Assembly (NCBI GenBank): GCA_903939515.1 | Contig: CAJAHH010000031.1 | Location: forward strand, 62,001-126,000 | Direction: 5' to 3' | DNA: 64,000 nucleotides | From: an uncultured Verrucomicrobiota bacterium | Lineage (GTDB): Bacteria; Verrucomicrobiota; Verrucomicrobiia; Limisphaerales; UBA9464 | In this document: in pieces, positions 1-64,000 of the stretch | How positions within the stretch are numbered: the first letter of the stretch is position 1 | Layout: every line of letters starts with the position of its first letter | Made by a program: the position numbers and the translations under genes | The notes under the pieces: generated by a model | Databases searched by the model: none | Told to the model about the DNA's origin: nothing | What the model saw: the letters and a program-made list of their open reading frames with translations, nothing else

Positions 1-1
1 C

Positions 2-583
2 TCCGGGGACGGGTTTTCGCCATTCCCGCGCCGCCGCCTGGGTGCCGAAGAAACCCGGGACGCCATTCTGGAAGCCTGTGGTGATTTGGATTTGTCGGTC
101 GGTGAAGGGCATCCATTTCCGTCGCCCACCCGATGGGGGTATACCCAGCACGGCCCGTATGCGGCATCGTACGATCACCACCGCCGCAGCGTCTACCTCA
201 TGACCCAGCGCATCCAGCGGCATCCGTTTTTGGCGCTCTTTGACGGGGCCGATCCCAACGCCAGCACCGCGATCCGCCGCACCACGACCGTGCCTTCGCA
301 GGCACTGTTTTTTCTTAACGACCCGATGGTGCATCGAGAGGCCGAGAACCTCGCCCGTTTAGCCCGGACTCACGAAACTGCGGAGTCGGCCCAGGCGGCC
401 TGGGTATTTCGGCGAATTCTCCGCCGTTCTCCGGAAGCCGCTGAAAGGGCTGACCTCGCCGGATTTTTGGCCCAATACCGGAACGCTCTCAAATCACCGG
501 CCTCGCCAGACGCCAGTGCCCAAGCCTTGTCTGCGTGGATCCGGGTCCTTCTCGGAAGCAATGAGTTCCTGACCGTGGATTAG
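2..583 (+). CDS. PSD1/DUF1553 family protein, C-terminal part (5' end outside window)
   Basis: The reading frame is open from base 2, so the gene starts before the window and only about the last 193 residues are seen. The segment has the features of the DUF1553 C-terminus: an SVYLMTQRIQRHPFLALFDGADPN stretch, then TTVPSQALFFLNDP, as in the complete family member at 36430. These proteins usually carry an N-terminal cytochrome-like CxxCH region, DUF1549 and DUF1553, and are exported by planctomycetes and verrucomicrobia; their biochemical role is not settled, though polysaccharide or sulfated-glycan use is often suggested. The DUF1501 gene follows after 28 bases, the usual pairing. A TTG at 86 could be read as a start but cuts through conserved sequence, so truncation by the window edge is preferred. 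Confidence 0.85.
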   Translation, partial: SGDGFSPFPRRRLGAEETRDAILEACGDLDLSVGEGHPFPSPTRWGYTQHGPYAASYDHHRRSVYLMTQRIQRHPFLALFDGADPNASTAIRRTTTVPSQALFFLNDPMVHREAENLARLARTHETAESAQAAWVFRRILRRSPEAAERADLAGFLAQYRNALKSPASPDASAQALSAWIRVLLGSNEFLTVD

Positions 584-611
584 CCCGAGGCCCTGTCCCC
601 CTGATTTGCCA

Positions 612-2030
612 ATGAACCCTCACGCAGCCTTTGATCCCCGCCGTCGCGGCTTTTTGCGCTCCATGGTCGGTGGCTCCCTGATGTTCCCGGGCATTGTCGG
701 AGACCTTCTGGCTCGAGAGGCGGGTCTTGGGAGTGCCAGCTCCGATCCGCTCATTCCCCGCGCGCCGCATTTCACCCCCAAGGCCAAGCGGGTGATCTTT
801 CTCTACATGAGCGGCGGGGTTTCCCATGTCGATTCGTGGGATCCCAAGCCCCGGTTGTTCGCCGATGCCGGCAAGACGGTCACCGTGGATGAGTTTCAAG
901 GGCGCAAAGGCAACTTCACCATGTACGCCAAGCGGCCTCAGTGGGATTTCGCCCGACATGGCCGCTGCGGCACCGAAGTGAGCGGTCTTTTTCCCCACAT
1001 GGCCGGCTGTGTGGATGATTTGTGCGTGATCCGGTCGATGACCTCCGACCACACCAACCACTACGAGGCCACCCTGGGCATCCACACCGGTTCGTTTACT
1101 TTTGCCCGCCCCAGCATCGGATCTTGGGTCAGCTATGGCTTGGGCACCGAGAACAGCAACTTGCCGTCCTTCGTGGTCATCGCGCCCAAGAGCCCGTATG
1201 CCGGAGGGCAAGTCTGGGCGAGTGATTTCTTGCCCGGGGCTCATCAGGGAACTTGGGTGGTGCCGGGTCAGGAGCCGGTGGCCAATTTGCGCAGGCGGTC
1301 CCCGTCCGAAGAACTTCAGGCCCTGGAGATGGCGGCCATGAGCCGCATGAATCTCCGACATAGTGCGGCTCGCTCCGCCGATCCCCTTCTGGCGGCCCGG
1401 ATGAAGTCCTTCGAGACGGCCTTCGGCATGCAAATGGAGTTGCCTGAACTCTTCGATTTGTCCCGCGAAAGCAACGCCACCCACGCTCTGTATGGCCTCG
1501 AACGGGGGAGCACCCGGGGTTTCGGTTGGCAGTGTCTGGTCGCCCGCAGACTGGCCGAACGCGGTGTGCGGTTTATCGAATTAATTGATTCCGGTTCCTC
1601 CGACAACTGGGATGCCCACGGTGACATGACTCTCCATAGCCCCTTGGCGGCCAATGTCGATCGACCCATAGCCGGGTTGCTCAACGACCTGCGTCAGCGC
1701 GGCATGCTCGAAGACACTCTAGTGGTCTGGACGAGCGAATTTGGCCGGACCCCCTTCAACGCCACGGCCGATCACCGGGGGCGCGAGCACCACCATTGGG
1801 TGTTTTCGTCGTGGATGGCCGGGGCTGGCGTGAAGGCCGGGACGGTTTATGGAGCCTCGGATGATCTGGGCATTCGGGTGGCCACCAACCGCGTCCATGT
1901 CCATGACTTCCACGCCACAATTCTCCATCTTCTAGGGTTCGACCATGAGCGGTTGACCCATCATCACAACGGTCGGGATTATCGCCTGACCGATGTGGCA
2001 GGCGAGGTGGTCAAGGGTGTTTTGGCGTGA
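612..2030 (+). CDS. DUF1501 family exported protein
   Basis: The product has 472 residues from ATG 612; an in-frame TTG at 606 is less likely. The N-terminus has twin arginines (DPRRRGFLRSMVGGSLMFPG), compatible with Tat export. Family features include FLYMSGGVSHVDSWDPKP, DHTNHYEATLGIHTG, WTSEFGRTPFN, HHHWVFSSWMAG and, near the end, VHDFHATILHLLGFDHERL. DUF1501 belongs to the alkaline-phosphatase/sulfatase-like fold group, and the Asp/His-rich motifs fit a metal site, but the substrate is unknown. It follows the PSD1-type gene by 28 bases, and the pair is probably co-transcribed. A second such pair lies at 36430-41009. Confidence 0.9.
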   Translation: MNPHAAFDPRRRGFLRSMVGGSLMFPGIVGDLLAREAGLGSASSDPLIPRAPHFTPKAKRVIFLYMSGGVSHVDSWDPKPRLFADAGKTVTVDEFQGRKGNFTMYAKRPQWDFARHGRCGTEVSGLFPHMAGCVDDLCVIRSMTSDHTNHYEATLGIHTGSFTFARPSIGSWVSYGLGTENSNLPSFVVIAPKSPYAGGQVWASDFLPGAHQGTWVVPGQEPVANLRRRSPSEELQALEMAAMSRMNLRHSAARSADPLLAARMKSFETAFGMQMELPELFDLSRESNATHALYGLERGSTRGFGWQCLVARRLAERGVRFIELIDSGSSDNWDAHGDMTLHSPLAANVDRPIAGLLNDLRQRGMLEDTLVVWTSEFGRTPFNATADHRGREHHHWVFSSWMAGAGVKAGTVYGASDDLGIRVATNRVHVHDFHATILHLLGFDHERLTHHHNGRDYRLTDVAGEVVKGVLA

Positions 2031-2119
2031 GGATGGACCCAGCGAAGACGACGGTTAAGACGACGGTTGGAGCCGGGTGAGAAATTTTGACGATTTACGC
2101 TCCCTTTAGGCCTCCGCGT

Positions 2120-2148
2120 TTGACATTGTTATCAGCCCTTCCTTAACT
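2120..2148 (+). promoter_or_regulatory. Candidate sigma70-type promoter for the pilus block
   Basis: A perfect TTGACA hexamer at 2120-2125 is followed, after exactly 17 bases, by TTAACT at 2143-2148, which matches the -10 consensus at three of six positions. It lies in the 184-base gap between the DUF1501 gene and the first pilB and would start transcription about 60 bases before GTG 2215. Only the -35 is strong. Confidence 0.4.
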
Positions 2149-2214
2149 CACCCGCACTTCTTCCCGAGGCCGTCGCTCTCCTGAGCGTGGCTAACGGAAA
2201 ATCCAGAGGACACC

Positions 2215-3936
2215 GTGGCTGCCAAAGACGATTTTCTGCTCGAAACCATGCTCGACATGGGTCTCACGACCCATGAAGCCGTCGAAGAGGTGCGTCCCGA
2301 GGCGGAGTCCTCTGGCGAAGGCGTTGTGGACACCTTGGTCAAGACCGGACGGCTGGAGCCGTCGCTGGTCGTTATGGCCAAATCGACCTACTTCGGTGTC
2401 GAGATGATCACCCTGTCGGAGATTCGTCTGACCGATGAGGTGATCAACGCCGTGCCCCGGCACGTGGCCCGCAAGTACAATGCGGTGCCCGTCGCTGAGC
2501 AAGACGGCACCGTGGTGGTGGCCCTCTCTGATCCGTCAGACATCGAAGCCATCGACGGACTTCAGGTCTCCCTGGGTAAGACCCTCGAGTACCGCGTGAC
2601 CAGCGAGGCAGACCTCACGGCCGCTCTCGACAAGTACTACGGCAGCAGCAGTTCCGGTGGACGCGGCGATTCCGACATCGCCCGGATGATTCAAGACATC
2701 ACCGAGGGTGAGGTCGAGGTCAGTGCGCTGAGCGGCGATGTGAAGGCCGATAGCGAGGCCCTCGACGCAGACGCACCCATCATCCGATTGGTCAACCAGA
2801 TCATCATCGACGCCTTCAAGCTCCGGGCTTCGGATATTCATCTCGAGCCCATGGGCAAGCGTTTTCGTCTGCGCTACCGCATCGACGGCATGATGACCGA
2901 GATGAAAGATATCCCGAAGCGGCTGCAGGCCCCGGTGATCGCCCGTCTCAAGATTTCTGCGGCAATGAATATCGCTGAGAAGCGTATTCCTCAAGACGGC
3001 CGTATCCAGACCAACGTGGGCGGCAAGGTGATCGACCTTCGCGTTAGCGTCATTCCCTGTTCCCATGGCGAATCCATCGTCATGCGTATTTTGGACAAGT
3101 CCGGCCTCCGGCTGGGCTTGGCCGAATTGGGGTTCATGGCCGACGATCAGGCCAATTTCGAGCGGATGATCGCCTTGCCCGACGGCATCCTCTTGGTCAC
3201 TGGCCCGACAGGTTCTGGTAAGACGACTACGCTTTACAGCTGTCTCCACTATATTAACCGCCCGGACCGCAAGATCATCACCGTCGAAGACCCGGTCGAG
3301 TACATGCTCGCGGGCATTAACCAGGTTCAGGTCCACGAGCACATTGGTTTCACGTTCGCCTCGGCGCTGCGATCCATGCTCCGCCAGTCGCCCAACGTCA
3401 TCATGTTGGGAGAAATCCGCGATATGGAGACCGCGACCATCGCCATCAATGCGTCACTGACCGGTCATTTGGTTTTTTCTACGCTGCACACCAACGATGC
3501 GCCCTCGGCGGTGGCCCGTCTCATCGACATTGGCGTGAAACCCTTCTTGGTTGCGTCGTCCGCACGCTGCCTGATGGCCCAGCGTCTGGTCCGCAAGGTT
3601 TGCAAGAAGTGCGCCGCGCCGCACACCCTGACCGAGCAAGAGATCGCTGGCTTGGGCTTCACCCCGGAGCAGGCCGCCGCGGCCACCGCCCGCAAGGGCA
3701 AGGGCTGCCCCGAGTGCAATAAGACGGGTTGCAAGGGGCGTTTCGGCCTCTTCGAGATCTTCAACATCAACGACGAGGCCAGAAAGCTCATCTACGACAA
3801 GGTTCCTTCCAACGTGCTTCGCAACCGCGCCCGCGAAATGGGCATGCGCACCCTCCGTGAAGACGGCATGCGCAAGGTCTTGGCGGGCGTCACCACGGTG
3901 GATGAGGTCGTCCGGGCAACCGTATCGGAACACTGA
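2215..3936 (+). CDS. pilB: PilB/GspE-type pilus assembly ATPase (first copy)
   Basis: The product has 573 residues, the usual PilB length, from GTG 2215 with an AGAGG-like site just upstream. The N-terminal part (about 1-140) looks like a GspE/MshE N-terminal domain. The T2SSE ATPase core follows, with the Walker A motif GPTGSGKT at 330-337, an Asp box around VEDPVEY, Walker B in MLGEIRDMETA near 396-410, and the His box [14 protein letters not shown]. Two CxxC pairs at C463/C466 and C498/C501 form the zinc knuckle of extension ATPases. It should power pilus or pseudopilus assembly at the inner membrane. It heads a co-directional block with pilT, a second pilB and pilC. GspE of a type II secretion system is the alternative name. 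Confidence 0.93.
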   Translation: MAAKDDFLLETMLDMGLTTHEAVEEVRPEAESSGEGVVDTLVKTGRLEPSLVVMAKSTYFGVEMITLSEIRLTDEVINAVPRHVARKYNAVPVAEQDGTVVVALSDPSDIEAIDGLQVSLGKTLEYRVTSEADLTAALDKYYGSSSSGGRGDSDIARMIQDITEGEVEVSALSGDVKADSEALDADAPIIRLVNQIIIDAFKLRASDIHLEPMGKRFRLRYRIDGMMTEMKDIPKRLQAPVIARLKISAAMNIAEKRIPQDGRIQTNVGGKVIDLRVSVIPCSHGESIVMRILDKSGLRLGLAELGFMADDQANFERMIALPDGILLVTGPTGSGKTTTLYSCLHYINRPDRKIITVEDPVEYMLAGINQVQVHEHIGFTFASALRSMLRQSPNVIMLGEIRDMETATIAINASLTGHLVFSTLHTNDAPSAVARLIDIGVKPFLVASSARCLMAQRLVRKVCKKCAAPHTLTEQEIAGLGFTPEQAAAATARKGKGCPECNKTGCKGRFGLFEIFNINDEARKLIYDKVPSNVLRNRAREMGMRTLREDGMRKVLAGVTTVDEVVRATVSEH

Positions 3937-4051
3937 TGCGACTGACCAAAACCATGACTGGCCCTGCATTTGCTCTATTGTTTAAGGCGGCCCCGGCCCT
4001 GATGGGTCTTTTTCGCCCCCACCGATCTTAAGAAACTTTCCGAACCGACCC

Positions 4052-5161
4052 ATGTCCTACCAGATGTCCGATCTGTTGCAGTTGATGGTCTCCGAAGGCG
4101 GAGCCGACTTGCACATCCGGGTGAACATTCCCCCCGTCATCCGCATCCACGGCATTCTTCAGCGCGTGGATGGTCCGCCGCTGCGCCCGGAGGACACCGA
4201 GGAGTTGATGCGTTCCATCACCTCCGAAGATCATATTCAGCAAATCCGTGAAAAGGGCGGTGCCGACTTCGGGTTCGCCTTCGGTGAGTTGGCTCGCTTC
4301 CGTGTCAGCGCCTTCAAGGAAAAGGGCAACTTCGCCTTGGTGCTTCGGCAAATTCCTTCAAAGCTCCTGACCATGGAGCAAATCGGTATCCCGGCCACGG
4401 TTCGGACTCTGATTAATAAGCCCCGCGGTTTGGTTTTGGTGGTGGGTCCCACCGGTTCGGGCAAGACGACCACGCTGGCCTCGCTCCTCAACATCCTCAA
4501 CGAGGAGAAGGACGAAGCGCACATCATCACCATCGAGGACCCCATTGAGTACTACCACAAGCACAAGAAGGCGGTGGTGACTCAGCGGGAGGTCAATGTC
4601 GATGTGCCCTCCTTCGCCGAGGCCCTGCGTCGCGCGTTGCGTCAAGATCCCGACATTATTTTGGTGGGTGAGCTTCGCGACTTGGAAACCATGGAAGCGG
4701 CCATCACGGCGGCCGAAACGGGTCACTTGGTCTTCGGAACCTTGCACACCACGGGGGCAGCCAAGACCATCGACCGTATCGTCAACGCCTTTCCCCAGAG
4801 CCAGCAAGAGACCATTCGCATCCAGCTCTCCACAGTGCTTCAGGGGGTGATTTCCCAGTTGTTGGTGGCTCGCGTTGACAAACCTGGCCGGGTCGCGGTG
4901 TTCGAGATCATGATTAACACCCCTTCGGTGGCGGCGCTCATTCGTGACAACAAGACCTTCCGTATCCAGTCCGACATCCAGACCGGTTCAAAGTACGGCA
5001 TGGTCACCCTGGATAGCTTCCTTTTGGACAAGTGGGAGGCAGGTATGATTTCCGAAGAGGATGTTGTCACCAAGTCGATGGACCCCTTGACCATTAGTCT
5101 GAAGTTGGACGAACTCCGCGCCGCCAAGGCCGAGAAGACCCAAAGCCAGACCCGTAAGTAA
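4052..5161 (+). CDS. pilT: PilT-type pilus retraction ATPase
   Basis: The product has 369 residues, typical of PilT. The N-terminus (MSYQMSDLLQLMVSEGGADLHIRVN) is characteristic of the PilT PAS-like domain. Walker A GPTGSGKT lies at 132-139, Walker B in ILVGELRDLETM near 200-212, and the His box in HLVFGTLHTTGAAKTIDRIV. It lacks the CxxC pairs of the flanking PilB proteins, as expected for a retraction ATPase. Its presence favours a dynamic type IV pilus over a pure type II secretion system. It lies 115 bases after pilB and 24 bases before the second pilB, in the same orientation. Confidence 0.93.
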   Translation: MSYQMSDLLQLMVSEGGADLHIRVNIPPVIRIHGILQRVDGPPLRPEDTEELMRSITSEDHIQQIREKGGADFGFAFGELARFRVSAFKEKGNFALVLRQIPSKLLTMEQIGIPATVRTLINKPRGLVLVVGPTGSGKTTTLASLLNILNEEKDEAHIITIEDPIEYYHKHKKAVVTQREVNVDVPSFAEALRRALRQDPDIILVGELRDLETMEAAITAAETGHLVFGTLHTTGAAKTIDRIVNAFPQSQQETIRIQLSTVLQGVISQLLVARVDKPGRVAVFEIMINTPSVAALIRDNKTFRIQSDIQTGSKYGMVTLDSFLLDKWEAGMISEEDVVTKSMDPLTISLKLDELRAAKAEKTQSQTRK

Positions 5162-5185
5162 CCCCTCACCGACCCCTCACCCGCC

Positions 5186-6889
<1,704 letters not shown>

Positions 6890-6937
6890 TATTCTGTCTG
6901 GATACTCCGACGAAACTGATTTCACGAGGATACCGAT

Positions 6938-8293
6938 ATGGCCAAATTCAACTACGTTGCCATGGACAGCACTGGCAAGGAGACCAAAGGAGTCCTCGAG
7001 ATGGGCAGCCAGACCGAGGCGCTGAATCGGCTTAAGGAAATGGGCTTGCTGCCAACCAAGGTCACCGAGGCGGCGGCGCCAAAGTCCGAGAGCAAGGGAG
7101 CCAAAGGTTCGTCTTCTGCCGCCGGTGGCAAGGGTCAGAAAAAGGGCGCGGGCCAAATCAATCTCAAGATCCCTGGGTTCGGCGGCAAGGTGAAGCCCAA
7201 GGTGCTTTGTACCTTCACGCGTCAGTTGGCCACCCTGGTGGAGGCCGGTCTGCCGCTACTTCGCGGTCTGCGTGTGCTGGAGAAGCAGGAACGCAACCCG
7301 ATCCTCAAGAAAATCTTGGGCGATCTCTCCGTCTCCATCGAAGGCGGTTCCACCTTCTCTGAAGGTCTGGCCCAGCACCCCAAGGTCTTCAATCGTCTCT
7401 TCGTCAACATGGTGAAAGCCGGCGAACTGGGCGGTGTGCTCGAGGTAGTCCTCAAGCGTCTGGCCGAGTTCATGGAAAAGGCCGAGAAGATCAAGGGCAA
7501 GGTCGTCGCGGCCATGTTCTATCCCATATCGGTCATGGTTGTGGCCGTGGGTATTGTAGCGCTGCTCATGATCGTGGTGGTGCCCAAGTTCAAGTTGATC
7601 TTCGCAGACTTGCTCGGCGGCGACGCCGGCATGCCCGAATTCACACTGTTCGTTCTGAAGATCTCCGAGACCCTCAGGGACAACACGGTCATCTTCCCTG
7701 ACTGGTTCTTTGGAGGCATGCCCTTCCCGGGTCAGGTGGTCTGGGGTATCGCGATCTCCGTCACCACCTTCAAGTTCCTCATCAAGACCAAGAAGGGCAT
7801 GTGGTACTTCGACAAGTTCAAGCTCAACATGCCCGCACTCGGTCCGGTCATCAGCAAGGTGTCCATCGCCCGCTTCACCCGAACCTTGGGTACCCTGGTC
7901 CAGTCGGGTGTGCCCATCCTTCAGGCTCTCAACATTGTTCGCGAGACGGCGGGCAACGTGGTGGTAGCCAAGGCCGTGCTCGACATTCATGAGTCGGTCA
8001 AAGAGGGCGAAACCATCACCGCGCCCTTGGAAAAATCGGGAGTATTCCCGCCGATGGTGGTTTCCATGGTAGATGTCGGTGAGCAAACCGGCGCTCTGCC
8101 GGAAATGCTCCTGAAGATCTCCGACAACTACGACGAAGAGGTGGATAACGCGGTCACGGCCATGACGTCCCTCCTCGAGCCGATTATGATCGTCTTTTTG
8201 GCGGTGGTCGTCGGTTCCATCGTTATCGCGATGTTCCTGCCGCTCATCAAACTGATGGAAACCCTTGGCGGCGACGCCGGCGGTGGCGAATAA
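6938..8293 (+). CDS. pilC: PilC/GspF inner-membrane platform protein
   Basis: The product has 451 residues and two T2SSF domains (about 90-215 and 315-440). Each starts with the hallmark TRQLATLVEAGLPLLRGL or TRTLGTLVQSGVPILQAL sequence, and the second ends in MTSLLEPIMIVFLAVVVGSIVIAMFLPL. Three hydrophobic helices are evident near 190-215, 255-275 and 410-440. A Lys/Gly/Ser-rich linker at about 45-75 follows a short N-terminal region (FNYVAMDSTGKETKGVLE) typical of PilC. It would anchor the cytoplasmic ATPases to the growing filament. The upstream ACGAGGA is a good ribosome-binding site. It closes the assembly set; no pilM/N/O/P/Q or prepilin peptidase gene is in the window. Confidence 0.93.
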   Translation: MAKFNYVAMDSTGKETKGVLEMGSQTEALNRLKEMGLLPTKVTEAAAPKSESKGAKGSSSAAGGKGQKKGAGQINLKIPGFGGKVKPKVLCTFTRQLATLVEAGLPLLRGLRVLEKQERNPILKKILGDLSVSIEGGSTFSEGLAQHPKVFNRLFVNMVKAGELGGVLEVVLKRLAEFMEKAEKIKGKVVAAMFYPISVMVVAVGIVALLMIVVVPKFKLIFADLLGGDAGMPEFTLFVLKISETLRDNTVIFPDWFFGGMPFPGQVVWGIAISVTTFKFLIKTKKGMWYFDKFKLNMPALGPVISKVSIARFTRTLGTLVQSGVPILQALNIVRETAGNVVVAKAVLDIHESVKEGETITAPLEKSGVFPPMVVSMVDVGEQTGALPEMLLKISDNYDEEVDNAVTAMTSLLEPIMIVFLAVVVGSIVIAMFLPLIKLMETLGGDAGGGE

Positions 8294-8356
8294 GCATCAC
8301 CCCTCGAGGGTTCTCGGTAAGGCTGATAATTTTTTGACCGGATTCTCGGAGCTTCC

Positions 8357-8398
8357 TTGACCGGTCTCGTGTGCGGGTGTAAATACAAAGTAGTTACA
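8357..8398 (+). promoter_or_regulatory. Promoter with overlapping palindromic operator before the toxin gene
   Basis: TTGACC at 8357-8362 and TAAATA at 8380-8385 are spaced by 17 bases. A near-perfect 21-base palindrome at 8378-8398 covers the -10: the arms TGTAAATAC and GTAGTTACA match at eight of nine positions around an AAA centre. The arrangement fits autorepression by the ribbon-helix-helix antitoxin encoded just downstream. The palindrome is seen directly; its role is inferred. Confidence 0.5.
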
Positions 8399-8423
8399 TT
8401 GAATGCGCATTGGCCATACTCGG

Positions 8424-8441
8424 ATGGACTGAATGGACTGA
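8424..8441 (+). promoter_or_regulatory. Tandem two-codon minimal ORFs directly before the toxin start
   Basis: The nine bases ATGGACTGA occur twice without a gap (8424-8432 and 8433-8441), and the toxin then begins with ATGGAG at 8442. Each unit reads start, Asp, stop, so three in-frame ATGs share one frame, two of them ending after one codon. This could limit or couple toxin translation, or could be simple slippage of a nine-base unit. Confidence 0.35.
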
Positions 8442-8729
8442 ATGGAGTTCGACTGGAACAATCTGCCGTTCGAACCCGACGGCTCGATTTCAATGACCGG
8501 AATCGAGGAGTCGTTCGAAGATCCGTTTGCCATTCGCCTGTTGCCCGACTCGTCGCGCTTCGGTGTTCAGGCTCGTTTCTTCAATTTGGGCAAATCGGCT
8601 GCGGGGCAGGGGCTCTTCAGCGTGTATCGAACCAATGGCAAGGTGATTCGGGTGATTCTTTCCCGACCCTTCAGCGAGGCCGAGTCTTACTTTTATCAAC
8701 GGCGGATGACTCAATCGCTTTCGACTTAG
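8442..8729 (+). CDS. brnT: BrnT-like toxin (putative ribonuclease)
   Basis: This 95-residue protein resembles BrnT toxins: MEFDWNNL at the start, SFEDPFAIRLLPDSSRFGVQARFFNLG in the middle, LFSVYRTNGKVIRVILSRPFSEAESYFYQRR at the end. BrnT proteins are RelE-fold ribonucleases that inhibit translation and are neutralised by a DNA-binding antitoxin encoded immediately downstream, the order seen here. The N-terminus differs from the usual MEFEWDxxKxxxNxxKHG, so the fit is weaker there and activity is uncertain. It has its own apparent promoter and operator (8357-8398), separate from the pil genes on either side, and two ATG-GAC-TGA units immediately before the start. A longer open frame across 8357-9058 is not believed. 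Confidence 0.65.
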   Translation: MEFDWNNLPFEPDGSISMTGIEESFEDPFAIRLLPDSSRFGVQARFFNLGKSAAGQGLFSVYRTNGKVIRVILSRPFSEAESYFYQRRMTQSLST

Positions 8730-8738
8730 GTCCCTGCC

Positions 8739-9020
8739 ATGAACCTTCAAACTATCCAGTCTTGGGACGATGTCCCGCTCTTCGACAGCGAGCAGGCCGA
8801 GGCCGATTTTTGGGCGGAGAACCAGGTCGATGCCCGGTTGATGGATGTTTCAGCCACCGCCAGTTCCGAGCAGTCCGAATCGATCACCATCACCCTGCGG
8901 ATGGATCCCCGGATGCTCAGTCGGATCAAGCGTTTGGCCCGATTCCGGTTCCTCAATTACCAGAGCATGATCAAACAATGGTTGAGCGAGCGCATGGAAA
9001 AGGAATTGAAGGACCGCTAA
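8739..9020 (+). CDS. CopG/BrnA-type antitoxin (ribbon-helix-helix)
   Basis: This 93-residue protein starts nine bases after the toxin stop. The N-terminal part (WDDVPLFDSEQAEADFWAENQVDARLMD) matches the toxin-binding part of type II CopG antitoxins, where an IPxFxSExEExxFW pattern is usual. The C-terminal part (ITITLRMDPRMLSRIKRLARFRFLNYQSMIKQWLSERM, about 50-90) fits a ribbon-helix-helix DNA-binding domain. It should bind the toxin and repress the pair by binding the palindrome at 8378-8398. The family assignment is clearer than that of the toxin. Confidence 0.75.
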   Translation: MNLQTIQSWDDVPLFDSEQAEADFWAENQVDARLMDVSATASSEQSESITITLRMDPRMLSRIKRLARFRFLNYQSMIKQWLSERMEKELKDR

Positions 9021-9054
9021 TCCTTCGGGAAAGTCCGTCCTCCCGTGTGAACCC

Positions 9055-9840
9055 ATGAGATCTCGCAGTCCATCCTCTTCCTGCCCTCCGGCCCTTCACC
9101 GGAAGGTGGCTGCGTTCACCTTGCTCGAACTGCTGGTGGTGATGTCCATCATCGGCATTCTGGCGGGCATGGTCGTGGGTTTGGCGCCGGCGGCTGCGGC
9201 CAAGATGAAAGAAGCTCGGGTACGCGCCGAACTCCAACAATTGGTAACGCTGATCGAGGCCTACAAATCCCGCTTCGGAGTTTATCCGCCCGATGGCGTC
9301 CGAAGGGTTTCGATCGCGGGCCAGGGTTTTCAGACCTTGTCCAATCCCGCCTTGAGTCCCCTCTTCTACGAATTGTCCGGCGTGTACCTGACCAACGCCA
9401 ACAGCGTTGATGGTTACTTCATCCCGCGTGCCGATGCCGACGACGGCGACGGCATCCGTTCGGGCGAGTTGCAAACGTGGTTTGGTCGTGAGGGCATTCT
9501 CAACGCCAAGCCCTATGAGTTGCGCAACCGGTTGTTCGTCTCCGATTTCAAGGAAGGTCAATATGCCGAGGTTTTCCGCAACCGCTCCGATGCCGGGTAC
9601 GCCGACATCGAGGTGCTCGCCGTGGGTTTCTCCTCCGATGCCTCCGGAAAGCGGCAAAACGGTCTGGCTTGGCCCAACAACCGAACCGACCACCCCGTGC
9701 CCTCCAACAAGGGGCTCAACCCGTGGCGGTACGTCTCGACCAACCCGACCAATAATTCGGGCGGTTTCGATTTGTGGGCCGAAATCCCCGTCGGCCGTGA
9801 ACGAGTGAGGATCATCGGCAACTGGAAGGAATCCAACTAG
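9055..9840 (+). CDS. Pseudopilin with type IV prepilin leader
   Basis: The product has 261 residues. A 20-residue basic leader ends in VAA, followed by FTLLELLVVMSIIGILAGMVVG; cleavage is expected between A20 and F21, leaving Glu at +5 (E25). The remaining 220 residues are a soluble head with a GspG-like plan (LQQLVTLIEAYKSRFGVYPPDG and, near the end, GGFDLWAEIPVG). It is probably a major or minor subunit of the filament assembled by the upstream machine. The stop at 9838-9840 lies 71 bases before the next gene. Confidence 0.85.
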   Translation: MRSRSPSSSCPPALHRKVAAFTLLELLVVMSIIGILAGMVVGLAPAAAAKMKEARVRAELQQLVTLIEAYKSRFGVYPPDGVRRVSIAGQGFQTLSNPALSPLFYELSGVYLTNANSVDGYFIPRADADDGDGIRSGELQTWFGREGILNAKPYELRNRLFVSDFKEGQYAEVFRNRSDAGYADIEVLAVGFSSDASGKRQNGLAWPNNRTDHPVPSNKGLNPWRYVSTNPTNNSGGFDLWAEIPVGRERVRIIGNWKESN

Positions 9841-9911
9841 TGGCCTCCCTATCCTCGTTCCCCCAACACCGCCTTCCCGAAAACTCCCTTTTTAGCAGCG
9901 CCAGAGAACCT

Positions 9912-10691
9912 ATGAAGACTCGAACGACCGTCCAACGCCGGAGCGCCTTCACGCTCATCGAACTCCTCGTCGTCATTGCCATCATCGGCATCCTTGCGGC
10001 CATGTTGCTGCCGGCCATTGCCTCGGCGACAGCCAAGGCCAAGTCGGCCAAGGCCAAGGTCGAGGTCACGGGCATTGTCGGGGCGATCAACTCCTACCAG
10101 GCCGACTACTCCCGCCTGCCCGCCACCAAGCGGACCCGCGATGCCCACGGGCTGCCCACCCGTCCAGCGACCGCGCCCGACTGGATCTTCGGCAATGCCA
10201 ACACGCCCGATGCCAAGGGCGTTCTGCCCACTCAGACGGTGGCGACCAAGATCGGCTATCAGCAGGTGCGCGACCTAGGCAGCAGTGGCCGCGACGCCAA
10301 CAATTCTGAGGTCATCTCTATTCTCACCGCACAAATCGTTCCCGATGTGCAGGGCGAAATGGCCGATGCCGTCAACCTCAACAACAACCAGAATCCCAAG
10401 CGCACGGTGTATCTGGCTACCAAGGCCGTCGGTCGCAATCAGCCCAACGGCGTCGACGACCTGGGCGTGTACCGCGACCCGTGGGGGCATCCCTACATTT
10501 TCATCCTGGACCTCGACTATGACAGCCGCGTGCTGAGCCCGTTCCCGCTGGTGGCCACGGGCCGTCCGGCTCAGGCTCGCTACATTCCGGGCAATGCGCT
10601 GGTGATGTCGCTGGGACCGGACGGCAAGGCCGACTTCAACGCCGACCAAGATCACCCGAACAATCGCGACAACATTTACAGTTGGAAGTAA
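9912..10691 (+). CDS. GspG-like pseudopilin
   Basis: The product has 259 residues from ATG 9912. An in-frame GTG at 9840 is rejected because it would put 24 extra residues before the short basic leader. The leader MKTRTTVQRRSA precedes FTLIELLVVIAIIGILAAMLLPA, with cleavage expected at A12/F13 and Glu at +5 (E17). The head contains AINSYQADYSRLPATKR, a DPWGHPYIFILDLDYD segment like the calcium-site region of GspG, and ALVMSLGPDGKADFN near the end, common in type II major pseudopilins. This makes it the best candidate for the main structural subunit. Confidence 0.87.
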   Translation: MKTRTTVQRRSAFTLIELLVVIAIIGILAAMLLPAIASATAKAKSAKAKVEVTGIVGAINSYQADYSRLPATKRTRDAHGLPTRPATAPDWIFGNANTPDAKGVLPTQTVATKIGYQQVRDLGSSGRDANNSEVISILTAQIVPDVQGEMADAVNLNNNQNPKRTVYLATKAVGRNQPNGVDDLGVYRDPWGHPYIFILDLDYDSRVLSPFPLVATGRPAQARYIPGNALVMSLGPDGKADFNADQDHPNNRDNIYSWK

Positions 10692-10730
10692 GCGGGATCC
10701 CTGACCCTCGCCCACGGCGACCCCACCCCC

Positions 10731-11642
10731 ATGAAGCTCCAAGGACCCACCGGTTGCAGAATACCACTGGCCCCACGCCAGCGGTTTGCCGCCTTTACCC
10801 TCCTCGAGCTGCTGGTGGTGGTGGCGATCATCGGCCTCCTGGCGGGCGTTACTGTACCGGCGATTCGTGGCATGGTGCAGGGCAAGACTTTGTCGAGTGG
10901 GCACCGACAACTCACCGACGACCTGAACCGTGCCCGACAAGAGGCACTGCGTTTGCGAACCACCGTCTATGTGGTTTTTGCCCCGACCAATGTGTGGCAA
11001 ACGCGGATGGCACTCGATGCCCAGATTGAGTCGATGATTGTGGAGCGTCAGTTGGCCCCGCAGCGCTTCCGCGAGCAGGCCTTGCGCAGCTTCACCAATA
11101 TCGCTCTTGGCGTGTTTCACTCTTACGCGTTGTTGGTCGAGCGCGAGATCGGTGCCCAACCCGGCCGCAGCCACACCCGCTACCTCGGGCCTGGTTGGCA
11201 GATCTTGCCCGATGGCGTCATTCTTTCGCCCAAGCTCTTCCTCCCGGTGCCTTTGGCTCCCACCGACCGGCGGGATCTAGTCCTCCATGAATTGCCCCAA
11301 CGGCCGTTCCGGTTTCCGCTGGCCGAGTTCCCTGGCGACACCTTGCCGGCCATCCCCATGCGCTTCGTTGCTTTTGGCCCCGACGGCCGTTTAGCGCTGG
11401 CAGAGATGAATAGCCATTGGGCCCTCAATGGTCGGCCCGAGCTGCAATTACCGCCCTTGTCCGAGCTCGCCCTAGGTGTGGGGCAGGGCAGTGTCTTTAT
11501 CTCGCGGGACGCCGCCGGTCGAATCGACCCCACGGTCATGCCCGATGCCATCGAGACCCCACGCGACAATGCCACCAACAACCGGGTGATCGTCTCTAGC
11601 CTCACTGGCCGCTCCCGGATCCTCAAACCCGTCCTCCGCTGA
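10731..11642 (+). CDS. Verru_Chthon cassette protein D-like pseudopilin
   Basis: The product has 303 residues with a leader ending RFAA before FTLLELLVVVAIIGLLAGVTVPAI (A21/F22, Glu at +5), then SSGHRQLTDDLNRARQEALRLRTTVYVVFAP, as in GspH/FimT-type minor pseudopilins. Position and order (D, B, C, A) match the cassette described for Verrucomicrobium and Chthoniobacter. GspH-like proteins sit near the filament tip, but the cassette's role is unknown. The stop codon (TGA, 11640-11642) shares its final A with ATG 11642 of the next gene, a sign of translational coupling. Confidence 0.75.
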   Translation: MKLQGPTGCRIPLAPRQRFAAFTLLELLVVVAIIGLLAGVTVPAIRGMVQGKTLSSGHRQLTDDLNRARQEALRLRTTVYVVFAPTNVWQTRMALDAQIESMIVERQLAPQRFREQALRSFTNIALGVFHSYALLVEREIGAQPGRSHTRYLGPGWQILPDGVILSPKLFLPVPLAPTDRRDLVLHELPQRPFRFPLAEFPGDTLPAIPMRFVAFGPDGRLALAEMNSHWALNGRPELQLPPLSELALGVGQGSVFISRDAAGRIDPTVMPDAIETPRDNATNNRVIVSSLTGRSRILKPVLR

Positions 11643-12586
11643 TGAGAATCCCCGGCCAACCTGTTGCGTCTGTCTCGTGGAATCCCTTGCGGCTGCGCTT
11701 GCGCGGTCAGCCCTCCCGGTCCCTGCGCACCACGGCGGCCTTCACCATGATTGAGATCGCCCTGTGCATCGCCGTGGTGGCGATCGCCATGGTGGCCATC
11801 ATCGGTGTGCTTCCGGCGGGGCTCAATGTTCAGAAGCAGAACCGCGAAGAGTCGCTGCTGACCCAAGATGCCGAACTCCTGCTCAACGTCTTGCGTGGCG
11901 GGCAAACTCGGCTGCAAGACCTGCTGAACTATGCCGATCGCGTCACCCTCGTCCGCCAGTATCGAGACCGGGCACCGGCACGGACCAACCATTTTCATGG
12001 GCCGCTCGTTCAGGGCACTCCGGCTGGTTCTGATCCGCTGGTCGATGCCTTTCAAGTGTTGGGCCTTATTAGTCGACCCAAGTACACCCAAGAGGCTTCG
12101 TCGGTCAGTCGGGGCAATCCTGTGGCGGTCACCAACATCGTCCGCCTGGAGATGCGCTCCATGAGCGGTTCGATGGCCGACCACCCCATCATCCGAAAGA
12201 GCGAGCGCCGGACGCTGCCCAATGACAAGCGCATCGACTTCGCCTTCCGCTACCTAGTTACCTTCGAGACGGTGACTCGACAGTCCGTGTTGGTGCCGGG
12301 AGCCACTCAGTTGCCCACCGACGCCATGGCCGGCAGCGTCTCCGAGGTTCGCATGATTTTGGAGTGGCCTCTGCAACGCACCGGCACCGATCCCAACCAG
12401 TACCGCTTGGGATTCAACCGCCGGGAGTTTCGCACCGAGGTGCTGGGCCAACCGACGCGCTTGCGCGGCAATGTCCCTCAAGATCTCAGCTACTTCGGAG
12501 ACATCGCCTATCCCTTCAATCCGGTTCCGGAGACTCCGGGGCCTAACGTGATTCACTTCTACCGGTTCCTGCCGGGTGCCCTGTGA
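11642..12586 (+). CDS. Verru_Chthon cassette protein B-like pseudopilin
   Basis: The product has 314 residues. After a long basic leader (33 residues, ending TTAA) comes FTMIEIALCIAVVAIAMVAIIGVLPAGLNVQKQNREES, close to cassette B and PilV-type minor pilins, with Glu at +5 (E38). The head is unremarkable and ends in NVIHFYRFLPGAL. It is coupled to its neighbours by a one-base overlap upstream and a four-base gap downstream (12587-12590), so the cassette genes are probably made in fixed ratios. Confidence 0.78.
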   Translation: MRIPGQPVASVSWNPLRLRLRGQPSRSLRTTAAFTMIEIALCIAVVAIAMVAIIGVLPAGLNVQKQNREESLLTQDAELLLNVLRGGQTRLQDLLNYADRVTLVRQYRDRAPARTNHFHGPLVQGTPAGSDPLVDAFQVLGLISRPKYTQEASSVSRGNPVAVTNIVRLEMRSMSGSMADHPIIRKSERRTLPNDKRIDFAFRYLVTFETVTRQSVLVPGATQLPTDAMAGSVSEVRMILEWPLQRTGTDPNQYRLGFNRREFRTEVLGQPTRLRGNVPQDLSYFGDIAYPFNPVPETPGPNVIHFYRFLPGAL

Positions 12587-12590
12587 TCCT

Positions 12591-13724
12591 ATGAACCTTT
12601 CCCTTGTTCAAACGGGCACTGTGATGCGCTCCGACTTCCGGCAACCGCGGCGTCGCACCGGAGCCTTCTCCCTGCTGGAGTTGATGATCGCCGTGGGCTT
12701 GCTCACGCTCATTATTGCCGCGCTCTATGCGATGTTCGATCAGACCCAGAAGGCCTTCCGGCAGAGCTTGAACCAGGCCGACTTGTCCGAGGGTGGTCGC
12801 TCGGCCCTCGACCTCATGGTGCGCACTATTGAGCGGGCCGCCTCCCCTCAAGTGGAGGACGCGCTGCACCTGGTGGTGCGCCCCGCCAACGCCACCGGCT
12901 ACGAACTGGTGTTCGCCGGAGATGCCACCCAGGCCAATCGCACGCAACCGCTGCGCTTCGACGAACTGTTTTTCACTTATCCGGCCAGTGCAGGACGTTG
13001 GCATGTGGGCGGTCTCTTCATTGGCACTCTCGATGCAGGTCCCGTGGTCTCCACGCCGGTGCCTGGCCTGGGTTCGCTCTACCTCTACGACGAGGCGCTG
13101 CCCAACTCCAACCTCGTCCAAGTGCTCGACGGCCGAGGTAGCCTCGGGGCCCGTGTGCGAGATCTGGCCTCACCGGCCACCGTTCCGCCTTATCGACTCA
13201 CCGGCACTGCGGCGCTGCGGACCAACCTCATCACCGATCGCCTGCGGGTTCCGACGTATCCCGCCGGCGAGACCCGCGAAGCCCGTCGCGATGCGGTCAA
13301 ACTGCTGGAAGGGGTTCTTCAGTGCCGCATTACTGCCTTTGATGCCGATGGCCGGCCCTTTGATGCCAATCATCCGGTGCTTTACGATGTGAATTTCCCA
13401 CGGGTCGGTGTGAACACCAACGTGCCGCGCCACTACCCGGTCACCCCGGTCGCTTGGCGAAATCAAGTGGGTAATGTCTCACGCCCACTGCCCATCGAGG
13501 TGATTAACGTCAACTCGGACACCGCTCAGGTGAGCACCTTCTTCCGCGGACCCAATCTTCCGGCCTCCATCGAGATTGAAATCACCTTGCTTGATGGCAA
13601 GCAGTTGGATCAGTTCCGCTCCCTGCCGGACAATGTTCAAGCCCGCAACCGGTGGCTGGCGAACAACGCCGGCGCCCTCCAGACCCTCCGCCAGAGGGTC
13701 GTCCTCCGCACCGCGCCCCAATGA
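12591..13724 (+). CDS. Verru_Chthon cassette protein C-like (PilW/GspJ-type) pseudopilin
   Basis: From ATG 12591 the product has 377 residues; a GTG at 12576 would overlap the previous gene and adds nothing conserved. The leader ends RRTGA before FSLLELMIAVGLLTLIIAALYAMF (A25/F26, Glu at +5), then the Q-rich helix DQTQKAFRQSLNQADLSEGGRSALDLMVRTIERA, as in GspJ/PilW proteins. Minor pseudopilins of this class join the tip complex. It overlaps the following gene by ATGA at 13721-13724. Confidence 0.78.
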   Translation: MNLSLVQTGTVMRSDFRQPRRRTGAFSLLELMIAVGLLTLIIAALYAMFDQTQKAFRQSLNQADLSEGGRSALDLMVRTIERAASPQVEDALHLVVRPANATGYELVFAGDATQANRTQPLRFDELFFTYPASAGRWHVGGLFIGTLDAGPVVSTPVPGLGSLYLYDEALPNSNLVQVLDGRGSLGARVRDLASPATVPPYRLTGTAALRTNLITDRLRVPTYPAGETREARRDAVKLLEGVLQCRITAFDADGRPFDANHPVLYDVNFPRVGVNTNVPRHYPVTPVAWRNQVGNVSRPLPIEVINVNSDTAQVSTFFRGPNLPASIEIEITLLDGKQLDQFRSLPDNVQARNRWLANNAGALQTLRQRVVLRTAPQ

Positions 13725-16700
13725 AACGCCTTTCCCCCCAATCCAGCCGGCGCGGTGTGGCGCTGGTCATCACCCTGATCATGCTGTCGGTGGTGACCAT
13801 CACCGCCGTCGCCTTCCTGATGGTGGCCCGCCGCGAGCGATCCGCCGTGGCCGCGGCCGGTGAGCAGGCCGATGTGCGCATCGCCGCCGATGCCGCGCTG
13901 AACCGCGCCCGCGCCCGGATCTTGGCTCAGATCGCTTCGTCAGGAATGCGGGAGTCGCCCACGCTGTTCGTTTCCACGAATTTCATTGCTCCGTTTTATA
14001 CTCGGGGCCTCACCGCCGCCGGCCAGGGGTTGCCGTTGGGCGCTGCACTGTCCAACCAATGGTACTCGGCACTGGCCAATGTTTCTTACTTGTACCAGGG
14101 CCGCCCGTTCGACCTGAACAACACGGCCGAGATCCTCGAATACCGGCGAATGCTGGCCAATTTGTATTACGACCCGCGAGTCCCGGTGGTCGCTCGCATT
14201 GGACGCATGGACACTCGGGTGGATTCTTTCGAAGACCGCTTTTACCTCGACCTCAATCGCAACGGGCGCTTCGAAACCAATGGTTATATCCTTCAGCGTG
14301 ATGTCGCCGGCCGGGCCATAGGTACCAACCGGGTTTGGCACGTGGGTGATCCCGAGTGGATCGGTGTGTTGGCCGATCCCGACCGCCCGCACTCGGGCAA
14401 CAATCGCTTCTTGTACCGCATTGCCTACCTGGTGGTTCCGGCCGATCAGACGGTCGACCTCAACTATGCCCATAATCAGGCCCGCAATCCGGATGCCACC
14501 TCCAGTCAGTTCTTCCGAAACCAGGGCGTAGCGCCTTGGGAACTCAACATGGCCGGCCTGTTCCGGGACCTGAACACCAACCTTTGGCAGACATACGCGT
14601 ACTCCACCAACGCGGCGAACACCGGCCTGACCTTCGAGCATGCCCTCAACCTCTGGACTCATCGCCGAGTGGCGACCGTGTCCGGCCGAGCCACTGCCCA
14701 AGACATTCTTACCGAAGACTCCCGCCCCCAGTTGGGGGCCGCCGGAGACACCGCCGCGGCCTCGCGGGTGCTGCCGCTCAACGGCGTGGATGACCTCTCC
14801 GATGGTCCACTCATCCAGAGCTTGGCCCAGGTACGAAATCCCCGCCTGCTCAATGACGGCGACAACGTCACTCGGCGTTGGTCTGGCGGTGATGTCGCCA
14901 ATCCCTACCTGACACCCTTCTCGCTGCTGAGTGATACGACGCTGCTCCCGTTGGGGGCCAACCGAGTCATTTGGACCAATCTCGATACCCGTCGCACTGC
15001 GTTTGCCGGCCAATTGGTTTCGACCGTCCAAGCCTCCAATTCCACCTACAACGCCTACACCTTTTACCGACTGCTCGGGTCGGTGGGCACCGACAGTTCC
15101 GATGGTCGCATTGAGATCGGTGTCGATCTGGCCAATCGCTACTACCGTCGGTCCAAGCTGAACCTGAATTATCAGGTGCTGGATGCGGAGGGGACCCAAT
15201 CTTACAGCGCCAATGTGGTCACCACCAATGGAGCATCCGGTAAGGATGCCCGTGCCACGGCATTGGTGCCCTGGACCGCCCGCACGTGGGTCTCGCTGGC
15301 GGGTGATCGTCTGCTGCGCAAGGAGTTTTCCAACGGCCTGCCCGAGTTGGGCAATTTCAACTTCTACGATCCAGCCAAACCCAGCTCCAAGCTGGCCGTG
15401 CCTAAGGCGAAGGAGGAGGTCGCTCACGGAGTCGCCATCGCCGGAAGCTACTGGGTAACTAACGCCGTGGGTTCCCGCGCGCAAAACAGAGTGGTCTCCA
15501 AGACCAACCACACCTGGTCGGCCAAGCTCCACCGGCTGCTTCAGTTGGCCGCCAACATTCATGAGGTGCGAACCAACATCGTGGGCGGGCTCAATTCGGA
15601 ACCCTTCCCCCCGCATGTCTTCCGTCCGACCTTCTACCGCGAAGATCAAGACGACCCGCGCAACCCGGGCAAGAAGCTGTCTGTCGTCCGCTTGGCCGGG
15701 CTGGAAGAAGTAACCAATGCATTCACCCAGGTGCTGAACACCGCCTGGACCAACTGGATGGATTTCGAGAATCCCATCGACGTGGCCAACTTGAGCACCG
15801 ATCCGTCGTTGCCCACCCGGACCAACGTCTTCGGCATTCCGTATCTCGTCGGCACCAAGCAGAACCAGACGGGCACCAATGCCCTGGGCTTGCCGAAGTT
15901 CAACGAAGCCTTCTGGCAAACCCGTGTGCGCACGGGTCGACGTCTGCTCCTCGAGCGCCAGCCCAATGGAGCCGTGCGCCCCACCAACGAGACGTCTTTG
16001 AGCGCCCTCGGTGTGGTGAAGTACGGTCAGTACACCTTCCAGGTCGTCAATACCGCGGCGGCGGAGGGTTGGAACTCCTACTTGCAGGCCTTCCCAGCCA
16101 ATCGCCCGTTGCGACTCATCGCTACCAACTGGACCGAGGTGTGCCTCTACGACGCCAGCCTGGCCACCGTCGCTCAGCCCTTGGGTCAACCGCTCTTCAT
16201 TCCCCAACCGCTCAATCCGAACCTGCCGCTGACCGTCCAGAACCCCATGGTGTACAACCGGACCAACTACTCACTGCAGGTAGGTAACGTTGTACGCATT
16301 GGTTCTGCCAGCGCCAAGTCTCGTTGGCTGGGAAGGGAATACATCCCAGCACTCAATACCAATACCAGCTTCGGCTTGGTGTATAATCCCGTGCTCGGCC
16401 GGGTCTTTCCGATCACCGAGACCAACAATCTCCTAGCCATGTTCCCCATGCCGGGGACTCGCCCCGACCGTTTGGTCCCAAAGTTGAACATAGCCGTCAC
16501 CAATCGGTTGGTCTTCGCAATCGTGGACGACAGTTTCGTCCCAGCGCGGTTGCTCGACTTCGTGAATCTTAAGAGTGGGGTCCTCGAGAGCAATCTGCTG
16601 GAAAATCTCAAGTACACGGCCGATGGAACACTGCCGGGGAATGCAGGCGATTCTGGTATCGATCAGGGTTTCGACAACACCGGTGGCAATCTGGGAGCTG

Positions 16701-18328
16701 GGGGCTCAGGGCTAGGTTCGATTACAGGGCCAATGCTTTGGCAATCATCCATCACCCAAAATGGTTTAATTCCATCTGGCTTTGAGGAGCAATTCAGAGC
16801 TTCCAAGAATCCCGATTTACTAAAATATGGATTGTGGAATACAAACGGTTTACCAGGCCAATTATCAGTGGATTCTCGATTGGAAGCTGCGTATGGATTG
16901 CAGGCTTTTCTGTATGGCATAAACACTGTGCCGAGAAGCGCTCAGGTGGTTGCGAGACGAGAATTAGATCGCTTATTGGCATCTGCAGGAAATATTAATG
17001 GCAATCGTATTCAAGTTGGTTTTAATCCAGTGAGTGATGTTTTTATTACTGAGCGACTTGTTGCAAATGATCCATTTGTTCACTACACAAAAGAAGATCT
17101 AGGGATAGGTTGTTTGGTGAACGCAATGCATAGCATATATCCCGGGTCTTGGAGGTTTTTAAAAGAGACTCCTGCAACTCTGGGAATGTCCATTGCAAAC
17201 GGGAGTGCGGTTCAGGCTGATTTAATAAATACAAATCTAGTTGCGAACTATATTGGAATAAAGCAATATGGAGCTTATGCCCCATGGGGTGTTACTGCGA
17301 ATCTTGGAATAGGTGATTCTACGGCAATCGTAAAGTTCGACATGGCCTACAAAGATCCGCTTGTCGCTGATAGTACTTCGTGGTCTTTCCCTACCTCTAC
17401 GAATGCTTTTGCATCAATCGGACAACTCGGAAGAATTCATCGTGGAACGCCTTGGCAGACAGTATACCTGAAAAGTTCAGTAGCCAATTTGGAGCCGACT
17501 CAAGACCTTCAAATACCATCATGGCCTAAGTGGTCGGGCAGCTACGGCACGCATCCCACCAATGACTGGGCGTTGCTCGATACGTTCTCCACGGCACTCA
17601 CCGAGAATGCTGGGCGTGGCCAGATCGGCGTCAATCAGACCAACTTGTCGGCCTGGTCGGCGATCTTGTCGGGGGTTCCAGCCCTGCGCCGGCTCAATAA
17701 TGACGGCAACAACTTGGTGGCCACCGTGCTGGATCCGGCCGGAGGCAATGGTGCCTCGCCCCTTCAGAAGATTGTCGCGGGTTATAGCACCAACGGCCCC
17801 AACGGCCTGTTCCGCCGCGGCATCGCATCGGGCTTCGTCCACACCAATGGTTGGCCGGGGGATTCGCTGGTCACCGTCACCGGACCTGACGGCAAGCCGC
17901 TCACCCTCCCCAAGGCACGCCGCGCACTGCCGCGGTTCCGGTCGGTTGGAGAAATTTGCTCGGTTGAGACGCTTTCGGTGGGTTCGCCGTTGTTGGAGAA
18001 CGTGGAGTACGACGAGGCCAACCCGGGCCGCTTCCGACCCGTGGCCGACGAAGTCGTCGAGCGCATCCCGCAGCAAATCCTCTCGCTGCTCAAGGCCGAG
18101 GAGCCGCGGTATATCATTTACGCGTGGGCTCAGACCTTGAAGCCAGCTCCGGGAGCGGTGGTTACCGCACCGGGTCCGTTCTTCGGCCTGTCCACCAATT
18201 ACGTTGTCACCGGCGAGTTCGCCACCAAGACCGTCTTGCGATTCGAGGGAGCCCTCTCCACGAACGCCCCGGTCACCCAAACCCTGCGCTCGGTGGTGGA
18301 AGACCACCGCGTGCTGACCACGGACTGA
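13721..18328 (+). CDS. Verru_Chthon cassette protein A-like (PilX/GspK-type N-terminus), 1535 aa
   Basis: ATG 13721 sits in an ATGA overlap with the previous gene; an upstream in-frame start at 13652 lies inside that gene and is not needed. The N-terminus (SSRRGVALVITLIMLSVVTITAVAFLMVARRERSA) is one hydrophobic helix like those of PilX and GspK, followed by ADAALNRARARIL. The rest is a large extracytoplasmic region rich in Asn and Thr with no domain recognised. Near the C-terminus, IGQLGRIHRGTPWQTVYLK resembles the recurrent motif of cassette A proteins. The segment at about 16740-17525 is much more AT-rich than the rest of the gene yet stays in frame. It may cap the tip of the pseudopilus or hold a client. 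Confidence 0.75.
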   Translation: MKRLSPQSSRRGVALVITLIMLSVVTITAVAFLMVARRERSAVAAAGEQADVRIAADAALNRARARILAQIASSGMRESPTLFVSTNFIAPFYTRGLTAAGQGLPLGAALSNQWYSALANVSYLYQGRPFDLNNTAEILEYRRMLANLYYDPRVPVVARIGRMDTRVDSFEDRFYLDLNRNGRFETNGYILQRDVAGRAIGTNRVWHVGDPEWIGVLADPDRPHSGNNRFLYRIAYLVVPADQTVDLNYAHNQARNPDATSSQFFRNQGVAPWELNMAGLFRDLNTNLWQTYAYSTNAANTGLTFEHALNLWTHRRVATVSGRATAQDILTEDSRPQLGAAGDTAAASRVLPLNGVDDLSDGPLIQSLAQVRNPRLLNDGDNVTRRWSGGDVANPYLTPFSLLSDTTLLPLGANRVIWTNLDTRRTAFAGQLVSTVQASNSTYNAYTFYRLLGSVGTDSSDGRIEIGVDLANRYYRRSKLNLNYQVLDAEGTQSYSANVVTTNGASGKDARATALVPWTARTWVSLAGDRLLRKEFSNGLPELGNFNFYDPAKPSSKLAVPKAKEEVAHGVAIAGSYWVTNAVGSRAQNRVVSKTNHTWSAKLHRLLQLAANIHEVRTNIVGGLNSEPFPPHVFRPTFYREDQDDPRNPGKKLSVVRLAGLEEVTNAFTQVLNTAWTNWMDFENPIDVANLSTDPSLPTRTNVFGIPYLVGTKQNQTGTNALGLPKFNEAFWQTRVRTGRRLLLERQPNGAVRPTNETSLSALGVVKYGQYTFQVVNTAAAEGWNSYLQAFPANRPLRLIATNWTEVCLYDASLATVAQPLGQPLFIPQPLNPNLPLTVQNPMVYNRTNYSLQVGNVVRIGSASAKSRWLGREYIPALNTNTSFGLVYNPVLGRVFPITETNNLLAMFPMPGTRPDRLVPKLNIAVTNRLVFAIVDDSFVPARLLDFVNLKSGVLESNLLENLKYTADGTLPGNAGDSGIDQGFDNTGGNLGAGGSGLGSITGPMLWQSSITQNGLIPSGFEEQFRASKNPDLLKYGLWNTNGLPGQLSVDSRLEAAYGLQAFLYGINTVPRSAQVVARRELDRLLASAGNINGNRIQVGFNPVSDVFITERLVANDPFVHYTKEDLGIGCLVNAMHSIYPGSWRFLKETPATLGMSIANGSAVQADLINTNLVANYIGIKQYGAYAPWGVTANLGIGDSTAIVKFDMAYKDPLVADSTSWSFPTSTNAFASIGQLGRIHRGTPWQTVYLKSSVANLEPTQDLQIPSWPKWSGSYGTHPTNDWALLDTFSTALTENAGRGQIGVNQTNLSAWSAILSGVPALRRLNNDGNNLVATVLDPAGGNGASPLQKIVAGYSTNGPNGLFRRGIASGFVHTNGWPGDSLVTVTGPDGKPLTLPKARRALPRFRSVGEICSVETLSVGSPLLENVEYDEANPGRFRPVADEVVERIPQQILSLLKAEEPRYIIYAWAQTLKPAPGAVVTAPGPFFGLSTNYVVTGEFATKTVLRFEGALSTNAPVTQTLRSVVEDHRVLTTD
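16740..17525 (+). other. AT-rich, foreign-looking segment inside the cassette A gene
   Basis: Hand counts on single 60-base stretches give G+C of 23/60 at 16801, 20/60 at 17041 and 17/60 at 17221, against 38/60 at 17641. Codons rare elsewhere in this window (TTA, ATA, AGA, AAT) are frequent in it. The frame is not interrupted and recognisable cassette A sequence runs on through its right end, so this looks like an allelic replacement or a relaxed-constraint region, not an insertion. Both edges are gradual to within about 50 bases. Confidence 0.6.
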
Positions 18329-18350
18329 ACGCCGTTATCCCGTTTTCGTC

Positions 18351-21300
18351 ATGCGCCCGTTTCGAAGCCTGATTATTGCCATCGCCTTGGCGGTGGGTTC
18401 CCTGGGGCTGTACCGCTGGGTACAGCCACCCGCCGTGGACCCCGCTTCCTCGGCCTCCGGGCTCACCGCGCCGCCCGCCGGCCCTGCCGTGGCCTCGGCC
18501 TTCGGTCGCTCATTGGCCGTCTCGGCCCATGTGGCCGCCAAGCGCCTGCGGGTTCGCCCGCTCACGGCTGGCCAGCTCCCAGCACCGCAGGATTCTGAAT
18601 TTCCTTGGCGCTCCAGCAACACCACGAAGACGGTGGATCAGTTGAGGAACGATCCGCGCGCCTTGGTGCTGCGCAATGCCCTGATAGATACTCGCACGGG
18701 CGAACCGCTGCCGTTGCCCGAGTCGCTGGTGGCGGGCCCAGAACCGGGTTTCCACATTGTTCAATTCGCTCAGGAGCCCGATGCGGGGTCCCGTCGTCGA
18801 TTGGAAGAGCAGCAGTTGCACGTCGTCTCGTACCTGCCGGTCAATGCCTTCCTGGTGAAGGGTTCCGATGAGTCGGTCGAGCGCTTGGCCCTCGACGCCG
18901 ACATCGCTTCGGTCTCGCCCTGGCATCCCGCCTTCAAACTCGAACCAGAACTGCTCACTCAAGTTATCGACGGTCGGCCGCTGGAGGCGGGTGATCGCCT
19001 CATGCTCTCCCTGACCGATCCCGATGCCTTTCCGCGTTTGGAGTCGCTCGGGGTTCGTGAGGTCACTCGTCAGCGCAGCCCGTTCGGCACGCTGGTCACG
19101 GTGGATGTGCCGCCCGACGCGCTCCTCGCGCTGGCTCAATCGCCCGAGGTGCATTTGATCGAAAAGGCCCACCGCCGCGAACTGCTCAATGATCGCTCGG
19201 CCTACCTGCTCGGGAGCGCCACGGATATTACCAACACGGCGTCCTACCGGGGTCTCACTGGCAGCAACGTGGTGATTAATGTCAATGACTCGGGTATCGA
19301 CTGGACTCACCCCGACCTCACCACCAACCGCGTCTTCACGGTCGGATCCCAGACCAACCTCCTGACCGACCGCGACGGCCACGGGACCCACGTGGCCGGG
19401 ACCATCGCCGGCAGCGGGGTTCGTTCGCGCGAGATCCAGGGGCCCGCCCAGGGTTCGGTGACCAATGCTCAGTTCCGTGGTCATGCCCCCAACGCCAAGC
19501 TCTTCATCCTGCCCATCGACCTCCAGACCGGCCCGACCATCTCGGATGCCTTCTTGCAGGAGCAGGCCGCCATGACCAATGCCCTCATCTCCAACAACAG
19601 TTGGGGCTATCGGGGCGCTTACGAGTACAACTCTATTTCGGCCAGTTACGATGCTGCCTCGCGGGATGCCTTGCCCGAAACCTCGGGTGAGCAACCGGTG
19701 CTCTTCGTCTTCGCCGCCGGCAACTCCGGACAAGGCGGCAACAATGGTGTCGGCGGTTTGCGCGGGTCGGTGACCGCACCGGGCAACGCTAAGAACGTGA
19801 TCACCGTGGGTGCGCTCGAAACCAAGCGCAACCTCACCAACGCGGTGGTGACCGACGATGAAGGCCATGTGATCTGGGCGGGCGGGAAGCAATTTCGTGA
19901 ACCGAGCACCAATGCCGAATTGACCACCAACCTGGTGCTCCGCGCCAGCACCGACACCGACACCGAAGTGGCCAATTTCTCTAGCCGCGGCAATGTGGGC
20001 ATTGGCATCGAAGGCAGTTACGGCCGCTTCAAGCCCGACGTGGTTGCGCCTGGTTCTCAAATTCTCTCAGCGCGCTCGGCCCAGTGGAAACTCGAAGACG
20101 AATACGACACCAATTCGGTGCAGTACTCCCTGTTCGACGACCTCAACCGCCCGGTGGCCCCGTGGTACCGATTTTTGTCCGGCACCAGTATGGCCGCACC
20201 GGCCGTGTCGGGCCTGTTGGCTCAAATCCAGGAGTTCTGGCATCGCCCCGGTATCAAATTGCCGAGGTACATTGAGGCAGCGGCCTACAAGGCGTTGTTA
20301 ATTAACAGCGCTCGTCCCTCGTCCGATATTTACGCACCCAACTTCCGCTCGGTGATGAACTACGCAGGGTGGGGGCAGCCCAGTTTGCCGCGCGCCCTCG
20401 ACAGCGGGGTGCGCCTGAGCCGCGCCGACGGGGCGATCGTGGAGTTGGCGGGTTTCGCTGGTGAACTCACCACCGGGGCCAGTCAATCACTGCGATTGAA
20501 GCTCACCACCAACGAGGTGTCCGCCACGGGTGCGTTTCACTTCACGCTGGTGTGGACCGATCCTCCAGGCAATCCGGCTGCCGGTCTTAAGTTGGTCAAT
20601 GATTTAGACCTCATCGTGTCCAACACCGTGACGGGTGAGGTGTTCGTCGGTAACGACATGGCACGCACCGGATATACTGCCGGTCGACCGGGCACCAATG
20701 CCTTCGAGGTGGTGGAGGTAGGTGTGACCAATTCGATCTTCGATTCGGTCAATAATGTGGAGCGCGTGGTGCTCGAACCCCCGCTGGCCAGCGAGTACAT
20801 CATCCAGGTGGTGGCGCGTCGGGTGAACGTCAACGCTCTGGCCTCTCGCGAAGTTCAGAATCTCCAGAACCGCACCAACATCGTTCAGGACTTCGTGGTG
20901 GCCCTCTCGTCGGACGCGGCCACGGGCAACGACATCGTGGCCACAGCCGAGTACGTCAGCGGGTCGTCGGGTGGTTTTGGGCCCATCCAACCGCCCGCGG
21001 TTTCTGTGGTGGCCACCAATGGCATTCCAGTTTCGGCTTCCCGGGTCGGGGCACAGTCTCCCTTGGTCGGTGGTGCGGTGGGGCAAGCCGCTCAATGGCA
21101 TTTCTTCGTCTTCACTAACCTCTTCAATCCCGAGGCGGCGGCGGTCACCGGATTGACCAACGGCCAGTACGTTGAGTTTGTCATTTCCTCGGCCGCCAAC
21201 CTGGCCCGTCCGCGCGGACCCGGGGCCTCAGGAAACCGCCTGCGTGACCGTGTTCTGGGACCGGACTTGGATTTGTACATGTCTACGGATCCAGGCCTGA

Positions 21301-24300
21301 CCAACCTCCAGGCCTCAGCACTGGCCTCGGCGTATCGTTCCACCCAGCAGGGGTTCGAGGAGCGCATTGAGATCACCAACGCCCCGGCCACGGGCGAGGT
21401 GTATTACATCGGCGTGAAGGCCGAAGATCAGCAGGGCGGTGAATTTGAATTGGTGATTCGCAGCAGCGATCAGCCCTTCCACGTCCAGGGAGCCAATGGC
21501 TACAGCCTGCTCATGACCCCCATTGGCGGCGGGCGCTCCATTCCCGACGGCAGCCCGGATGCGCCGGGCGTGGTCCGCTATTTCGGCACGGGTCCCTCCG
21601 GGATTACTCGCAACGTGACCTTCATTCAGTCCCTCGGGCACGACAACTTCTTCGACCTCCAAGGCACCCTCCTCCACGCAGGGTACGGAGTGACCATTAA
21701 CAATCGCCGGTCGATTCGTGATTACGGTACAGGATTGACCCAGGCATCCGGTCCGGTCATGGGACTTTACGACGACATCCCAGGCTTGCGCTTCCCTGGC
21801 GGTCAGCCGTCCGACGGTCCCAGTACCACCCTCCTCGACTTCGCAGGTTTGGGCAGCATGGGTTCGTGGAATTACCTCCTGCAGGATGACGTTTTGGGCA
21901 ATTCTGGTACTCTCAACTCGGTACAGCTTCAGGTGCAGCCGCAGGTGCTGCCGGCCTTCGAAGAGCGTGTCTTCGAGAACGTCTGTGTCCCGCCGCGGGG
22001 CTACGATTTCCGTCTGCGCATCGTGCCTCCGGATGCCAGTCGACTCATTATTGAGGTGACCAACATGGTCCCCGCCAACCTCCCGCTGGAGGTGTACATT
22101 CGCCGCGAAGCGTTCCCCGACCCCGACAATTTGGAGGCCAACGACCGCGTGGCGACGTTGCTCGGGCCCGGCATCATAAGCATTTCCGTGCGGGACGTTC
22201 CCGCCCTCCAGGCTGGCACCTACTTCGTGCTTTTCCACAACCCGTCCGGGGTGGAGCTCTGCTTTGATGTCGCCATCTACGGTGAGCGCAATTTGTCCTC
22301 GAAGTTTACCCGTACCATTGAAGGGGGGTCGGCTTCCTTAGCTGATGTCGCCCGGACGGTGACTTCGGTTCAGGTCGATGATGCGCGGCCGGTTTCCGAT
22401 GTGCAGGTGGGTGTCCGGGTCGAACACGCCCGCGTCTCCGATCTGGCCCTGCGTTTGGTGACTCCCGGCGGCGCAAGCGCGTTGCTCTTCGAGAACCGCG
22501 GACTCACCACCACCAACGGCTTGGGTGGCGTTCTCGTCACTAGCAACTACCAGCACGTGGCCTTGTCGCTCGATCGTGCCGGAGGGGTGGCTCGCATTTA
22601 CTTCAATGGTGAGGTGGTGGCCGAACAGTTGGTCCGGCTTTCGGCCAGCAATTCTCCGACCTCGTTCCACCTCGGCTCTTTGGGTTCGGCCAACCTACCG
22701 GGTAGCCCCATTCAATTGGACGACTTCGGACTCTGGCGTCGCTCCATCCGCGAGACCGAGATCCGCAAAATCTATGAAGAGGGATCCTTCGGTCGTGCCA
22801 AGGCAACCAATTTGGCCAGTGCTGGGTTGGCGGCGCTCTGGCCCATGGACCGCTTCGGTTTGGATACCATCGCCGGTCAGACCATTAGCAGCGTGGGCGC
22901 CACCGTGGCGGGTCAGATGAATTTTGGTATGCGCCAGCCAGGCACCGGCACCGGAGCCATCTCCACCGACTCCCGCATTCGGGAAATCGGCAATCTTCCG
23001 GGGATTACTCTGGAAGGATGGATCAAACCGGTCTCCGGCAACGAACGTCTGGTGGTTGGCGGGTGGTACGATGCGGCCAAAAAGCGCACTGGGCCGGTCT
23101 TATTGATCGGTCAATCGGCTCCCTGGGGCAATGGTCCGGGATCGCTGAGTGCCGTCTTCCAAGATGAGGCGGGCAACCCAGTGATGTTGAGTACCCGTGC
23201 GGGCGTGTTCCCGGCCGGAGGGGTCATTACCAATCGGGCGTTTGCGATTTTCGGCGACAGCACCAACGGGGTCTACACGCCGATCAAGTTTGCTCAGCCT
23301 CCGTACTTGAGTCGGATTGTGCCGCAGGTGCTGTACTCCAATGATTGGGAGACGGTCACCTCCGGGGATTTCGCATCGGGAACCAACAGCCTTGAAGGAT
23401 GGATCGTGATGACCAATCGGGTTTCGATCTTGGTCGGTGGCAGAGAAGGCCAGGTGCTCGACCTCCGCAATGCGGCGGTGGAACGTCAGTTCGACCTCAA
23501 CATCGGTCAGGCTTATCGATTGGCCTTCACCAGTCGAAAATCTCCCGCTGCAAAGACCGCGGTGAATGCCCAAGTCTGGGTCGATGGCGGATTCAATTTG
23601 CGGGTGGACAGCACGCCGGACTGGGTCACCAACACGACTTCCTTTGTCGCAAAGTCCTCACGCACCGCCGTTGGCTTCGTGGCAACCTCGCCCCCAAATT
23701 CCGCCACCAACTTCCCGTCGGGTCTGGAGATTGGGCAAGTTTGGCTCGATCAGGATGGCGCTCCGCTGGTCTATCAACCGGAAGAACCGCTGCGCCCACT
23801 CATGGGTCAGCCCGGCACCGGGTTGTGGGAACTGCAGACGACCGATGCTCGAGGTGGTGAAGCGGGCCTCCTGCTGGACTGGCAGTTGCGCTTCACCTTC
23901 ATGCCCACCAATCCGCCGACCTTCCTGCTGACCAATGGCATAGCCTTCACCACCAACATCGTGGGCGAGGACATTCGCTACTTTCTGGTGGATGTTCCGC
24001 TGGAGGCCGAACGGGCCACCAACACGTTGATCAATCTTTCAGGCGGTCTGCTCTCGATGCTCTACAGCGCCTCTGGTTTGCCAGATCCCACGGAGTCCGA
24101 CACGGTGACGGTGGTTTCCGGCCTGCCGGCAGGTCGCTTCTCTGCGAGCACTCTCGACATTAATCTTCCGCCGTTGCTTCCGCGTGGGCAGCGCTATTAT
24201 TTGGCGGTGCGGGGCGCTGGTGGAACCTCCTCCAATGAGTTTTCCATCCAAGCGGACTTCGGTGTCCGTATCACCCCGCTGACCAACCGCGTCGCCATTC

Positions 24301-27191
24301 GGGTCACCAATACCGCTCCCATTTTGCAGGAGTATTATTCCTATCAAGTGCCCGCCAGCAACGTCTTGGGGGTTACCTTCACGGTGTCGGGCGCGACGGG
24401 AGATGTGGATTTGTACGCCATTCGGGCTCCCAAGCTGCCGGGTGTTGGCCAGTATGACTACGCTTCCGCCACGCCGGGGACCACCAACGAGACTCTGGTT
24501 ATTCACTTGGACAGCCAACCGGTGCCCTTGGCTCCGGGTCTGTGGTATTTGTCGGTGACCAACACCACGGGCATTCCTGGGACCTCCTATACTATCTCCG
24601 CCATCGAGCAGCGTGGCCGCATCCAAGAGTTGAAGCCGGGTCAATCCATCACAGCCAGCCATCCGGGGACCGACGAGGACTTCTATTACGTCACCCTGCC
24701 GACAGACGTATCCGCATTGCGGGTGCGGACCCGTGGGGCCACCGAGGACCTGGTCTTGAGTTCGCGCAGCCGATTGCCCGTGCCGACGGCCACCAACTTT
24801 GAGTACCAAAGTAACAAGGCCAATTCCGGGGACGAGGACCTCTTGATGACGACCAATTCGACGCCGGTGGCTTTGGCGGGCGGGCGTTGGTATTTCGCGG
24901 TCACCAGCGTGGATGGTTTGCCCACTCCCTACACCATCTCGGCCGAACTCCGACTTCGGGATGCGGTCTTCCAGACGCTCACCAATGAGATTTGGTTCGA
25001 GGCCGTGGCCACCAACGGGCCGGTCGATTTGGAATTCATTTACCGGAACCCGGGCGATGTCTCCGCGATCACCTTTGAACTCGATCAGCTGACCGGAGAG
25101 GCCGATATGACCGTGAGCCCGGATGAGCCGCTGCCCTTGTCCCCGGTCTCCTTTGCGAATACTCAGCCCGGCACGCTGTCGGAGCGGGTGACGGTCTTGG
25201 CTGGACGTGATTTGCCCTCGTTGGGCCGCGACTGGTACTTGCGAGTCCGCCTGCCGTCGACCGGAGTCCGTTTCCGCATTCGCGCCAGCCTGAACCGTCC
25301 GCCGGTTTGGACTCCCGTAGCAACCCGCCGGGTCACTGAAGGGTTGCGCCTCACCTTCAACCTCAAGGCGACCGATCCAGATCCTATCCCCCAGCCCATC
25401 ACCTACGGTCTGGTGGAGGGTCCGGTGGGGCTCACCGTGAGCACCAATGGTGTGGTGACTTGGATTCCTTCTGAGGCTCAGGGACCTAGCACCAATCTCG
25501 TACTGGTTTTTGCGAGCGACGGGGCGATATCGTCCACCCTTCAGTTCGTGATCATCGTGGCGGAGCGCAATCAGCCGCCAGTCTGGATCAACCCCGGCAC
25601 CCGCCGTGTCATCGAGGGGTTGCAGTTGACCTACGCATTGAAAGCCAGTGACGCCGACCTGCCGGTTCAGACGTTGAGCTACACGTTGGTCAGCGGTCCG
25701 GAGGGGCTCACTGTGAACACCAACGGTGTGATGAATTGGCAACCGACCGAGGCGCAGGGACCGAGCACGAACCGGGTGAGCGTGAGCGTGAGCGACGGTG
25801 TGGTGTCCGTGCCGCAGGAATTCGACGTGGTCGTTTTGGAGTCCAACCGACTGCCGGTGTGGGTGACGTTCGTTACGACGCGGCGCGTGGCCGAGGGATC
25901 GCCTCTGACCTTCACTGTGCAGGCCACAGACAGCGACCTTCCGGCACAGAGGTTGATCTATCGTCTAGTCAATGGTCCTACAGGACTCGTGGTAACGACC
26001 AACGGAGTGGTGTCTTGGACGCCGACCGAAGCCCAGGGCCCGAGCACCAATCGGGTTCGAATCGGGGTGACCGATGGCGTGGCCAATATTTCTCAGGAGT
26101 TCGACATTATCGTGGTTGAGCGCAATCAGCCGCCGGTGTGGACCAACCCCGGCACCCGACGGATCACCGAAGGGTTGCAATTGACCTACGCATTGAACGC
26201 CAGCGATGCCGATTTGCCCGTTCAGACGCTGAAGTTCACTTTGGTCAGCGGTCCGGAGGGGCTCACTGTGAACACCAACGGTGTGATGAGTTGGCAACCG
26301 ACCGAGGCGCAGGGACCGAGCACGAACCGGGTGACCGTGAGCGTGAGCGACGGTGTGGTGTCCGTGCCGCAGGAATTCGACGTGGTGGCCTTGGAGTCCA
26401 ACCGACTGCCGGTGTGGGTGACGTTCATCACGACGCGGCGTGTGAGCGAGGGATCGCCTCTGAACTTTACTGTGCAGGCCACGGACAGTGACCTTCCGGC
26501 ACAGAAGTTGATCTATCGTCTGATCAATGGTCCTACAGGACTCGTGGTAACGACCAACGGAGTGGTGTCTTGGACGCCGACCGAAGCCCAGGGACCGAGC
26601 ACCAATCGGGTTCGAATCGGGGTGACCGATGGCGCGGCCAATATTTCTCAAGAGTTCGACATCATCGTGGTTGAGCGCAACCAGCCGCCGGAGTGGACCA
26701 ACCCCAGCACCCGCCGAGTCACCGAGGGGTTGCAGTTGACCTTCACCTTGAAGGCCACCGACCCCGATCTGCCGGTTCAGACCTTGAGATACACTCTGGA
26801 GCAGGGGCCGACCGGTCTGAAGGTGGCCACCAATGGTGTGCTTTCGTGGAAACCGACCGAGGCGCAGGGTCCGAGCACGAACCGCGTGACCGTCCGTGTG
26901 AGCGACGGAGTTGTCTCGGTGACCCAAGACTTCAATATCGTGGTGATCGATTCTCCGGCCGGCGCGGCCAAGCTGACGTTGGTTCAGTCTTCTGGGGGTG
27001 ATTTCGAGCTGCACTTCGTAGGGCCCTTTGGTGCCCAGTACATTCTCGAACAAAGCGTTTCCGCCAATGGGCCGTGGTTGCCAGTGCCCACTGTGCAGAA
27101 GCCGCTCACCACCACAGGTGCGACCACCGTTCTGAAGGTTGCGCTGCCGGCGACGGCGAGCACGAGCTTCTACCGATTCGTTAAACCGTAG
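18351..27191 (+). CDS. Giant secreted subtilisin-like (S8) protein, 2946 aa
   Basis: An N-terminal signal peptide or anchor (RSLIIAIALAVGSLGLY) is followed by an inhibitor-like propeptide to about residue 280. The S8 catalytic domain has Asp313 in NDSGIDWTHPDL, His344 in DGHGTHVAGT, the oxyanion-region AAGNSG near 455, and Ser613 in GTSMAAPAVSG, so it should be active. Then come a P-type domain (about 1080-1215), a second P-type domain split by a LamG-like and a jelly-roll-like region (about 1337-1853), PPC-like domains (about 1880-2310), six cadherin/putative-Ig-type repeats (about 2313-2870) and a final 70-residue module ending SFYRFVKP. It begins 22 bases after cassette A and may be a client of that machine, though a Sec signal alone could suffice. 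Confidence 0.88.
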   Translation: MRPFRSLIIAIALAVGSLGLYRWVQPPAVDPASSASGLTAPPAGPAVASAFGRSLAVSAHVAAKRLRVRPLTAGQLPAPQDSEFPWRSSNTTKTVDQLRNDPRALVLRNALIDTRTGEPLPLPESLVAGPEPGFHIVQFAQEPDAGSRRRLEEQQLHVVSYLPVNAFLVKGSDESVERLALDADIASVSPWHPAFKLEPELLTQVIDGRPLEAGDRLMLSLTDPDAFPRLESLGVREVTRQRSPFGTLVTVDVPPDALLALAQSPEVHLIEKAHRRELLNDRSAYLLGSATDITNTASYRGLTGSNVVINVNDSGIDWTHPDLTTNRVFTVGSQTNLLTDRDGHGTHVAGTIAGSGVRSREIQGPAQGSVTNAQFRGHAPNAKLFILPIDLQTGPTISDAFLQEQAAMTNALISNNSWGYRGAYEYNSISASYDAASRDALPETSGEQPVLFVFAAGNSGQGGNNGVGGLRGSVTAPGNAKNVITVGALETKRNLTNAVVTDDEGHVIWAGGKQFREPSTNAELTTNLVLRASTDTDTEVANFSSRGNVGIGIEGSYGRFKPDVVAPGSQILSARSAQWKLEDEYDTNSVQYSLFDDLNRPVAPWYRFLSGTSMAAPAVSGLLAQIQEFWHRPGIKLPRYIEAAAYKALLINSARPSSDIYAPNFRSVMNYAGWGQPSLPRALDSGVRLSRADGAIVELAGFAGELTTGASQSLRLKLTTNEVSATGAFHFTLVWTDPPGNPAAGLKLVNDLDLIVSNTVTGEVFVGNDMARTGYTAGRPGTNAFEVVEVGVTNSIFDSVNNVERVVLEPPLASEYIIQVVARRVNVNALASREVQNLQNRTNIVQDFVVALSSDAATGNDIVATAEYVSGSSGGFGPIQPPAVSVVATNGIPVSASRVGAQSPLVGGAVGQAAQWHFFVFTNLFNPEAAAVTGLTNGQYVEFVISSAANLARPRGPGASGNRLRDRVLGPDLDLYMSTDPGLTNLQASALASAYRSTQQGFEERIEITNAPATGEVYYIGVKAEDQQGGEFELVIRSSDQPFHVQGANGYSLLMTPIGGGRSIPDGSPDAPGVVRYFGTGPSGITRNVTFIQSLGHDNFFDLQGTLLHAGYGVTINNRRSIRDYGTGLTQASGPVMGLYDDIPGLRFPGGQPSDGPSTTLLDFAGLGSMGSWNYLLQDDVLGNSGTLNSVQLQVQPQVLPAFEERVFENVCVPPRGYDFRLRIVPPDASRLIIEVTNMVPANLPLEVYIRREAFPDPDNLEANDRVATLLGPGIISISVRDVPALQAGTYFVLFHNPSGVELCFDVAIYGERNLSSKFTRTIEGGSASLADVARTVTSVQVDDARPVSDVQVGVRVEHARVSDLALRLVTPGGASALLFENRGLTTTNGLGGVLVTSNYQHVALSLDRAGGVARIYFNGEVVAEQLVRLSASNSPTSFHLGSLGSANLPGSPIQLDDFGLWRRSIRETEIRKIYEEGSFGRAKATNLASAGLAALWPMDRFGLDTIAGQTISSVGATVAGQMNFGMRQPGTGTGAISTDSRIREIGNLPGITLEGWIKPVSGNERLVVGGWYDAAKKRTGPVLLIGQSAPWGNGPGSLSAVFQDEAGNPVMLSTRAGVFPAGGVITNRAFAIFGDSTNGVYTPIKFAQPPYLSRIVPQVLYSNDWETVTSGDFASGTNSLEGWIVMTNRVSILVGGREGQVLDLRNAAVERQFDLNIGQAYRLAFTSRKSPAAKTAVNAQVWVDGGFNLRVDSTPDWVTNTTSFVAKSSRTAVGFVATSPPNSATNFPSGLEIGQVWLDQDGAPLVYQPEEPLRPLMGQPGTGLWELQTTDARGGEAGLLLDWQLRFTFMPTNPPTFLLTNGIAFTTNIVGEDIRYFLVDVPLEAERATNTLINLSGGLLSMLYSASGLPDPTESDTVTVVSGLPAGRFSASTLDINLPPLLPRGQRYYLAVRGAGGTSSNEFSIQADFGVRITPLTNRVAIRVTNTAPILQEYYSYQVPASNVLGVTFTVSGATGDVDLYAIRAPKLPGVGQYDYASATPGTTNETLVIHLDSQPVPLAPGLWYLSVTNTTGIPGTSYTISAIEQRGRIQELKPGQSITASHPGTDEDFYYVTLPTDVSALRVRTRGATEDLVLSSRSRLPVPTATNFEYQSNKANSGDEDLLMTTNSTPVALAGGRWYFAVTSVDGLPTPYTISAELRLRDAVFQTLTNEIWFEAVATNGPVDLEFIYRNPGDVSAITFELDQLTGEADMTVSPDEPLPLSPVSFANTQPGTLSERVTVLAGRDLPSLGRDWYLRVRLPSTGVRFRIRASLNRPPVWTPVATRRVTEGLRLTFNLKATDPDPIPQPITYGLVEGPVGLTVSTNGVVTWIPSEAQGPSTNLVLVFASDGAISSTLQFVIIVAERNQPPVWINPGTRRVIEGLQLTYALKASDADLPVQTLSYTLVSGPEGLTVNTNGVMNWQPTEAQGPSTNRVSVSVSDGVVSVPQEFDVVVLESNRLPVWVTFVTTRRVAEGSPLTFTVQATDSDLPAQRLIYRLVNGPTGLVVTTNGVVSWTPTEAQGPSTNRVRIGVTDGVANISQEFDIIVVERNQPPVWTNPGTRRITEGLQLTYALNASDADLPVQTLKFTLVSGPEGLTVNTNGVMSWQPTEAQGPSTNRVTVSVSDGVVSVPQEFDVVALESNRLPVWVTFITTRRVSEGSPLNFTVQATDSDLPAQKLIYRLINGPTGLVVTTNGVVSWTPTEAQGPSTNRVRIGVTDGAANISQEFDIIVVERNQPPEWTNPSTRRVTEGLQLTFTLKATDPDLPVQTLRYTLEQGPTGLKVATNGVLSWKPTEAQGPSTNRVTVRVSDGVVSVTQDFNIVVIDSPAGAAKLTLVQSSGGDFELHFVGPFGAQYILEQSVSANGPWLPVPTVQKPLTTTGATTVLKVALPATASTSFYRFVKP
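25569..26678 (+). repeat. Two tandem 555-bp coding repeats (Ig-like domain pairs)
   Basis: Units 25569-26123 and 26124-26678 each encode 185 residues, a pair of Ig-like domains beginning NQPPVW and NRLPVWVTF. A partial third unit starts at 26679. The units are near-identical for long stretches at the DNA level, including AACACCAACGGTGTGATGA and GGACTCGTGGTAACGACCAA. The period of exactly 555 keeps the frame, so copy number could change by recombination without breaking the protein. Confidence 0.85.
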
Positions 27192-27211
27192 GCCTTCGAG
27201 GGACGCTGGGT

Positions 27212-27381
27212 GGGTGCTCCGCGGGAGCGGTCCTGCGCTCGCAGGAAGGCTCGGGGGAGGAAGGGGTTTTCGCGCTGTGCGCGAGGGGCTTTGGTGATCG
27301 CCTTCAATGCTCGCTCCGGACCGCTCCCGCTCCGCTTGGCGTATTTGGGGTGCTCCGCGGGAGCGGTCCTGCGCTCGCAGG
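27212..27381 (+). repeat. Palindromic dispersed repeat element between convergent genes
   Basis: A perfect 34-bp direct repeat occurs at 27212-27245 and 27348-27381. Between the copies are a 13-bp perfect inverted repeat (27221-27233 with 27318-27330) and a small hairpin TCGCGC-TGT-GCGCGA near 27270. About 135 bases (27207-27340) align with a diverged copy at 44371-44504. The element fills the gap between the S8 gene (+) and mtnA (-). It resembles REP/BIME-type elements; it may also stop transcription from both sides, which is inferred. Confidence 0.7.
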
Positions 27382-27387
27382 GGGTGT

Positions 27388-28494
27388 TCAGCGCTTGCCG
27401 CGCAGCTTGCCCAAGGCCTTGGGTTTCAGGATGCCGTGGGGAGTAATAATCCCGGTGATCAACTCTGGGGGCGTCACGTCGAAGCCGGGGTTGCGGGCCG
27501 TGCTGGTGGGGTTGGCAATCCGCACATAGGCCCGTTTGCCAGGCTTACCGCCCTTACCAGGAAGCACTCCCCATGCTCCCAGCACTTCATCGCCCGATCG
27601 GTCTTCGATGGGGATCTCGAGCCCAGAACCCAGTTCCCAGTCGATGGTGGAGAGCGGGATGGCCACGTAGAAGGGAATGCCATGGCGGTGCGCCAATACG
27701 GCCTTGGTGTAGGTGCCGATCTTGTTGGCGACCTCACCGGTCTTCCCCAACACCCGGTCGCTGCCCACGATCACCAGGTCGATCTCGCCCCGGCTCATGA
27801 GAAATCCGGCGGCCGAGTCAGCGATGATCTGGTGGCTGATGCCCTGCTGAGCAAGTTCCCATGCGGTGAGCGAGGCACCCTGGCACCGGGGGCGGGTCTC
27901 GTCGCAGTAGACATGAAACTTTCGGCCAGCAGCCTGGGCCGCATACATCGGGGCTGTGGCCGTGCCGATATCGACGAAGGCCAACCATCCGGCGTTGCAG
28001 TGAGTTAACACCCTCATGCCCTCCCGGATGAGAGAAGCTCCGTGTTCGCCCAATGCGCGGCAATGCTCGACGTCTTCCTCTGCAAATCGGGAGGCTGCGG
28101 CAAATGCGATGTCTTGGCGCTCAGAGACCGTTTCGCCGATGGACATCTCCTCACGGATGGCATTCATGGCATTGACCGGATCCACAGCCGTGGGTCGCGC
28201 GTCTTTGAGTGTTTGGTACACCGTCTCGATATGCGCCTCGAAACGGTCCATTCGCTGGCCCCGAAAGGCTCGAGCACCTTGAGCGAGTCCGTAGGCGGCC
28301 GTCGCTCCGATGGCTCCGGCACCCCGAACTACCATGGTGGTGATGGCTTCGGCGGTTTCCCGGTAGTCGCGGGTCTTCACCAACCGGAAGTCATGGGGTA
28401 GCAGGCGCTGCTCGATGAGCACTACGGCATTGGCCAATGCGTCGAAGGAGACCGTGCGGTGGTGCTGGCGCCGGCCGCGAAGCGTGACGTTCAT
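27388..28494 (-). CDS. mtnA: S-methyl-5-thioribose-1-phosphate isomerase
   Basis: The product has 368 residues from the ATG at 28492-28494; upstream in-frame codons give a non-conserved tail and are rejected. MtnA isomerises methylthioribose-1-phosphate to methylthioribulose-1-phosphate in methionine salvage. The eIF2B-related fold is shown by RGAGAIGATAAYGLA (57-71), the catalytic Cys166 in LTHCNAGWLA, and the catalytic Asp246 in VGSDRVLGKTGEVANKIGTY, followed by IPFYVAIPLSTID and IPIEDRSGDEVL. No other salvage gene is nearby. It lies downstream of the helicase gene on the same strand but behind a strong terminator, so it probably has its own promoter. Confidence 0.93.
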   Translation of the reverse strand: MNVTLRGRRQHHRTVSFDALANAVVLIEQRLLPHDFRLVKTRDYRETAEAITTMVVRGAGAIGATAAYGLAQGARAFRGQRMDRFEAHIETVYQTLKDARPTAVDPVNAMNAIREEMSIGETVSERQDIAFAAASRFAEEDVEHCRALGEHGASLIREGMRVLTHCNAGWLAFVDIGTATAPMYAAQAAGRKFHVYCDETRPRCQGASLTAWELAQQGISHQIIADSAAGFLMSRGEIDLVIVGSDRVLGKTGEVANKIGTYTKAVLAHRHGIPFYVAIPLSTIDWELGSGLEIPIEDRSGDEVLGAWGVLPGKGGKPGKRAYVRIANPTSTARNPGFDVTPPELITGIITPHGILKPKALGKLRGKR

Positions 28495-28587
28495 TTCCCG
28501 AAGGCTACGTGAGGAGAAGGAGTCCCCCAAGCCCGGAGGAGTTCGGCTCGGCCTGTGAGCACAACTGCACTCAGGCCGTCCGTGGGA

Positions 28588-28614
28588 GCGTTGCCTGCGG
28601 TTTGCAGGCAACGC
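28588..28614. other. Strong 11-bp stem-loop between helicase and mtnA genes
   Basis: GCGTTGCCTGC and GCAGGCAACGC pair perfectly around a five-base loop. No T-run follows on the minus strand, so it is not a classical terminator there. It would lie in the upstream region or leader of mtnA. It does not match a SAM riboswitch that I can recognise. Confidence 0.45.
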
Positions 28615-28619
28615 CCCAG

Positions 28620-28644
28620 AAAAAACCTTCGCCGAAGCGAAGGT
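28620..28644 (-). terminator. Rho-independent terminator of the DEAD-box helicase gene
   Basis: On the minus strand an 8-bp stem ACCTTCGC/GCGAAGGT encloses the stable tetraloop TTCG and runs into six T residues (A20-A25 on the plus strand). It starts 10 bases after the helicase stop codon. Confidence 0.85.
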
Positions 28645-28654
28645 GAAAAACTGC

Positions 28655-30745
28655 TCAGGCTACTTTGGCTTTGACGCGTTTGCCGGCGAATTCTGCACGC
28701 TTGAGGCGTGAAACGAAGGAGGCAGCCCGGTCGCCCGGGACATCCACAAAGCTGTGCCGCTCGCGGATATCGATGCGGCCCAATGAGGTGGCCGGCTCAC
28801 CAGTGGTCCCCAAGATGAAATCGCGCAGGGCTTCGACGGTGGTTCCATTTTCCTCACCGGTGCTGATCCACAGGCGGGTGGCGCCCACCGTCGCTTCGAC
28901 GACCGGAGACTTGGAGTCGACTGCCTCAGCCTCATTGGGACGCGGAATGCTCGGTGCCGGGGGTGCTTTCGGTGTCTTAGGCAGCGGAGGCGTCACGGCC
29001 ATTGCGTCGGTTGGGGACGCAGTGTCTGAAGTCGGAGCGGGGGCCGTGGGTGCCAAGGCCGCCGGCTTCGGTGTCCGGGGTTTCGGGGAAGCCGGCGCCG
29101 CGATGGGAATGACCGCACTGGTCTTCGGGACCGCGGGCGGAACGAAGGGAACCGGCACGGGCGCCGTGGTCTTGAGGGCACGGGGCAACTCGTGTTTGGC
29201 ACGGTCGACCCGCACGGGCTCCACCGCACGGGGTTCGAACTTGCGGGGAAGATTAGCCTCGAAGCTTGCTGTATGAGTTGCCTTGGGAGCCAACGCTGGT
29301 GCCCTGGCCGGGGCACTGGGTAGGGCGGGGCGGGGGCTGGCTGGCGCGACCGCGGCCGGCGGGACAACCGCTGCTGGGGACGCCGCAGTCGGAGGTGCTC
29401 CTGCTAATGTCTTTGGAGCCTTGGCTGGCTTGGCTGCCTTGGAGGACTCGTCGCTGGGCTTGCTGATGAGTCGGTGGATGGCGGCACTGGTGACATCCAA
29501 AGAATCGAAACCTTCCTCCAGCAGCGCCTCGATCACGTGATCATAATGGCGGAAATCACCCGCCTGCAGCGTTTCGCGGAGACTCTTGAGGAACTGATCG
29601 CGACGAGCGTCCTCGATTTCGTTCGTGCTGGGGATTTCACCGCGGCGTATGCGCTGGCGGGTGAAGCGCTCGATGTCTCGAATGACGAACACCTCTCGGC
29701 CACTGGCGAAGGAAATACCAATTCCGCTGCGTCCGGCGCGTCCTGTGCGCCCGATGCGGTGAACGTAGTCTTCCGCGTCGTAGGGGAGATCGAAATTGAA
29801 CACCACCTGGATGTCGTCGACATCAATACCGCGGGCCGCCACATCGGTGGCTACCAAGAAGCGCAGGCCACCTGAGCGAAACTTGCTCATGACCCGGTCG
29901 CGGGATGCTTGGGGCATACCGCCGTGGATGCAGTCGGCGGTGTAGCCCGCGCCCATAAGTTGCTCGGTCAGCTCATTCACCACCCGCTGGGTATTGGCGA
30001 AGACGATGGCCAGCGTCACGTCGTGCAAGTCGATGAGCCGGGTCAGGGCCTCAAACTTCCAGCGGCGATCGACTTCGAAATACACCTGCTCGACGGTCGG
30101 CACGGTGAGAGCTTTGGTCTCGATGCGGACCCGCACCGGTTGGCGGGTGTAGCGAGCAATGAGTTCTTCGATGGGCCGCGGCACGGTCGCCGAGAACATC
30201 ACCGTCTGCCGTTCCGGGGGGGTCGACGAGAGGATCTTCTCGATATCGTCGCGGAAGCCCATGTTCAGCATCTCATCAGCCTCGTCGAGGATGACGGTCT
30301 TAATACCGCCGAGTTGCAGGGTCTTGCGGTCGATGTGGTCGATGACGCGACCCGGAGTGCCGATGATGACATTGGCCCCGGCGCGCAGTCCGGAGAACTG
30401 CCGTTCGTAGCTCTGGCCGCCGTAGATGGGCAGGGGTTTCACGCCCCGCTTGAAGAACGCCAATTTGTGCACCTCTTCGCTGACCTGGATGGCCAATTCG
30501 CGGGTGGGGCAGAGGATTAGCACCTGAGGACCGGTCGCCTTCGGGTCCATCCGTTCGATGGCTGGGATCGCAAAGGCCGCGGTCTTCCCTGAACCCGTCT
30601 GGGATTGCCCGACGATGTCCTTGCCCGTCATCAGCACCGGGATGGCCTCGGCCTGGATGGGGGATGCCTGTTCGAATCCCAGCCGTTGGACGGCCTTGAG
30701 AATCTCTTCAGACAGACCGAGTTCAGAAAACAGTTTCGTACTCAT
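28655..30745 (-). CDS. deaD: DEAD-box ATP-dependent RNA helicase with DbpA-type C-terminus
   Basis: The product has 696 residues. It has a Q-motif region (FSELGLSEEILKAVQRLGFEQASPIQAEAIP), Walker A SQTGSGKT at 48-55, PTRELAIQ near 80, DEAD at 154-157, SAT at 185-187 and HRIGRTGRAGR near 335. After the helicase core comes a linker of about 180 residues (440-620) dominated by Ala and Pro, then a C-terminal domain (about 625-696, RLWISTGEENGTTVEALRDFILG) like the RNA-binding domain of DbpA/DeaD. It probably remodels structured RNA in ribosome assembly or cold adaptation. The long Ala/Pro linker is unusual in length. It ends at a strong terminator. Confidence 0.93.
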   Translation of the reverse strand: MSTKLFSELGLSEEILKAVQRLGFEQASPIQAEAIPVLMTGKDIVGQSQTGSGKTAAFAIPAIERMDPKATGPQVLILCPTRELAIQVSEEVHKLAFFKRGVKPLPIYGGQSYERQFSGLRAGANVIIGTPGRVIDHIDRKTLQLGGIKTVILDEADEMLNMGFRDDIEKILSSTPPERQTVMFSATVPRPIEELIARYTRQPVRVRIETKALTVPTVEQVYFEVDRRWKFEALTRLIDLHDVTLAIVFANTQRVVNELTEQLMGAGYTADCIHGGMPQASRDRVMSKFRSGGLRFLVATDVAARGIDVDDIQVVFNFDLPYDAEDYVHRIGRTGRAGRSGIGISFASGREVFVIRDIERFTRQRIRRGEIPSTNEIEDARRDQFLKSLRETLQAGDFRHYDHVIEALLEEGFDSLDVTSAAIHRLISKPSDESSKAAKPAKAPKTLAGAPPTAASPAAVVPPAAVAPASPRPALPSAPARAPALAPKATHTASFEANLPRKFEPRAVEPVRVDRAKHELPRALKTTAPVPVPFVPPAVPKTSAVIPIAAPASPKPRTPKPAALAPTAPAPTSDTASPTDAMAVTPPLPKTPKAPPAPSIPRPNEAEAVDSKSPVVEATVGATRLWISTGEENGTTVEALRDFILGTTGEPATSLGRIDIRERHSFVDVPGDRAASFVSRLKRAEFAGKRVKAKVA

Positions 30746-31029
30746 TCGCAGGGACAGAGTCTAGCAGACTCGGTCCGCTCACCGCGAAGCTTTTCGTACG
30801 GTCACCGCAACGCTAAACATTTTACCAGGGGGTCGGTCCCACCTATTTACACAAAAGGTGCCAGTCTAAACTGCTTCTAACAGGCGAGTGCTGGAGGCCC
30901 GGTGCCCTCACCGGGCGTTTGTGGGTGTCTTAAAACCAATAAGAGTACCCCATGGAAAGGCTTTCCAGACGACGGTCCGGGCGGTTCTGTGGCAGGGCGC
31001 GCGTTGGAGTGCGTGCTTCGTGAATCGGG
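30746..31029. other. Intergenic stretch with repeat and hairpins
   Basis: This gap between the helicase start and the end of the esterase gene holds no convincing gene. It contains a perfect short palindrome GAGTCT-AGC-AGACTC at 30757-30771 just upstream of the helicase start, the dispersed repeat at 30829-30858, and an 8-bp stem GCCCGGTG/CACCGGGC at 30897-30916 that may end esterase transcription, though without a T-run. Confidence 0.5.
30829..30858. repeat. Dispersed 30-bp repeat, copy 1
   Basis: Thirty bases beginning GGGGTCGGTCCCACC and ending ACACAAAAGG are identical to 42589-42618, and similarity continues for about ten bases. Both copies are intergenic and lie just upstream of minus-strand genes. 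Similar GTCGGTCCC-type ends are associated with transposon or REP-like elements in other genomes; that link is an inference. Confidence 0.7.
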
Positions 31030-32697
31030 TCAGAGTCGGGGCGAGGGCGGCAAAATGGGCGCTGCAGCAGGGAACACTCCGCGGGTCTGTACTTTCCGCC
31101 GCCAGACGCGCCCGTCGGCCAACAAGTACAACTGGTTGCGGGTGGGTCCGCCAAAGGTCAGACCTTCAATCTTCAAAATCCGCTGGGGAGGAGCGATGAT
31201 TCCGTTGACCCGTCCGGCTTGGTCGAAAACTTGGATGCCCATCGGGGTGGCGGCGTAGAGTCGCCCCGCGGTGTCGACGCACAGGCCACCCACGCCAGCG
31301 CCGTCGGCGTCGTCGGGCAGGTGGAGGTGGAAGTAGGGTTGCTCAAGGCTGGGAATTCCGTCGTGGCCTACCTGGAAACTCGTGATGAGTTGACGGCGGC
31401 GGTCGGCGACGTAGAGCAGGGTTTGGTCGGGGGACAGGCAGAGGGCCGTCGGCATCTCGAGCCCGGTGAGGGTGTGGTGTTGAAGGCGACCGGAGGGAGG
31501 TTGGTGAGACACTTTGCGCTTTGCGGAGTCGAGGCGGTAGGCGTGTCCATCCTGTCGAGTCACGGAGGCGGCGGTGAGGGTCGAGAACCGGGGCTTCAGC
31601 CTCCGCGTTTCGGCTCCACTCAAGACAACGCCGTGGGAGTCTTCCAGTCGCTGGAGTCCTTGTGATGTTTCAGCGATGACGACCCCGTTCTCGTCGGCCC
31701 AGAGTTGACGGATGAGACCGGTAGCGACCGGAGACCACTCTTCGCCTGCGCTCAGGACTTCCCGGGTCAGCGGTTGTCTCGAGGTCCGGCCCGCGTTCAC
31801 CGGCGTAGGGTAGTCTTTCCAAAGCCAGCGGAGCGCGTCCGGGAAGACGCTTCCGGCCTGTTTGCTGTCGTGGCCTCCGGTGCCCCAGGCCTTCTCAAGT
31901 TCGTAGCCGGAGAACTCGAGGGCGCTGTGCATGTCGAGGTTGGCGATCCACCAGTTGCCACCATAAATGTTCTGATCATTAGAGCCGTCCTGCAGGAAGA
32001 CGCGCAGAGGCTTGGGCTCGGTTTTGCGAATGAGGATGGGATAGGCGTTGCCACCTCGCAGTCCGACGTAGGTGCCGATGGTGCTGAAGACCCGCCGAAA
32101 CAGGTCGGGGCGTTCCCAGGCGACGGTGAAGGCGGCAATGGCTCCACTGGAGGCGCCGGCAATGGCGCGACCATTGGGGTCGTCGGTGAAGTGGATCGAC
32201 TTGCGGACTTCTGGCAGGAATTCCTCGGCAAGGAAGCGCGCGTAGCGATCGCCGAGGCCGTCGTATTCGTAGCTGCGATTGTAGCGAGGCAGGGCGTTGG
32301 TTCCCTGTGCGGAGGGCAAGACTCCGGGGTTAATAAATACTCCGACGGTCACCGGCATCTCGCCGCGGGCGATGAGGTTGTCGAAGACGATGGGGGCTCG
32401 AAAGGAGCCATTGGTGGACACGTAGCCACCGCCGTCCTGGAAGAGCATCAAGCAGGGCGGTTTCGTAGGCGAATACTGCCGGGGCACATAAACCCAGTAG
32501 TCTCGATGCGTGCCGGGGAGGAGACTGGTGGTGGTTGTTGTGAAGGTGTGTTTGGTCACCGTGCCGTGGGGCACCGAGGGGTTGAATTGCGAGTCCGGAC
32601 CCAACGGATATTCTTCGGCCTGAGTCCACACAGCGGCAGAAATCATCGCAGGGACACAGAAGGCCAGCCAGCGGCCTAACCAAGAACGGGAGATCAT
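31030..32697 (-). CDS. Secreted esterase fused to an SMP-30/gluconolactonase-like propeller
   Basis: The product has 555 residues. A signal peptide (residues 1-27, ending TQAEE) precedes an alpha/beta-hydrolase domain of the enterochelin esterase-like type (about 45-310): LMLFQDGGGY, then a nucleophile elbow GASSG with Ser183 as likely nucleophile, and a His in WGTGGHDSKQAGSVFPDALRWLW. From about 340 to 545 comes a six-bladed-propeller-like region (LCLSPDQTLLYVADRRRQLITSF, GGLCVDTAGRLYAATPMGIQVFDQAGRVNGII, FGGPTRNQLYLLADGRVWRR) typical of SMP-30/gluconolactonase. The fusion suggests processing of an ester-linked sugar or lactone outside the cytoplasm. The substrate is unknown. Confidence 0.85.
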   Translation of the reverse strand: MISRSWLGRWLAFCVPAMISAAVWTQAEEYPLGPDSQFNPSVPHGTVTKHTFTTTTTSLLPGTHRDYWVYVPRQYSPTKPPCLMLFQDGGGYVSTNGSFRAPIVFDNLIARGEMPVTVGVFINPGVLPSAQGTNALPRYNRSYEYDGLGDRYARFLAEEFLPEVRKSIHFTDDPNGRAIAGASSGAIAAFTVAWERPDLFRRVFSTIGTYVGLRGGNAYPILIRKTEPKPLRVFLQDGSNDQNIYGGNWWIANLDMHSALEFSGYELEKAWGTGGHDSKQAGSVFPDALRWLWKDYPTPVNAGRTSRQPLTREVLSAGEEWSPVATGLIRQLWADENGVVIAETSQGLQRLEDSHGVVLSGAETRRLKPRFSTLTAASVTRQDGHAYRLDSAKRKVSHQPPSGRLQHHTLTGLEMPTALCLSPDQTLLYVADRRRQLITSFQVGHDGIPSLEQPYFHLHLPDDADGAGVGGLCVDTAGRLYAATPMGIQVFDQAGRVNGIIAPPQRILKIEGLTFGGPTRNQLYLLADGRVWRRKVQTRGVFPAAAPILPPSPRL

Positions 32698-32838
32698 GGG
32701 GTAGAGCCTGTCGGAGATTTTCCATCAAGGCGAGGCGTGAGGTGTCGTGTTTAGCACGATTCCCCTGCGGAAATTGAGATCACCGTATGCGCCTTCGTTC
32801 CGAACCGTGGGGAGGTGTTGACTGCCGACGTCCCGCGT

Positions 32839-34275
32839 TTAACGGAATGCGTACAAATGGGACGCAGTTCGCACGAGCAACTGGTTGCCGACGGGGACTG
32901 GTGAGGCGTGGATAAATTCACCCAGGTCGTTGGAGGCGACAACCTGGAACTCGGCGCTGTCACGGAGGACTGTGATGACGCCGCGCTGGGAGGCGAAATA
33001 AAGATGCCCTCCAGCATGGATCGGACTGGCGTAGTAGTCGCCGCCGCCCCCGAGCCGTTCCTCTTGGTAATGGGGGCGTCCGGTGCGGGCGTCGAGGCAG
33101 GTGACAAAGCCGCCGTTTTTGATGAGGTGGACCCGCTGCTCATGGATGAGCGGGGATGCGACATAGGGAAGGCCACGCTTGAAACGCCAGCGGACACCGG
33201 TCTCTCGGAGGGTTCCGTCGGTGTCGGGTTCAACGGCAAAAGCCTGATTCTCGACCCGGGCGAAAATGGCCGCCATCGATTCCCACTCACTTCGGTCCAC
33301 GAACCCGTCGCGATTGCCGTCGAGATGTTTTCGGCGCTCCTGAGCGGCACCGGCCGGCAACTCGGCCAGCGACAATCGACCGTCCGCGTCTCGGTCGGCG
33401 GTCTTGAGCACGTCATCAAACGCGGGGAGTTCGATGCGGTCGGCGCCTCGATCGCCCCCGGTGGTCCAACTGGCAACGACCAGTCGGTCGCCTTCGAAAA
33501 CGGGTGAAGTGCAGGTGATGCGAGCAAGCCCGGGAATGCGCCAGCGCTCCGCACCGGTGGCGGGGTCGAGTCCGGTCAGAAAAATGGTTCCCGGGACCAC
33601 CAAATCCTTGCGTCCTTGATGGGGCCACAGCACCGGAGTACCGAAGCCTCGTCGCATATCCGGTCGTTCCAAGCGCCACGCCAGAGAGCCGTCTTCCGTC
33701 TTCAGGGCAATCAAGTACGAGTGACTGTCTTGGTCGATGAGTTGGATGAGCAGTCCGCCGGCGAGAACAGGAGATGAACTGGCTCCGTACTCCGTTTCGG
33801 TAATGGGCAGTGGATGACGCCATAGTTCGCGTCCATCGAGGGTGAAAGCCACCATGCCCATGGATCCGAAGTGGACGAACACGCGGTGTCTGTCGGAGAC
33901 CGGAGTGGCAGAGGCGGGGCTGCCCACGGTGCGGTGGACCTCTTCGGTGCGTGGGACATCCATGTCCCGTTGCCAGCGGGTTTGACCGGTCGCCAAGTCC
34001 AGGCAAAGGAGTGAGAGGCGACGATTGCTCGCAGCGGTCAGGAAGACGGAGTTTCCGACGACGATGGGAGATGAATTGCCCGCAGGACAGTCGATCCGCC
34101 AAGCGACATGGGCGGTGGGTGAGAACTGGATGGGCGGACGGGCGTCAGCAGAGGCAATCCCGAGACCACCAGGTCCACGGAAACAAGGCCAGTCGGCGGC
34201 GTGCAAATGCAATCCAACCGAAAGGGTCAGCAGGCAGCTCCGGATAAGCCCAATTGGCAAAGACAGGAAGGACAT
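32839..34275 (-). CDS. Exported PQQ-like beta-propeller protein with an EF-hand pair
   Basis: The preferred start is the ATG at 34273-34275, giving 478 residues with a signal peptide (GLIRSCLLTLSVGLHLHAAD). Upstream in-frame codons give 40 more residues without that feature. Repeated blades contain LSLLCLDLATGQTRW, ALKTEDGSLAWRLE, TGLDPATGAERWRI and TCLDARTGRPHYQEERL, the PQQ-like WD pattern. Near residues 285-325, DRDADGRLSLAEL and DGNRDGFVDRSEW form two EF-hand-type calcium loops inserted between blades. It is not an obvious dehydrogenase, since catalytic PQQ residues were not recognised; a sensor or scaffold role is possible. Confidence 0.82.
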   Translation of the reverse strand: MSFLSLPIGLIRSCLLTLSVGLHLHAADWPCFRGPGGLGIASADARPPIQFSPTAHVAWRIDCPAGNSSPIVVGNSVFLTAASNRRLSLLCLDLATGQTRWQRDMDVPRTEEVHRTVGSPASATPVSDRHRVFVHFGSMGMVAFTLDGRELWRHPLPITETEYGASSSPVLAGGLLIQLIDQDSHSYLIALKTEDGSLAWRLERPDMRRGFGTPVLWPHQGRKDLVVPGTIFLTGLDPATGAERWRIPGLARITCTSPVFEGDRLVVASWTTGGDRGADRIELPAFDDVLKTADRDADGRLSLAELPAGAAQERRKHLDGNRDGFVDRSEWESMAAIFARVENQAFAVEPDTDGTLRETGVRWRFKRGLPYVASPLIHEQRVHLIKNGGFVTCLDARTGRPHYQEERLGGGGDYYASPIHAGGHLYFASQRGVITVLRDSAEFQVVASNDLGEFIHASPVPVGNQLLVRTASHLYAFR

Positions 34276-34640
34276 GGTGCAGAGGGGAAAAGAGGGGATT
34301 TCAGTCCGAAGATTGGACCCTTCAGATGCTGAAATCCAACCAAGACCGCAAAGACTCCGACTCTCACCCGCTTGTGAGGGATTTGCTGTCGACACCCCGC
34401 ATTCCCCAGAAGCCTGTCCCCAGCGAAAAGGCTCGGTTCTTAATTGAGCTCAATCCGCCGTCGGAGCTGGTTTTTTGACTGGGGTTGGGTGGCAGGGCTG
34501 GGTGTAAAAACCGTCGGGCACGCTGTGCGTGATACACGGGGATAAATCACCCTGACTGCTGGTTCCGATCTTCTGCTGCTGGCTGTGAATTTCAGGCAGA
34601 ACAAGGAGCGCGAATCTTCAGCGGAGGTGGATTCATGGGA
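34276..34640. other. Gene-free stretch between PQQ-propeller and lnt-like genes
   Basis: This 365-base stretch lies downstream of the lnt-like gene and upstream of the propeller gene. No open frame in it looks like a protein, and no clear promoter, repeat or terminator was seen. It should contain the propeller gene's promoter. Confidence 0.5.
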
Positions 34641-36179
34641 TCAACGGATCGTTCCCCGAATTCGAGGCCTTCGCCAAGAAACGAGGGTGAGCCAGAGAAT
34701 GACGGCCGCCGTTGCGGCAGTGCAGGCGGGAGCCAACCCGGCGTCGGGCGGAATGGAACCACCCGATGCCCGGTTGAAGCGGAGAGTGCCCGCCAAGGTT
34801 GCTTCGGGACCCGGAAACGGCGCGGTGGCAGTCTCGTGGCCATCCCGATCGATGATTTGGGAAACTCCAGAGCTGGCCACGCGGAAGATCGGCACGCGGT
34901 ACTCCGCGGCCCGGATCACCGCCATGCGGGCATTGAGTTGGTGTTCGTAGGCGCCCCATTGCTCGACATCCATGGTGGGGATCAGGAGGGCGACGGCACC
35001 CTGTCGGATGAGGCCGTCCATCACCTGCCGGTAGCTGGCGTCGTAGCAAATGGCGATGCCGAGTTTGCCCCACGGCGAATCCCAGACCCTTTGCGATGGG
35101 GCCGGTTCGCCATCGGCAAAGAACTGAATGGGCCGTGACTTGACCTGCTGGAAAACCACTTCGCCGTTGGTGCTGATGACAAAGGCCGTATTGTAGAAAC
35201 GTTCTTTTGGCGCGTTGGACTGGAACCACGGCAACTCGCTGGCGGAAAGGGGCGTGGCCATTGCGGTTCCATTTGTGCCAGCTATCGCCGGTGTCGTGGC
35301 GGCCGGCGCCATGGTTTCGGGAGCCAGGGCCTCGATGGGTTGCTTGCCTCCTACCACCAGCCATTTGCGGTTTTTCCGACACCAGTTCTTGAGCGCCTTG
35401 GTCGGCGGGCCTTCCAGAGAGTACTCACTGAGCAGGATCAACTCGGCTTCCGGGTGAGACCGAGTGAGTAAGTCGAGGCCTTTGAGGAGGTCCGGAAGCG
35501 CTGGGAACTCCAGTTGGATCCCGGCGACGTGGAGTGTTTGGGTGGCTTTATCCTCCCTCGACGTCGGTAACAGAGTGACTAGGGCAAACACGGCACAGGC
35601 ACTTGAAATGCCGAGCCAAGCCTTTCGCCGTGAGGCGCGATTCGTTGCCGAGAGCAGCATCGCGCCTTGACCGGCGGCGTAGGCCAACCCGAAGCCCAGT
35701 CCATAGATTCCTAGTCGTTGCAAGATTTGCGGAGCCAGTTCCGGCGGCCAGCATTCGCCAGCCGTGAACCAGGCGAAGCGGAGCCACCACACCTCGCTGC
35801 GCAAGTATTCGATACCGCACCAAAGCACGGGCAAGAGCAGGCTGGCCACTCGGCTACCCCACCGAACCTCGACCCGGTTCAAAACCAGGAGAAAAGCGGC
35901 GTGGAACAAGGACAGGATGAGCCAAAGCGGGATGGCGGCGGCTTTGAAGATATCCCAGAGGAAGCGCGTTTGCGGGACATACACGCCCAGCCCGATCACC
36001 AGCCCGACGTAGAACGCGTGTCGGGGTGTGGGTAATTTCCTCAGTTCGAACAGGCATCCGAGATATCCCAAGACCAACCACCCAAAAGCAGGGAAATTGA
36101 AGGCACTGTGAAACGTCGCCAGAGCCCCCAGGGCCAGCAGGGTTGCCGGGATCGCTGTCAGAGTCGGCGGGCGGATCAT
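34641..36179 (-). CDS. lnt: Apolipoprotein N-acyltransferase-like protein
   Basis: The product has 512 residues with five or six N-terminal membrane helices (to about 205), a nitrilase-type domain (about 215-480) and a final helix before a basic tail (AATAAVILWLTLVSWRRPRIRGTIR). The Glu-Lys-Cys triad is present: Glu252 in LLSEYSLE, Lys347 in VVFQQVKSRPIQFFADGEP, and Cys378 in LGIAICYDASY. Lnt adds the third acyl chain to lipoproteins at the outer face of the inner membrane. The sequence diverges from proteobacterial Lnt and has an Ala/Thr-rich insert near 285-305, so another membrane-bound nitrilase-family acyltransferase is possible. It is divergent to the PSD1 gene at 36430. Confidence 0.82.
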   Translation of the reverse strand: MIRPPTLTAIPATLLALGALATFHSAFNFPAFGWLVLGYLGCLFELRKLPTPRHAFYVGLVIGLGVYVPQTRFLWDIFKAAAIPLWLILSLFHAAFLLVLNRVEVRWGSRVASLLLPVLWCGIEYLRSEVWWLRFAWFTAGECWPPELAPQILQRLGIYGLGFGLAYAAGQGAMLLSATNRASRRKAWLGISSACAVFALVTLLPTSREDKATQTLHVAGIQLEFPALPDLLKGLDLLTRSHPEAELILLSEYSLEGPPTKALKNWCRKNRKWLVVGGKQPIEALAPETMAPAATTPAIAGTNGTAMATPLSASELPWFQSNAPKERFYNTAFVISTNGEVVFQQVKSRPIQFFADGEPAPSQRVWDSPWGKLGIAICYDASYRQVMDGLIRQGAVALLIPTMDVEQWGAYEHQLNARMAVIRAAEYRVPIFRVASSGVSQIIDRDGHETATAPFPGPEATLAGTLRFNRASGGSIPPDAGLAPACTAATAAVILWLTLVSWRRPRIRGTIR

Positions 36180-36281
36180 CGTGTCGGGGTGATAGTTGAG
36201 GGATCTGGCGGCAACCTAGGTCGCACCGGCGAGCACAAGCAAGGCAACGCGTCGTCGCAGCAGACAAGTCGCTCCCTCAGT

Positions 36282-36296
36282 CCGGTTGGCAACCGG
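36282..36296. other. Perfect short palindrome in a divergent intergenic region
   Basis: CCGGTTG and CAACCGG face each other across one base in the 250-base gap between the lnt-like gene (-) and the PSD1 gene (+). Its place between divergent genes fits an operator, but there is no further support. Confidence 0.25.
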
Positions 36297-36429
36297 GCAA
36301 GAACCCTCACCGGAACGATTTGGTCGTGTGAGCCAGAGGAAACAGGGGACTCTGAAGAGGATTTCTTCGCTCAAGGGCGTTTTTCAGGGTTGGCATCTGG
36401 TGAGGCGAGTCCAGCATCCATTGCAATCC

Positions 36430-39400
36430 ATGAACGCTCGCACTCTCAGGCCGCTGGCCCGCTGGGTCCTTTTCGCTGCGTTGGCCTGTGGTTCGCAGGT
36501 CGTTGAGGCGGCGCCGGTTTCGGCCACGGCGGGTCCGGTCCAGTTCAATCGCGACATTCGGCCGATCCTCTCCGAGCACTGTTTTTCGTGCCACGGTCCG
36601 GATGTTCAGAAGATGAAAGGGGGGCTGCGTTTGGATCGCCGCGAGGAGGCACTCAAGCCAGCCAAGTCAGGCAAGAAAGCGATCCTGCCGCGCGATGCCG
36701 CAGGGAGTGAATTGGTGCACCGTCTCCTGAGTGATGACATCGAAGAATTGATGCCGCCGCCCGAGGCGCACAAGCCGCTCAAGCCGGAACAAAAGGCATT
36801 GCTCCAGCGGTGGATCGCCGAGGGAGCCGAGTATCAGGGACATTGGGCCTATCAACCCATCGTTCGCCCGGCCGTTTTGGCGGGCTCGGAGGGGGAGGGT
36901 GGTATCGATCGGTTGGTTCGAGCCCGTTTGGAGACGTTGAACCTCAAGCCCGCGCCAGAGGCCGATCGCCGTACGCTGGCCCGACGGTTGAGCTTGGATC
37001 TCACCGGCTTGCCGCCGACCCCAGAGTGGGTGGACGCCTTCGAGGCCGACTCCGCCCCCGGTGCCTATGAGCGGTGGGTGGATCGCCTGATGTCCACGCC
37101 TCAATACGGGGAACGCATGGCCAATGGTTGGCTCGATCTCGTGCGCTTCGCCGACACCGTCGGCTACCATTCCGACAATCCGCGGAACATCTGGCCCTAC
37201 CGCGATTACGTCATTCGCTCGTTCAACAACAACAAGCCCTTCGACCAGTTTACACGGGAACAACTGGCCGGCGATTTGTTGCCGAACGCCTCGATGGAGG
37301 CCCGGGTGGCTTCGGGCTTCAACCGACTCTTGCTCACCACCGAGGAGGGCGGAGCGCAGGAGAAGGATTACGAGTCGCGCTACCTCACCGATCGGGTTCG
37401 TGCTGTCGGAACGGTTTGGATGGGGCAAACCATCGGGTGTGCCCAGTGCCATGATCACAAGTTTGATCCTATTACGGCCCGTGATTTCTACTCGATGGGT
37501 GCCTTCTTCGCCGATGTGAAGGAGGCCATCATCGGCCGGCGCGAAGACGGTATGCTCGTGCCCACCGAACCCCAGGCCCGCGAACTGGCCCGATGGACGG
37601 CCGAGGCTCAGCGCCTCAAGGAGCGCTTCGAAGGCCCTCATCCGGAGTTGGAGGGGGCCTTTGGACGCTGGCGGCAGGAACGACTAGAAGCCCTGCGTTC
37701 GGACTCGCTGTGGACCGCGGCCGCTCCCACTTCAGCTGATTCAACTGGGGGTGCGACGGTGACGATTCGCGACGACCGTTCGGTGCTCATCGGAGGCAAG
37801 AGCCTCGACACCGACAGCACGGTGGTTCGATTTACCTCACTGCCGGAGCGGGTGGTCGGTGTGCGCGTGGAAGTGTTGCCCGACAAATCCCTGCCTTCTC
37901 AAGGACCGGGCCGCGCCGGTAATGGAAATTTCGTGCTGACGGAGGTCGTGGCCCGGGTGGTTCGTGAGGGTGCTCCGGTTCGTGAAGTTGCCTTTGATTC
38001 GGTGTGGGCCAGCCACGAGCAAACGGTGTCGGCTGATAAAAATCCCTATGGCAAATGGTCGGCGGCCTCGGTCATCGACCAAGACGCCCGCGGCACCTTC
38101 GCTGGTTGGGCTATCTTGCCCGAGGCGGGCAAGCCCGCGCAGTTGCGCTTGCGCCTGAAGGAGCCCCTCAGCCTGGCCTCCGGAGAGCGCTTAGAGATCG
38201 AGTTGCAACAGAAGCATGGACATGGAAACCACACGCTGGGGTGTTTTCGTATCGGGATGGCCACCGATGCAGCGGCGGTCGTGCCGCCCACGGTTCCATT
38301 GCCCAACGCAGATTTGGCGGAGCGTTTGAAGGTGGATCCGGCCGCTCGGACGCCCGAGCAGTCGGCCAAGTTGTGGTTCGAGTTCAAGTCGGTCGCCCCG
38401 GAATTGGCAGACCTCCGCACGCAGCGGGCCGCCGCCGACAAGGCCCGTGCCGACTTCGAGGGCACCCTTCCGCGCACGCTCATCACCGAGCGCTCTGAAA
38501 AGCCCCGGACCGTCCGGGTGCTGCCCCGTGGCAATTGGCTGATCGAAACGGGCGAGATCATGGAACCGGCCATCCCGTCCCACTTCCGGCCAACCGCCCA
38601 GGCGGCCTCCGATCGGCGACTGAACCGCTTGGACTTGGCCAACTGGTTGGTGTCGCCCGAGAACCCGCTGACTGCGCGGGTGGTGGTCAATCGCTACTGG
38701 CGTCAATTCTTCGGCACCGGCCTTTCCAAGGTGATCGACGATTTTGGCGCCCAGGGCGAACCGCCGCGGTATCCGGAATTGCTCGATTGGCTGGCCGCGG
38801 AGTTCCGCGAGAGCGGTTGGGATGTGAAAAACCTCGTCCGCCTGATGGTCACCAGCCGGACCTATCGGCAGTCCTCCAGCGCTCCGCGTGAGTTCCTGGC
38901 TCGTGATCCCGACAACCGAGATTTGGCCCGTCAGGGACGCTGGCGCATCGAGGCAGAACAAGTCCGGGACTCGGCGCTGCAGGTCTCCGGCCTGTTGGTG
39001 CCTCGAATCGGTGGTCCGAGCGTTCGGCCTTACCAGCCCGACGGATACTGGGAGAACCTCAACTTTCCGCAGCGTGGCTACGACGCCAGCTCGGGTGGCG
39101 ATCAGTATCGGCGCGGCCTCTATACCTGGTGGCAGCGTTCCTATGTGCACCCGAGCATGTTGGCCTTCGACGCCGCCACTCGCGAGGAGTGCGCCGCGGA
39201 GCGCAACCGCTCCAACATTCCCCAGCAAGCTCTGGTGCTCTTAAATGACCCGAGTTATGTCGAGGCGGCCCGAAGCTTCGCTGCTCGGATTCTCCGGGAA
39301 AGCTCTGGCGACGACGCGGCACGACTCACCTGGGCCTGGCGTCAGGCGCTCTCCCGCGCTCCACAAGACTCGGAGGTAGCCGCGCTGCGTCACCTGCTCG

Positions 39401-39564
39401 AATCCCAGCGGACTGCCTTCGCCAAGGACCCGGAGGCGGCTTCGAAATTCACCCGGACCGGCAAGGCTCCGACGCCGGCCGGCTTGGATCCCGTTCAATG
39501 GGCAGCCTGGACCGATGTGGCCCGTGCCCTCCTCAACCTTCACGAGACCATCACCCGTTCCTGA
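36430..39564 (+). CDS. PSD1 family protein with planctomycete cytochrome C, DUF1549 and DUF1553 domains
   Basis: ATG 36430 gives 1044 residues and a good signal peptide (RPLARWVLFAALACGSQVVEAAP); the open frame reaches back to 36286 without conserved sequence. A CFSCH heme-type motif lies at 51-55 (ILSEHCFSCHGPDVQKMKGGLRLD). DUF1549 spans about 150-370 (RRLSLDLTGLPPTPEWVDAF, YGERMANGWLDLVRFADT, IGCAQCHDHKFDPI). A central CBM-like region precedes DUF1553 (about 735-1000: NRLDLANWLVSPENPLTARVVVNRYWRQFFG, SNIPQQALVLLNDPSYVEAAR). The protein is probably exported and acts with the DUF1501 protein encoded two bases downstream. The heme and the catalytic role are not proven for the family. Confidence 0.92.
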   Translation: MNARTLRPLARWVLFAALACGSQVVEAAPVSATAGPVQFNRDIRPILSEHCFSCHGPDVQKMKGGLRLDRREEALKPAKSGKKAILPRDAAGSELVHRLLSDDIEELMPPPEAHKPLKPEQKALLQRWIAEGAEYQGHWAYQPIVRPAVLAGSEGEGGIDRLVRARLETLNLKPAPEADRRTLARRLSLDLTGLPPTPEWVDAFEADSAPGAYERWVDRLMSTPQYGERMANGWLDLVRFADTVGYHSDNPRNIWPYRDYVIRSFNNNKPFDQFTREQLAGDLLPNASMEARVASGFNRLLLTTEEGGAQEKDYESRYLTDRVRAVGTVWMGQTIGCAQCHDHKFDPITARDFYSMGAFFADVKEAIIGRREDGMLVPTEPQARELARWTAEAQRLKERFEGPHPELEGAFGRWRQERLEALRSDSLWTAAAPTSADSTGGATVTIRDDRSVLIGGKSLDTDSTVVRFTSLPERVVGVRVEVLPDKSLPSQGPGRAGNGNFVLTEVVARVVREGAPVREVAFDSVWASHEQTVSADKNPYGKWSAASVIDQDARGTFAGWAILPEAGKPAQLRLRLKEPLSLASGERLEIELQQKHGHGNHTLGCFRIGMATDAAAVVPPTVPLPNADLAERLKVDPAARTPEQSAKLWFEFKSVAPELADLRTQRAAADKARADFEGTLPRTLITERSEKPRTVRVLPRGNWLIETGEIMEPAIPSHFRPTAQAASDRRLNRLDLANWLVSPENPLTARVVVNRYWRQFFGTGLSKVIDDFGAQGEPPRYPELLDWLAAEFRESGWDVKNLVRLMVTSRTYRQSSSAPREFLARDPDNRDLARQGRWRIEAEQVRDSALQVSGLLVPRIGGPSVRPYQPDGYWENLNFPQRGYDASSGGDQYRRGLYTWWQRSYVHPSMLAFDAATREECAAERNRSNIPQQALVLLNDPSYVEAARSFAARILRESSGDDAARLTWAWRQALSRAPQDSEVAALRHLLESQRTAFAKDPEAASKFTRTGKAPTPAGLDPVQWAAWTDVARALLNLHETITRS

Positions 39565-39566
39565 CC

Positions 39567-41009
39567 ATGAGCCCATCCACGGAGATTCGTCAGTTTCTTC
39601 AGCAGCAACAAACCCGACGTTTGTTTTTGGGTCGCGCGTCTCAAGGCCTGGGTGCCTTGGCGCTGGGTTCCATTCTCCAACCGCGGATCCTTGAGGCGGC
39701 CAGCGCGGCCCGAACAGTGAGTGGCGCGGTGGCTCCATTGCACTTTCCAGCGAAGGCACGGCGGGTGATTTGGCTGAGTATGGCTGGTGGTCCGTCGCAT
39801 CTGGAAACCTTCGATCCCAAGCCCAAGCTGGCGGAGATGCACGGCAAGCCGATGCCCGAGTCGTTCACCAAGGGTAAGCAAATCGCCCAGCTCCAGGGAC
39901 AGAAGTTGGTTTGCTACGGACCGCAGTTGCCCTTCAAGCGTTTCGGGAAAGCCGGTGTCGAATTGTGTGAACTCTTCACCCAATTAGGCTCGGTGTCCGA
40001 TGAGATTTGCTGGGTGCGTTCCATGACGAGCGAGGCCATCAATCACGATCCGGCCCACATGTTCATGAACACGGGCTCGCAAATTGCGGGTCGCCCGAGC
40101 ATGGGTTCGTGGGTGACCTATGGGTTGGGTTCCGAGGCGGAGAACTTGCCCGGTTTCGTGGTGCTGACCTCTCTTGGGCGCGGCGGCCAGAATCAGCCGA
40201 TCGCGGCCCGTCAATGGGCGCCCGGCATGTTGCCGAGTCGGTTTCAGGGAGTGCACTTGCGAGGCAAGGGCGATCCGGTGATGTACCTGGGAACCCCGCC
40301 GGGAGTGACCCGCGAAGGGCAGCACGAAGTGGTGCGGACGATCAACGATCTCAACCGGCAGCACGACGCCGTGGTGGATGACCCTGAGATCTCGACGCGC
40401 ATCGCCCAGTACGAAATGGCCTTCCAAATGCAGTCGAGCGTGCCGGAGCTGATGGACACGGTGAGCGAGCCGGCTTCCATTCAGTCGCTCTATGGTTGCA
40501 AGCCTGGGGATGGTTCCTTTGCCTCGAACTGTCTTCTGGCCCGCCGCTTGGCCGAGCGAGGCGTGCGCTTCATCCAGCTGTATCACAAGGACTGGGACCA
40601 TCACGGCGAGGTGAAGCAGGGGGTCGAGTTCAAGGCCGCGGAGATCGATCGGGCGTGTATGGCGCTCATCACCGACCTGAAGCAGCGCGACATGCTCAAA
40701 GACACGTTGATCGTGTGGGCCGGTGAGTTTGGCCGTACCCCGATGAGCCAGGGCGGCAGCGGGCGCGACCACCACAATGCCGGGTTCACCATCTGGATGT
40801 GCGGCGGCGGGATCCGGCCTGGGATGATTTACGGGGCGACCGATGAGCTGGGGTATTCGGCGGTCGAGTCACCGGTAGACGTGCACGACATTCACGCGAC
40901 GCTGTTGCGGCAGTTGGGCATCGACCACACCCGATTGTCGGTGAAGTTCCAGGGCTTGGATGTGCGACTGACCGGTATCGCGGGTCGCGTCATCCAGGAT
41001 ATTATCTGA
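39567..41009 (+). CDS. DUF1501 family exported protein (second copy)
   Basis: The product has 480 residues from ATG 39567, two bases after the PSD1 stop. An upstream in-frame start would overlap that gene. The N-terminus (QQQQTRRLFLGRASQGLGALALGS) has a twin-arginine-type signal. Family features are WLSMAGGPSHLETFDPKP, MTSEAINHDPAHMFMNTG, IVWAGEFGRTPMSQGG, RDHHNAGFTIWMCGGGI and DVHDIHATLLRQLGIDHTRL. It is more complete and somewhat different from the DUF1501 protein at 612, so the two pairs may serve different substrates. Its last bases overlap the end of the convergent PQQ-propeller gene (41002-41009). Confidence 0.92.
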   Translation: MSPSTEIRQFLQQQQTRRLFLGRASQGLGALALGSILQPRILEAASAARTVSGAVAPLHFPAKARRVIWLSMAGGPSHLETFDPKPKLAEMHGKPMPESFTKGKQIAQLQGQKLVCYGPQLPFKRFGKAGVELCELFTQLGSVSDEICWVRSMTSEAINHDPAHMFMNTGSQIAGRPSMGSWVTYGLGSEAENLPGFVVLTSLGRGGQNQPIAARQWAPGMLPSRFQGVHLRGKGDPVMYLGTPPGVTREGQHEVVRTINDLNRQHDAVVDDPEISTRIAQYEMAFQMQSSVPELMDTVSEPASIQSLYGCKPGDGSFASNCLLARRLAERGVRFIQLYHKDWDHHGEVKQGVEFKAAEIDRACMALITDLKQRDMLKDTLIVWAGEFGRTPMSQGGSGRDHHNAGFTIWMCGGGIRPGMIYGATDELGYSAVESPVDVHDIHATLLRQLGIDHTRLSVKFQGLDVRLTGIAGRVIQDII

Positions 41010-42534
41010 CTGTGGGGGTGGTCTTGATCGTTGTCGCGAAGAGTCGGGTTCCGGTGGCGACGTAGAGGGTGCCGTTGGCGGCCACGGCGGTGGCGCTGAT
41101 GGGCGAACCCAGGGCCACGTGACCGAGGAGCAGTTTTTCGCGGCTCAGGGCGAAAGTCCAGAATCCGCCGCGCCGGGTGCCGATGTAGACTTTGCCGTCG
41201 GCCACCAGTGCTGAAGCCCAGACTTCGCCGTCTAGTTCGTGGGTCCATACGCCTTTCCCAGTGGCTGCATCAATGCAGTGGAGGGTGCGCATGGAGTCGG
41301 CGCAAAAGAGCAGTCCGTTGGCGATGGCCGGGGTGCTCATGGTGTGGCGACCCAGCGGGTACGACCACAAGGTGTTGGAGGCGCTGACGTCGCCCTGTCC
41401 GGTGGTGCGTATGCAGCGAACCGAGGCTTCGTTCTTGCCCCAGAACCAATCGCCGCCACCGGCGACATACATCCGGTCTCCGAGAGCGACGGGCATTCCG
41501 TAGATATTGCTGGGACCTTCGCGTCGGTTGTTGAGAAAGCTGCCGACGTTGGTCTTGGGTCCGCTGGGATCGAAGTCAAAGCGCCAAGGGTTGGTCAGGA
41601 TGGACGGTTCGGACGAGGGGTTTCCTGGGTGGTAGGGATCGAAGCCGTAGACAACGCCGTCGCCACCGGCGAAGAGGATACGTGGCTGGCCGTTGACGGT
41701 GGTGAGGGAGGGGGAGGACCAGGTGCAATGGAAGATGCGCGGGGCGATGCCGAGGCCGTCCTGGGCGACCCAGCGGCCGGTGCGTTTGTCGAGCACCACG
41801 AGGCTAGGGGCCTTGGGTGTACGGATGACGCGGTGGGTGTTGTCTACGCCGGTGCTGGTGTTGATGTACAGGTAGTCGCCATGGATGAGGATGGAGCTGT
41901 GGGCTCCGTCATGGGACCAGATGCCGGCCTCTCGGGTGAGGTCGAAGGACCAGAGGATGTCGGCGTCCGGCACGGCCGCGGGGACGGGGACTGGCAGGGC
42001 GTTGGTGCCGCGAAGGTTGAGGTAGGCGGCTTCGTTCTGAAATGGGCCTTGGTTGCCGTTGGCTTGTCCGCGGATGTCCAGGCATTGGACGACGCCGCGA
42101 TTGTCGACGAGGTAGACGCGGTCGCCTTCGACGGTGACGGGCGAGGCCATGCCGGTCTTGGGCCAGTCGTGGTAGATATCCTCTTCGCGCTTGGGGACGG
42201 CCAGTTGCCATTCGAGAGCTCCGGTGGCTTCGGAGAGGCAGAGCATGATGCCGCGATCGCCTTTGCGTCGGGCATCCCGTGGCAGCTCGTTATTGGTGCC
42301 AATGAAGATGCGTCCATGGGCGATCACGGGGGTGGAGTGAGATTCAGTTCCAGAGGCACCCAGGGGAACGCTCCACCGGATGTGGGTTCCGTTGGTCGGA
42401 TTGAATGTGGCCGGGAGGTTGACCTCGGGTGAGGTCATGTTCCGTGACCAGGCTTCGCCGAACTGCGGGCGATCGGCGGCCTGGAGAGACATCAGGGCCG
42501 CAAGGCTGGCGAATGCGTGGGCACGGGTGAACAT
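41002..42534 (-). CDS. Exported PQQ-like beta-propeller protein
   Basis: The preferred start is the ATG at 42532-42534 (510 residues), which gives a signal peptide (TRAHAFASLAALMSLQAAD). PQQ-type blades recur: IMLCLSEATGALEWQLAVP, VYLVDNRGVVQCLDIRG, LVVLDKRTGRWVAQDG, LHCIDAATGKGVWTHELDGEVWASALVADGKVYIGTRRG, and TAVAANGTLYVATGTRLFA. No EF-hand or catalytic residues were recognised. Such proteins are abundant next to PSD1/DUF1501 genes in these phyla and are probably periplasmic. It meets the DUF1501 gene tail to tail with an eight-base overlap. Confidence 0.85.
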   Translation of the reverse strand: MFTRAHAFASLAALMSLQAADRPQFGEAWSRNMTSPEVNLPATFNPTNGTHIRWSVPLGASGTESHSTPVIAHGRIFIGTNNELPRDARRKGDRGIMLCLSEATGALEWQLAVPKREEDIYHDWPKTGMASPVTVEGDRVYLVDNRGVVQCLDIRGQANGNQGPFQNEAAYLNLRGTNALPVPVPAAVPDADILWSFDLTREAGIWSHDGAHSSILIHGDYLYINTSTGVDNTHRVIRTPKAPSLVVLDKRTGRWVAQDGLGIAPRIFHCTWSSPSLTTVNGQPRILFAGGDGVVYGFDPYHPGNPSSEPSILTNPWRFDFDPSGPKTNVGSFLNNRREGPSNIYGMPVALGDRMYVAGGGDWFWGKNEASVRCIRTTGQGDVSASNTLWSYPLGRHTMSTPAIANGLLFCADSMRTLHCIDAATGKGVWTHELDGEVWASALVADGKVYIGTRRGGFWTFALSREKLLLGHVALGSPISATAVAANGTLYVATGTRLFATTIKTTPTVR

Positions 42535-42893
42535 GGGTGTGAACTTAGGGCAGGGTGCCCGTCGACGAAACACCTATCGGTTGGCTGCGGGGTCGGTCCC
42601 ACCTATTTACACAAAAGGGGCCACTCTTGCTTATTTTTTGTGATGGTCGCTGGCCCCAAATCCGAAGGGCTTGGGAAACCACAGATCCGCTCGAGCAACC
42701 TGCGAAGAACTGAGGCCCGCTTGTCAACGTCGTACGCGGAGACGGGGTATGGCCGCCGGAACTAGGCGGACTCCTCAACGGCCACGCTGACGGAATGGGG
42801 CAGAGCTCGATAGAAGCGTGTTCGGTTCGGGCAATGATGGGCACCGGGTCGATATCGATCCCTGGTAAGTCGATGCCGGTATGCCCCGGGAGC
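42535..42893. other. Gene-free stretch with the dispersed 30-bp repeat
   Basis: No convincing protein is encoded here on either strand. It contains the second copy of the 30-bp dispersed repeat (42589-42618), and otherwise nothing that I can name. It separates the PQQ-propeller start from the end of the sugar methyltransferase gene, both on the minus strand. Confidence 0.5.
42589..42618. repeat. Dispersed 30-bp repeat, copy 2
   Basis: This copy is identical to 30829-30858 and in the same orientation, beginning GGGGTCGGTCCCACC. It lies about 55 bases upstream of the start of the PQQ-propeller gene (minus strand); the other copy lies about 85 bases upstream of the helicase gene, also on the minus strand. 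Confidence 0.7.
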
Positions 42894-44159
42894 TCACCCC
42901 ACCCGGTGGTAAACCTCTTCGACCCAGCCGCGGCGCACCCAGCATAATTCTCGTGAGATCCTTACCAATCCAGCGGTCGTGGACGCCAACTCCGGTACCC
43001 ACGGGGGAGCCTTGCCCTGCATCGGGCTGAAGGCTTCCTGGTTGATGCTGAAGAGAAGCCCTCCGGGCTGTAGGCGCTCGGCCGCCAGCCTGAGGTAGTC
43101 GCGGACGATCTCGACGGGCATTTCCGGGAAACTGTCCTGATTGAAGATCGCGTCGAATCGCTGTTCGCAAAACTGCTCATGGGAATGGACCGGCATGATC
43201 CAAGTGCGCCGTCCTTTGAAGCTTCCTTCACGCCGAAAGTCGGAGTAGAGGCCAACCTGGTCACGGCCCAGAGCGTTGCCGAGGAACCATCCCTGGTAGA
43301 CGTTGGTCAGGGCGAGGTCGAGGATCACGTATCGCGAGGGAGACCTTAGTTTTTGTAACCAATGGCATGCTCCCCCAAACCCCGCCCCGATCTCCATGAT
43401 GTCGGGTGATTCCGGAGCCGAATGCCGTTGAAGATGCCCATGGAGTCGATGGGCTGCATACAGGTGCCCCGGCGTTTGCATGTCCAGAAGGCGGCCCCCC
43501 ACCTCGATGCCGTAGGCTCCAGCGATCCGTGGGAAGTCGATCCGGAGACCCAGCTTGCGCTCAACGGCGGTCAGCAGGGCCTCGGGTCCGTCCCGAAGAG
43601 CATGGCCGATCTCACCCTGTTCCGGACATTCTGTGCGCACCACACCCAGCGACTCGGCCAATCCCGCCAACTGAGACAGGATGAGATAGGATGCGAACCG
43701 TGAACCCTGAGCGATTCCAAGATCGCCGTAGCCTATCCCCCACAACGTGGGCGAAGGAAACATCCTCTCTAGGAACGCGAGAAGGGCTTCTGGATCGCGG
43801 TTGCGGAGGGCTTTAAGGACCGCAGGCGCATTGCGGTCGATGATCGTGGACCAGAGGGGACTGTAATTGCGGTTCGAAGGATCCAATCCTTGGCCCGCGT
43901 AAAAGGACTCCACCAGATCTTCGGCGAGGGCCCGTCGTGCTGCCGGGTCGAGTCCCTCTGAGGAATCTGGCACCGTCAGTGGCAGATTGGGTACCGAAGA
44001 TCCGCCCCAGAACCACTCGGGCCTGTTGAACAGGTCACGATTGGACAGCCGATGAATCCGGTTTCCGTACAGGCATCGGAGTAGTGCGCGATGGAAAAGG
44101 AACGCGGCATTGTTGCGGCTGAGCTGCCGCAGGAGGAGCACAAGTGAGGGCATACGCAT
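42894..44159 (-). CDS. Putative sugar O-methyltransferase
   Basis: The product has about 421 residues from the ATG at 44157-44159; a second ATG is two codons later and a TTG at 44177 is possible. The N-terminal half is helical (FYAGQGLDPSNRNYSPLWSTIIDRN, MFPSPTLWGIGYGDLGIAQG), and the C-terminal half is a Rossmann methyltransferase with a SAM-binding IMEIGAGFGGACHWL and an FDAIFNQDSFPEMP acidic motif. This layout is that of the putative sugar O-methyltransferase family linked to surface polysaccharides. It is separated from the glycan operon by repeats and dusB. The substrate sugar is unknown. Confidence 0.78.
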   Translation of the reverse strand: MRMPSLVLLLRQLSRNNAAFLFHRALLRCLYGNRIHRLSNRDLFNRPEWFWGGSSVPNLPLTVPDSSEGLDPAARRALAEDLVESFYAGQGLDPSNRNYSPLWSTIIDRNAPAVLKALRNRDPEALLAFLERMFPSPTLWGIGYGDLGIAQGSRFASYLILSQLAGLAESLGVVRTECPEQGEIGHALRDGPEALLTAVERKLGLRIDFPRIAGAYGIEVGGRLLDMQTPGHLYAAHRLHGHLQRHSAPESPDIMEIGAGFGGACHWLQKLRSPSRYVILDLALTNVYQGWFLGNALGRDQVGLYSDFRREGSFKGRRTWIMPVHSHEQFCEQRFDAIFNQDSFPEMPVEIVRDYLRLAAERLQPGGLLFSINQEAFSPMQGKAPPWVPELASTTAGLVRISRELCWVRRGWVEEVYHRVG

Positions 44160-44177
44160 CGACCGCGAGTTTATCAA

Positions 44178-44653
44178 TCGCGCCTGAGCCTGCCGCCGAT
44201 CGCGGGCCCAGGGGCTCAGGACCCACGGAGAAGAGGAGGTTCTCGGGGCCCGGTTGGACCGTCAAACTGGATTTGCCGGGATTCCAGGCACTCAAGCGCT
44301 CCCCAACGGTCTTCTACGAGATTTCAGGAGATTTCAGGGACAGTCTCCGAAGGGTGGTTTTGGCGCGTTCTTGGGTGGGGGCTCCGCGGGATCGGTCCTG
44401 CGCGCGCAGGGAAGCTCTGGGGAGGATGAGCTATCGCGCTGTGCGCGAGGGGAGGGTATAATCGCTTCCAATGCTTGCTCCGGCCCGCTCCCGCTGCCGC
44501 TTCGAAGTTGTGGGTTGGTTCGGAGATTTCAGGGACAGGCTGCAGGGGAGGTTTTAGGGACAGGCTCCGAAGTGAGTGCGGGTGGAGGGTTGGAGTAGAT
44601 TTCTTCGATGCCCTGTAAGAATTCGGTCGAGGCCTACGAATCCTCTTCTGAAT
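44178..44653. repeat. Repeat-rich intergenic stretch with palindromic element copy
   Basis: No gene is supported. At 44371-44504 lies a diverged copy of the palindromic element at 27207-27340. It is flanked by a 16-bp direct repeat GAGATTTCAGGGACAG at 44328-44343 and 44523-44538, and a related GGGACAGGCTCCGAAG follows near 44557. A further 15-bp sequence GCTCCCCAACGGTCT at 44298-44312 recurs at 45206-45220, beyond the truncated gene. The pattern suggests nested small mobile or REP-like elements. Confidence 0.65.
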
Positions 44654-45013
44654 ATGAAACCGATAGACTTCGTTGGTGCCTGGCAATTCACCCTCAAGCA
44701 CTTCCTGCAATCCTTCCTCGAGGTAGCCTTCCCAGTGATCGCGGCGGTGATCGATTGGAAGGTTCCTCCCGTGTCGCTCGACAAGGAATTGCTGGAAATC
44801 TTGCCTGACGCACAACCGGATCCCGAGCGCTTCGACAAGTTGATCCGGTTTCGTCTGATCAGTGGGTTAGATGCATGTCTGTGGATCCACTTCGAGTTCA
44901 GTAATCAACCAGATCCGGACCTGGAAGATCGTCTCAACGATCGTTGCCAACGCTTCTTCGACCGTTTCGGGGTGGGGGTGACGCATGTGACCGTCTTGGC
45001 CGGCGAGGAATGA
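44654..45013 (+). pseudogene. Truncated Rpn/transposase-like nuclease family protein
   Basis: From ATG 44654 the frame encodes 119 residues: WQFTLKHFLQSFLEVAFPVIAAVIDWKVPPVSLDKELLEILPDAQ, RFDKLIRFRLISGLDACLWIHFEFSNQPDPDLEDRLNDRCQRFFDRFG. This is the N-terminal pattern of the Rpn/PD-(D/E)XK putative transposase group, in which the DKEL and IHxEVQ stretches hold active-site acids. Family members usually continue for another 150-200 residues; here the frame stops soon after HVTVLAGEE. It is probably a decayed copy, although a short functional protein cannot be excluded. It lies inside a repeat-rich stretch. Confidence 0.55.
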
Positions 45014-45257
45014 GGGTTAGTGGCGTGCCCGTCACCGCACTGAGGTGCGCCACGACAAGATGGGTTACGACAGGGAGTGAACGACTGGGCCCGATGACTG
45101 GATCATTGTCGGTCGGATTTTTCGGCTGAAAACGTTTCGGTCACGGCCGTGCCGAGATCGTCGGTGCGGGTCTGTGGGGCCTCGTCGATGTCCGGACGTT
45201 CAGGTGCTCCCCAACGGTCTGCTGGGCTTTTAGCCGCTGGTGGAGTAGCCTTCTCGG

Positions 45258-46382
45258 ATGATTCGTTTCGGCTCGTTGGAGCTGAAGTCCAACCTGTTTC
45301 TGTCGCCGCTGGCGGGCTACACGAACTTGCCGTTCCGTCTGGTGGCGCGGGAGATTGGCGGGCTCGATTTGGCGACGACCGATCTGGTTAACGCGCGGTC
45401 GCTCATCGAGGAAAATCCCAAGGCCTTCAAGCTCATTGAAACCAATGAGAACGATCGGCCTCTGGCGGTGCAGTTGTTCGGTTCCGTGCCCGAGGAGATG
45501 CGCGATGCGGCGGTGATGCTGCAGGAGCGCGGGGTGAGTGCCATCGACATCAACATGGGATGCCCGGTACGCAAGGTGTGTCGGGTGGGTGGCGGTTCGG
45601 CGATGATGGTGGAGCACGAACGGACGCAGCATCTGGTGCGGACGATGGTGGATGCGTTGCGTATCCCGGTGACGGCCAAGATGCGCTTGGGTTGGGATGA
45701 CGACAATTTGACGGCGCCCGACCTGGTCCGCGCGCTGGAGGATGCCGGTATCGCCGGGGTATTTATTCATGGGCGGACCCGGGAGCAGGGGTTCTCGGGC
45801 TCGGTGAATCTTGCGGGCATTCGCAAGGTGGTGGAGGCGGCGCGGACGATCCCGGTGATTGGCAATGGCGACGTGACGACGCCCGAGGCGGCAGTGCACA
45901 TGAAGTCTGAGACGGGGTGTGCAGGGGTGAGCGTGGGGCGTGGGGCTTTTTATGATCCTTGGATCTTCGTGCGGACGCGGGCGCTGATGCAAACGGGGGT
46001 GCTGCCGCCAGAACCTGGCATCGAGGACCGGGTTCGGGTCATGTCTCGGCACCTCGACCTGATGGTGGAGGTCTTCGGGGAGCGGCATGGCTGCGTGATG
46101 TTTCGCAAGATCGGCCCGTGGTATGCCAAGCGCTTTGGTCCGGCCAACGAGTTCAGCAAGAAGATCGTGCGGATGGAGTCCCGGGCCCAATACCTCGAGA
46201 TCGTGGACAGCTACTTGCGCTGGCGTCGGCAGTTCTGCGACGAGTCGGGCCACCTGCTGCCGCGCTACCAGTTGGCACCGATGGTGGCCAGTTTCATGCG
46301 TGACGATGGAAACTCCGATGAACCCGCAAGCATTCGGCGCGAGGCCATCCCAGTGCCCAAGGGGCCGGTCGAGGTCTGGTGA
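45258..46382 (+). CDS. dusB: tRNA-dihydrouridine synthase (DusB type)
   Basis: The product has 374 residues. The TIM-barrel flavoprotein reduces uridines in tRNA to dihydrouridine using FMN and NADPH. The diagnostic LFLSPLAGYTNLPFR, VQLFGSVPEEM, and DINMGCPVRKV with catalytic Cys102 are present, followed by VTAKMRLGWDD, FIHGRTREQGFSG, VIGNGDVTTPEAA and GVSVGRGAFYDPWIF. The C-terminus extends past the family core with about 30 poorly conserved residues. ATG 45258 starts at the conserved IRFGSLELKSNLFLSPLAG. It is transcribed alone. Confidence 0.93.
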   Translation: MIRFGSLELKSNLFLSPLAGYTNLPFRLVAREIGGLDLATTDLVNARSLIEENPKAFKLIETNENDRPLAVQLFGSVPEEMRDAAVMLQERGVSAIDINMGCPVRKVCRVGGGSAMMVEHERTQHLVRTMVDALRIPVTAKMRLGWDDDNLTAPDLVRALEDAGIAGVFIHGRTREQGFSGSVNLAGIRKVVEAARTIPVIGNGDVTTPEAAVHMKSETGCAGVSVGRGAFYDPWIFVRTRALMQTGVLPPEPGIEDRVRVMSRHLDLMVEVFGERHGCVMFRKIGPWYAKRFGPANEFSKKIVRMESRAQYLEIVDSYLRWRRQFCDESGHLLPRYQLAPMVASFMRDDGNSDEPASIRREAIPVPKGPVEVW

Positions 46383-46549
46383 CGGAGGCGTGGCCGAGGG
46401 ACTGTAGACCGGGCTTGCGGAGCGTGGTTCGAAGGGTGCGGTGGGTCCAAAACCGGTATGAGACCGACGCCCTACCGTTCGGAAACCTCACGAGACCGAC
46501 GGGGTCTTGATATCCGCGATTTCGGTGATATCCCGGGGAAGGGTCTTGT

Positions 46550-47323
46550 TTAAGCGCGCTTCTCGGCGACCACCCAGGCGTTGAAGAGCCCGTATTTCAG
46601 GGGGGAAGCATTGAGGAGCAAGTTGATCCAGCCGGGCACGGTGCGGTCGGTGCAGGCCACCTCGACGAGGCGGGCTCCGTTGCGCTCGAGGAAGAATCCC
46701 ATGTCGAGGGCGTTGGTGCAGACGATGGCGTCGTCGTCCGGGGTGAACGGTTCCTTGATGATGGGGGACATCCGCTCGAAGCGGACTTGATCGGGCGTCT
46801 GCCGCATGGCTTTCCGCCGCTCCAGCAGGCCTTGGAGGTTGTGCCACTTGTTGCCGAGGCCCCGCATGCGCGGATGGTAATCGCGCCAACCGAGGAATCG
46901 CAGAAAGTTGGGACTGCTCAACACGATGCGTCCGCCCGGAGCGCACACTCGGACCGCTTCGGCGATGAAGGCCTCCGGATCCTGCACATGCTCCACCACG
47001 TTCAGCGCACCGACTCGCTGGAAATGACCGTCGGGGTAGGGGAGTTGGTTGCCATCATACAGCAGGCACCGGTCGGTGAAGGCTCGGGTGCGCTCGATGT
47101 TCGGCCCGGACACATCCACACCGTGCGCTTCAAAGCCCTCGCGCGTCAGTTGGGCCACGACTTGGCCTACGCCGCATCCGATGTCGAGCACTCGGGCACC
47201 CGGTGTCCTCGGGCGAAGAGCTCCCGTGAACTTGGCGTAGAAGGCTGCGTCCCAGTTGGCCAGGATGTCGGCATAGGCCAGGTCATTGCGGACGTGGTCG
47301 AGATGGCTGGGCGTGGAGGCCAT
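46550..47323 (-). CDS. Class I SAM-dependent methyltransferase
   Basis: The product has 257 residues. The SAM-binding motif VLDIGCGVGQVVAQLTREGFEAHGVDVS lies near 45-75, with LPYPDGHFQRVGALNVVEHVQDPEAFIAEAVRVCAPGGRIVLSSPN after it, as in Methyltransf_11/25 proteins of glycan clusters. The substrate is not evident. It is the last gene of the six-gene minus-strand operon and starts two bases after the stop of the membrane protein gene, so it is likely to modify the same polymer. Confidence 0.85.
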   Translation of the reverse strand: MASTPSHLDHVRNDLAYADILANWDAAFYAKFTGALRPRTPGARVLDIGCGVGQVVAQLTREGFEAHGVDVSGPNIERTRAFTDRCLLYDGNQLPYPDGHFQRVGALNVVEHVQDPEAFIAEAVRVCAPGGRIVLSSPNFLRFLGWRDYHPRMRGLGNKWHNLQGLLERRKAMRQTPDQVRFERMSPIIKEPFTPDDDAIVCTNALDMGFFLERNGARLVEVACTDRTVPGWINLLLNASPLKYGLFNAWVVAEKRA

Positions 47324-47325
47324 GG

Positions 47326-49986
47326 TCAGTCAGCGCTGGAGGGCTTGGGTGCCAAGATGAGGATGCCCACCAGGAGGAGGCCTGTTGCGACGGCCGCGAG
47401 GCTGACCCACAAGGTCTGGTGAGGCGGATCAAAGCGGTATTCGACGGTGTGTTCGCCGGCGGCCACCGAAACGCCCCGCATGAGAAAGTTGGCCCGCAGC
47501 AGTGGTGTGGATTGGCCGTCGACTGTCACTTTCCAGTCGGGGTGCCAGCGGTCATTGAGCAGCAGAATGCCGGGCGCGGTGGAGCGGGTCTTTACTGTGA
47601 TGTGTTTGGGTGCGTATTGGGTGATGGAGGCTTCGGATGTGGCGGACGTGGGTGAGGGTGTGGTCCCTGCGATCTTCTCTGAAAGGAGGACTTGTCGGGC
47701 CGGGTCCCAGTCGGGCGCGCGAAGCTGCTGGAGGGTTTGCGCGTCGCTGAGGCCGGTCTGCCAGTCGGTGTAGAACTTCGCACGAGGTAGCGTGCCGGTG
47801 AATTCCAACACCGCGAAGGGTCCCGTTTCGGAGGCGGTGGCCGTGAGCAATTGCACCATGTCGGCGGTGGCAGTTGAAGCGTTGGGGGGCGTGACTCCCG
47901 GCTTGAGCCCGAGACCGAAGGGCATCTTCAGGCGGATGCGTTTCTGGACGGGATCCACCATACCGTTGAGCTGGTCGACCACCTCCTTAGATCCCAGAAT
48001 GTACCGGGTGTTAGTGAGCTGCCACAGGCGGCCGACCAAGGGTAGATTACTTTGATTCTCGAGCAGGCCCAGTGCGGCAAAATAGGCGGTCTCCAGCTCG
48101 GGCACACGGGGCATCTGGGAGATGTCCAGAGACTGGATATTAAAATACTGGAACTGGTTCTCGAGCCATTCTTTCTGCAGGTAGGTCCAGGAGAGGGTCG
48201 ATTCACCCCCGACGAGCGGTCCCTGGCGGTGCGGATCGAGGAAGGCGGTCACGCGCTGTTCCCAGGGTTTGTCTTTTAGCAAGTCCAACACCGGGTTGGA
48301 CTGATAGCGGGTCACCCAATCGTAGTACTTCACCCAGGGCGTATTGGCCCGGTACAGATCCACCACCAGCACGGTTCCCAACAGCATCCAGCCAATCCGG
48401 GCCCGGGTGCCGTTGAAGAATCCGGTGATCATTCCTCCAACCAGTGCCAGGGAGATCGCGAAAAAGCCGAGAGCCTTCCATGCTTCGCCGATGGAAAATT
48501 CGGCGGTGGCCGGAGGCCCCATCTGGAACTCGATGCCACGCAGATGTGATTTTAGTTCAGCGGCACCTCCCGCGTAATTGAGGGCTCCCACCGCTGCGAT
48601 CGCAAAGCACGCCACGGCACCGAAGACCCAATTGACCTCGCCCGGGGCGGCCGTCTTTCTCCAGGTGGCGAATTGATCCTTCCAGCCGCCCAGGCGTTCC
48701 TTGCCCGAGGCCAGAGATCCCCGCGCGATGGCTTCCAGTCCGTAGGCGAAGAGCACCCACAATGCGAGGTGCATCACATGCAGGAACTTGGAAGGAATGC
48801 GGATGGTTGAAAGGTAAGGGATGGCGAAAAAGATCCGGTAGAACGGAGCGAAGTGCCCCCAGGACAGCGCCAGCGAACCGGTTGCCACGGCGGTCCAGAA
48901 CCACACCATCCGGCGCTCTTGTTCTGAGTATGGAGACTGTTTTTTGCGCAGTGAGGTCGCCGCGGCGTAGCTCGCCACGAGCACCACCAGAATACCGGCA
49001 TACTCACCGGCCCCGCTCCATCGACCCTTGGACGTTCCGTCAAAGCCCACCGCGCCCCAGTAGGCGCCGCCGTCCGGGCTGTCCATGCGGTAACCGAAAA
49101 GTCCCGGCACGATGATGCGCAGTGACTCCACTGGCGGCAGGCTAATCGCCGTGGCGAACTGCCACCGCTGCGCCTCGCTCTCTCGCGTCTGGGACATGCC
49201 CGAAACGGCGACGATTTGAGTGCTGACCAGCGCGTGGATGGCGTGGGCCGCGATCCATCCGGCGAAGACGACCACTGCCGTGAGACGCATCGCGGCGTTC
49301 CAGAGCTTCCGTGGGGTCTCGATGGATTCCGTCCAGCACTGCCAGACCAGGAAGGCGGCCACGTAAAGGCTGAGGATGGCACCGATGTCGCCGCCCTCGC
49401 TGACGTTCAGACCGGTCGCGAGGCCTGCTGCAGCGATCGAGAGCCAGCGTCGCCAACCGGTATCCCGCCCAGCCAGGCCCGCCAGAGCCAGCAGGGTGAA
49501 GCCGAGTGAGAACGCCTTGGCTGGCAACCCCCAACAGGCGTAGGACACCGGATTGGAGGCCAGTGCGGCAGCGATGCCCGAAAGGATGGCGACCTCGGAG
49601 CGGAATCCGAGGCGTCGGACAAAAAACCAACAACTAAGGCCCAGGAAGACTAGCGACAGCGGCACGTAGAACTTGGCCACGAAGAGCGGGCTGTTCACGA
49701 TGGTCCCCAGTATCTGGGTCAGATTGGGGGTCGCTCCGATCGTGACCGATCCAACCCAGTTGAGATCTTGCCAGAATCCAAAGAAACCATCCGGAAGCCT
49801 GCCTGCGTCGGAGTGTAGAACTCCAAGTGGTGCATCATTGGAGAAAAGCACGAATTCAGGGCGTAGGCTCTTCCAGAAAATAGTGCCCACGGCCAGCATC
49901 AGGATGGCCCAGGCCCACAGTAGCGGCCGGAAACGGCCGACGCCCTTTAAGGGTTCGGATAGAGGCGAGAAGGAGGTCGTTTTCAT
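47326..49986 (-). CDS. Multi-pass membrane protein of YfhO-like type
   Basis: The product has 886 residues from the ATG at 49984-49986. About 11-13 hydrophobic segments occupy residues 20-560 and one lies at the C-terminus (LWVSLAAVATGLLLVGILILAP). A soluble region of about 250 residues lies before the last helix (ARFYTDWQTGL-like beta-rich sequence, LLNDRWHPDWKVTVDGQSTPLLRANFLMRGVSVAAGEHTVEYRFDPP). That last block is diagnostic of YfhO-like proteins, which belong to the GT-C-like membrane glycosyltransferase group and help glycosylate surface polymers. Its start codon overlaps the GT2 stop by four bases. Confidence 0.8.
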   Translation of the reverse strand: MKTTSFSPLSEPLKGVGRFRPLLWAWAILMLAVGTIFWKSLRPEFVLFSNDAPLGVLHSDAGRLPDGFFGFWQDLNWVGSVTIGATPNLTQILGTIVNSPLFVAKFYVPLSLVFLGLSCWFFVRRLGFRSEVAILSGIAAALASNPVSYACWGLPAKAFSLGFTLLALAGLAGRDTGWRRWLSIAAAGLATGLNVSEGGDIGAILSLYVAAFLVWQCWTESIETPRKLWNAAMRLTAVVVFAGWIAAHAIHALVSTQIVAVSGMSQTRESEAQRWQFATAISLPPVESLRIIVPGLFGYRMDSPDGGAYWGAVGFDGTSKGRWSGAGEYAGILVVLVASYAAATSLRKKQSPYSEQERRMVWFWTAVATGSLALSWGHFAPFYRIFFAIPYLSTIRIPSKFLHVMHLALWVLFAYGLEAIARGSLASGKERLGGWKDQFATWRKTAAPGEVNWVFGAVACFAIAAVGALNYAGGAAELKSHLRGIEFQMGPPATAEFSIGEAWKALGFFAISLALVGGMITGFFNGTRARIGWMLLGTVLVVDLYRANTPWVKYYDWVTRYQSNPVLDLLKDKPWEQRVTAFLDPHRQGPLVGGESTLSWTYLQKEWLENQFQYFNIQSLDISQMPRVPELETAYFAALGLLENQSNLPLVGRLWQLTNTRYILGSKEVVDQLNGMVDPVQKRIRLKMPFGLGLKPGVTPPNASTATADMVQLLTATASETGPFAVLEFTGTLPRAKFYTDWQTGLSDAQTLQQLRAPDWDPARQVLLSEKIAGTTPSPTSATSEASITQYAPKHITVKTRSTAPGILLLNDRWHPDWKVTVDGQSTPLLRANFLMRGVSVAAGEHTVEYRFDPPHQTLWVSLAAVATGLLLVGILILAPKPSSAD

Positions 49987-50981
49987 CGGTTTGGGGAGTC
50001 GTTCCGGGTCGCGGGATGGGAGCCGAAGAGTCGGTCTCTGAAAAAGACGGCGATGCGTCCCAGCCACCAGTGCCAGGGACGTATCAGGCCCCAGGCCATG
50101 TCTCCGATGGCCTTGGCGTAGACGGTGTCAACGGGGTAGGCCATTTGCTGCTTCACGACGGATCGTGCCGCGAAGAGGCATTGGATGCGTTGGCTCCAGG
50201 CCCACCGACTCAGGGTGCCGACCGGTGCCCACCGGGCGATTTGCTTCATGGCCCTCAGTTCGTCGGCCACCCAGCTTTCCAGTCTCCGTGAATTCGCCGT
50301 GGTGGCGCTGCCGCCGTGGTGGCGGATCTGGCAGAGGATTTCCGTCCGCTCCCGCAGCGCCGAGGAATGACGGGCCCAGTCGGCGTAGAAGACGCAGTCG
50401 CCCACCTGGGGGTAGTCCAGTGGGAAACGGCACGGAGCCGTTTTCCGGCCGGTCTTGAGCAGGACCGAGCCGCAGAAGATGGTCTGCAATTGGCCTTGTT
50501 GCTTCACGAAGTCGACCAAGCGAATCGGCCGGGCCTCCGGTGGCAGAGGCTGCGGTTGGCCCGCCAGCAACGTCCCCGAGGCGTCGATCTTTTCGGTCAG
50601 TGACCAAGCCATGGCCGGTGCGGTCGAATCGTCCAGTGTGGGCGCAAGCCTTTCCAAGAAGCCCGGCAGAACCAGGTCGTCGGCCAAAAGGATGTGCAGG
50701 ATGTCGGTTTCAACCGCGAGGTCGAGGCAGCGGTTCAGGTTGCCGAAGAGCCCCTGATTCCGTTCATTGCGCCGGAGTTCGCCCTGCAGGCGGGGATGCT
50801 CGGCGAAGAAGGCCTGGACCAGTTCCGGGGTGCCGTCGGTAGAGACGTCATCGATCACCACTACCCGATCGGGCGGTGTGGTCTGGGCAGCCAAAGAGTC
50901 CAACGTGGCCCGCAGGTAGCGGGCACCGTTATAGACCGGGATGACAGTGAGAATTTCGGACACCTTAAGAGAGGGGACCAC
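49983..50981 (-). CDS. Family 2 glycosyltransferase
   Basis: The product has 332 residues from GTG 50981; no ATG is available upstream. The GT-A fold is shown by ILTVIPVYNGARYLRATLDSLAAQTTPPDRVVVIDDVSTDGTPELV (about 9-55), with DD as the nucleotide-sugar aspartates, and by HILLADDLVLPGFLERL, the DXD-like motif near 97-101. It probably transfers an activated sugar to a lipid carrier or growing glycan at the inner membrane. The stop overlaps the YfhO-like start (ATGA), and the gene follows the SDR by 72 bases. Confidence 0.88.
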   Translation of the reverse strand: MVPSLKVSEILTVIPVYNGARYLRATLDSLAAQTTPPDRVVVIDDVSTDGTPELVQAFFAEHPRLQGELRRNERNQGLFGNLNRCLDLAVETDILHILLADDLVLPGFLERLAPTLDDSTAPAMAWSLTEKIDASGTLLAGQPQPLPPEARPIRLVDFVKQQGQLQTIFCGSVLLKTGRKTAPCRFPLDYPQVGDCVFYADWARHSSALRERTEILCQIRHHGGSATTANSRRLESWVADELRAMKQIARWAPVGTLSRWAWSQRIQCLFAARSVVKQQMAYPVDTVYAKAIGDMAWGLIRPWHWWLGRIAVFFRDRLFGSHPATRNDSPNR

Positions 50982-51053
50982 AAGCCGCTATTCCGTGAAA
51001 GCCCCCATGTCGGCCCACGATGGACTGGGTATCCGAGATTTGGAGAGGGTTGG

Positions 51054-51869
51054 TCAATTTGCGGTCAGCGGGGTTGATGGAAATCGAGGGGTGTACCATT
51101 TTCGGAGCTCCTCGAGTTGGCTCTTCAGGGAAGGGCAAATGACATCGGGCGTCAGGGTTCGTATCACCGGCTGTGCTGCTGCCTCGGGGTGGATCTCGAT
51201 GGGCCAATCCCAGGTGTCTCCGATGAGCCTCAGGACCTCGGCCTTGTGGATCGGCGGCCAGATGCCGGGCTGACAGACCGGTTCTGGGGATCGAGCTTCT
51301 AGAAGTCCTTGGCAGACCATGGCCCACTGGAGCGTGGTGATTCCATTCCAGGCGTGGTTGACGAAGCCTCGAACAGGCCCGCGCTGGGTGAGGAACCAGC
51401 CCATGAGACTTCTCGGGGCGGCAGCCCGGAGTTCGGGGCCCAGGATCGAGCATCGGATGACGAGCCCTCCGGCCGACCGCACCCGAAGTTCGGCTTCCCA
51501 CTTGGATTGGCCATAGTCGTCGGTGGCATCCGCGAGTTCCCTAGTCTGCCGGGCCGGCAAATCGGATCGGAAGATCCCGTCGGTGCTGGCCTGAATGAAC
51601 CGAGCGCTACTTCCTTGCAGGCATTCCAGGGACAATTCCACCAGGCGGATGTGGGTGTCGATGAGTGCCTGGGGTGGCGATCCAGCCCGAATCCCGATGC
51701 AATTAATTACCGTCTCGGGATGCGTGATTCGGAGCGATTCGATGAATCTGGCCGGCGAATCTGGATCGAAACGAGGTTCCGGGGTTTGGACCGAATGCCC
51801 CGCCTCGGTTAAGAAGCGGGCGACGACATGGCCCAGCATGCCAGAGGCACCGAGTACAGTGACTCGCAT
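51054..51869 (-). CDS. RmlD-like SDR nucleotide-sugar reductase
   Basis: The product has 271 residues from the ATG at 51867-51869. The Rossmann motif VTVLGASGMLGHVVARFL is at the start, with NCIGIRAGSPPQALIDTHIRLVELSLECLQGSSARFIQASTDGIF and DDYGQSKWEAELRV in the middle, giving the Tyr-xxx-Lys catalytic pair and an RmlD-like plan. It should reduce a 4-keto sugar nucleotide. ATG overlaps the previous stop by one base (TAATG), so translation is coupled to the methyltransferase upstream. The final product sugar is not predictable. Confidence 0.82.
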   Translation of the reverse strand: MRVTVLGASGMLGHVVARFLTEAGHSVQTPEPRFDPDSPARFIESLRITHPETVINCIGIRAGSPPQALIDTHIRLVELSLECLQGSSARFIQASTDGIFRSDLPARQTRELADATDDYGQSKWEAELRVRSAGGLVIRCSILGPELRAAAPRSLMGWFLTQRGPVRGFVNHAWNGITTLQWAMVCQGLLEARSPEPVCQPGIWPPIHKAEVLRLIGDTWDWPIEIHPEAAAQPVIRTLTPDVICPSLKSQLEELRKWYTPRFPSTPLTAN

Positions 51870-53104
51870 TAAGCCTCCCCGAAGGCGGTCAACCATTCCC
51901 AAGAGTGACCGGGATATTTACGAACGATGTCGTCCCGATGATTCCAGGCGGTGACCAGGCAGGCGACCGGCGGGTGCTGGATCATCTCGGCCGGAGCCAC
52001 GATGGGTGTCTCGGTCTGGGGAATGAATTTTCCGCACCGCAGCGGCGACTCATCAACGATGTAATTAAAGCGCAGGTGCCGAAGTTGGTTCAGGTAGACA
52101 TTGGCGCGACCGGCGGCTCCGTAGGCGGCAATGGGACGGCCTTCCTGGAGAAGGCGCTCGAGCCTCCGTGCTGCGGGGGTCTCAGCACGGCGGTCATAGG
52201 CGCGTTGGATGTCATCCAGACCGAACTCCGACTCCAATGCCTGGCTTGAAATTCCGGTCGCCGAGGGGTCCCGGCGGAAGCGCACTCGCAGCAATCCTCC
52301 ATGCAGCGGGGTTCTGAGGGTGGCCTCATGGGTGAAGCCCAATCGGCAGACGCAGCGGATCAAGGCTGATTCGCTCCATTCAACCTTGTGTTCGTGATAA
52401 ATGGTGTCCCATTGCCCGCCGCTCAGAGTCGCAGCGAGGTCGTGGACTTCGACCCAGAAATGTCCGCCCGGTTTGAGAGCTAAGGCAGCCCCGGCGAAGA
52501 CTTCCCGAAGGTCCGTAATGTGTGCGAGGCAGTTGGATCCGGAGAGCACATCCACCGATGCTTCCAGTCCGTGTTCCCGGACCACCTCCGGCGTGAACGG
52601 GCGATTGACCAGACGCCACGAAGCGGCGGCACCCGCGCGTCTCGACACGTCGCTCGGGTCCACACCGATCCGCCGCCAACCCGGGGGGAGTTGATTGAGC
52701 AGAACCCCGTCATTGCACCCGATCTCCAGATAGGTCAGGGCCGACTCCTTGCCGTAAAATGCCGCAAGAATATCGGAGAAACCAATGAAGTGTCGAACCA
52801 AGCCCGGGACCGTCGATGAGGCGTAGTTGTATTCCTCGTACAGTTGGGACCCGGAGATGTCCTCAGCCACTTGGACGGCTCCGCAACAGGAGCATCGCAT
52901 CCAGGTCAGCGGGAACAGAGGTGCCGTGCGAGCCGATTCAGCGGACCGGCAGAACATTCCGGCCAAAGGCATCGGCTCCATGTGCAGCACGGGGACCAGT
53001 CCTGAGGATGGGGCGTGGCAACCTCGGCACTGTTGGATCGTAGGGGACGACATTCGGGAGAAATTCAGGGGTGGTCGATCAACGGGGGAGTTCGGCTCGG
53101 TCAT
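51869..53104 (-). CDS. Sugar C-methyltransferase (zinc-binding N-terminus, SAM domain, C-terminal Rossmann domain)
   Basis: The product has 411 residues. The N-terminal zinc-binding part has CRGC and CSCCG pairs (about 24-75). The SAM domain holds LTYLEIGCNDGVLLNQLPPGWRRIGVDPSD and HFWVEVHDLAATLSGGQWDTIYHEHKVEWS, the latter containing the YHEH motif of the TylC3/NovU-type C-methyltransferases. The C-terminal part (AAYGAAGRANVYLNQL, FNYIVDESPLRCGKFIPQTETPIVAP) is the second Rossmann-like domain. Such enzymes add a methyl group to C-3 of 4-keto sugar nucleotides. It lies between the dehydratase and the reductase, as needed for that order of steps. Confidence 0.85.
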   Translation of the reverse strand: MTEPNSPVDRPPLNFSRMSSPTIQQCRGCHAPSSGLVPVLHMEPMPLAGMFCRSAESARTAPLFPLTWMRCSCCGAVQVAEDISGSQLYEEYNYASSTVPGLVRHFIGFSDILAAFYGKESALTYLEIGCNDGVLLNQLPPGWRRIGVDPSDVSRRAGAAASWRLVNRPFTPEVVREHGLEASVDVLSGSNCLAHITDLREVFAGAALALKPGGHFWVEVHDLAATLSGGQWDTIYHEHKVEWSESALIRCVCRLGFTHEATLRTPLHGGLLRVRFRRDPSATGISSQALESEFGLDDIQRAYDRRAETPAARRLERLLQEGRPIAAYGAAGRANVYLNQLRHLRFNYIVDESPLRCGKFIPQTETPIVAPAEMIQHPPVACLVTAWNHRDDIVRKYPGHSWEWLTAFGEA

Positions 53105-53116
53105 CCAATCAAACTC

Positions 53117-54106
53117 TCAGGTGTATTCTTCAACGACCCCGGCGGCATCGAGCAGCGGAGTTATCTCGTCGAAGGTCTTTAGCCTGCGGGTGTTTTCCGA
53201 GCTGTATTCTGAACCCAATGCCTGAGGGGTTAGTTCTTCGGGTAGGCGGTATTCTGGGTGAATGGTGAAGTAGGTTTCACTCTCGCTCACCCGTTGAAGC
53301 TCATACTCATTGACTAAGATTTCGTGAATCTTCTCGCCGGGTCGAATACCCACTTCTTGGATGGGGTGATTCGTTCCTTGGGGGCTGTATTTCCGACGCA
53401 TGGCTTCGGCCAGGGTTTGAACCGTGCAGGCGGGTGCCTTCCGAACAAAGATTTCTCCGCCTTGTGCCATTGTCATCGCATGGAAGACGAGGTCCACAGA
53501 TTGGTCCAAGGTCATGAGGAACCGAGTCATGTGCGGCACTGTGAGCGTCAGTGGAACGTTTTCTTGGATTTGCCGAAGAAACAAAGGAATCACCGATCCC
53601 CTGCTGCCCATGACATTTCCGTAGCGAACGCAGCAGAATGTGGTGGATCCACCGAACTGATTTTGGCTACAGACCAGTTTTTCCATCATGGCTTTGCTGG
53701 TGCCCATGGCGTTGACGGGTTTGACGGCCTTGTCGGTGCTTAGGGCCACGACGGTCTTTACTCCAGCGGCACGGGCCGTTGAGCAAATGTTCTGGGTGCC
53801 TAGAATGTTGGTCTTGATCGCTTCGAGGGGGTAACTCTCGCACGAGGGCACCTGCTTCAGGGCGGCCGCATGGAAGACGTATTGAACTCCACTCATGGCC
53901 TCGTCCAACCGACCGGCATCACGGACATCGCCGATGATGTAGCGGAATTGGGGCCAACGGCGCTGCATCTCCCATTGCTTCTTCTCGTCGCGGCTGAAGA
54001 TGCGGATCTCCGCCGGGTTCAGGTCGAGAAGATGACGCGCGACGCGGTTACCGAAGGAACCGGTGCCCCCGGTGATCAGGATGGTCGCGCCGGAAAGAGA
54101 TCGCAT
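53117..54106 (-). CDS. CapE/WbjB-type UDP-N-acetylglucosamine 4,6-dehydratase/5-epimerase
   Basis: The product has 329 residues. The NAD-binding motif GGTGSFGNRVARHLL is near 13-27, with RIFSRDEKKQWEM, HAAALKQVPSCESYPLEAIKTNILGTQN, and STDKAVKPVNAMGTSKAMMEK. The residue at the usual Tyr position of YxxxK is Met (MGTSK), as in CapE and WbjB, whereas PseB has Tyr there. CapE inverts C5 of UDP-GlcNAc to give a 4-keto-6-deoxy-talose-type sugar for UDP-L-FucNAc synthesis. A CapF partner with a cupin domain is absent, and a C-methyltransferase follows, so the end product may differ. It starts the six-gene operon; its upstream gap (54107-54225) is shared with gmhA. Confidence 0.85.
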   Translation of the reverse strand: MRSLSGATILITGGTGSFGNRVARHLLDLNPAEIRIFSRDEKKQWEMQRRWPQFRYIIGDVRDAGRLDEAMSGVQYVFHAAALKQVPSCESYPLEAIKTNILGTQNICSTARAAGVKTVVALSTDKAVKPVNAMGTSKAMMEKLVCSQNQFGGSTTFCCVRYGNVMGSRGSVIPLFLRQIQENVPLTLTVPHMTRFLMTLDQSVDLVFHAMTMAQGGEIFVRKAPACTVQTLAEAMRRKYSPQGTNHPIQEVGIRPGEKIHEILVNEYELQRVSESETYFTIHPEYRLPEELTPQALGSEYSSENTRRLKTFDEITPLLDAAGVVEEYT

Positions 54107-54225
54107 GGGCGCTTTCTACCGAAGAGCTGTTTCCAAGGGCAGAGATTTGTTGTCGTACAACCTCAGTCCAATGCCCCCAACGACAATCTCGACGTTGTGA
54201 CGGTTTCCCTTCAAACTTCTCAAAC

Positions 54226-54801
54226 ATGATGACCCAGTGGATTGCTGACTACCTGGAAGCCCAGAAGCGGGCTGTCGATTCTGTGAAGCCTGCCGAGATC
54301 GCCGCCCTGGTAGAAACCCTTCGCGTGGCGTGGTCGCAAGACCAACAAATTTTCGCTATAGGCAACGGCGGCAGCGCGGCCAACGCCAGTCACTTCGCGG
54401 TCGATTTGGGCAAGGGATCTAGCGACACGCTGCCGCGCCGTTTCCGGGTGCTCTCGCTCACAGACAACGTTGCCTGGATGACGGCCCTCGGGAACGACTA
54501 CTCCTACGACGAAATTTTCTCGCGGCAGTTGGCCAATTACGCCCGCAAAGGCGACGTCCTTATCACGGCTAGTGTCAGCGGCAATTCCCCCAACCTGGTA
54601 AAGGCCTTCGAGTGGGCTAAGTCCCACGGGGTCAAGACCATCGCGCTGGTGGGCGCTAAGCGGGGTCGCCTGGCCGAGTTGGCCGATCAGGTGGTGGTCA
54701 TCGATGACACTCACTACGGCCGCGTGGAGGATGTCCAAATGCACATCCTGCACATCTTGTGCTACGCGTTCATGGAGAAGACGGAGCTCCTTCAGGGCTA
54801 A
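54226..54801 (+). CDS. gmhA: SIS-domain phosphoheptose isomerase-like protein
   Basis: The product has 191 residues, the GmhA size. It has the SIS fold with IFAIGNGGSAANASHFAVDLGKG (43-64), VLSLTDNVAWMTALGNDYSYDEIFSRQL, and GDVLITASVSGNSPNLVKAFEWAKSHG. GmhA converts sedoheptulose-7-phosphate to a heptose-7-phosphate in the ADP-heptose path for lipopolysaccharide or S-layer glycans. DiaA-like replication regulators have the same fold, but the glycan neighbours favour GmhA. It is divergent from the operon at 53117-54106. Confidence 0.83.
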   Translation: MMTQWIADYLEAQKRAVDSVKPAEIAALVETLRVAWSQDQQIFAIGNGGSAANASHFAVDLGKGSSDTLPRRFRVLSLTDNVAWMTALGNDYSYDEIFSRQLANYARKGDVLITASVSGNSPNLVKAFEWAKSHGVKTIALVGAKRGRLAELADQVVVIDDTHYGRVEDVQMHILHILCYAFMEKTELLQG

Positions 54802-54872
54802 TCGAGGGTCGATCCAGCCCTTCAAAGCTCAGTTCTAAAAAAGTTTCCGCAGGTTCAACGGAGGTTTCATTG

Positions 54873-55979
54873 ATGAGACGGAGGATGAGACAAATACTGG
54901 GAGTTCTGCTCGGTGGCTGGCTGCTGCTGGTCGCGAGGGAAGCTGCCGTTCAGGCGGGCACGCTGGTGCAGTTTCGCACTGCCCTAGGCGATGTGGTGGT
55001 CGAGTTGTTCGACCAAGAGAAACCCCTCACCACCGCCAACTTCCTCAAGTACGTCCGGTCCGGACGTTACACCAACATGATCTCCCACCGGATCGTGCCC
55101 AATTTCGTGATCCAGGGCGGTGGGTTCCGGGTGGCCAATCGGGGGACGGTGAGCAATTCGGTGGAATCGGTTTTGGAGTTCGCCAACGTCTCCAACGAAT
55201 TCGACATCGGCCCGCGCTACCGGAACCTCTACGGCACCTTGTCGATGGCGAAAAAGGGGGCGGGCACCAATAGGTTGGCGACGGTGCGATGGACCAATGC
55301 GGCCGTGGCCTTCACCCAGTTTGCCGGTCTGAAGACCAACGTCATTACCTACACCAATGCTTTCCCTGAGATCTCGACCTTCGAGGTGTACACCGAACGG
55401 GTTGTGGCCACCAATGGTTCTGGTGCGACTCAGATTTGGACCGTTTCCAAAGATGGGGTGATCTACACCGGAGGTCCCCACTCGGCATCGAGCCAGTGGT
55501 TCCTGAGCTTCGGGGACAACTCGGCCAACTTGGACAACCAGAATGGCGGTTTCACGGTGTTTGGTCGGGTGGTGAGCGCTACCAATGTTTTCAACCGCCT
55601 GAACACCTTCCAGCCCGTCTGGCGTGCGACCAACGTGGTTTATTCAGCCGGTGGCGCTTTTAATGAACTTCCGTTGCTGAGCTACTTTGATCCCTTAAGC
55701 CTGGCTCAGCTCTACGCGGGACTGCTCTATGTGGACATCACTGAGTTGCCTCCGCTGGCTCCGCCCACCCCGGACCCCCGGTTGCCCGGTGTCCAACTGA
55801 GCGGAGCCTTTCCCATGGCACACACAGTGGAAGTGTCTTCGACGCTCCAGGGTCCTTGGCTAACCTTGAGCAACTTCGTTGGGCGCTCTGCTGCAGCTCC
55901 GGTGCCCGATCCTGATGGCAATGGGCCGCTGCGGCTTTATCGCCTCAAGGTACCCTTCTCATTGCCGCGCCCGGAGTGA
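54873..55979 (+). CDS. Secreted cyclophilin-type peptidyl-prolyl isomerase with extra domains
   Basis: ATG 54873 follows a clear GGAGG-type site and gives 368 residues with a signal peptide (MRQILGVLLGGWLLLVAREAAVQAG). The cyclophilin core is recognisable: FRTALGDVVVELFDQEKPLTTANFLKYVRSGRYTNMISHRIVPNFVIQGGGF, YGTLSMAKKGAGTN, and SASSQWFLSFGDNSANLDNQNGGFTVFGRVVS. About 75 residues (Asn/Thr-rich, from about 130 to 205) are inserted between these blocks. The C-terminal 70 residues (HTVEVSSTLQGPWLTLSNFVG ... RLYRLKV) resemble the end of the giant S8 protein. It probably folds exported proteins in the periplasm or outside. Confidence 0.87.
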   Translation: MRRRMRQILGVLLGGWLLLVAREAAVQAGTLVQFRTALGDVVVELFDQEKPLTTANFLKYVRSGRYTNMISHRIVPNFVIQGGGFRVANRGTVSNSVESVLEFANVSNEFDIGPRYRNLYGTLSMAKKGAGTNRLATVRWTNAAVAFTQFAGLKTNVITYTNAFPEISTFEVYTERVVATNGSGATQIWTVSKDGVIYTGGPHSASSQWFLSFGDNSANLDNQNGGFTVFGRVVSATNVFNRLNTFQPVWRATNVVYSAGGAFNELPLLSYFDPLSLAQLYAGLLYVDITELPPLAPPTPDPRLPGVQLSGAFPMAHTVEVSSTLQGPWLTLSNFVGRSAAAPVPDPDGNGPLRLYRLKVPFSLPRPE

Positions 55980-55988
55980 GTCGTGTCG

Positions 55989-56008
55989 CCCGGACGGTGC
56001 AGTCCGGG
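55989..56008. terminator. Stem-loop between convergent PPIase and ileS genes
   Basis: CCCGGAC at 55989-55995 and GTCCGGG at 56002-56008 form a perfect 7-bp stem with a six-base loop, located between the two stop codons. It has no T-run on either strand, so bidirectional termination is only a reasonable guess. Confidence 0.4.
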
Positions 56009-56020
56009 GATTGGATGGGT

Positions 56021-58864
56021 TTAAGACAGCGAAATCACCGCTTCGACGCAACGACCACACAAGGTCGGGTGAGTGGGGTTCTCGCCGACGTTGAGTTCCC
56101 AGTGCCAGCAGCGTTCGCACTTCTTGCGGCCCACTTCGCCGGCGACTTGCACTGTGATTTGGCGCTCGGCCGCTTCCGTTACGGTCACCGCTGAGCAGTT
56201 GCACAGTTCCCGCAGTTCAGCTTCGTGCGACGCTACCAACGCGCGGTCCGCAGCCGGCAAGGCGAAGTGCAACACGGCGTCCAGGCTCTTACCGATGAGT
56301 TTTGCCTGACGTGCCTTTTCCAACTCGGGCAGCGCTTGCTCCCTCAATGAGAACAGGGCGGCCCAAGCGGGTTCGGTCGGCACGGCGCCGGTGCTCGGAT
56401 TCCAGAGGCTCAGGTGCACCGACTTCGTGGCCACTCCCGGAATTTGCTCCCAGGCCTCGTCGGCCGTGAAGGCCAGAATCGGAGCCAGGGCTTGTGTGAG
56501 CCGGGTCAGGATGCGGTGCAGGGCGGTTTGAGTGCTGCGGCGGCGGTCTGAGCCCGCGGGATCGGTGTAGAGCCGGTCCTTCACCACATCATGGTACATC
56601 GCGCTGAGCTGCACCGCGCAGAACTGCGAGATCAACTGGTACACGACATGGAATTCATAGGTGTCGTAGGCCTTCGCCACCGCGGCTTCCAGCGTGGCGA
56701 ACTCGCCCAAGATCCAGCGGTCGAGTCCGCTGAGTTGGTCATCGGCCACGGCCTGGGTTGCCGGATTGAAGTCGTACAAGTTGGAGAGCTGGTAGCGCAG
56801 GGTATTGCGGATGAGGCGGTAGGTTTCACCCACCTTCTTGAGCCGCTCCTCGCTGACCACGATGTCGCTGCGGTAGTCTTGCGAGGCGACCCACAGGCGC
56901 ACGACATCGCAACCGTAGTCCTTAATGTAGCGATCGGCCGTCTGCGGCTTTTGGTAACCGCCCTGACCTTGCTTGGACTTGGAGATTTTCTCGCGGTCCT
57001 CATCGACCATGAAGCCGTGGGTCAACACCGTCTTGAACGGGGCCGAACCGTTGCCCGCCAGCGATAGTAGCAAGGACGACTGGAACCAGCCCCGGTGCTG
57101 ATCGCTGCCTTCCAAATAAACATCGGCCTGCCAACCGCCCTCCGAACCGCGGAGCTCGGGTCGGCGCATGAGCACGGCGCGACTAGAGGAACCGGAGTCA
57201 ATCCACACATCGAGCGTGTCCTGGCTTTTGCGCGCGGCTTCCGGGCCCGACCAATCGGCCGGCCGGCATCCGGCCCACAGGGCCTCCACCGGCGTTGCGA
57301 ACCAGACATTCGAGCCTTCGCGCTCGATCCAGTCGGCGGCCTTGCGGACGATCCGCGCGTCGAGAATGGGTTCGCCTGCCGCATCGTAGAAGGCCGGGAT
57401 GGGCACACCCCAGGTGCGCTGACGCGAGATGCACCAGTCGGGCCGAGACTGCACGGCTCCCTGGATGCGGTTCTTGCCCCAGTCGGGAATCCAGTTCACC
57501 GAATCAATGGCGGCCAACGCTTGTTGCCGGAAGGGTAAGGCCCCGGGAGCGCCACCGGTGTGGTCCACGCGAATGAACCACTGGTCGACGGCCCGGAAAA
57601 TGATCGGGGACTTGGAGCGCCAGCAATGGGGATAGCTGTGAGAATAATCTTCTCGGCGCATCAGCGCTTCCTTCTCGGTCAAGAGAGCCAACACGGCCTC
57701 GTTGGCCTCCGACTTACCAGCCTTGGCCAGAGTGGATTTGCCCACCAGTGACTCCGGCAATTGCTGCTCCCGCGGCAGATCGGCGGTGGGGGTCAGACGG
57801 CCTTCGTCGTCCACTGGGCAATAAATCGCCAGACCGACGCTCAAGCCCAGATGGTAATCATCCATGCCGTGACCCGGGGCGATGTGCACGAAGCCCGTGC
57901 CGGTGGAGTCATCGACGAAGTCGGCCGGGAACAACCGTCCGGTGCGCTCGCAGAACGGATGCTCATACTGAAGCGAAGCCAACTCTTCGGCCTGAGCGGT
58001 GCGGATGATTTGATAGCCTTCCCAGCCGCACTTCTCGCTGAGGCTAGTGAGCAGGGAGTTGGCCACCAAGTAGGTGTTTCCCTCGGCGAACACGTACGAG
58101 TAGAAGAACTTCGGATTGAAGGCCACGGCCAGGTTGGCGGGCAGGGTCCAGGGCGTGGTGGTCCAAACCACCACGTAGGTGTTGGGTTCACCCGCCAGAC
58201 GGAGTCGAACGAACACGCTCTGGCTGATGTGGTCGGCGTATTCCACCTCGGCCTCCGCCAAGGCGGTTCGGAAAGGAACGCTCCAGTACACGGGTTTTTT
58301 GCCCCGGTACACGAAGCCCTTCTCGACGAGGTCGGCAAATTGCCGCAGTTCATCGGCCTCATACTGCGGGGCGAGGGTCAGGTACGGGTTGTTCCAGTCA
58401 CCTAGAACACCGAGGCGCTGAAATTGCTGGCGTTGCAAGTCGATGTACTTGCGGGCGTAGGCGTCGCAGGCCGTTCGGATTGTGGCGGCATCGGCATCGG
58501 ACTTGCCTTGGGCGCGCAGTTCCTGGGTCACCTTGGACTCGATGGGCAGGCCATGGCAGTCCCAGCCGGGAACGTAGGGCGTTTGGAAGCCGCGCAGGGA
58601 CTTCGACTTGAGGATCAGATCCTTGAGAATCTTGTTCAACGCTGTGCCAATGTGCACATCGCCGTTGGCAAAGGGCGGGCCGTCGTGCAAAACGAACCGC
58701 GGCGACTCCGCCCGGGTTGCCATTAGCTGCCCATAAAGGTCTGAGCTGTACCACTGGGCCAGCCGTTGCGGTTCCCGCTGAACCAGGTTTGCCTGCATCG
58801 GAAACTCCGTGCGGGGCAGATTGAGGGAATTCTTGTAGTCCATCGCGGTTCCGTTCAAAGGCAT
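56021..58864 (-). CDS. ileS: Isoleucyl-tRNA synthetase
   Basis: The product has 947 residues, the bacterial IleS length. The HIGH signature appears as HIGT at 71-74 (LHDGPPFANGDVHIGTALNKILKDLILKSK), and KISKS at about 624-628. The CP1 editing region includes WTTTPWTLPANLAVAF and GTGFVHIAPGHGMDDYHLG. The anticodon-binding domain and a C-terminal zinc finger (CERCWHWELNVGENPTHPTLCGRCVEAV, about 910-940) are present. It charges tRNA-Ile and edits valine. An alternative start at Met8 cannot be excluded. It is transcribed alone, convergent with the PPIase gene. Confidence 0.97.
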   Translation of the reverse strand: MPLNGTAMDYKNSLNLPRTEFPMQANLVQREPQRLAQWYSSDLYGQLMATRAESPRFVLHDGPPFANGDVHIGTALNKILKDLILKSKSLRGFQTPYVPGWDCHGLPIESKVTQELRAQGKSDADAATIRTACDAYARKYIDLQRQQFQRLGVLGDWNNPYLTLAPQYEADELRQFADLVEKGFVYRGKKPVYWSVPFRTALAEAEVEYADHISQSVFVRLRLAGEPNTYVVVWTTTPWTLPANLAVAFNPKFFYSYVFAEGNTYLVANSLLTSLSEKCGWEGYQIIRTAQAEELASLQYEHPFCERTGRLFPADFVDDSTGTGFVHIAPGHGMDDYHLGLSVGLAIYCPVDDEGRLTPTADLPREQQLPESLVGKSTLAKAGKSEANEAVLALLTEKEALMRREDYSHSYPHCWRSKSPIIFRAVDQWFIRVDHTGGAPGALPFRQQALAAIDSVNWIPDWGKNRIQGAVQSRPDWCISRQRTWGVPIPAFYDAAGEPILDARIVRKAADWIEREGSNVWFATPVEALWAGCRPADWSGPEAARKSQDTLDVWIDSGSSSRAVLMRRPELRGSEGGWQADVYLEGSDQHRGWFQSSLLLSLAGNGSAPFKTVLTHGFMVDEDREKISKSKQGQGGYQKPQTADRYIKDYGCDVVRLWVASQDYRSDIVVSEERLKKVGETYRLIRNTLRYQLSNLYDFNPATQAVADDQLSGLDRWILGEFATLEAAVAKAYDTYEFHVVYQLISQFCAVQLSAMYHDVVKDRLYTDPAGSDRRRSTQTALHRILTRLTQALAPILAFTADEAWEQIPGVATKSVHLSLWNPSTGAVPTEPAWAALFSLREQALPELEKARQAKLIGKSLDAVLHFALPAADRALVASHEAELRELCNCSAVTVTEAAERQITVQVAGEVGRKKCERCWHWELNVGENPTHPTLCGRCVEAVISLS

Positions 58865-59305
58865 CCAGTCTATCGACTCGCCAAATCTCGGGCAAAGGGG
58901 AATCCAGCAATCTGGTGGCCTCCGCGCACAAATCAGCGGAGCGATCGGGCAGTTTTAACGGTGGGAACAGTTTTCGTGATGTCTTAACCACAGTATTCGG
59001 TTCCATGATGCTATTGAGGGAATCCATCCACGTGCTTGCCTTGTGGAAGAGGGCAGTGCTCTTATCGGCCCGGTGCTGACCGCCATTGTGGGTTTTCCAT
59101 TCCCCCAAGGCCGTCTGAGCCCCTTGTATTGAATAGGGGTGCTCTGGCGGAGTTGGAGGGGAGGAAGCCGTGGGTCCACTCGAAGAATACTCGAGGTAGG
59201 CCCGTAGAAAACAGCGGAGGTTGGTGCAGAAATTAATCCAATGGGCGGAAGGAATCGGCCGAATGAATCGGTTCGGATCCATAGAAGCCCAAAGAAAGCG
59301 GCCCG
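58865..59305. other. Divergent intergenic region between ileS and actA
   Basis: This 441-base gap should hold the ileS and act promoters; no gene is supported on either strand. An imperfect stem-loop, CCCC/GGGG plus TATT/AATA arms, lies at 59120-59139 and may be a regulatory site. No T-box leader elements (specifier or AGGGTGGNACCGCG-like box) were recognised upstream of ileS. Confidence 0.45.
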
Positions 59306-59941
59306 ATGTCGGACATTTTCCCGAGGTGGACCAACAAAATACCGTTGATGGTCGGTGTGGCAGCGGCCGTGGTGCTGCCAACCGTGATCGCCGGGATCAC
59401 CTATTACTTCACCCCGAAGTACACTCGCGTGGGTTACCAGCCCAAGCAGCCCGTGGCGTTCTCTCACGCCATCCACTCCGATCAGCTGGGGATCGACTGC
59501 CGCTATTGCCATAGCGATGTCGACAAGTCGTGGTTCTCCAACATCCCAGCCTCGGAGACCTGCATGCGCTGCCACTCCATTGTGGCTAAAGACTCCCCGA
59601 AGTTGAGTTTGGTTCGTGAGTCGTACTCCAGTGGCAAGCCCATTCCCTGGGTTCAGATCCACAAGACTCCCGATTACGTTTATTTTAACCACTCCGTTCA
59701 CGTGAACCGCGGTATTTCCTGTGTGAAATGCCACGGTGAGATTCAGAAAATGGACGAAGTGTACCATGCCAAGCCCTTGTCGATGGGCTTCTGTCTGGAG
59801 TGCCATCGGGAGCCCGAGAAGCACATCCGGCCCAATGATCTTGTGACCAAGCTCGATTGGAACGGTGAATTCGACGGCAAGAAAGCCGTTCACGACTGGA
59901 AGGTCCAACCTGGCCAGAGCTGTTCCACCTGCCACCGCTGA
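59306..59941 (+). CDS. actA: ActA, pentaheme cytochrome c subunit of alternative complex III
   Basis: The product has 211 residues. One N-terminal membrane helix (IPLMVGVAAAVVLPTVIAGITYYF) anchors a periplasmic domain with five CxxCH heme motifs: CRYCH, CMRCH, CVKCH, CLECH and CSTCH. Five hemes and the sequence YQPKQPVAFSHAIHSDQLGIDCRYCH are typical of ActA. It takes electrons from ActB/ActC quinol oxidation and passes them towards ActE or an oxidase. The stop overlaps the actB start by one base (TGATG at 59939-59943). Confidence 0.94.
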   Translation: MSDIFPRWTNKIPLMVGVAAAVVLPTVIAGITYYFTPKYTRVGYQPKQPVAFSHAIHSDQLGIDCRYCHSDVDKSWFSNIPASETCMRCHSIVAKDSPKLSLVRESYSSGKPIPWVQIHKTPDYVYFNHSVHVNRGISCVKCHGEIQKMDEVYHAKPLSMGFCLECHREPEKHIRPNDLVTKLDWNGEFDGKKAVHDWKVQPGQSCSTCHR

Positions 59942-62900
59942 TGAAGACGATTCCCCCGATTTGCAACGAACCGGAGTCCGGTCCGAAGTACTGGCGTTCC
60001 CTAGAGCAGCTGGCTGACCAACCCGATTTCCGTCAGTGGATGGAGCGCGAGTTTCCAGCCGGTGCCAGCATCGCCCCGGATGGTGAAACCCGTCGCGACT
60101 GGATGAAGCTCATGTCTGCGAGCTTCCTCTTGGCCGGTCTGGGTGGCATGGGCACCGGGTGCCGTCGCCCCGAGGAGGAGTTGACGCCCTTTGCCAAGCA
60201 GCCCGAGGGCTACGTTTACGGAAAGGCTCAGTATTTCGCGACATCCATGCCTTTGCGGGGCAGCGCGGTCGCCCTGACGGTCAAGTCGAGCGACGGTCGC
60301 CCGACCAAGATCGAGGGCAATGCGCTGTTGCCTGGTGCCAATGGAGGCACCGATACCTTTGCTCAGGCGGCGATCCTGAATTTGTACGATCCCGATCGTG
60401 CCCACCGGCACACCCGGGGCGGCAACGACTGCAAGATCGAGGCCGTGCGTGATGCGTTGTCCGAAGTGGCGAAGGCGGCGGTCGCCAAACACGGTGAAGG
60501 TCTGGCGTTCTTGGTCGAGCGTTCTTCCTCCCCGTCCCGTGCCCGTCTGCAGAAGCTCATTTCCGAGAAATACCCGAAATCGGCGTGGCACGCTTACGAG
60601 CCGGTTGATTTCAGCGGGACGGACGCCGCCTACTCTCAGGCCTGCGGCACACCGGTCCATGCTCTGGTTCACCTCGAAAAGGCGCGCCGGATCTTGTCGC
60701 TCGATTGTGACTTTATTGGTTCCGAACAAGATGCCCATCGCAGCATCCGCGGCTTCGCCCTGGGGCGGAAATCCGCCGATGACGGAATGAACCGGCTCTA
60801 CGTGGTGGAGTCGATGATGTCCCTGACCGGTGGCAATGCTGACCATCGCCTTCGGGTCAAGCCGAGTGAGGTTCTGAAGGTGGCGGCTGCGGTGGCTGCC
60901 GAGCTCGGAGTCGCTGGAGTGGCATCCCCTTCGGGCGCGTTTTCGGCCTGGGCCGCAGCGGTGGCCAAGGATTTGAAGGAAGCGGGCAAGGCCGCGGTCG
61001 CGGTGGCCGGTTATTCCCAGCCTCCTGCGGTGCATGCGTTGGCAGCGGCTATCAACTCGGTGTTGGGTGCGGTGGGGTCCACGGTGACCTTGGTGCAACC
61101 GACCGAATCCGTTGCTCTGGGTATCCAAGAACTCACGGCCTCCCTGAGCGCAGGCAAGGTGTCTACCTTGGTCATTCTGGGTGGCAATCCCGCCTACAAC
61201 GCGCCGGCCGATCTCCAGTTTGAGACGGTGGCCAAAAAAGCAGGCACGGTGATTCGCCTCGGTTACTACGAGGACGAGACGGCCGCCTTGGCGACCTGGC
61301 ATCTGGCCGGAACCCACTTCCTCGAGTCTTGGGGCGATGCCCGCACGGCCGACGGCACTGTGGTCCCGGTTCAACCGTTGGTTGAACCGCTCTTTGGCGG
61401 CCTGACCGAGCTCGAAGTGCTGGCGCGTCTCTTAGGTGAGTCCAAAGTTTCGCCCTATGACATCGTCCGCGAAACCCTGAAGGGTTTGGGCGCGACCGAT
61501 GACGCCGCTTGGAAGCGTTTCTTGCACGACGGTTTCCTGACGGACAGCGCCTCTGCGGCCGTGTCCGCGTCAGTGAATGCCTCGGCCGCCGCATCGGCTT
61601 TGGCGGCACATAAGCCCGTTTCTGGTGACATCGAAGTGGTGCTCCATCGCGATGGCTCGGTCGATGATGGCCGCTTTGCCAACAACGGCTGGCTCCAAGA
61701 GATGCCGGACTCCATCACCAAGGTCACTTGGGACAACGTGGTCATGATGTCCCAGAAGACCGCAAAGTCTCTGGGGTTGCCCACCAAACGTTCCGGCAAA
61801 ATCCCTGACGACTTGAGCCCAGCCGAGGCGGCCGACGCCAAGGATGGTCAATACGATCAACCCGTGGTGAAGATCACCGTGGGTGGCCGCAGCGTCGAAG
61901 GTCCGGTCTGGATTCAGCCAGGGTTGGCAGATGGAACCGTCGCGCTGGCACTGGGTTACGGACGCCGAATCGTGGGTCGCGTGGGTCGTGGAGTGGGCTT
62001 CGATGCCTACAGCCTCTTCCAGTCGACCTCCCGCCATATCACGGCCGGCAAGGTGGAGAAGGTTTTCCGCAAGCATCGCTTGGCGGTGACCCAAGAACAC
62101 GGCCTCATGGAAGGTCGTCCGGTCATTCGCGAGGCGCACCTCGAGGAGTTCAAGGCGCATCCCAAGTTCGCCCAGAACATGGATCTCGAGGCGCATTTCC
62201 CGGGTTACGTTCCCTACAAGGGAGAGACCGATGGACGCAACGCCGAGAAGCGTCCCCAAAACATTTACGAGCATCCCTACGATCAGAACCCGGAGACGGC
62301 TTCGAAGGTTCATCAGTGGGGCATGGTCATCGACTTGCAAACGTGCGTGGGCTGTTCTGCCTGCGTGGTGGCCTGTCAGAGCGAAAACAACATCCCCATT
62401 GTCGGTAAAGATCAGGTGGCCCGTGGCCGCGAGATGCACTGGATGCGCATCGATCGCTACTACAGTCACAATCCGGAGGTCGATGTGAACGCGGAGTTGG
62501 CCGCGGAGGATCCGCAAATGGCGATCCAACCGATGTTCTGCCAGCACTGCGAAGCAGCCCCCTGCGAGAGCGTCTGCCCGGTGAACGCGACTGTTCACGA
62601 CGAAGAGGGCATTAATGGAATGGCCTACAACCGCTGCATTGGAACGCGGTACTGCGCCAACAATTGCCCGTATAAGGTCCGTCGCTTCAACTGGTTCGAC
62701 TTCAACAAGCGCGAAAGCGACTACGGTGCGGCTCAAGACCAGCACCTGGTCAACACGGGCAACCTCTACAAGGGGCCGCTCGGGGTGAACCGCAATACGG
62801 AACCGGAGTGGGAGATTATTAAGCTGGTCAAGAATCCGGATGTCACTGTCCGTATGCGCGGCGTTATGGAGAAGTGCACGCTGTGCGTGCAGCGCATCCA

Positions 62901-63291
62901 GCAAGGCAAAATTGCCCAGAAGGTCAAGGCGGGTAACAGCGGTGACGTGGCTGTGCGAGATGGCGCCATTAGGACCGCCTGCCAACAAGCTTGCCCCGCG
63001 GACGCCATCGTCTTCGGCAACATGCTCGATGCCCAGAGCGAGGTCGTGAAAGCCAAGGCCAATCCCCGGAACTATTCGGTCCTCGGCTTCTTGGATACCC
63101 GTCCTCGAGTCACTTACCTGGCTCGCGTTCGTAATCCGAACCCGGTGGTCCTTGACCTCGAGAAGCGCAAGACGCCCGACAGTCAGCGCGACTACGAGCG
63201 TTTCCGTCACGAGTCCCCATTTCAAGAACACTCACATGGTCACGATGCCTCGCATCAATCCGCGACTCAGGCGGGGAAAGGAGCGGTCTAA
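59941..63291 (+). CDS. actB: ActB, molybdopterin oxidoreductase-like iron-sulfur subunit of alternative complex III
   Basis: The product has 1116 residues: a fusion of a molybdopterin-oxidoreductase-like half (about 90-770) and an iron-sulfur half (about 790-1000). Near the N-terminus, [29 protein letters not shown] is a Tat-type signal with a lipobox-like Cys. The Fe-S part has C802, C805, C808 and C812 ([12 protein letters not shown]), then [38 protein letters not shown] and [12 protein letters not shown] from C980, enough for three or four clusters. ActB is known to have lost the molybdenum cofactor. It donates electrons from the quinol site in ActC to ActA. Stop TAA overlaps actC ATG by one base. 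Confidence 0.94.
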
Positions 63292-64000
63292 TGGCTAGCC
63301 CTGGAAAATCTGTCGCCGTCAAGGCACCTGAACCGCCGGCCGAACTGGTCCGCGAGTCTTTGGTTCTCAATAACCGATCTCTCGGTTGGATTACCAATGC
63401 CATCGCGGGCGTTTGCGAAAAGCCCATGCCGATTTGGTGGTGGCCTGCCTTCATCGTCTCGGTGGGTGGGATGCTCACCATGTTCTCCCTCATCGCCTAC
63501 TTGGTCTCGACCGGTGTGGGTGTGTGGGGTCTGAATCATCCGGCCGCCTGGGCCTGGGACATCACCAACTTCGTGTTCTGGATCGGCATCGGCCACGCCG
63601 GAACTTTGATTTCAGCGGTGCTCTTCTTGCTCCGACAGAAATGGCGCACCTCGGTCAATCGAGCTGCAGAGGCCATGACCATCTTCGCGGTGGCTTGCGC
63701 CGGCATCTTCCCGGTTTTCCATACCGGTCGCGTGTGGTTCGCTTTGTTGCCGGGTTACTTACTCCCGGCTCCCAATGCCAACGCGATCTGGCCTCAGTTC
63801 CGCTCCCCGTTGCTGTGGGACGTGTTCGCGGTGTCCACTTACGGTACGGTTTCGCTGTTGTTCTGGTATGTGGGTCTTATCCCTGACTTGGCCACCTTGC
63901 GTGATCGTTCTAAAGGGGTGATGCGCCGTTTCTTCTACGGACTGTTCTCGCTCGGTTGGACCGGTTCCAACCGCCATTGGAGCAATTATGAGAAGGCCTA
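63291..64000 (+). CDS. actC: ActC, NrfD/PsrC-like quinol-oxidising subunit (3' end outside window)
   Basis: The frame is open from ATG 63291 to the window end, giving 236 residues of a larger protein (usually about 450-500). The N-terminus ([114 protein letters not shown]) is typical of ActC. Four or five helices are seen so far. ActC binds quinol in the membrane and passes electrons to ActB. The start overlaps the actB stop (TAATG), indicating coupled translation. Confidence 0.92.

Follow-up and report, generated by a model that had tools for sequence, protein, structure and literature searches.

The window, by which we mean the whole 64,000-nucleotide stretch of DNA analysed here (60.9% G+C), carries on its forward strand a series of pilus and secretion genes that ends in an unusually long pseudopilin gene. 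Two PilB/GspE-like ATPases (2215-3936 and 5186-6889) and a PilC/GspF protein (6938-8293) are encoded by assembly genes, together with a PilT-like ATPase (4052-5161; assigned to PilT from the absence of an MshEN domain). Downstream follow a GspG/GspH-like pseudopilin with a prepilin motif (9055-9840), a GspG-like pseudopilin (9840-10691), and pseudopilins with sub-threshold matches to cassette D or GspH (10731-11642), cassette B or GspI (11642-12586) and cassette C or GspJ (12576-13724). The next gene (13721-18328), referred to here as the giant pseudopilin gene, encodes 1,535 amino acids (AAs) from an ATG at 13721; its open frame starts with a GTG at 13652, which would give 1,558 AAs. The ATG is the likely start, judged by its overlap with the stop of the preceding gene (ATGA) and by the typical prepilin leader it yields (SSRRG/VALVITLIML).

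With the giant gene ends the pseudopilin series of an operon that resembles those of type IV pili and type II secretion. Weak matches order the pseudopilins as G-, H- (cassette D), I- (cassette B), J- (cassette C) and K-like (cassette A), and apart from general prepilin motifs the pseudopilin family matches fall below curated cut-offs. The giant protein scores 12.5 bits against GspK (NF037980), which does not reach the curated cut-off of 130, and 15.2 bits against TIGR02600 (Verru_Chthon cassette protein A; cut-off 332.3), over positions 1-57 of 1296 only. Its prepilin helix (RRG/VALVI) is without Glu at +5, and it stands at the end of a G-H-I-J-K order in which its neighbours are mostly below cut-off as well; GspK lacks Glu5. 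Two AlphaFold runs covering both parts of the protein gave low-confidence models (pLDDT 59 and 40), and a Foldseek search of the PDB with the first of these low-confidence models returned no match with E <0.001. Within the phrases tried, we found no literature on this cassette. Homologs of the giant pseudopilin occur in 54 of the 59 genomes searched, with one copy of the gene per genome; the host genus consists mostly of lake Verrucomicrobiota known from metagenome bins, and the G+C content of the gene ranges across it from ~51% (G008, G009) to ~69% (G010, G016). Directly after the pilin-like gene lies a giant subtilase-family protein (18351-27191; 2,946 AAs) with Ig/cadherin-like repeats, which also adjoins the pilin-like gene in congeners and is possibly a substrate or partner of the pilus system.

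The 3' half of the giant gene contains an AT-rich segment of ~840 bases (16685-17527, forward strand; AAs ~1012-1292 of the protein, P0001). A sliding 785-bp scan placed the lowest G+C content of the window at 16738-17522 (42.7%, z -6.4), with the runner-up stretch at 53.6%, and GC3 falls from 0.761 in the upstream flank to 0.348 in 16649-17527 before rising to 0.801 in the downstream flank. Codon choice shifts with it: TTA makes up 8 of 28 Leu codons inside the segment vs. 0 of 118 outside, ATA 7 of 18 Ile codons vs. 1 of 34, and AGA 4 of 11 Arg codons vs. 1 of 90. The open frame (13652-18328) runs uninterrupted across the segment, without a stop or frameshift. The first-pass annotation had described all of this closely: its ~785-bp segment at 16740-17525 was right within a few bases, its drop from ~60% to 17 of 60 G+C compares with 16 in the poorest 60-mer, and its codon shift toward TTA, ATA and AGA, its unbroken frame and its sharp return of composition near 17525 were all borne out; a refinement of the 5' edge is given below. 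We also scanned 464 kb of the window's own genome (the window included) for the minimum GC3 per 100 codons in long frames. The AT-rich segment reached 0.26 and the next frame 0.40, and no comparable interior dip was found in the other long frames of these 464 kb; of the next five low-GC3 frames four were inspected, and their dips fall at the beginning of a stop-to-stop frame, probably ahead of the actual gene start.

In a codon alignment of the genus, in which all genomes are metagenome bins, the AT-rich version is carried only by the genome of the window (G000) and one congener (G014). In the other 13 congeners whose sequence spans the region (partly so for G002), deep branches included, GC3 there is at its usual level for each; this holds also for two native-type congeners with ~51% G+C in the giant pseudopilin gene. 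Presence of the AT-rich stretch in all relatives, which the first-pass annotation had tied to an ancient constraint, was thus not observed, and a constraint from mRNA structure was set aside because the stretch is missing from relatives. Against its close relative G017, G000 has a DNA identity of 86-100% up to 16234 (40-codon windows), 37-77% across 16685-17520 (20-codon windows) and again 92% from 17555. At four-fold sites the identity of this pair is 0.21 in the segment, near saturation, vs. 0.82 and 0.78 outside. The two carriers, on the other hand, share ~92% DNA identity in the segment overall (windows 83-97%), and their four-fold-site identity is 0.83 in the segment vs. 0.83 and 0.86 outside. 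The segment keeps 35 of 37 positions at which at least 95% of the other family members agree, and between the carriers AA identity (0.91) exceeds four-fold-site identity (0.83); because of this, the patch appears to be a functional homologous portion of the protein. Among native alleles the region of the segment is no more variable than the remaining gene. The alternative suggestion of the first-pass annotation, exchange of a surface-exposed variable domain, found no support, since the segment is not more variable among native alleles and holds family-conserved motifs; a hypervariable-domain reading was set aside on the first of these grounds.

The two edges of the segment differ in form. The 3' edge is sharp, at ~17527, and the GC-rich 3' flank (17528-18328, forward strand) is again near G017 and G014. 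At the 5' end the transition is graded: the sequence begins to diverge from close relatives at ~16235, still at normal GC, and the drop in GC begins at ~16685. Within this upstream shoulder (16235-16684, forward strand), which has near-normal GC but is diverged from close relatives, four-fold-site identity between G000 and G017 is 0.47 vs. 0.82 farther upstream, and both carriers are already diverged from the rest. The shoulder probably belongs to the same exchanged tract or to an earlier one; there may have been one exchanged tract of ~1.3 kb whose first third is GC-rich, or two adjoining exchanges.

Trees built on the segment and on its surroundings disagree, as do the site patterns, which is what the alignment and tree check proposed in the first-pass annotation was to look for, and its reading of recombination with a foreign allele, here an AT-rich version present in one congener only, held up. 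For the quartet G000, G014, G017 and G005, 298 of 299 informative segment sites support the pairing of G000 and G014; in 1000 permutations, no clustering as extreme as that seen arose. In the tree of the 5' flank, G000 is basal to a tight group with G017, G005, G014 and G001, with branch lengths of ~0.01-0.04 substitutions per site; in the segment protein tree, G000 and G014 sit on a branch of 1.0 substitutions per site, outside ten native rows. Constraining G000, G014, G017 and G005 together in the segment tree was rejected (p-AU 0.019). A wider constraint on a ten-row group (the AT-rich alleles and part of the native ones) was not rejected at 5% (p-AU 0.071), and because it survives, the depth of the donor branch is unsure. 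Elsewhere the carriers part company: the rpoB region tree places G000 at the base of the group and nests G014 among G005 and G001, the pil operon tree joins G014 to G017, and G000 and G014 are sisters in neither. The allele is common to G000 and G014 and missing in G017 and G005, while the trees lack a G000-G014 sisterhood; therefore either two allele types were retained or there was further exchange. The gene thus shows the two required marks of a mosaic gene formed by homologous allele replacement, namely a break in composition and divergence within an intact frame and a conflict between trees; a donor allele in another lineage would be a helpful further mark but is not needed.

A second patch lies farther downstream in the same gene. 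G018 carries a different AT-rich allele (G018:C113, L032:2113-2520) at the counterpart of ~17645-18030, in what is GC-rich 3' flank in G000, and G003, the sister of G018, has native sequence at this site. Among native alleles, it is this downstream region that shows the greater variability. The G005 contig ends just within a patch of the G018 type (G005:C16, L009:3682-3741): 421 of its last 441 bases match G018, with hardly a mismatch in the final 260, and the protein of G005, a species of another group (that of G000), is identical to that of G018 over the initial 20 residues of the patch. Just upstream in the gene, G005 and G018 are only ~70-92% identical, and the G000 group and G018 share ~89% identity in conserved regions. 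As far as these sequences can tell, the shared start of the patch looks like the product of a recent interspecies exchange. Both AT-rich segments (that of G000 and G014 and that of G018) branch beside native alleles of the larger clade, and one unsampled low-GC lineage could have been the donor of both. The giant pseudopilin gene has been patched by recombination at least twice in the genus, with patches common to different species. Two further observations concern allele variation in the bins. In G002, two diverged versions of one stretch (AAs ~1180-1221) meet at a contig junction (G002:C26, the end of L008, and G002:C82, L033:1-94), which suggests population allele polymorphism or a mixed bin; in G003, contigs L015 and L034 overlap in the gene (AAs 533-736) and are non-identical, a sign of strain mixture.

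We conclude that the segment is very probably an allele fragment that homologous recombination carried in from an unsampled bacterium of lower GC, a member of the same genus or of a sister lineage, and that was then kept in, or passed between, species. Under this reading, incoming DNA would have aligned with the resident copy at conserved blocks, namely the WSGSYGTHPTNDW stretch at ~17527 on the downstream side and a conserved stretch before 16685 on the upstream side, and ~0.85-1.3 kb would have been replaced; the protein would have stayed whole because the replacement was in frame. The replacement would be old, as synonymous divergence between the G000 and G014 copies is on a par with that in the rest of the gene. 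G017 and G005 branch between G000 and G014 yet are without the segment, so both allele types would have been kept through speciation or re-exchanged between species; the sharing between species could also stem from an ancient polymorphism. We infer a donor lineage from within or beside the genus. Searches of the family, of 320 genomes of the order, of GTDB and viral contigs and of phage and plasmid records gave no close donor, and the best match to the segment apart from G014 has 60% AA identity and lies within the genus. The likely route of entry is natural transformation, given that the genome encodes ComEC, DprA and a pilus that includes a PilT-like ATPase. ComEC and DprA occur in G000 and in nearly all members, and in a search whose controls included Escherichia coli they were found also in bacteria outside the classic transformers; their presence allows natural transformation and is no proof of it.

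Several other explanations would leave some of the same traces. An ancient two-type polymorphism native to the genus, kept by balancing selection (e.g. through tip-binding phages) and involving no foreign low-GC donor, would account for a type that is common to non-sister species, for G000 and G014 copies as diverged as the backbone, and for a divergence between types that is saturated at synonymous sites. We nevertheless consider it unlikely, as a GC3 of 12-48% in a lineage with genes near 72% points to long residence in a low-GC genome, and the type is missing in the other congeners checked, deep branches included. Rapid evolution in place, with the segment drifting AT-rich in one lineage without recombination, fits the retained open frame and the retention of most family-conserved residues; it is highly improbable in view of a branch of ~1.0 vs. 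~0.01-0.04 in the 5' flank that is common to two non-sister species, the sharp 3' edge, and a rate of change between G000 and G014 inside the segment that matches the backbone, and the quartet pattern strongly disfavours it.

Every record is a metagenome bin and assemblies often break within the giant pseudopilin gene, so a chimeric contig or a binning error has to be weighed; the segment is, however, present in two separately assembled bins of different species, in each continuous with its own flanks, which makes such an origin very improbable too. Cassette switching of the kind known from pilin antigenic variation, with a silent copy elsewhere in the genome as the source, would suit a pilin-like gene whose patches recur in the 3' part, but DNA and protein searches of the own genome for a second or silent copy returned a single match. 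A copy could have been missed in a bin that is ~96% complete, and we give this explanation hardly any credence; the silent-cassette system of pilin antigenic variation was likewise rejected as a class for want of silent donor copies in the own genome.

A wider setting can be sketched tentatively. The 3' part of the gene might draw on a common stock of interchangeable allele blocks of ancient divergence, which pass between lake Verrucomicrobiota species and are maintained by balancing selection, e.g. from tip-binding phages, though we hold this to be rather less probable than its alternatives taken together. We infer, by analogy with known tip pseudopilins, that the giant pseudopilin may sit at the pilus tip, where the AT-rich patch would alter a surface-exposed tip domain under selection by phages or ligands. 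Should the protein be a pilus tip, the patches would mark its contact part, and the hypothesis of phage- or ligand-driven selection becomes testable; if not, this is an ordinary mosaic gene. In either case, the locus is a clear instance, in uncultured freshwater bacteria, of recombination between species within a single gene, and composition alone makes it visible.

Among known systems, GspK, the tip pseudopilin of type II secretion, is reported to form a tip complex with GspI and GspJ (PMC6561018, PMC6211770). The giant pseudopilin is like the GspK family (NF037980) in having a prepilin N-terminus without Glu at +5 and in coming last after G-, H-, I- and J-like pseudopilins; it differs in size (~1,535 AAs vs. 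~300) and in a score far under the family cut-off. The Verru_Chthon cassette A-D families (TIGR02600, TIGR02598, TIGR02599 and TIGR02596) offer a second parallel, in that successive genes match D, B, C and A weakly at the N-terminus, although no match here reaches a curated cut-off. ComZ of Thermus thermophilus is a GspK-like pilin whose size is much increased by a large inserted domain, and it has been proposed, on steric grounds, to act as a tip receptor of the competence pilus (PMC6561018). The two proteins share a pilin-like nature, a very large additional portion and a place in a pilus operon; we found no sequence or fold match between ComZ and the giant pseudopilin and do not claim a beta-solenoid for the latter. 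The closest likeness in kind of event is to mosaic genes made by interspecies homologous recombination, in which the same in-frame internal swap by a diverged homologous allele, the edges in conserved blocks and the sharing across species are seen. Such events are already well known, penA of Neisseria being an example; what the present locus adds is recurrence in one gene, sharing across species and a strong mark in base composition, and it differs from the known mosaic genes in that the hosts are uncultured freshwater Verrucomicrobiota and the change in base composition is very large.
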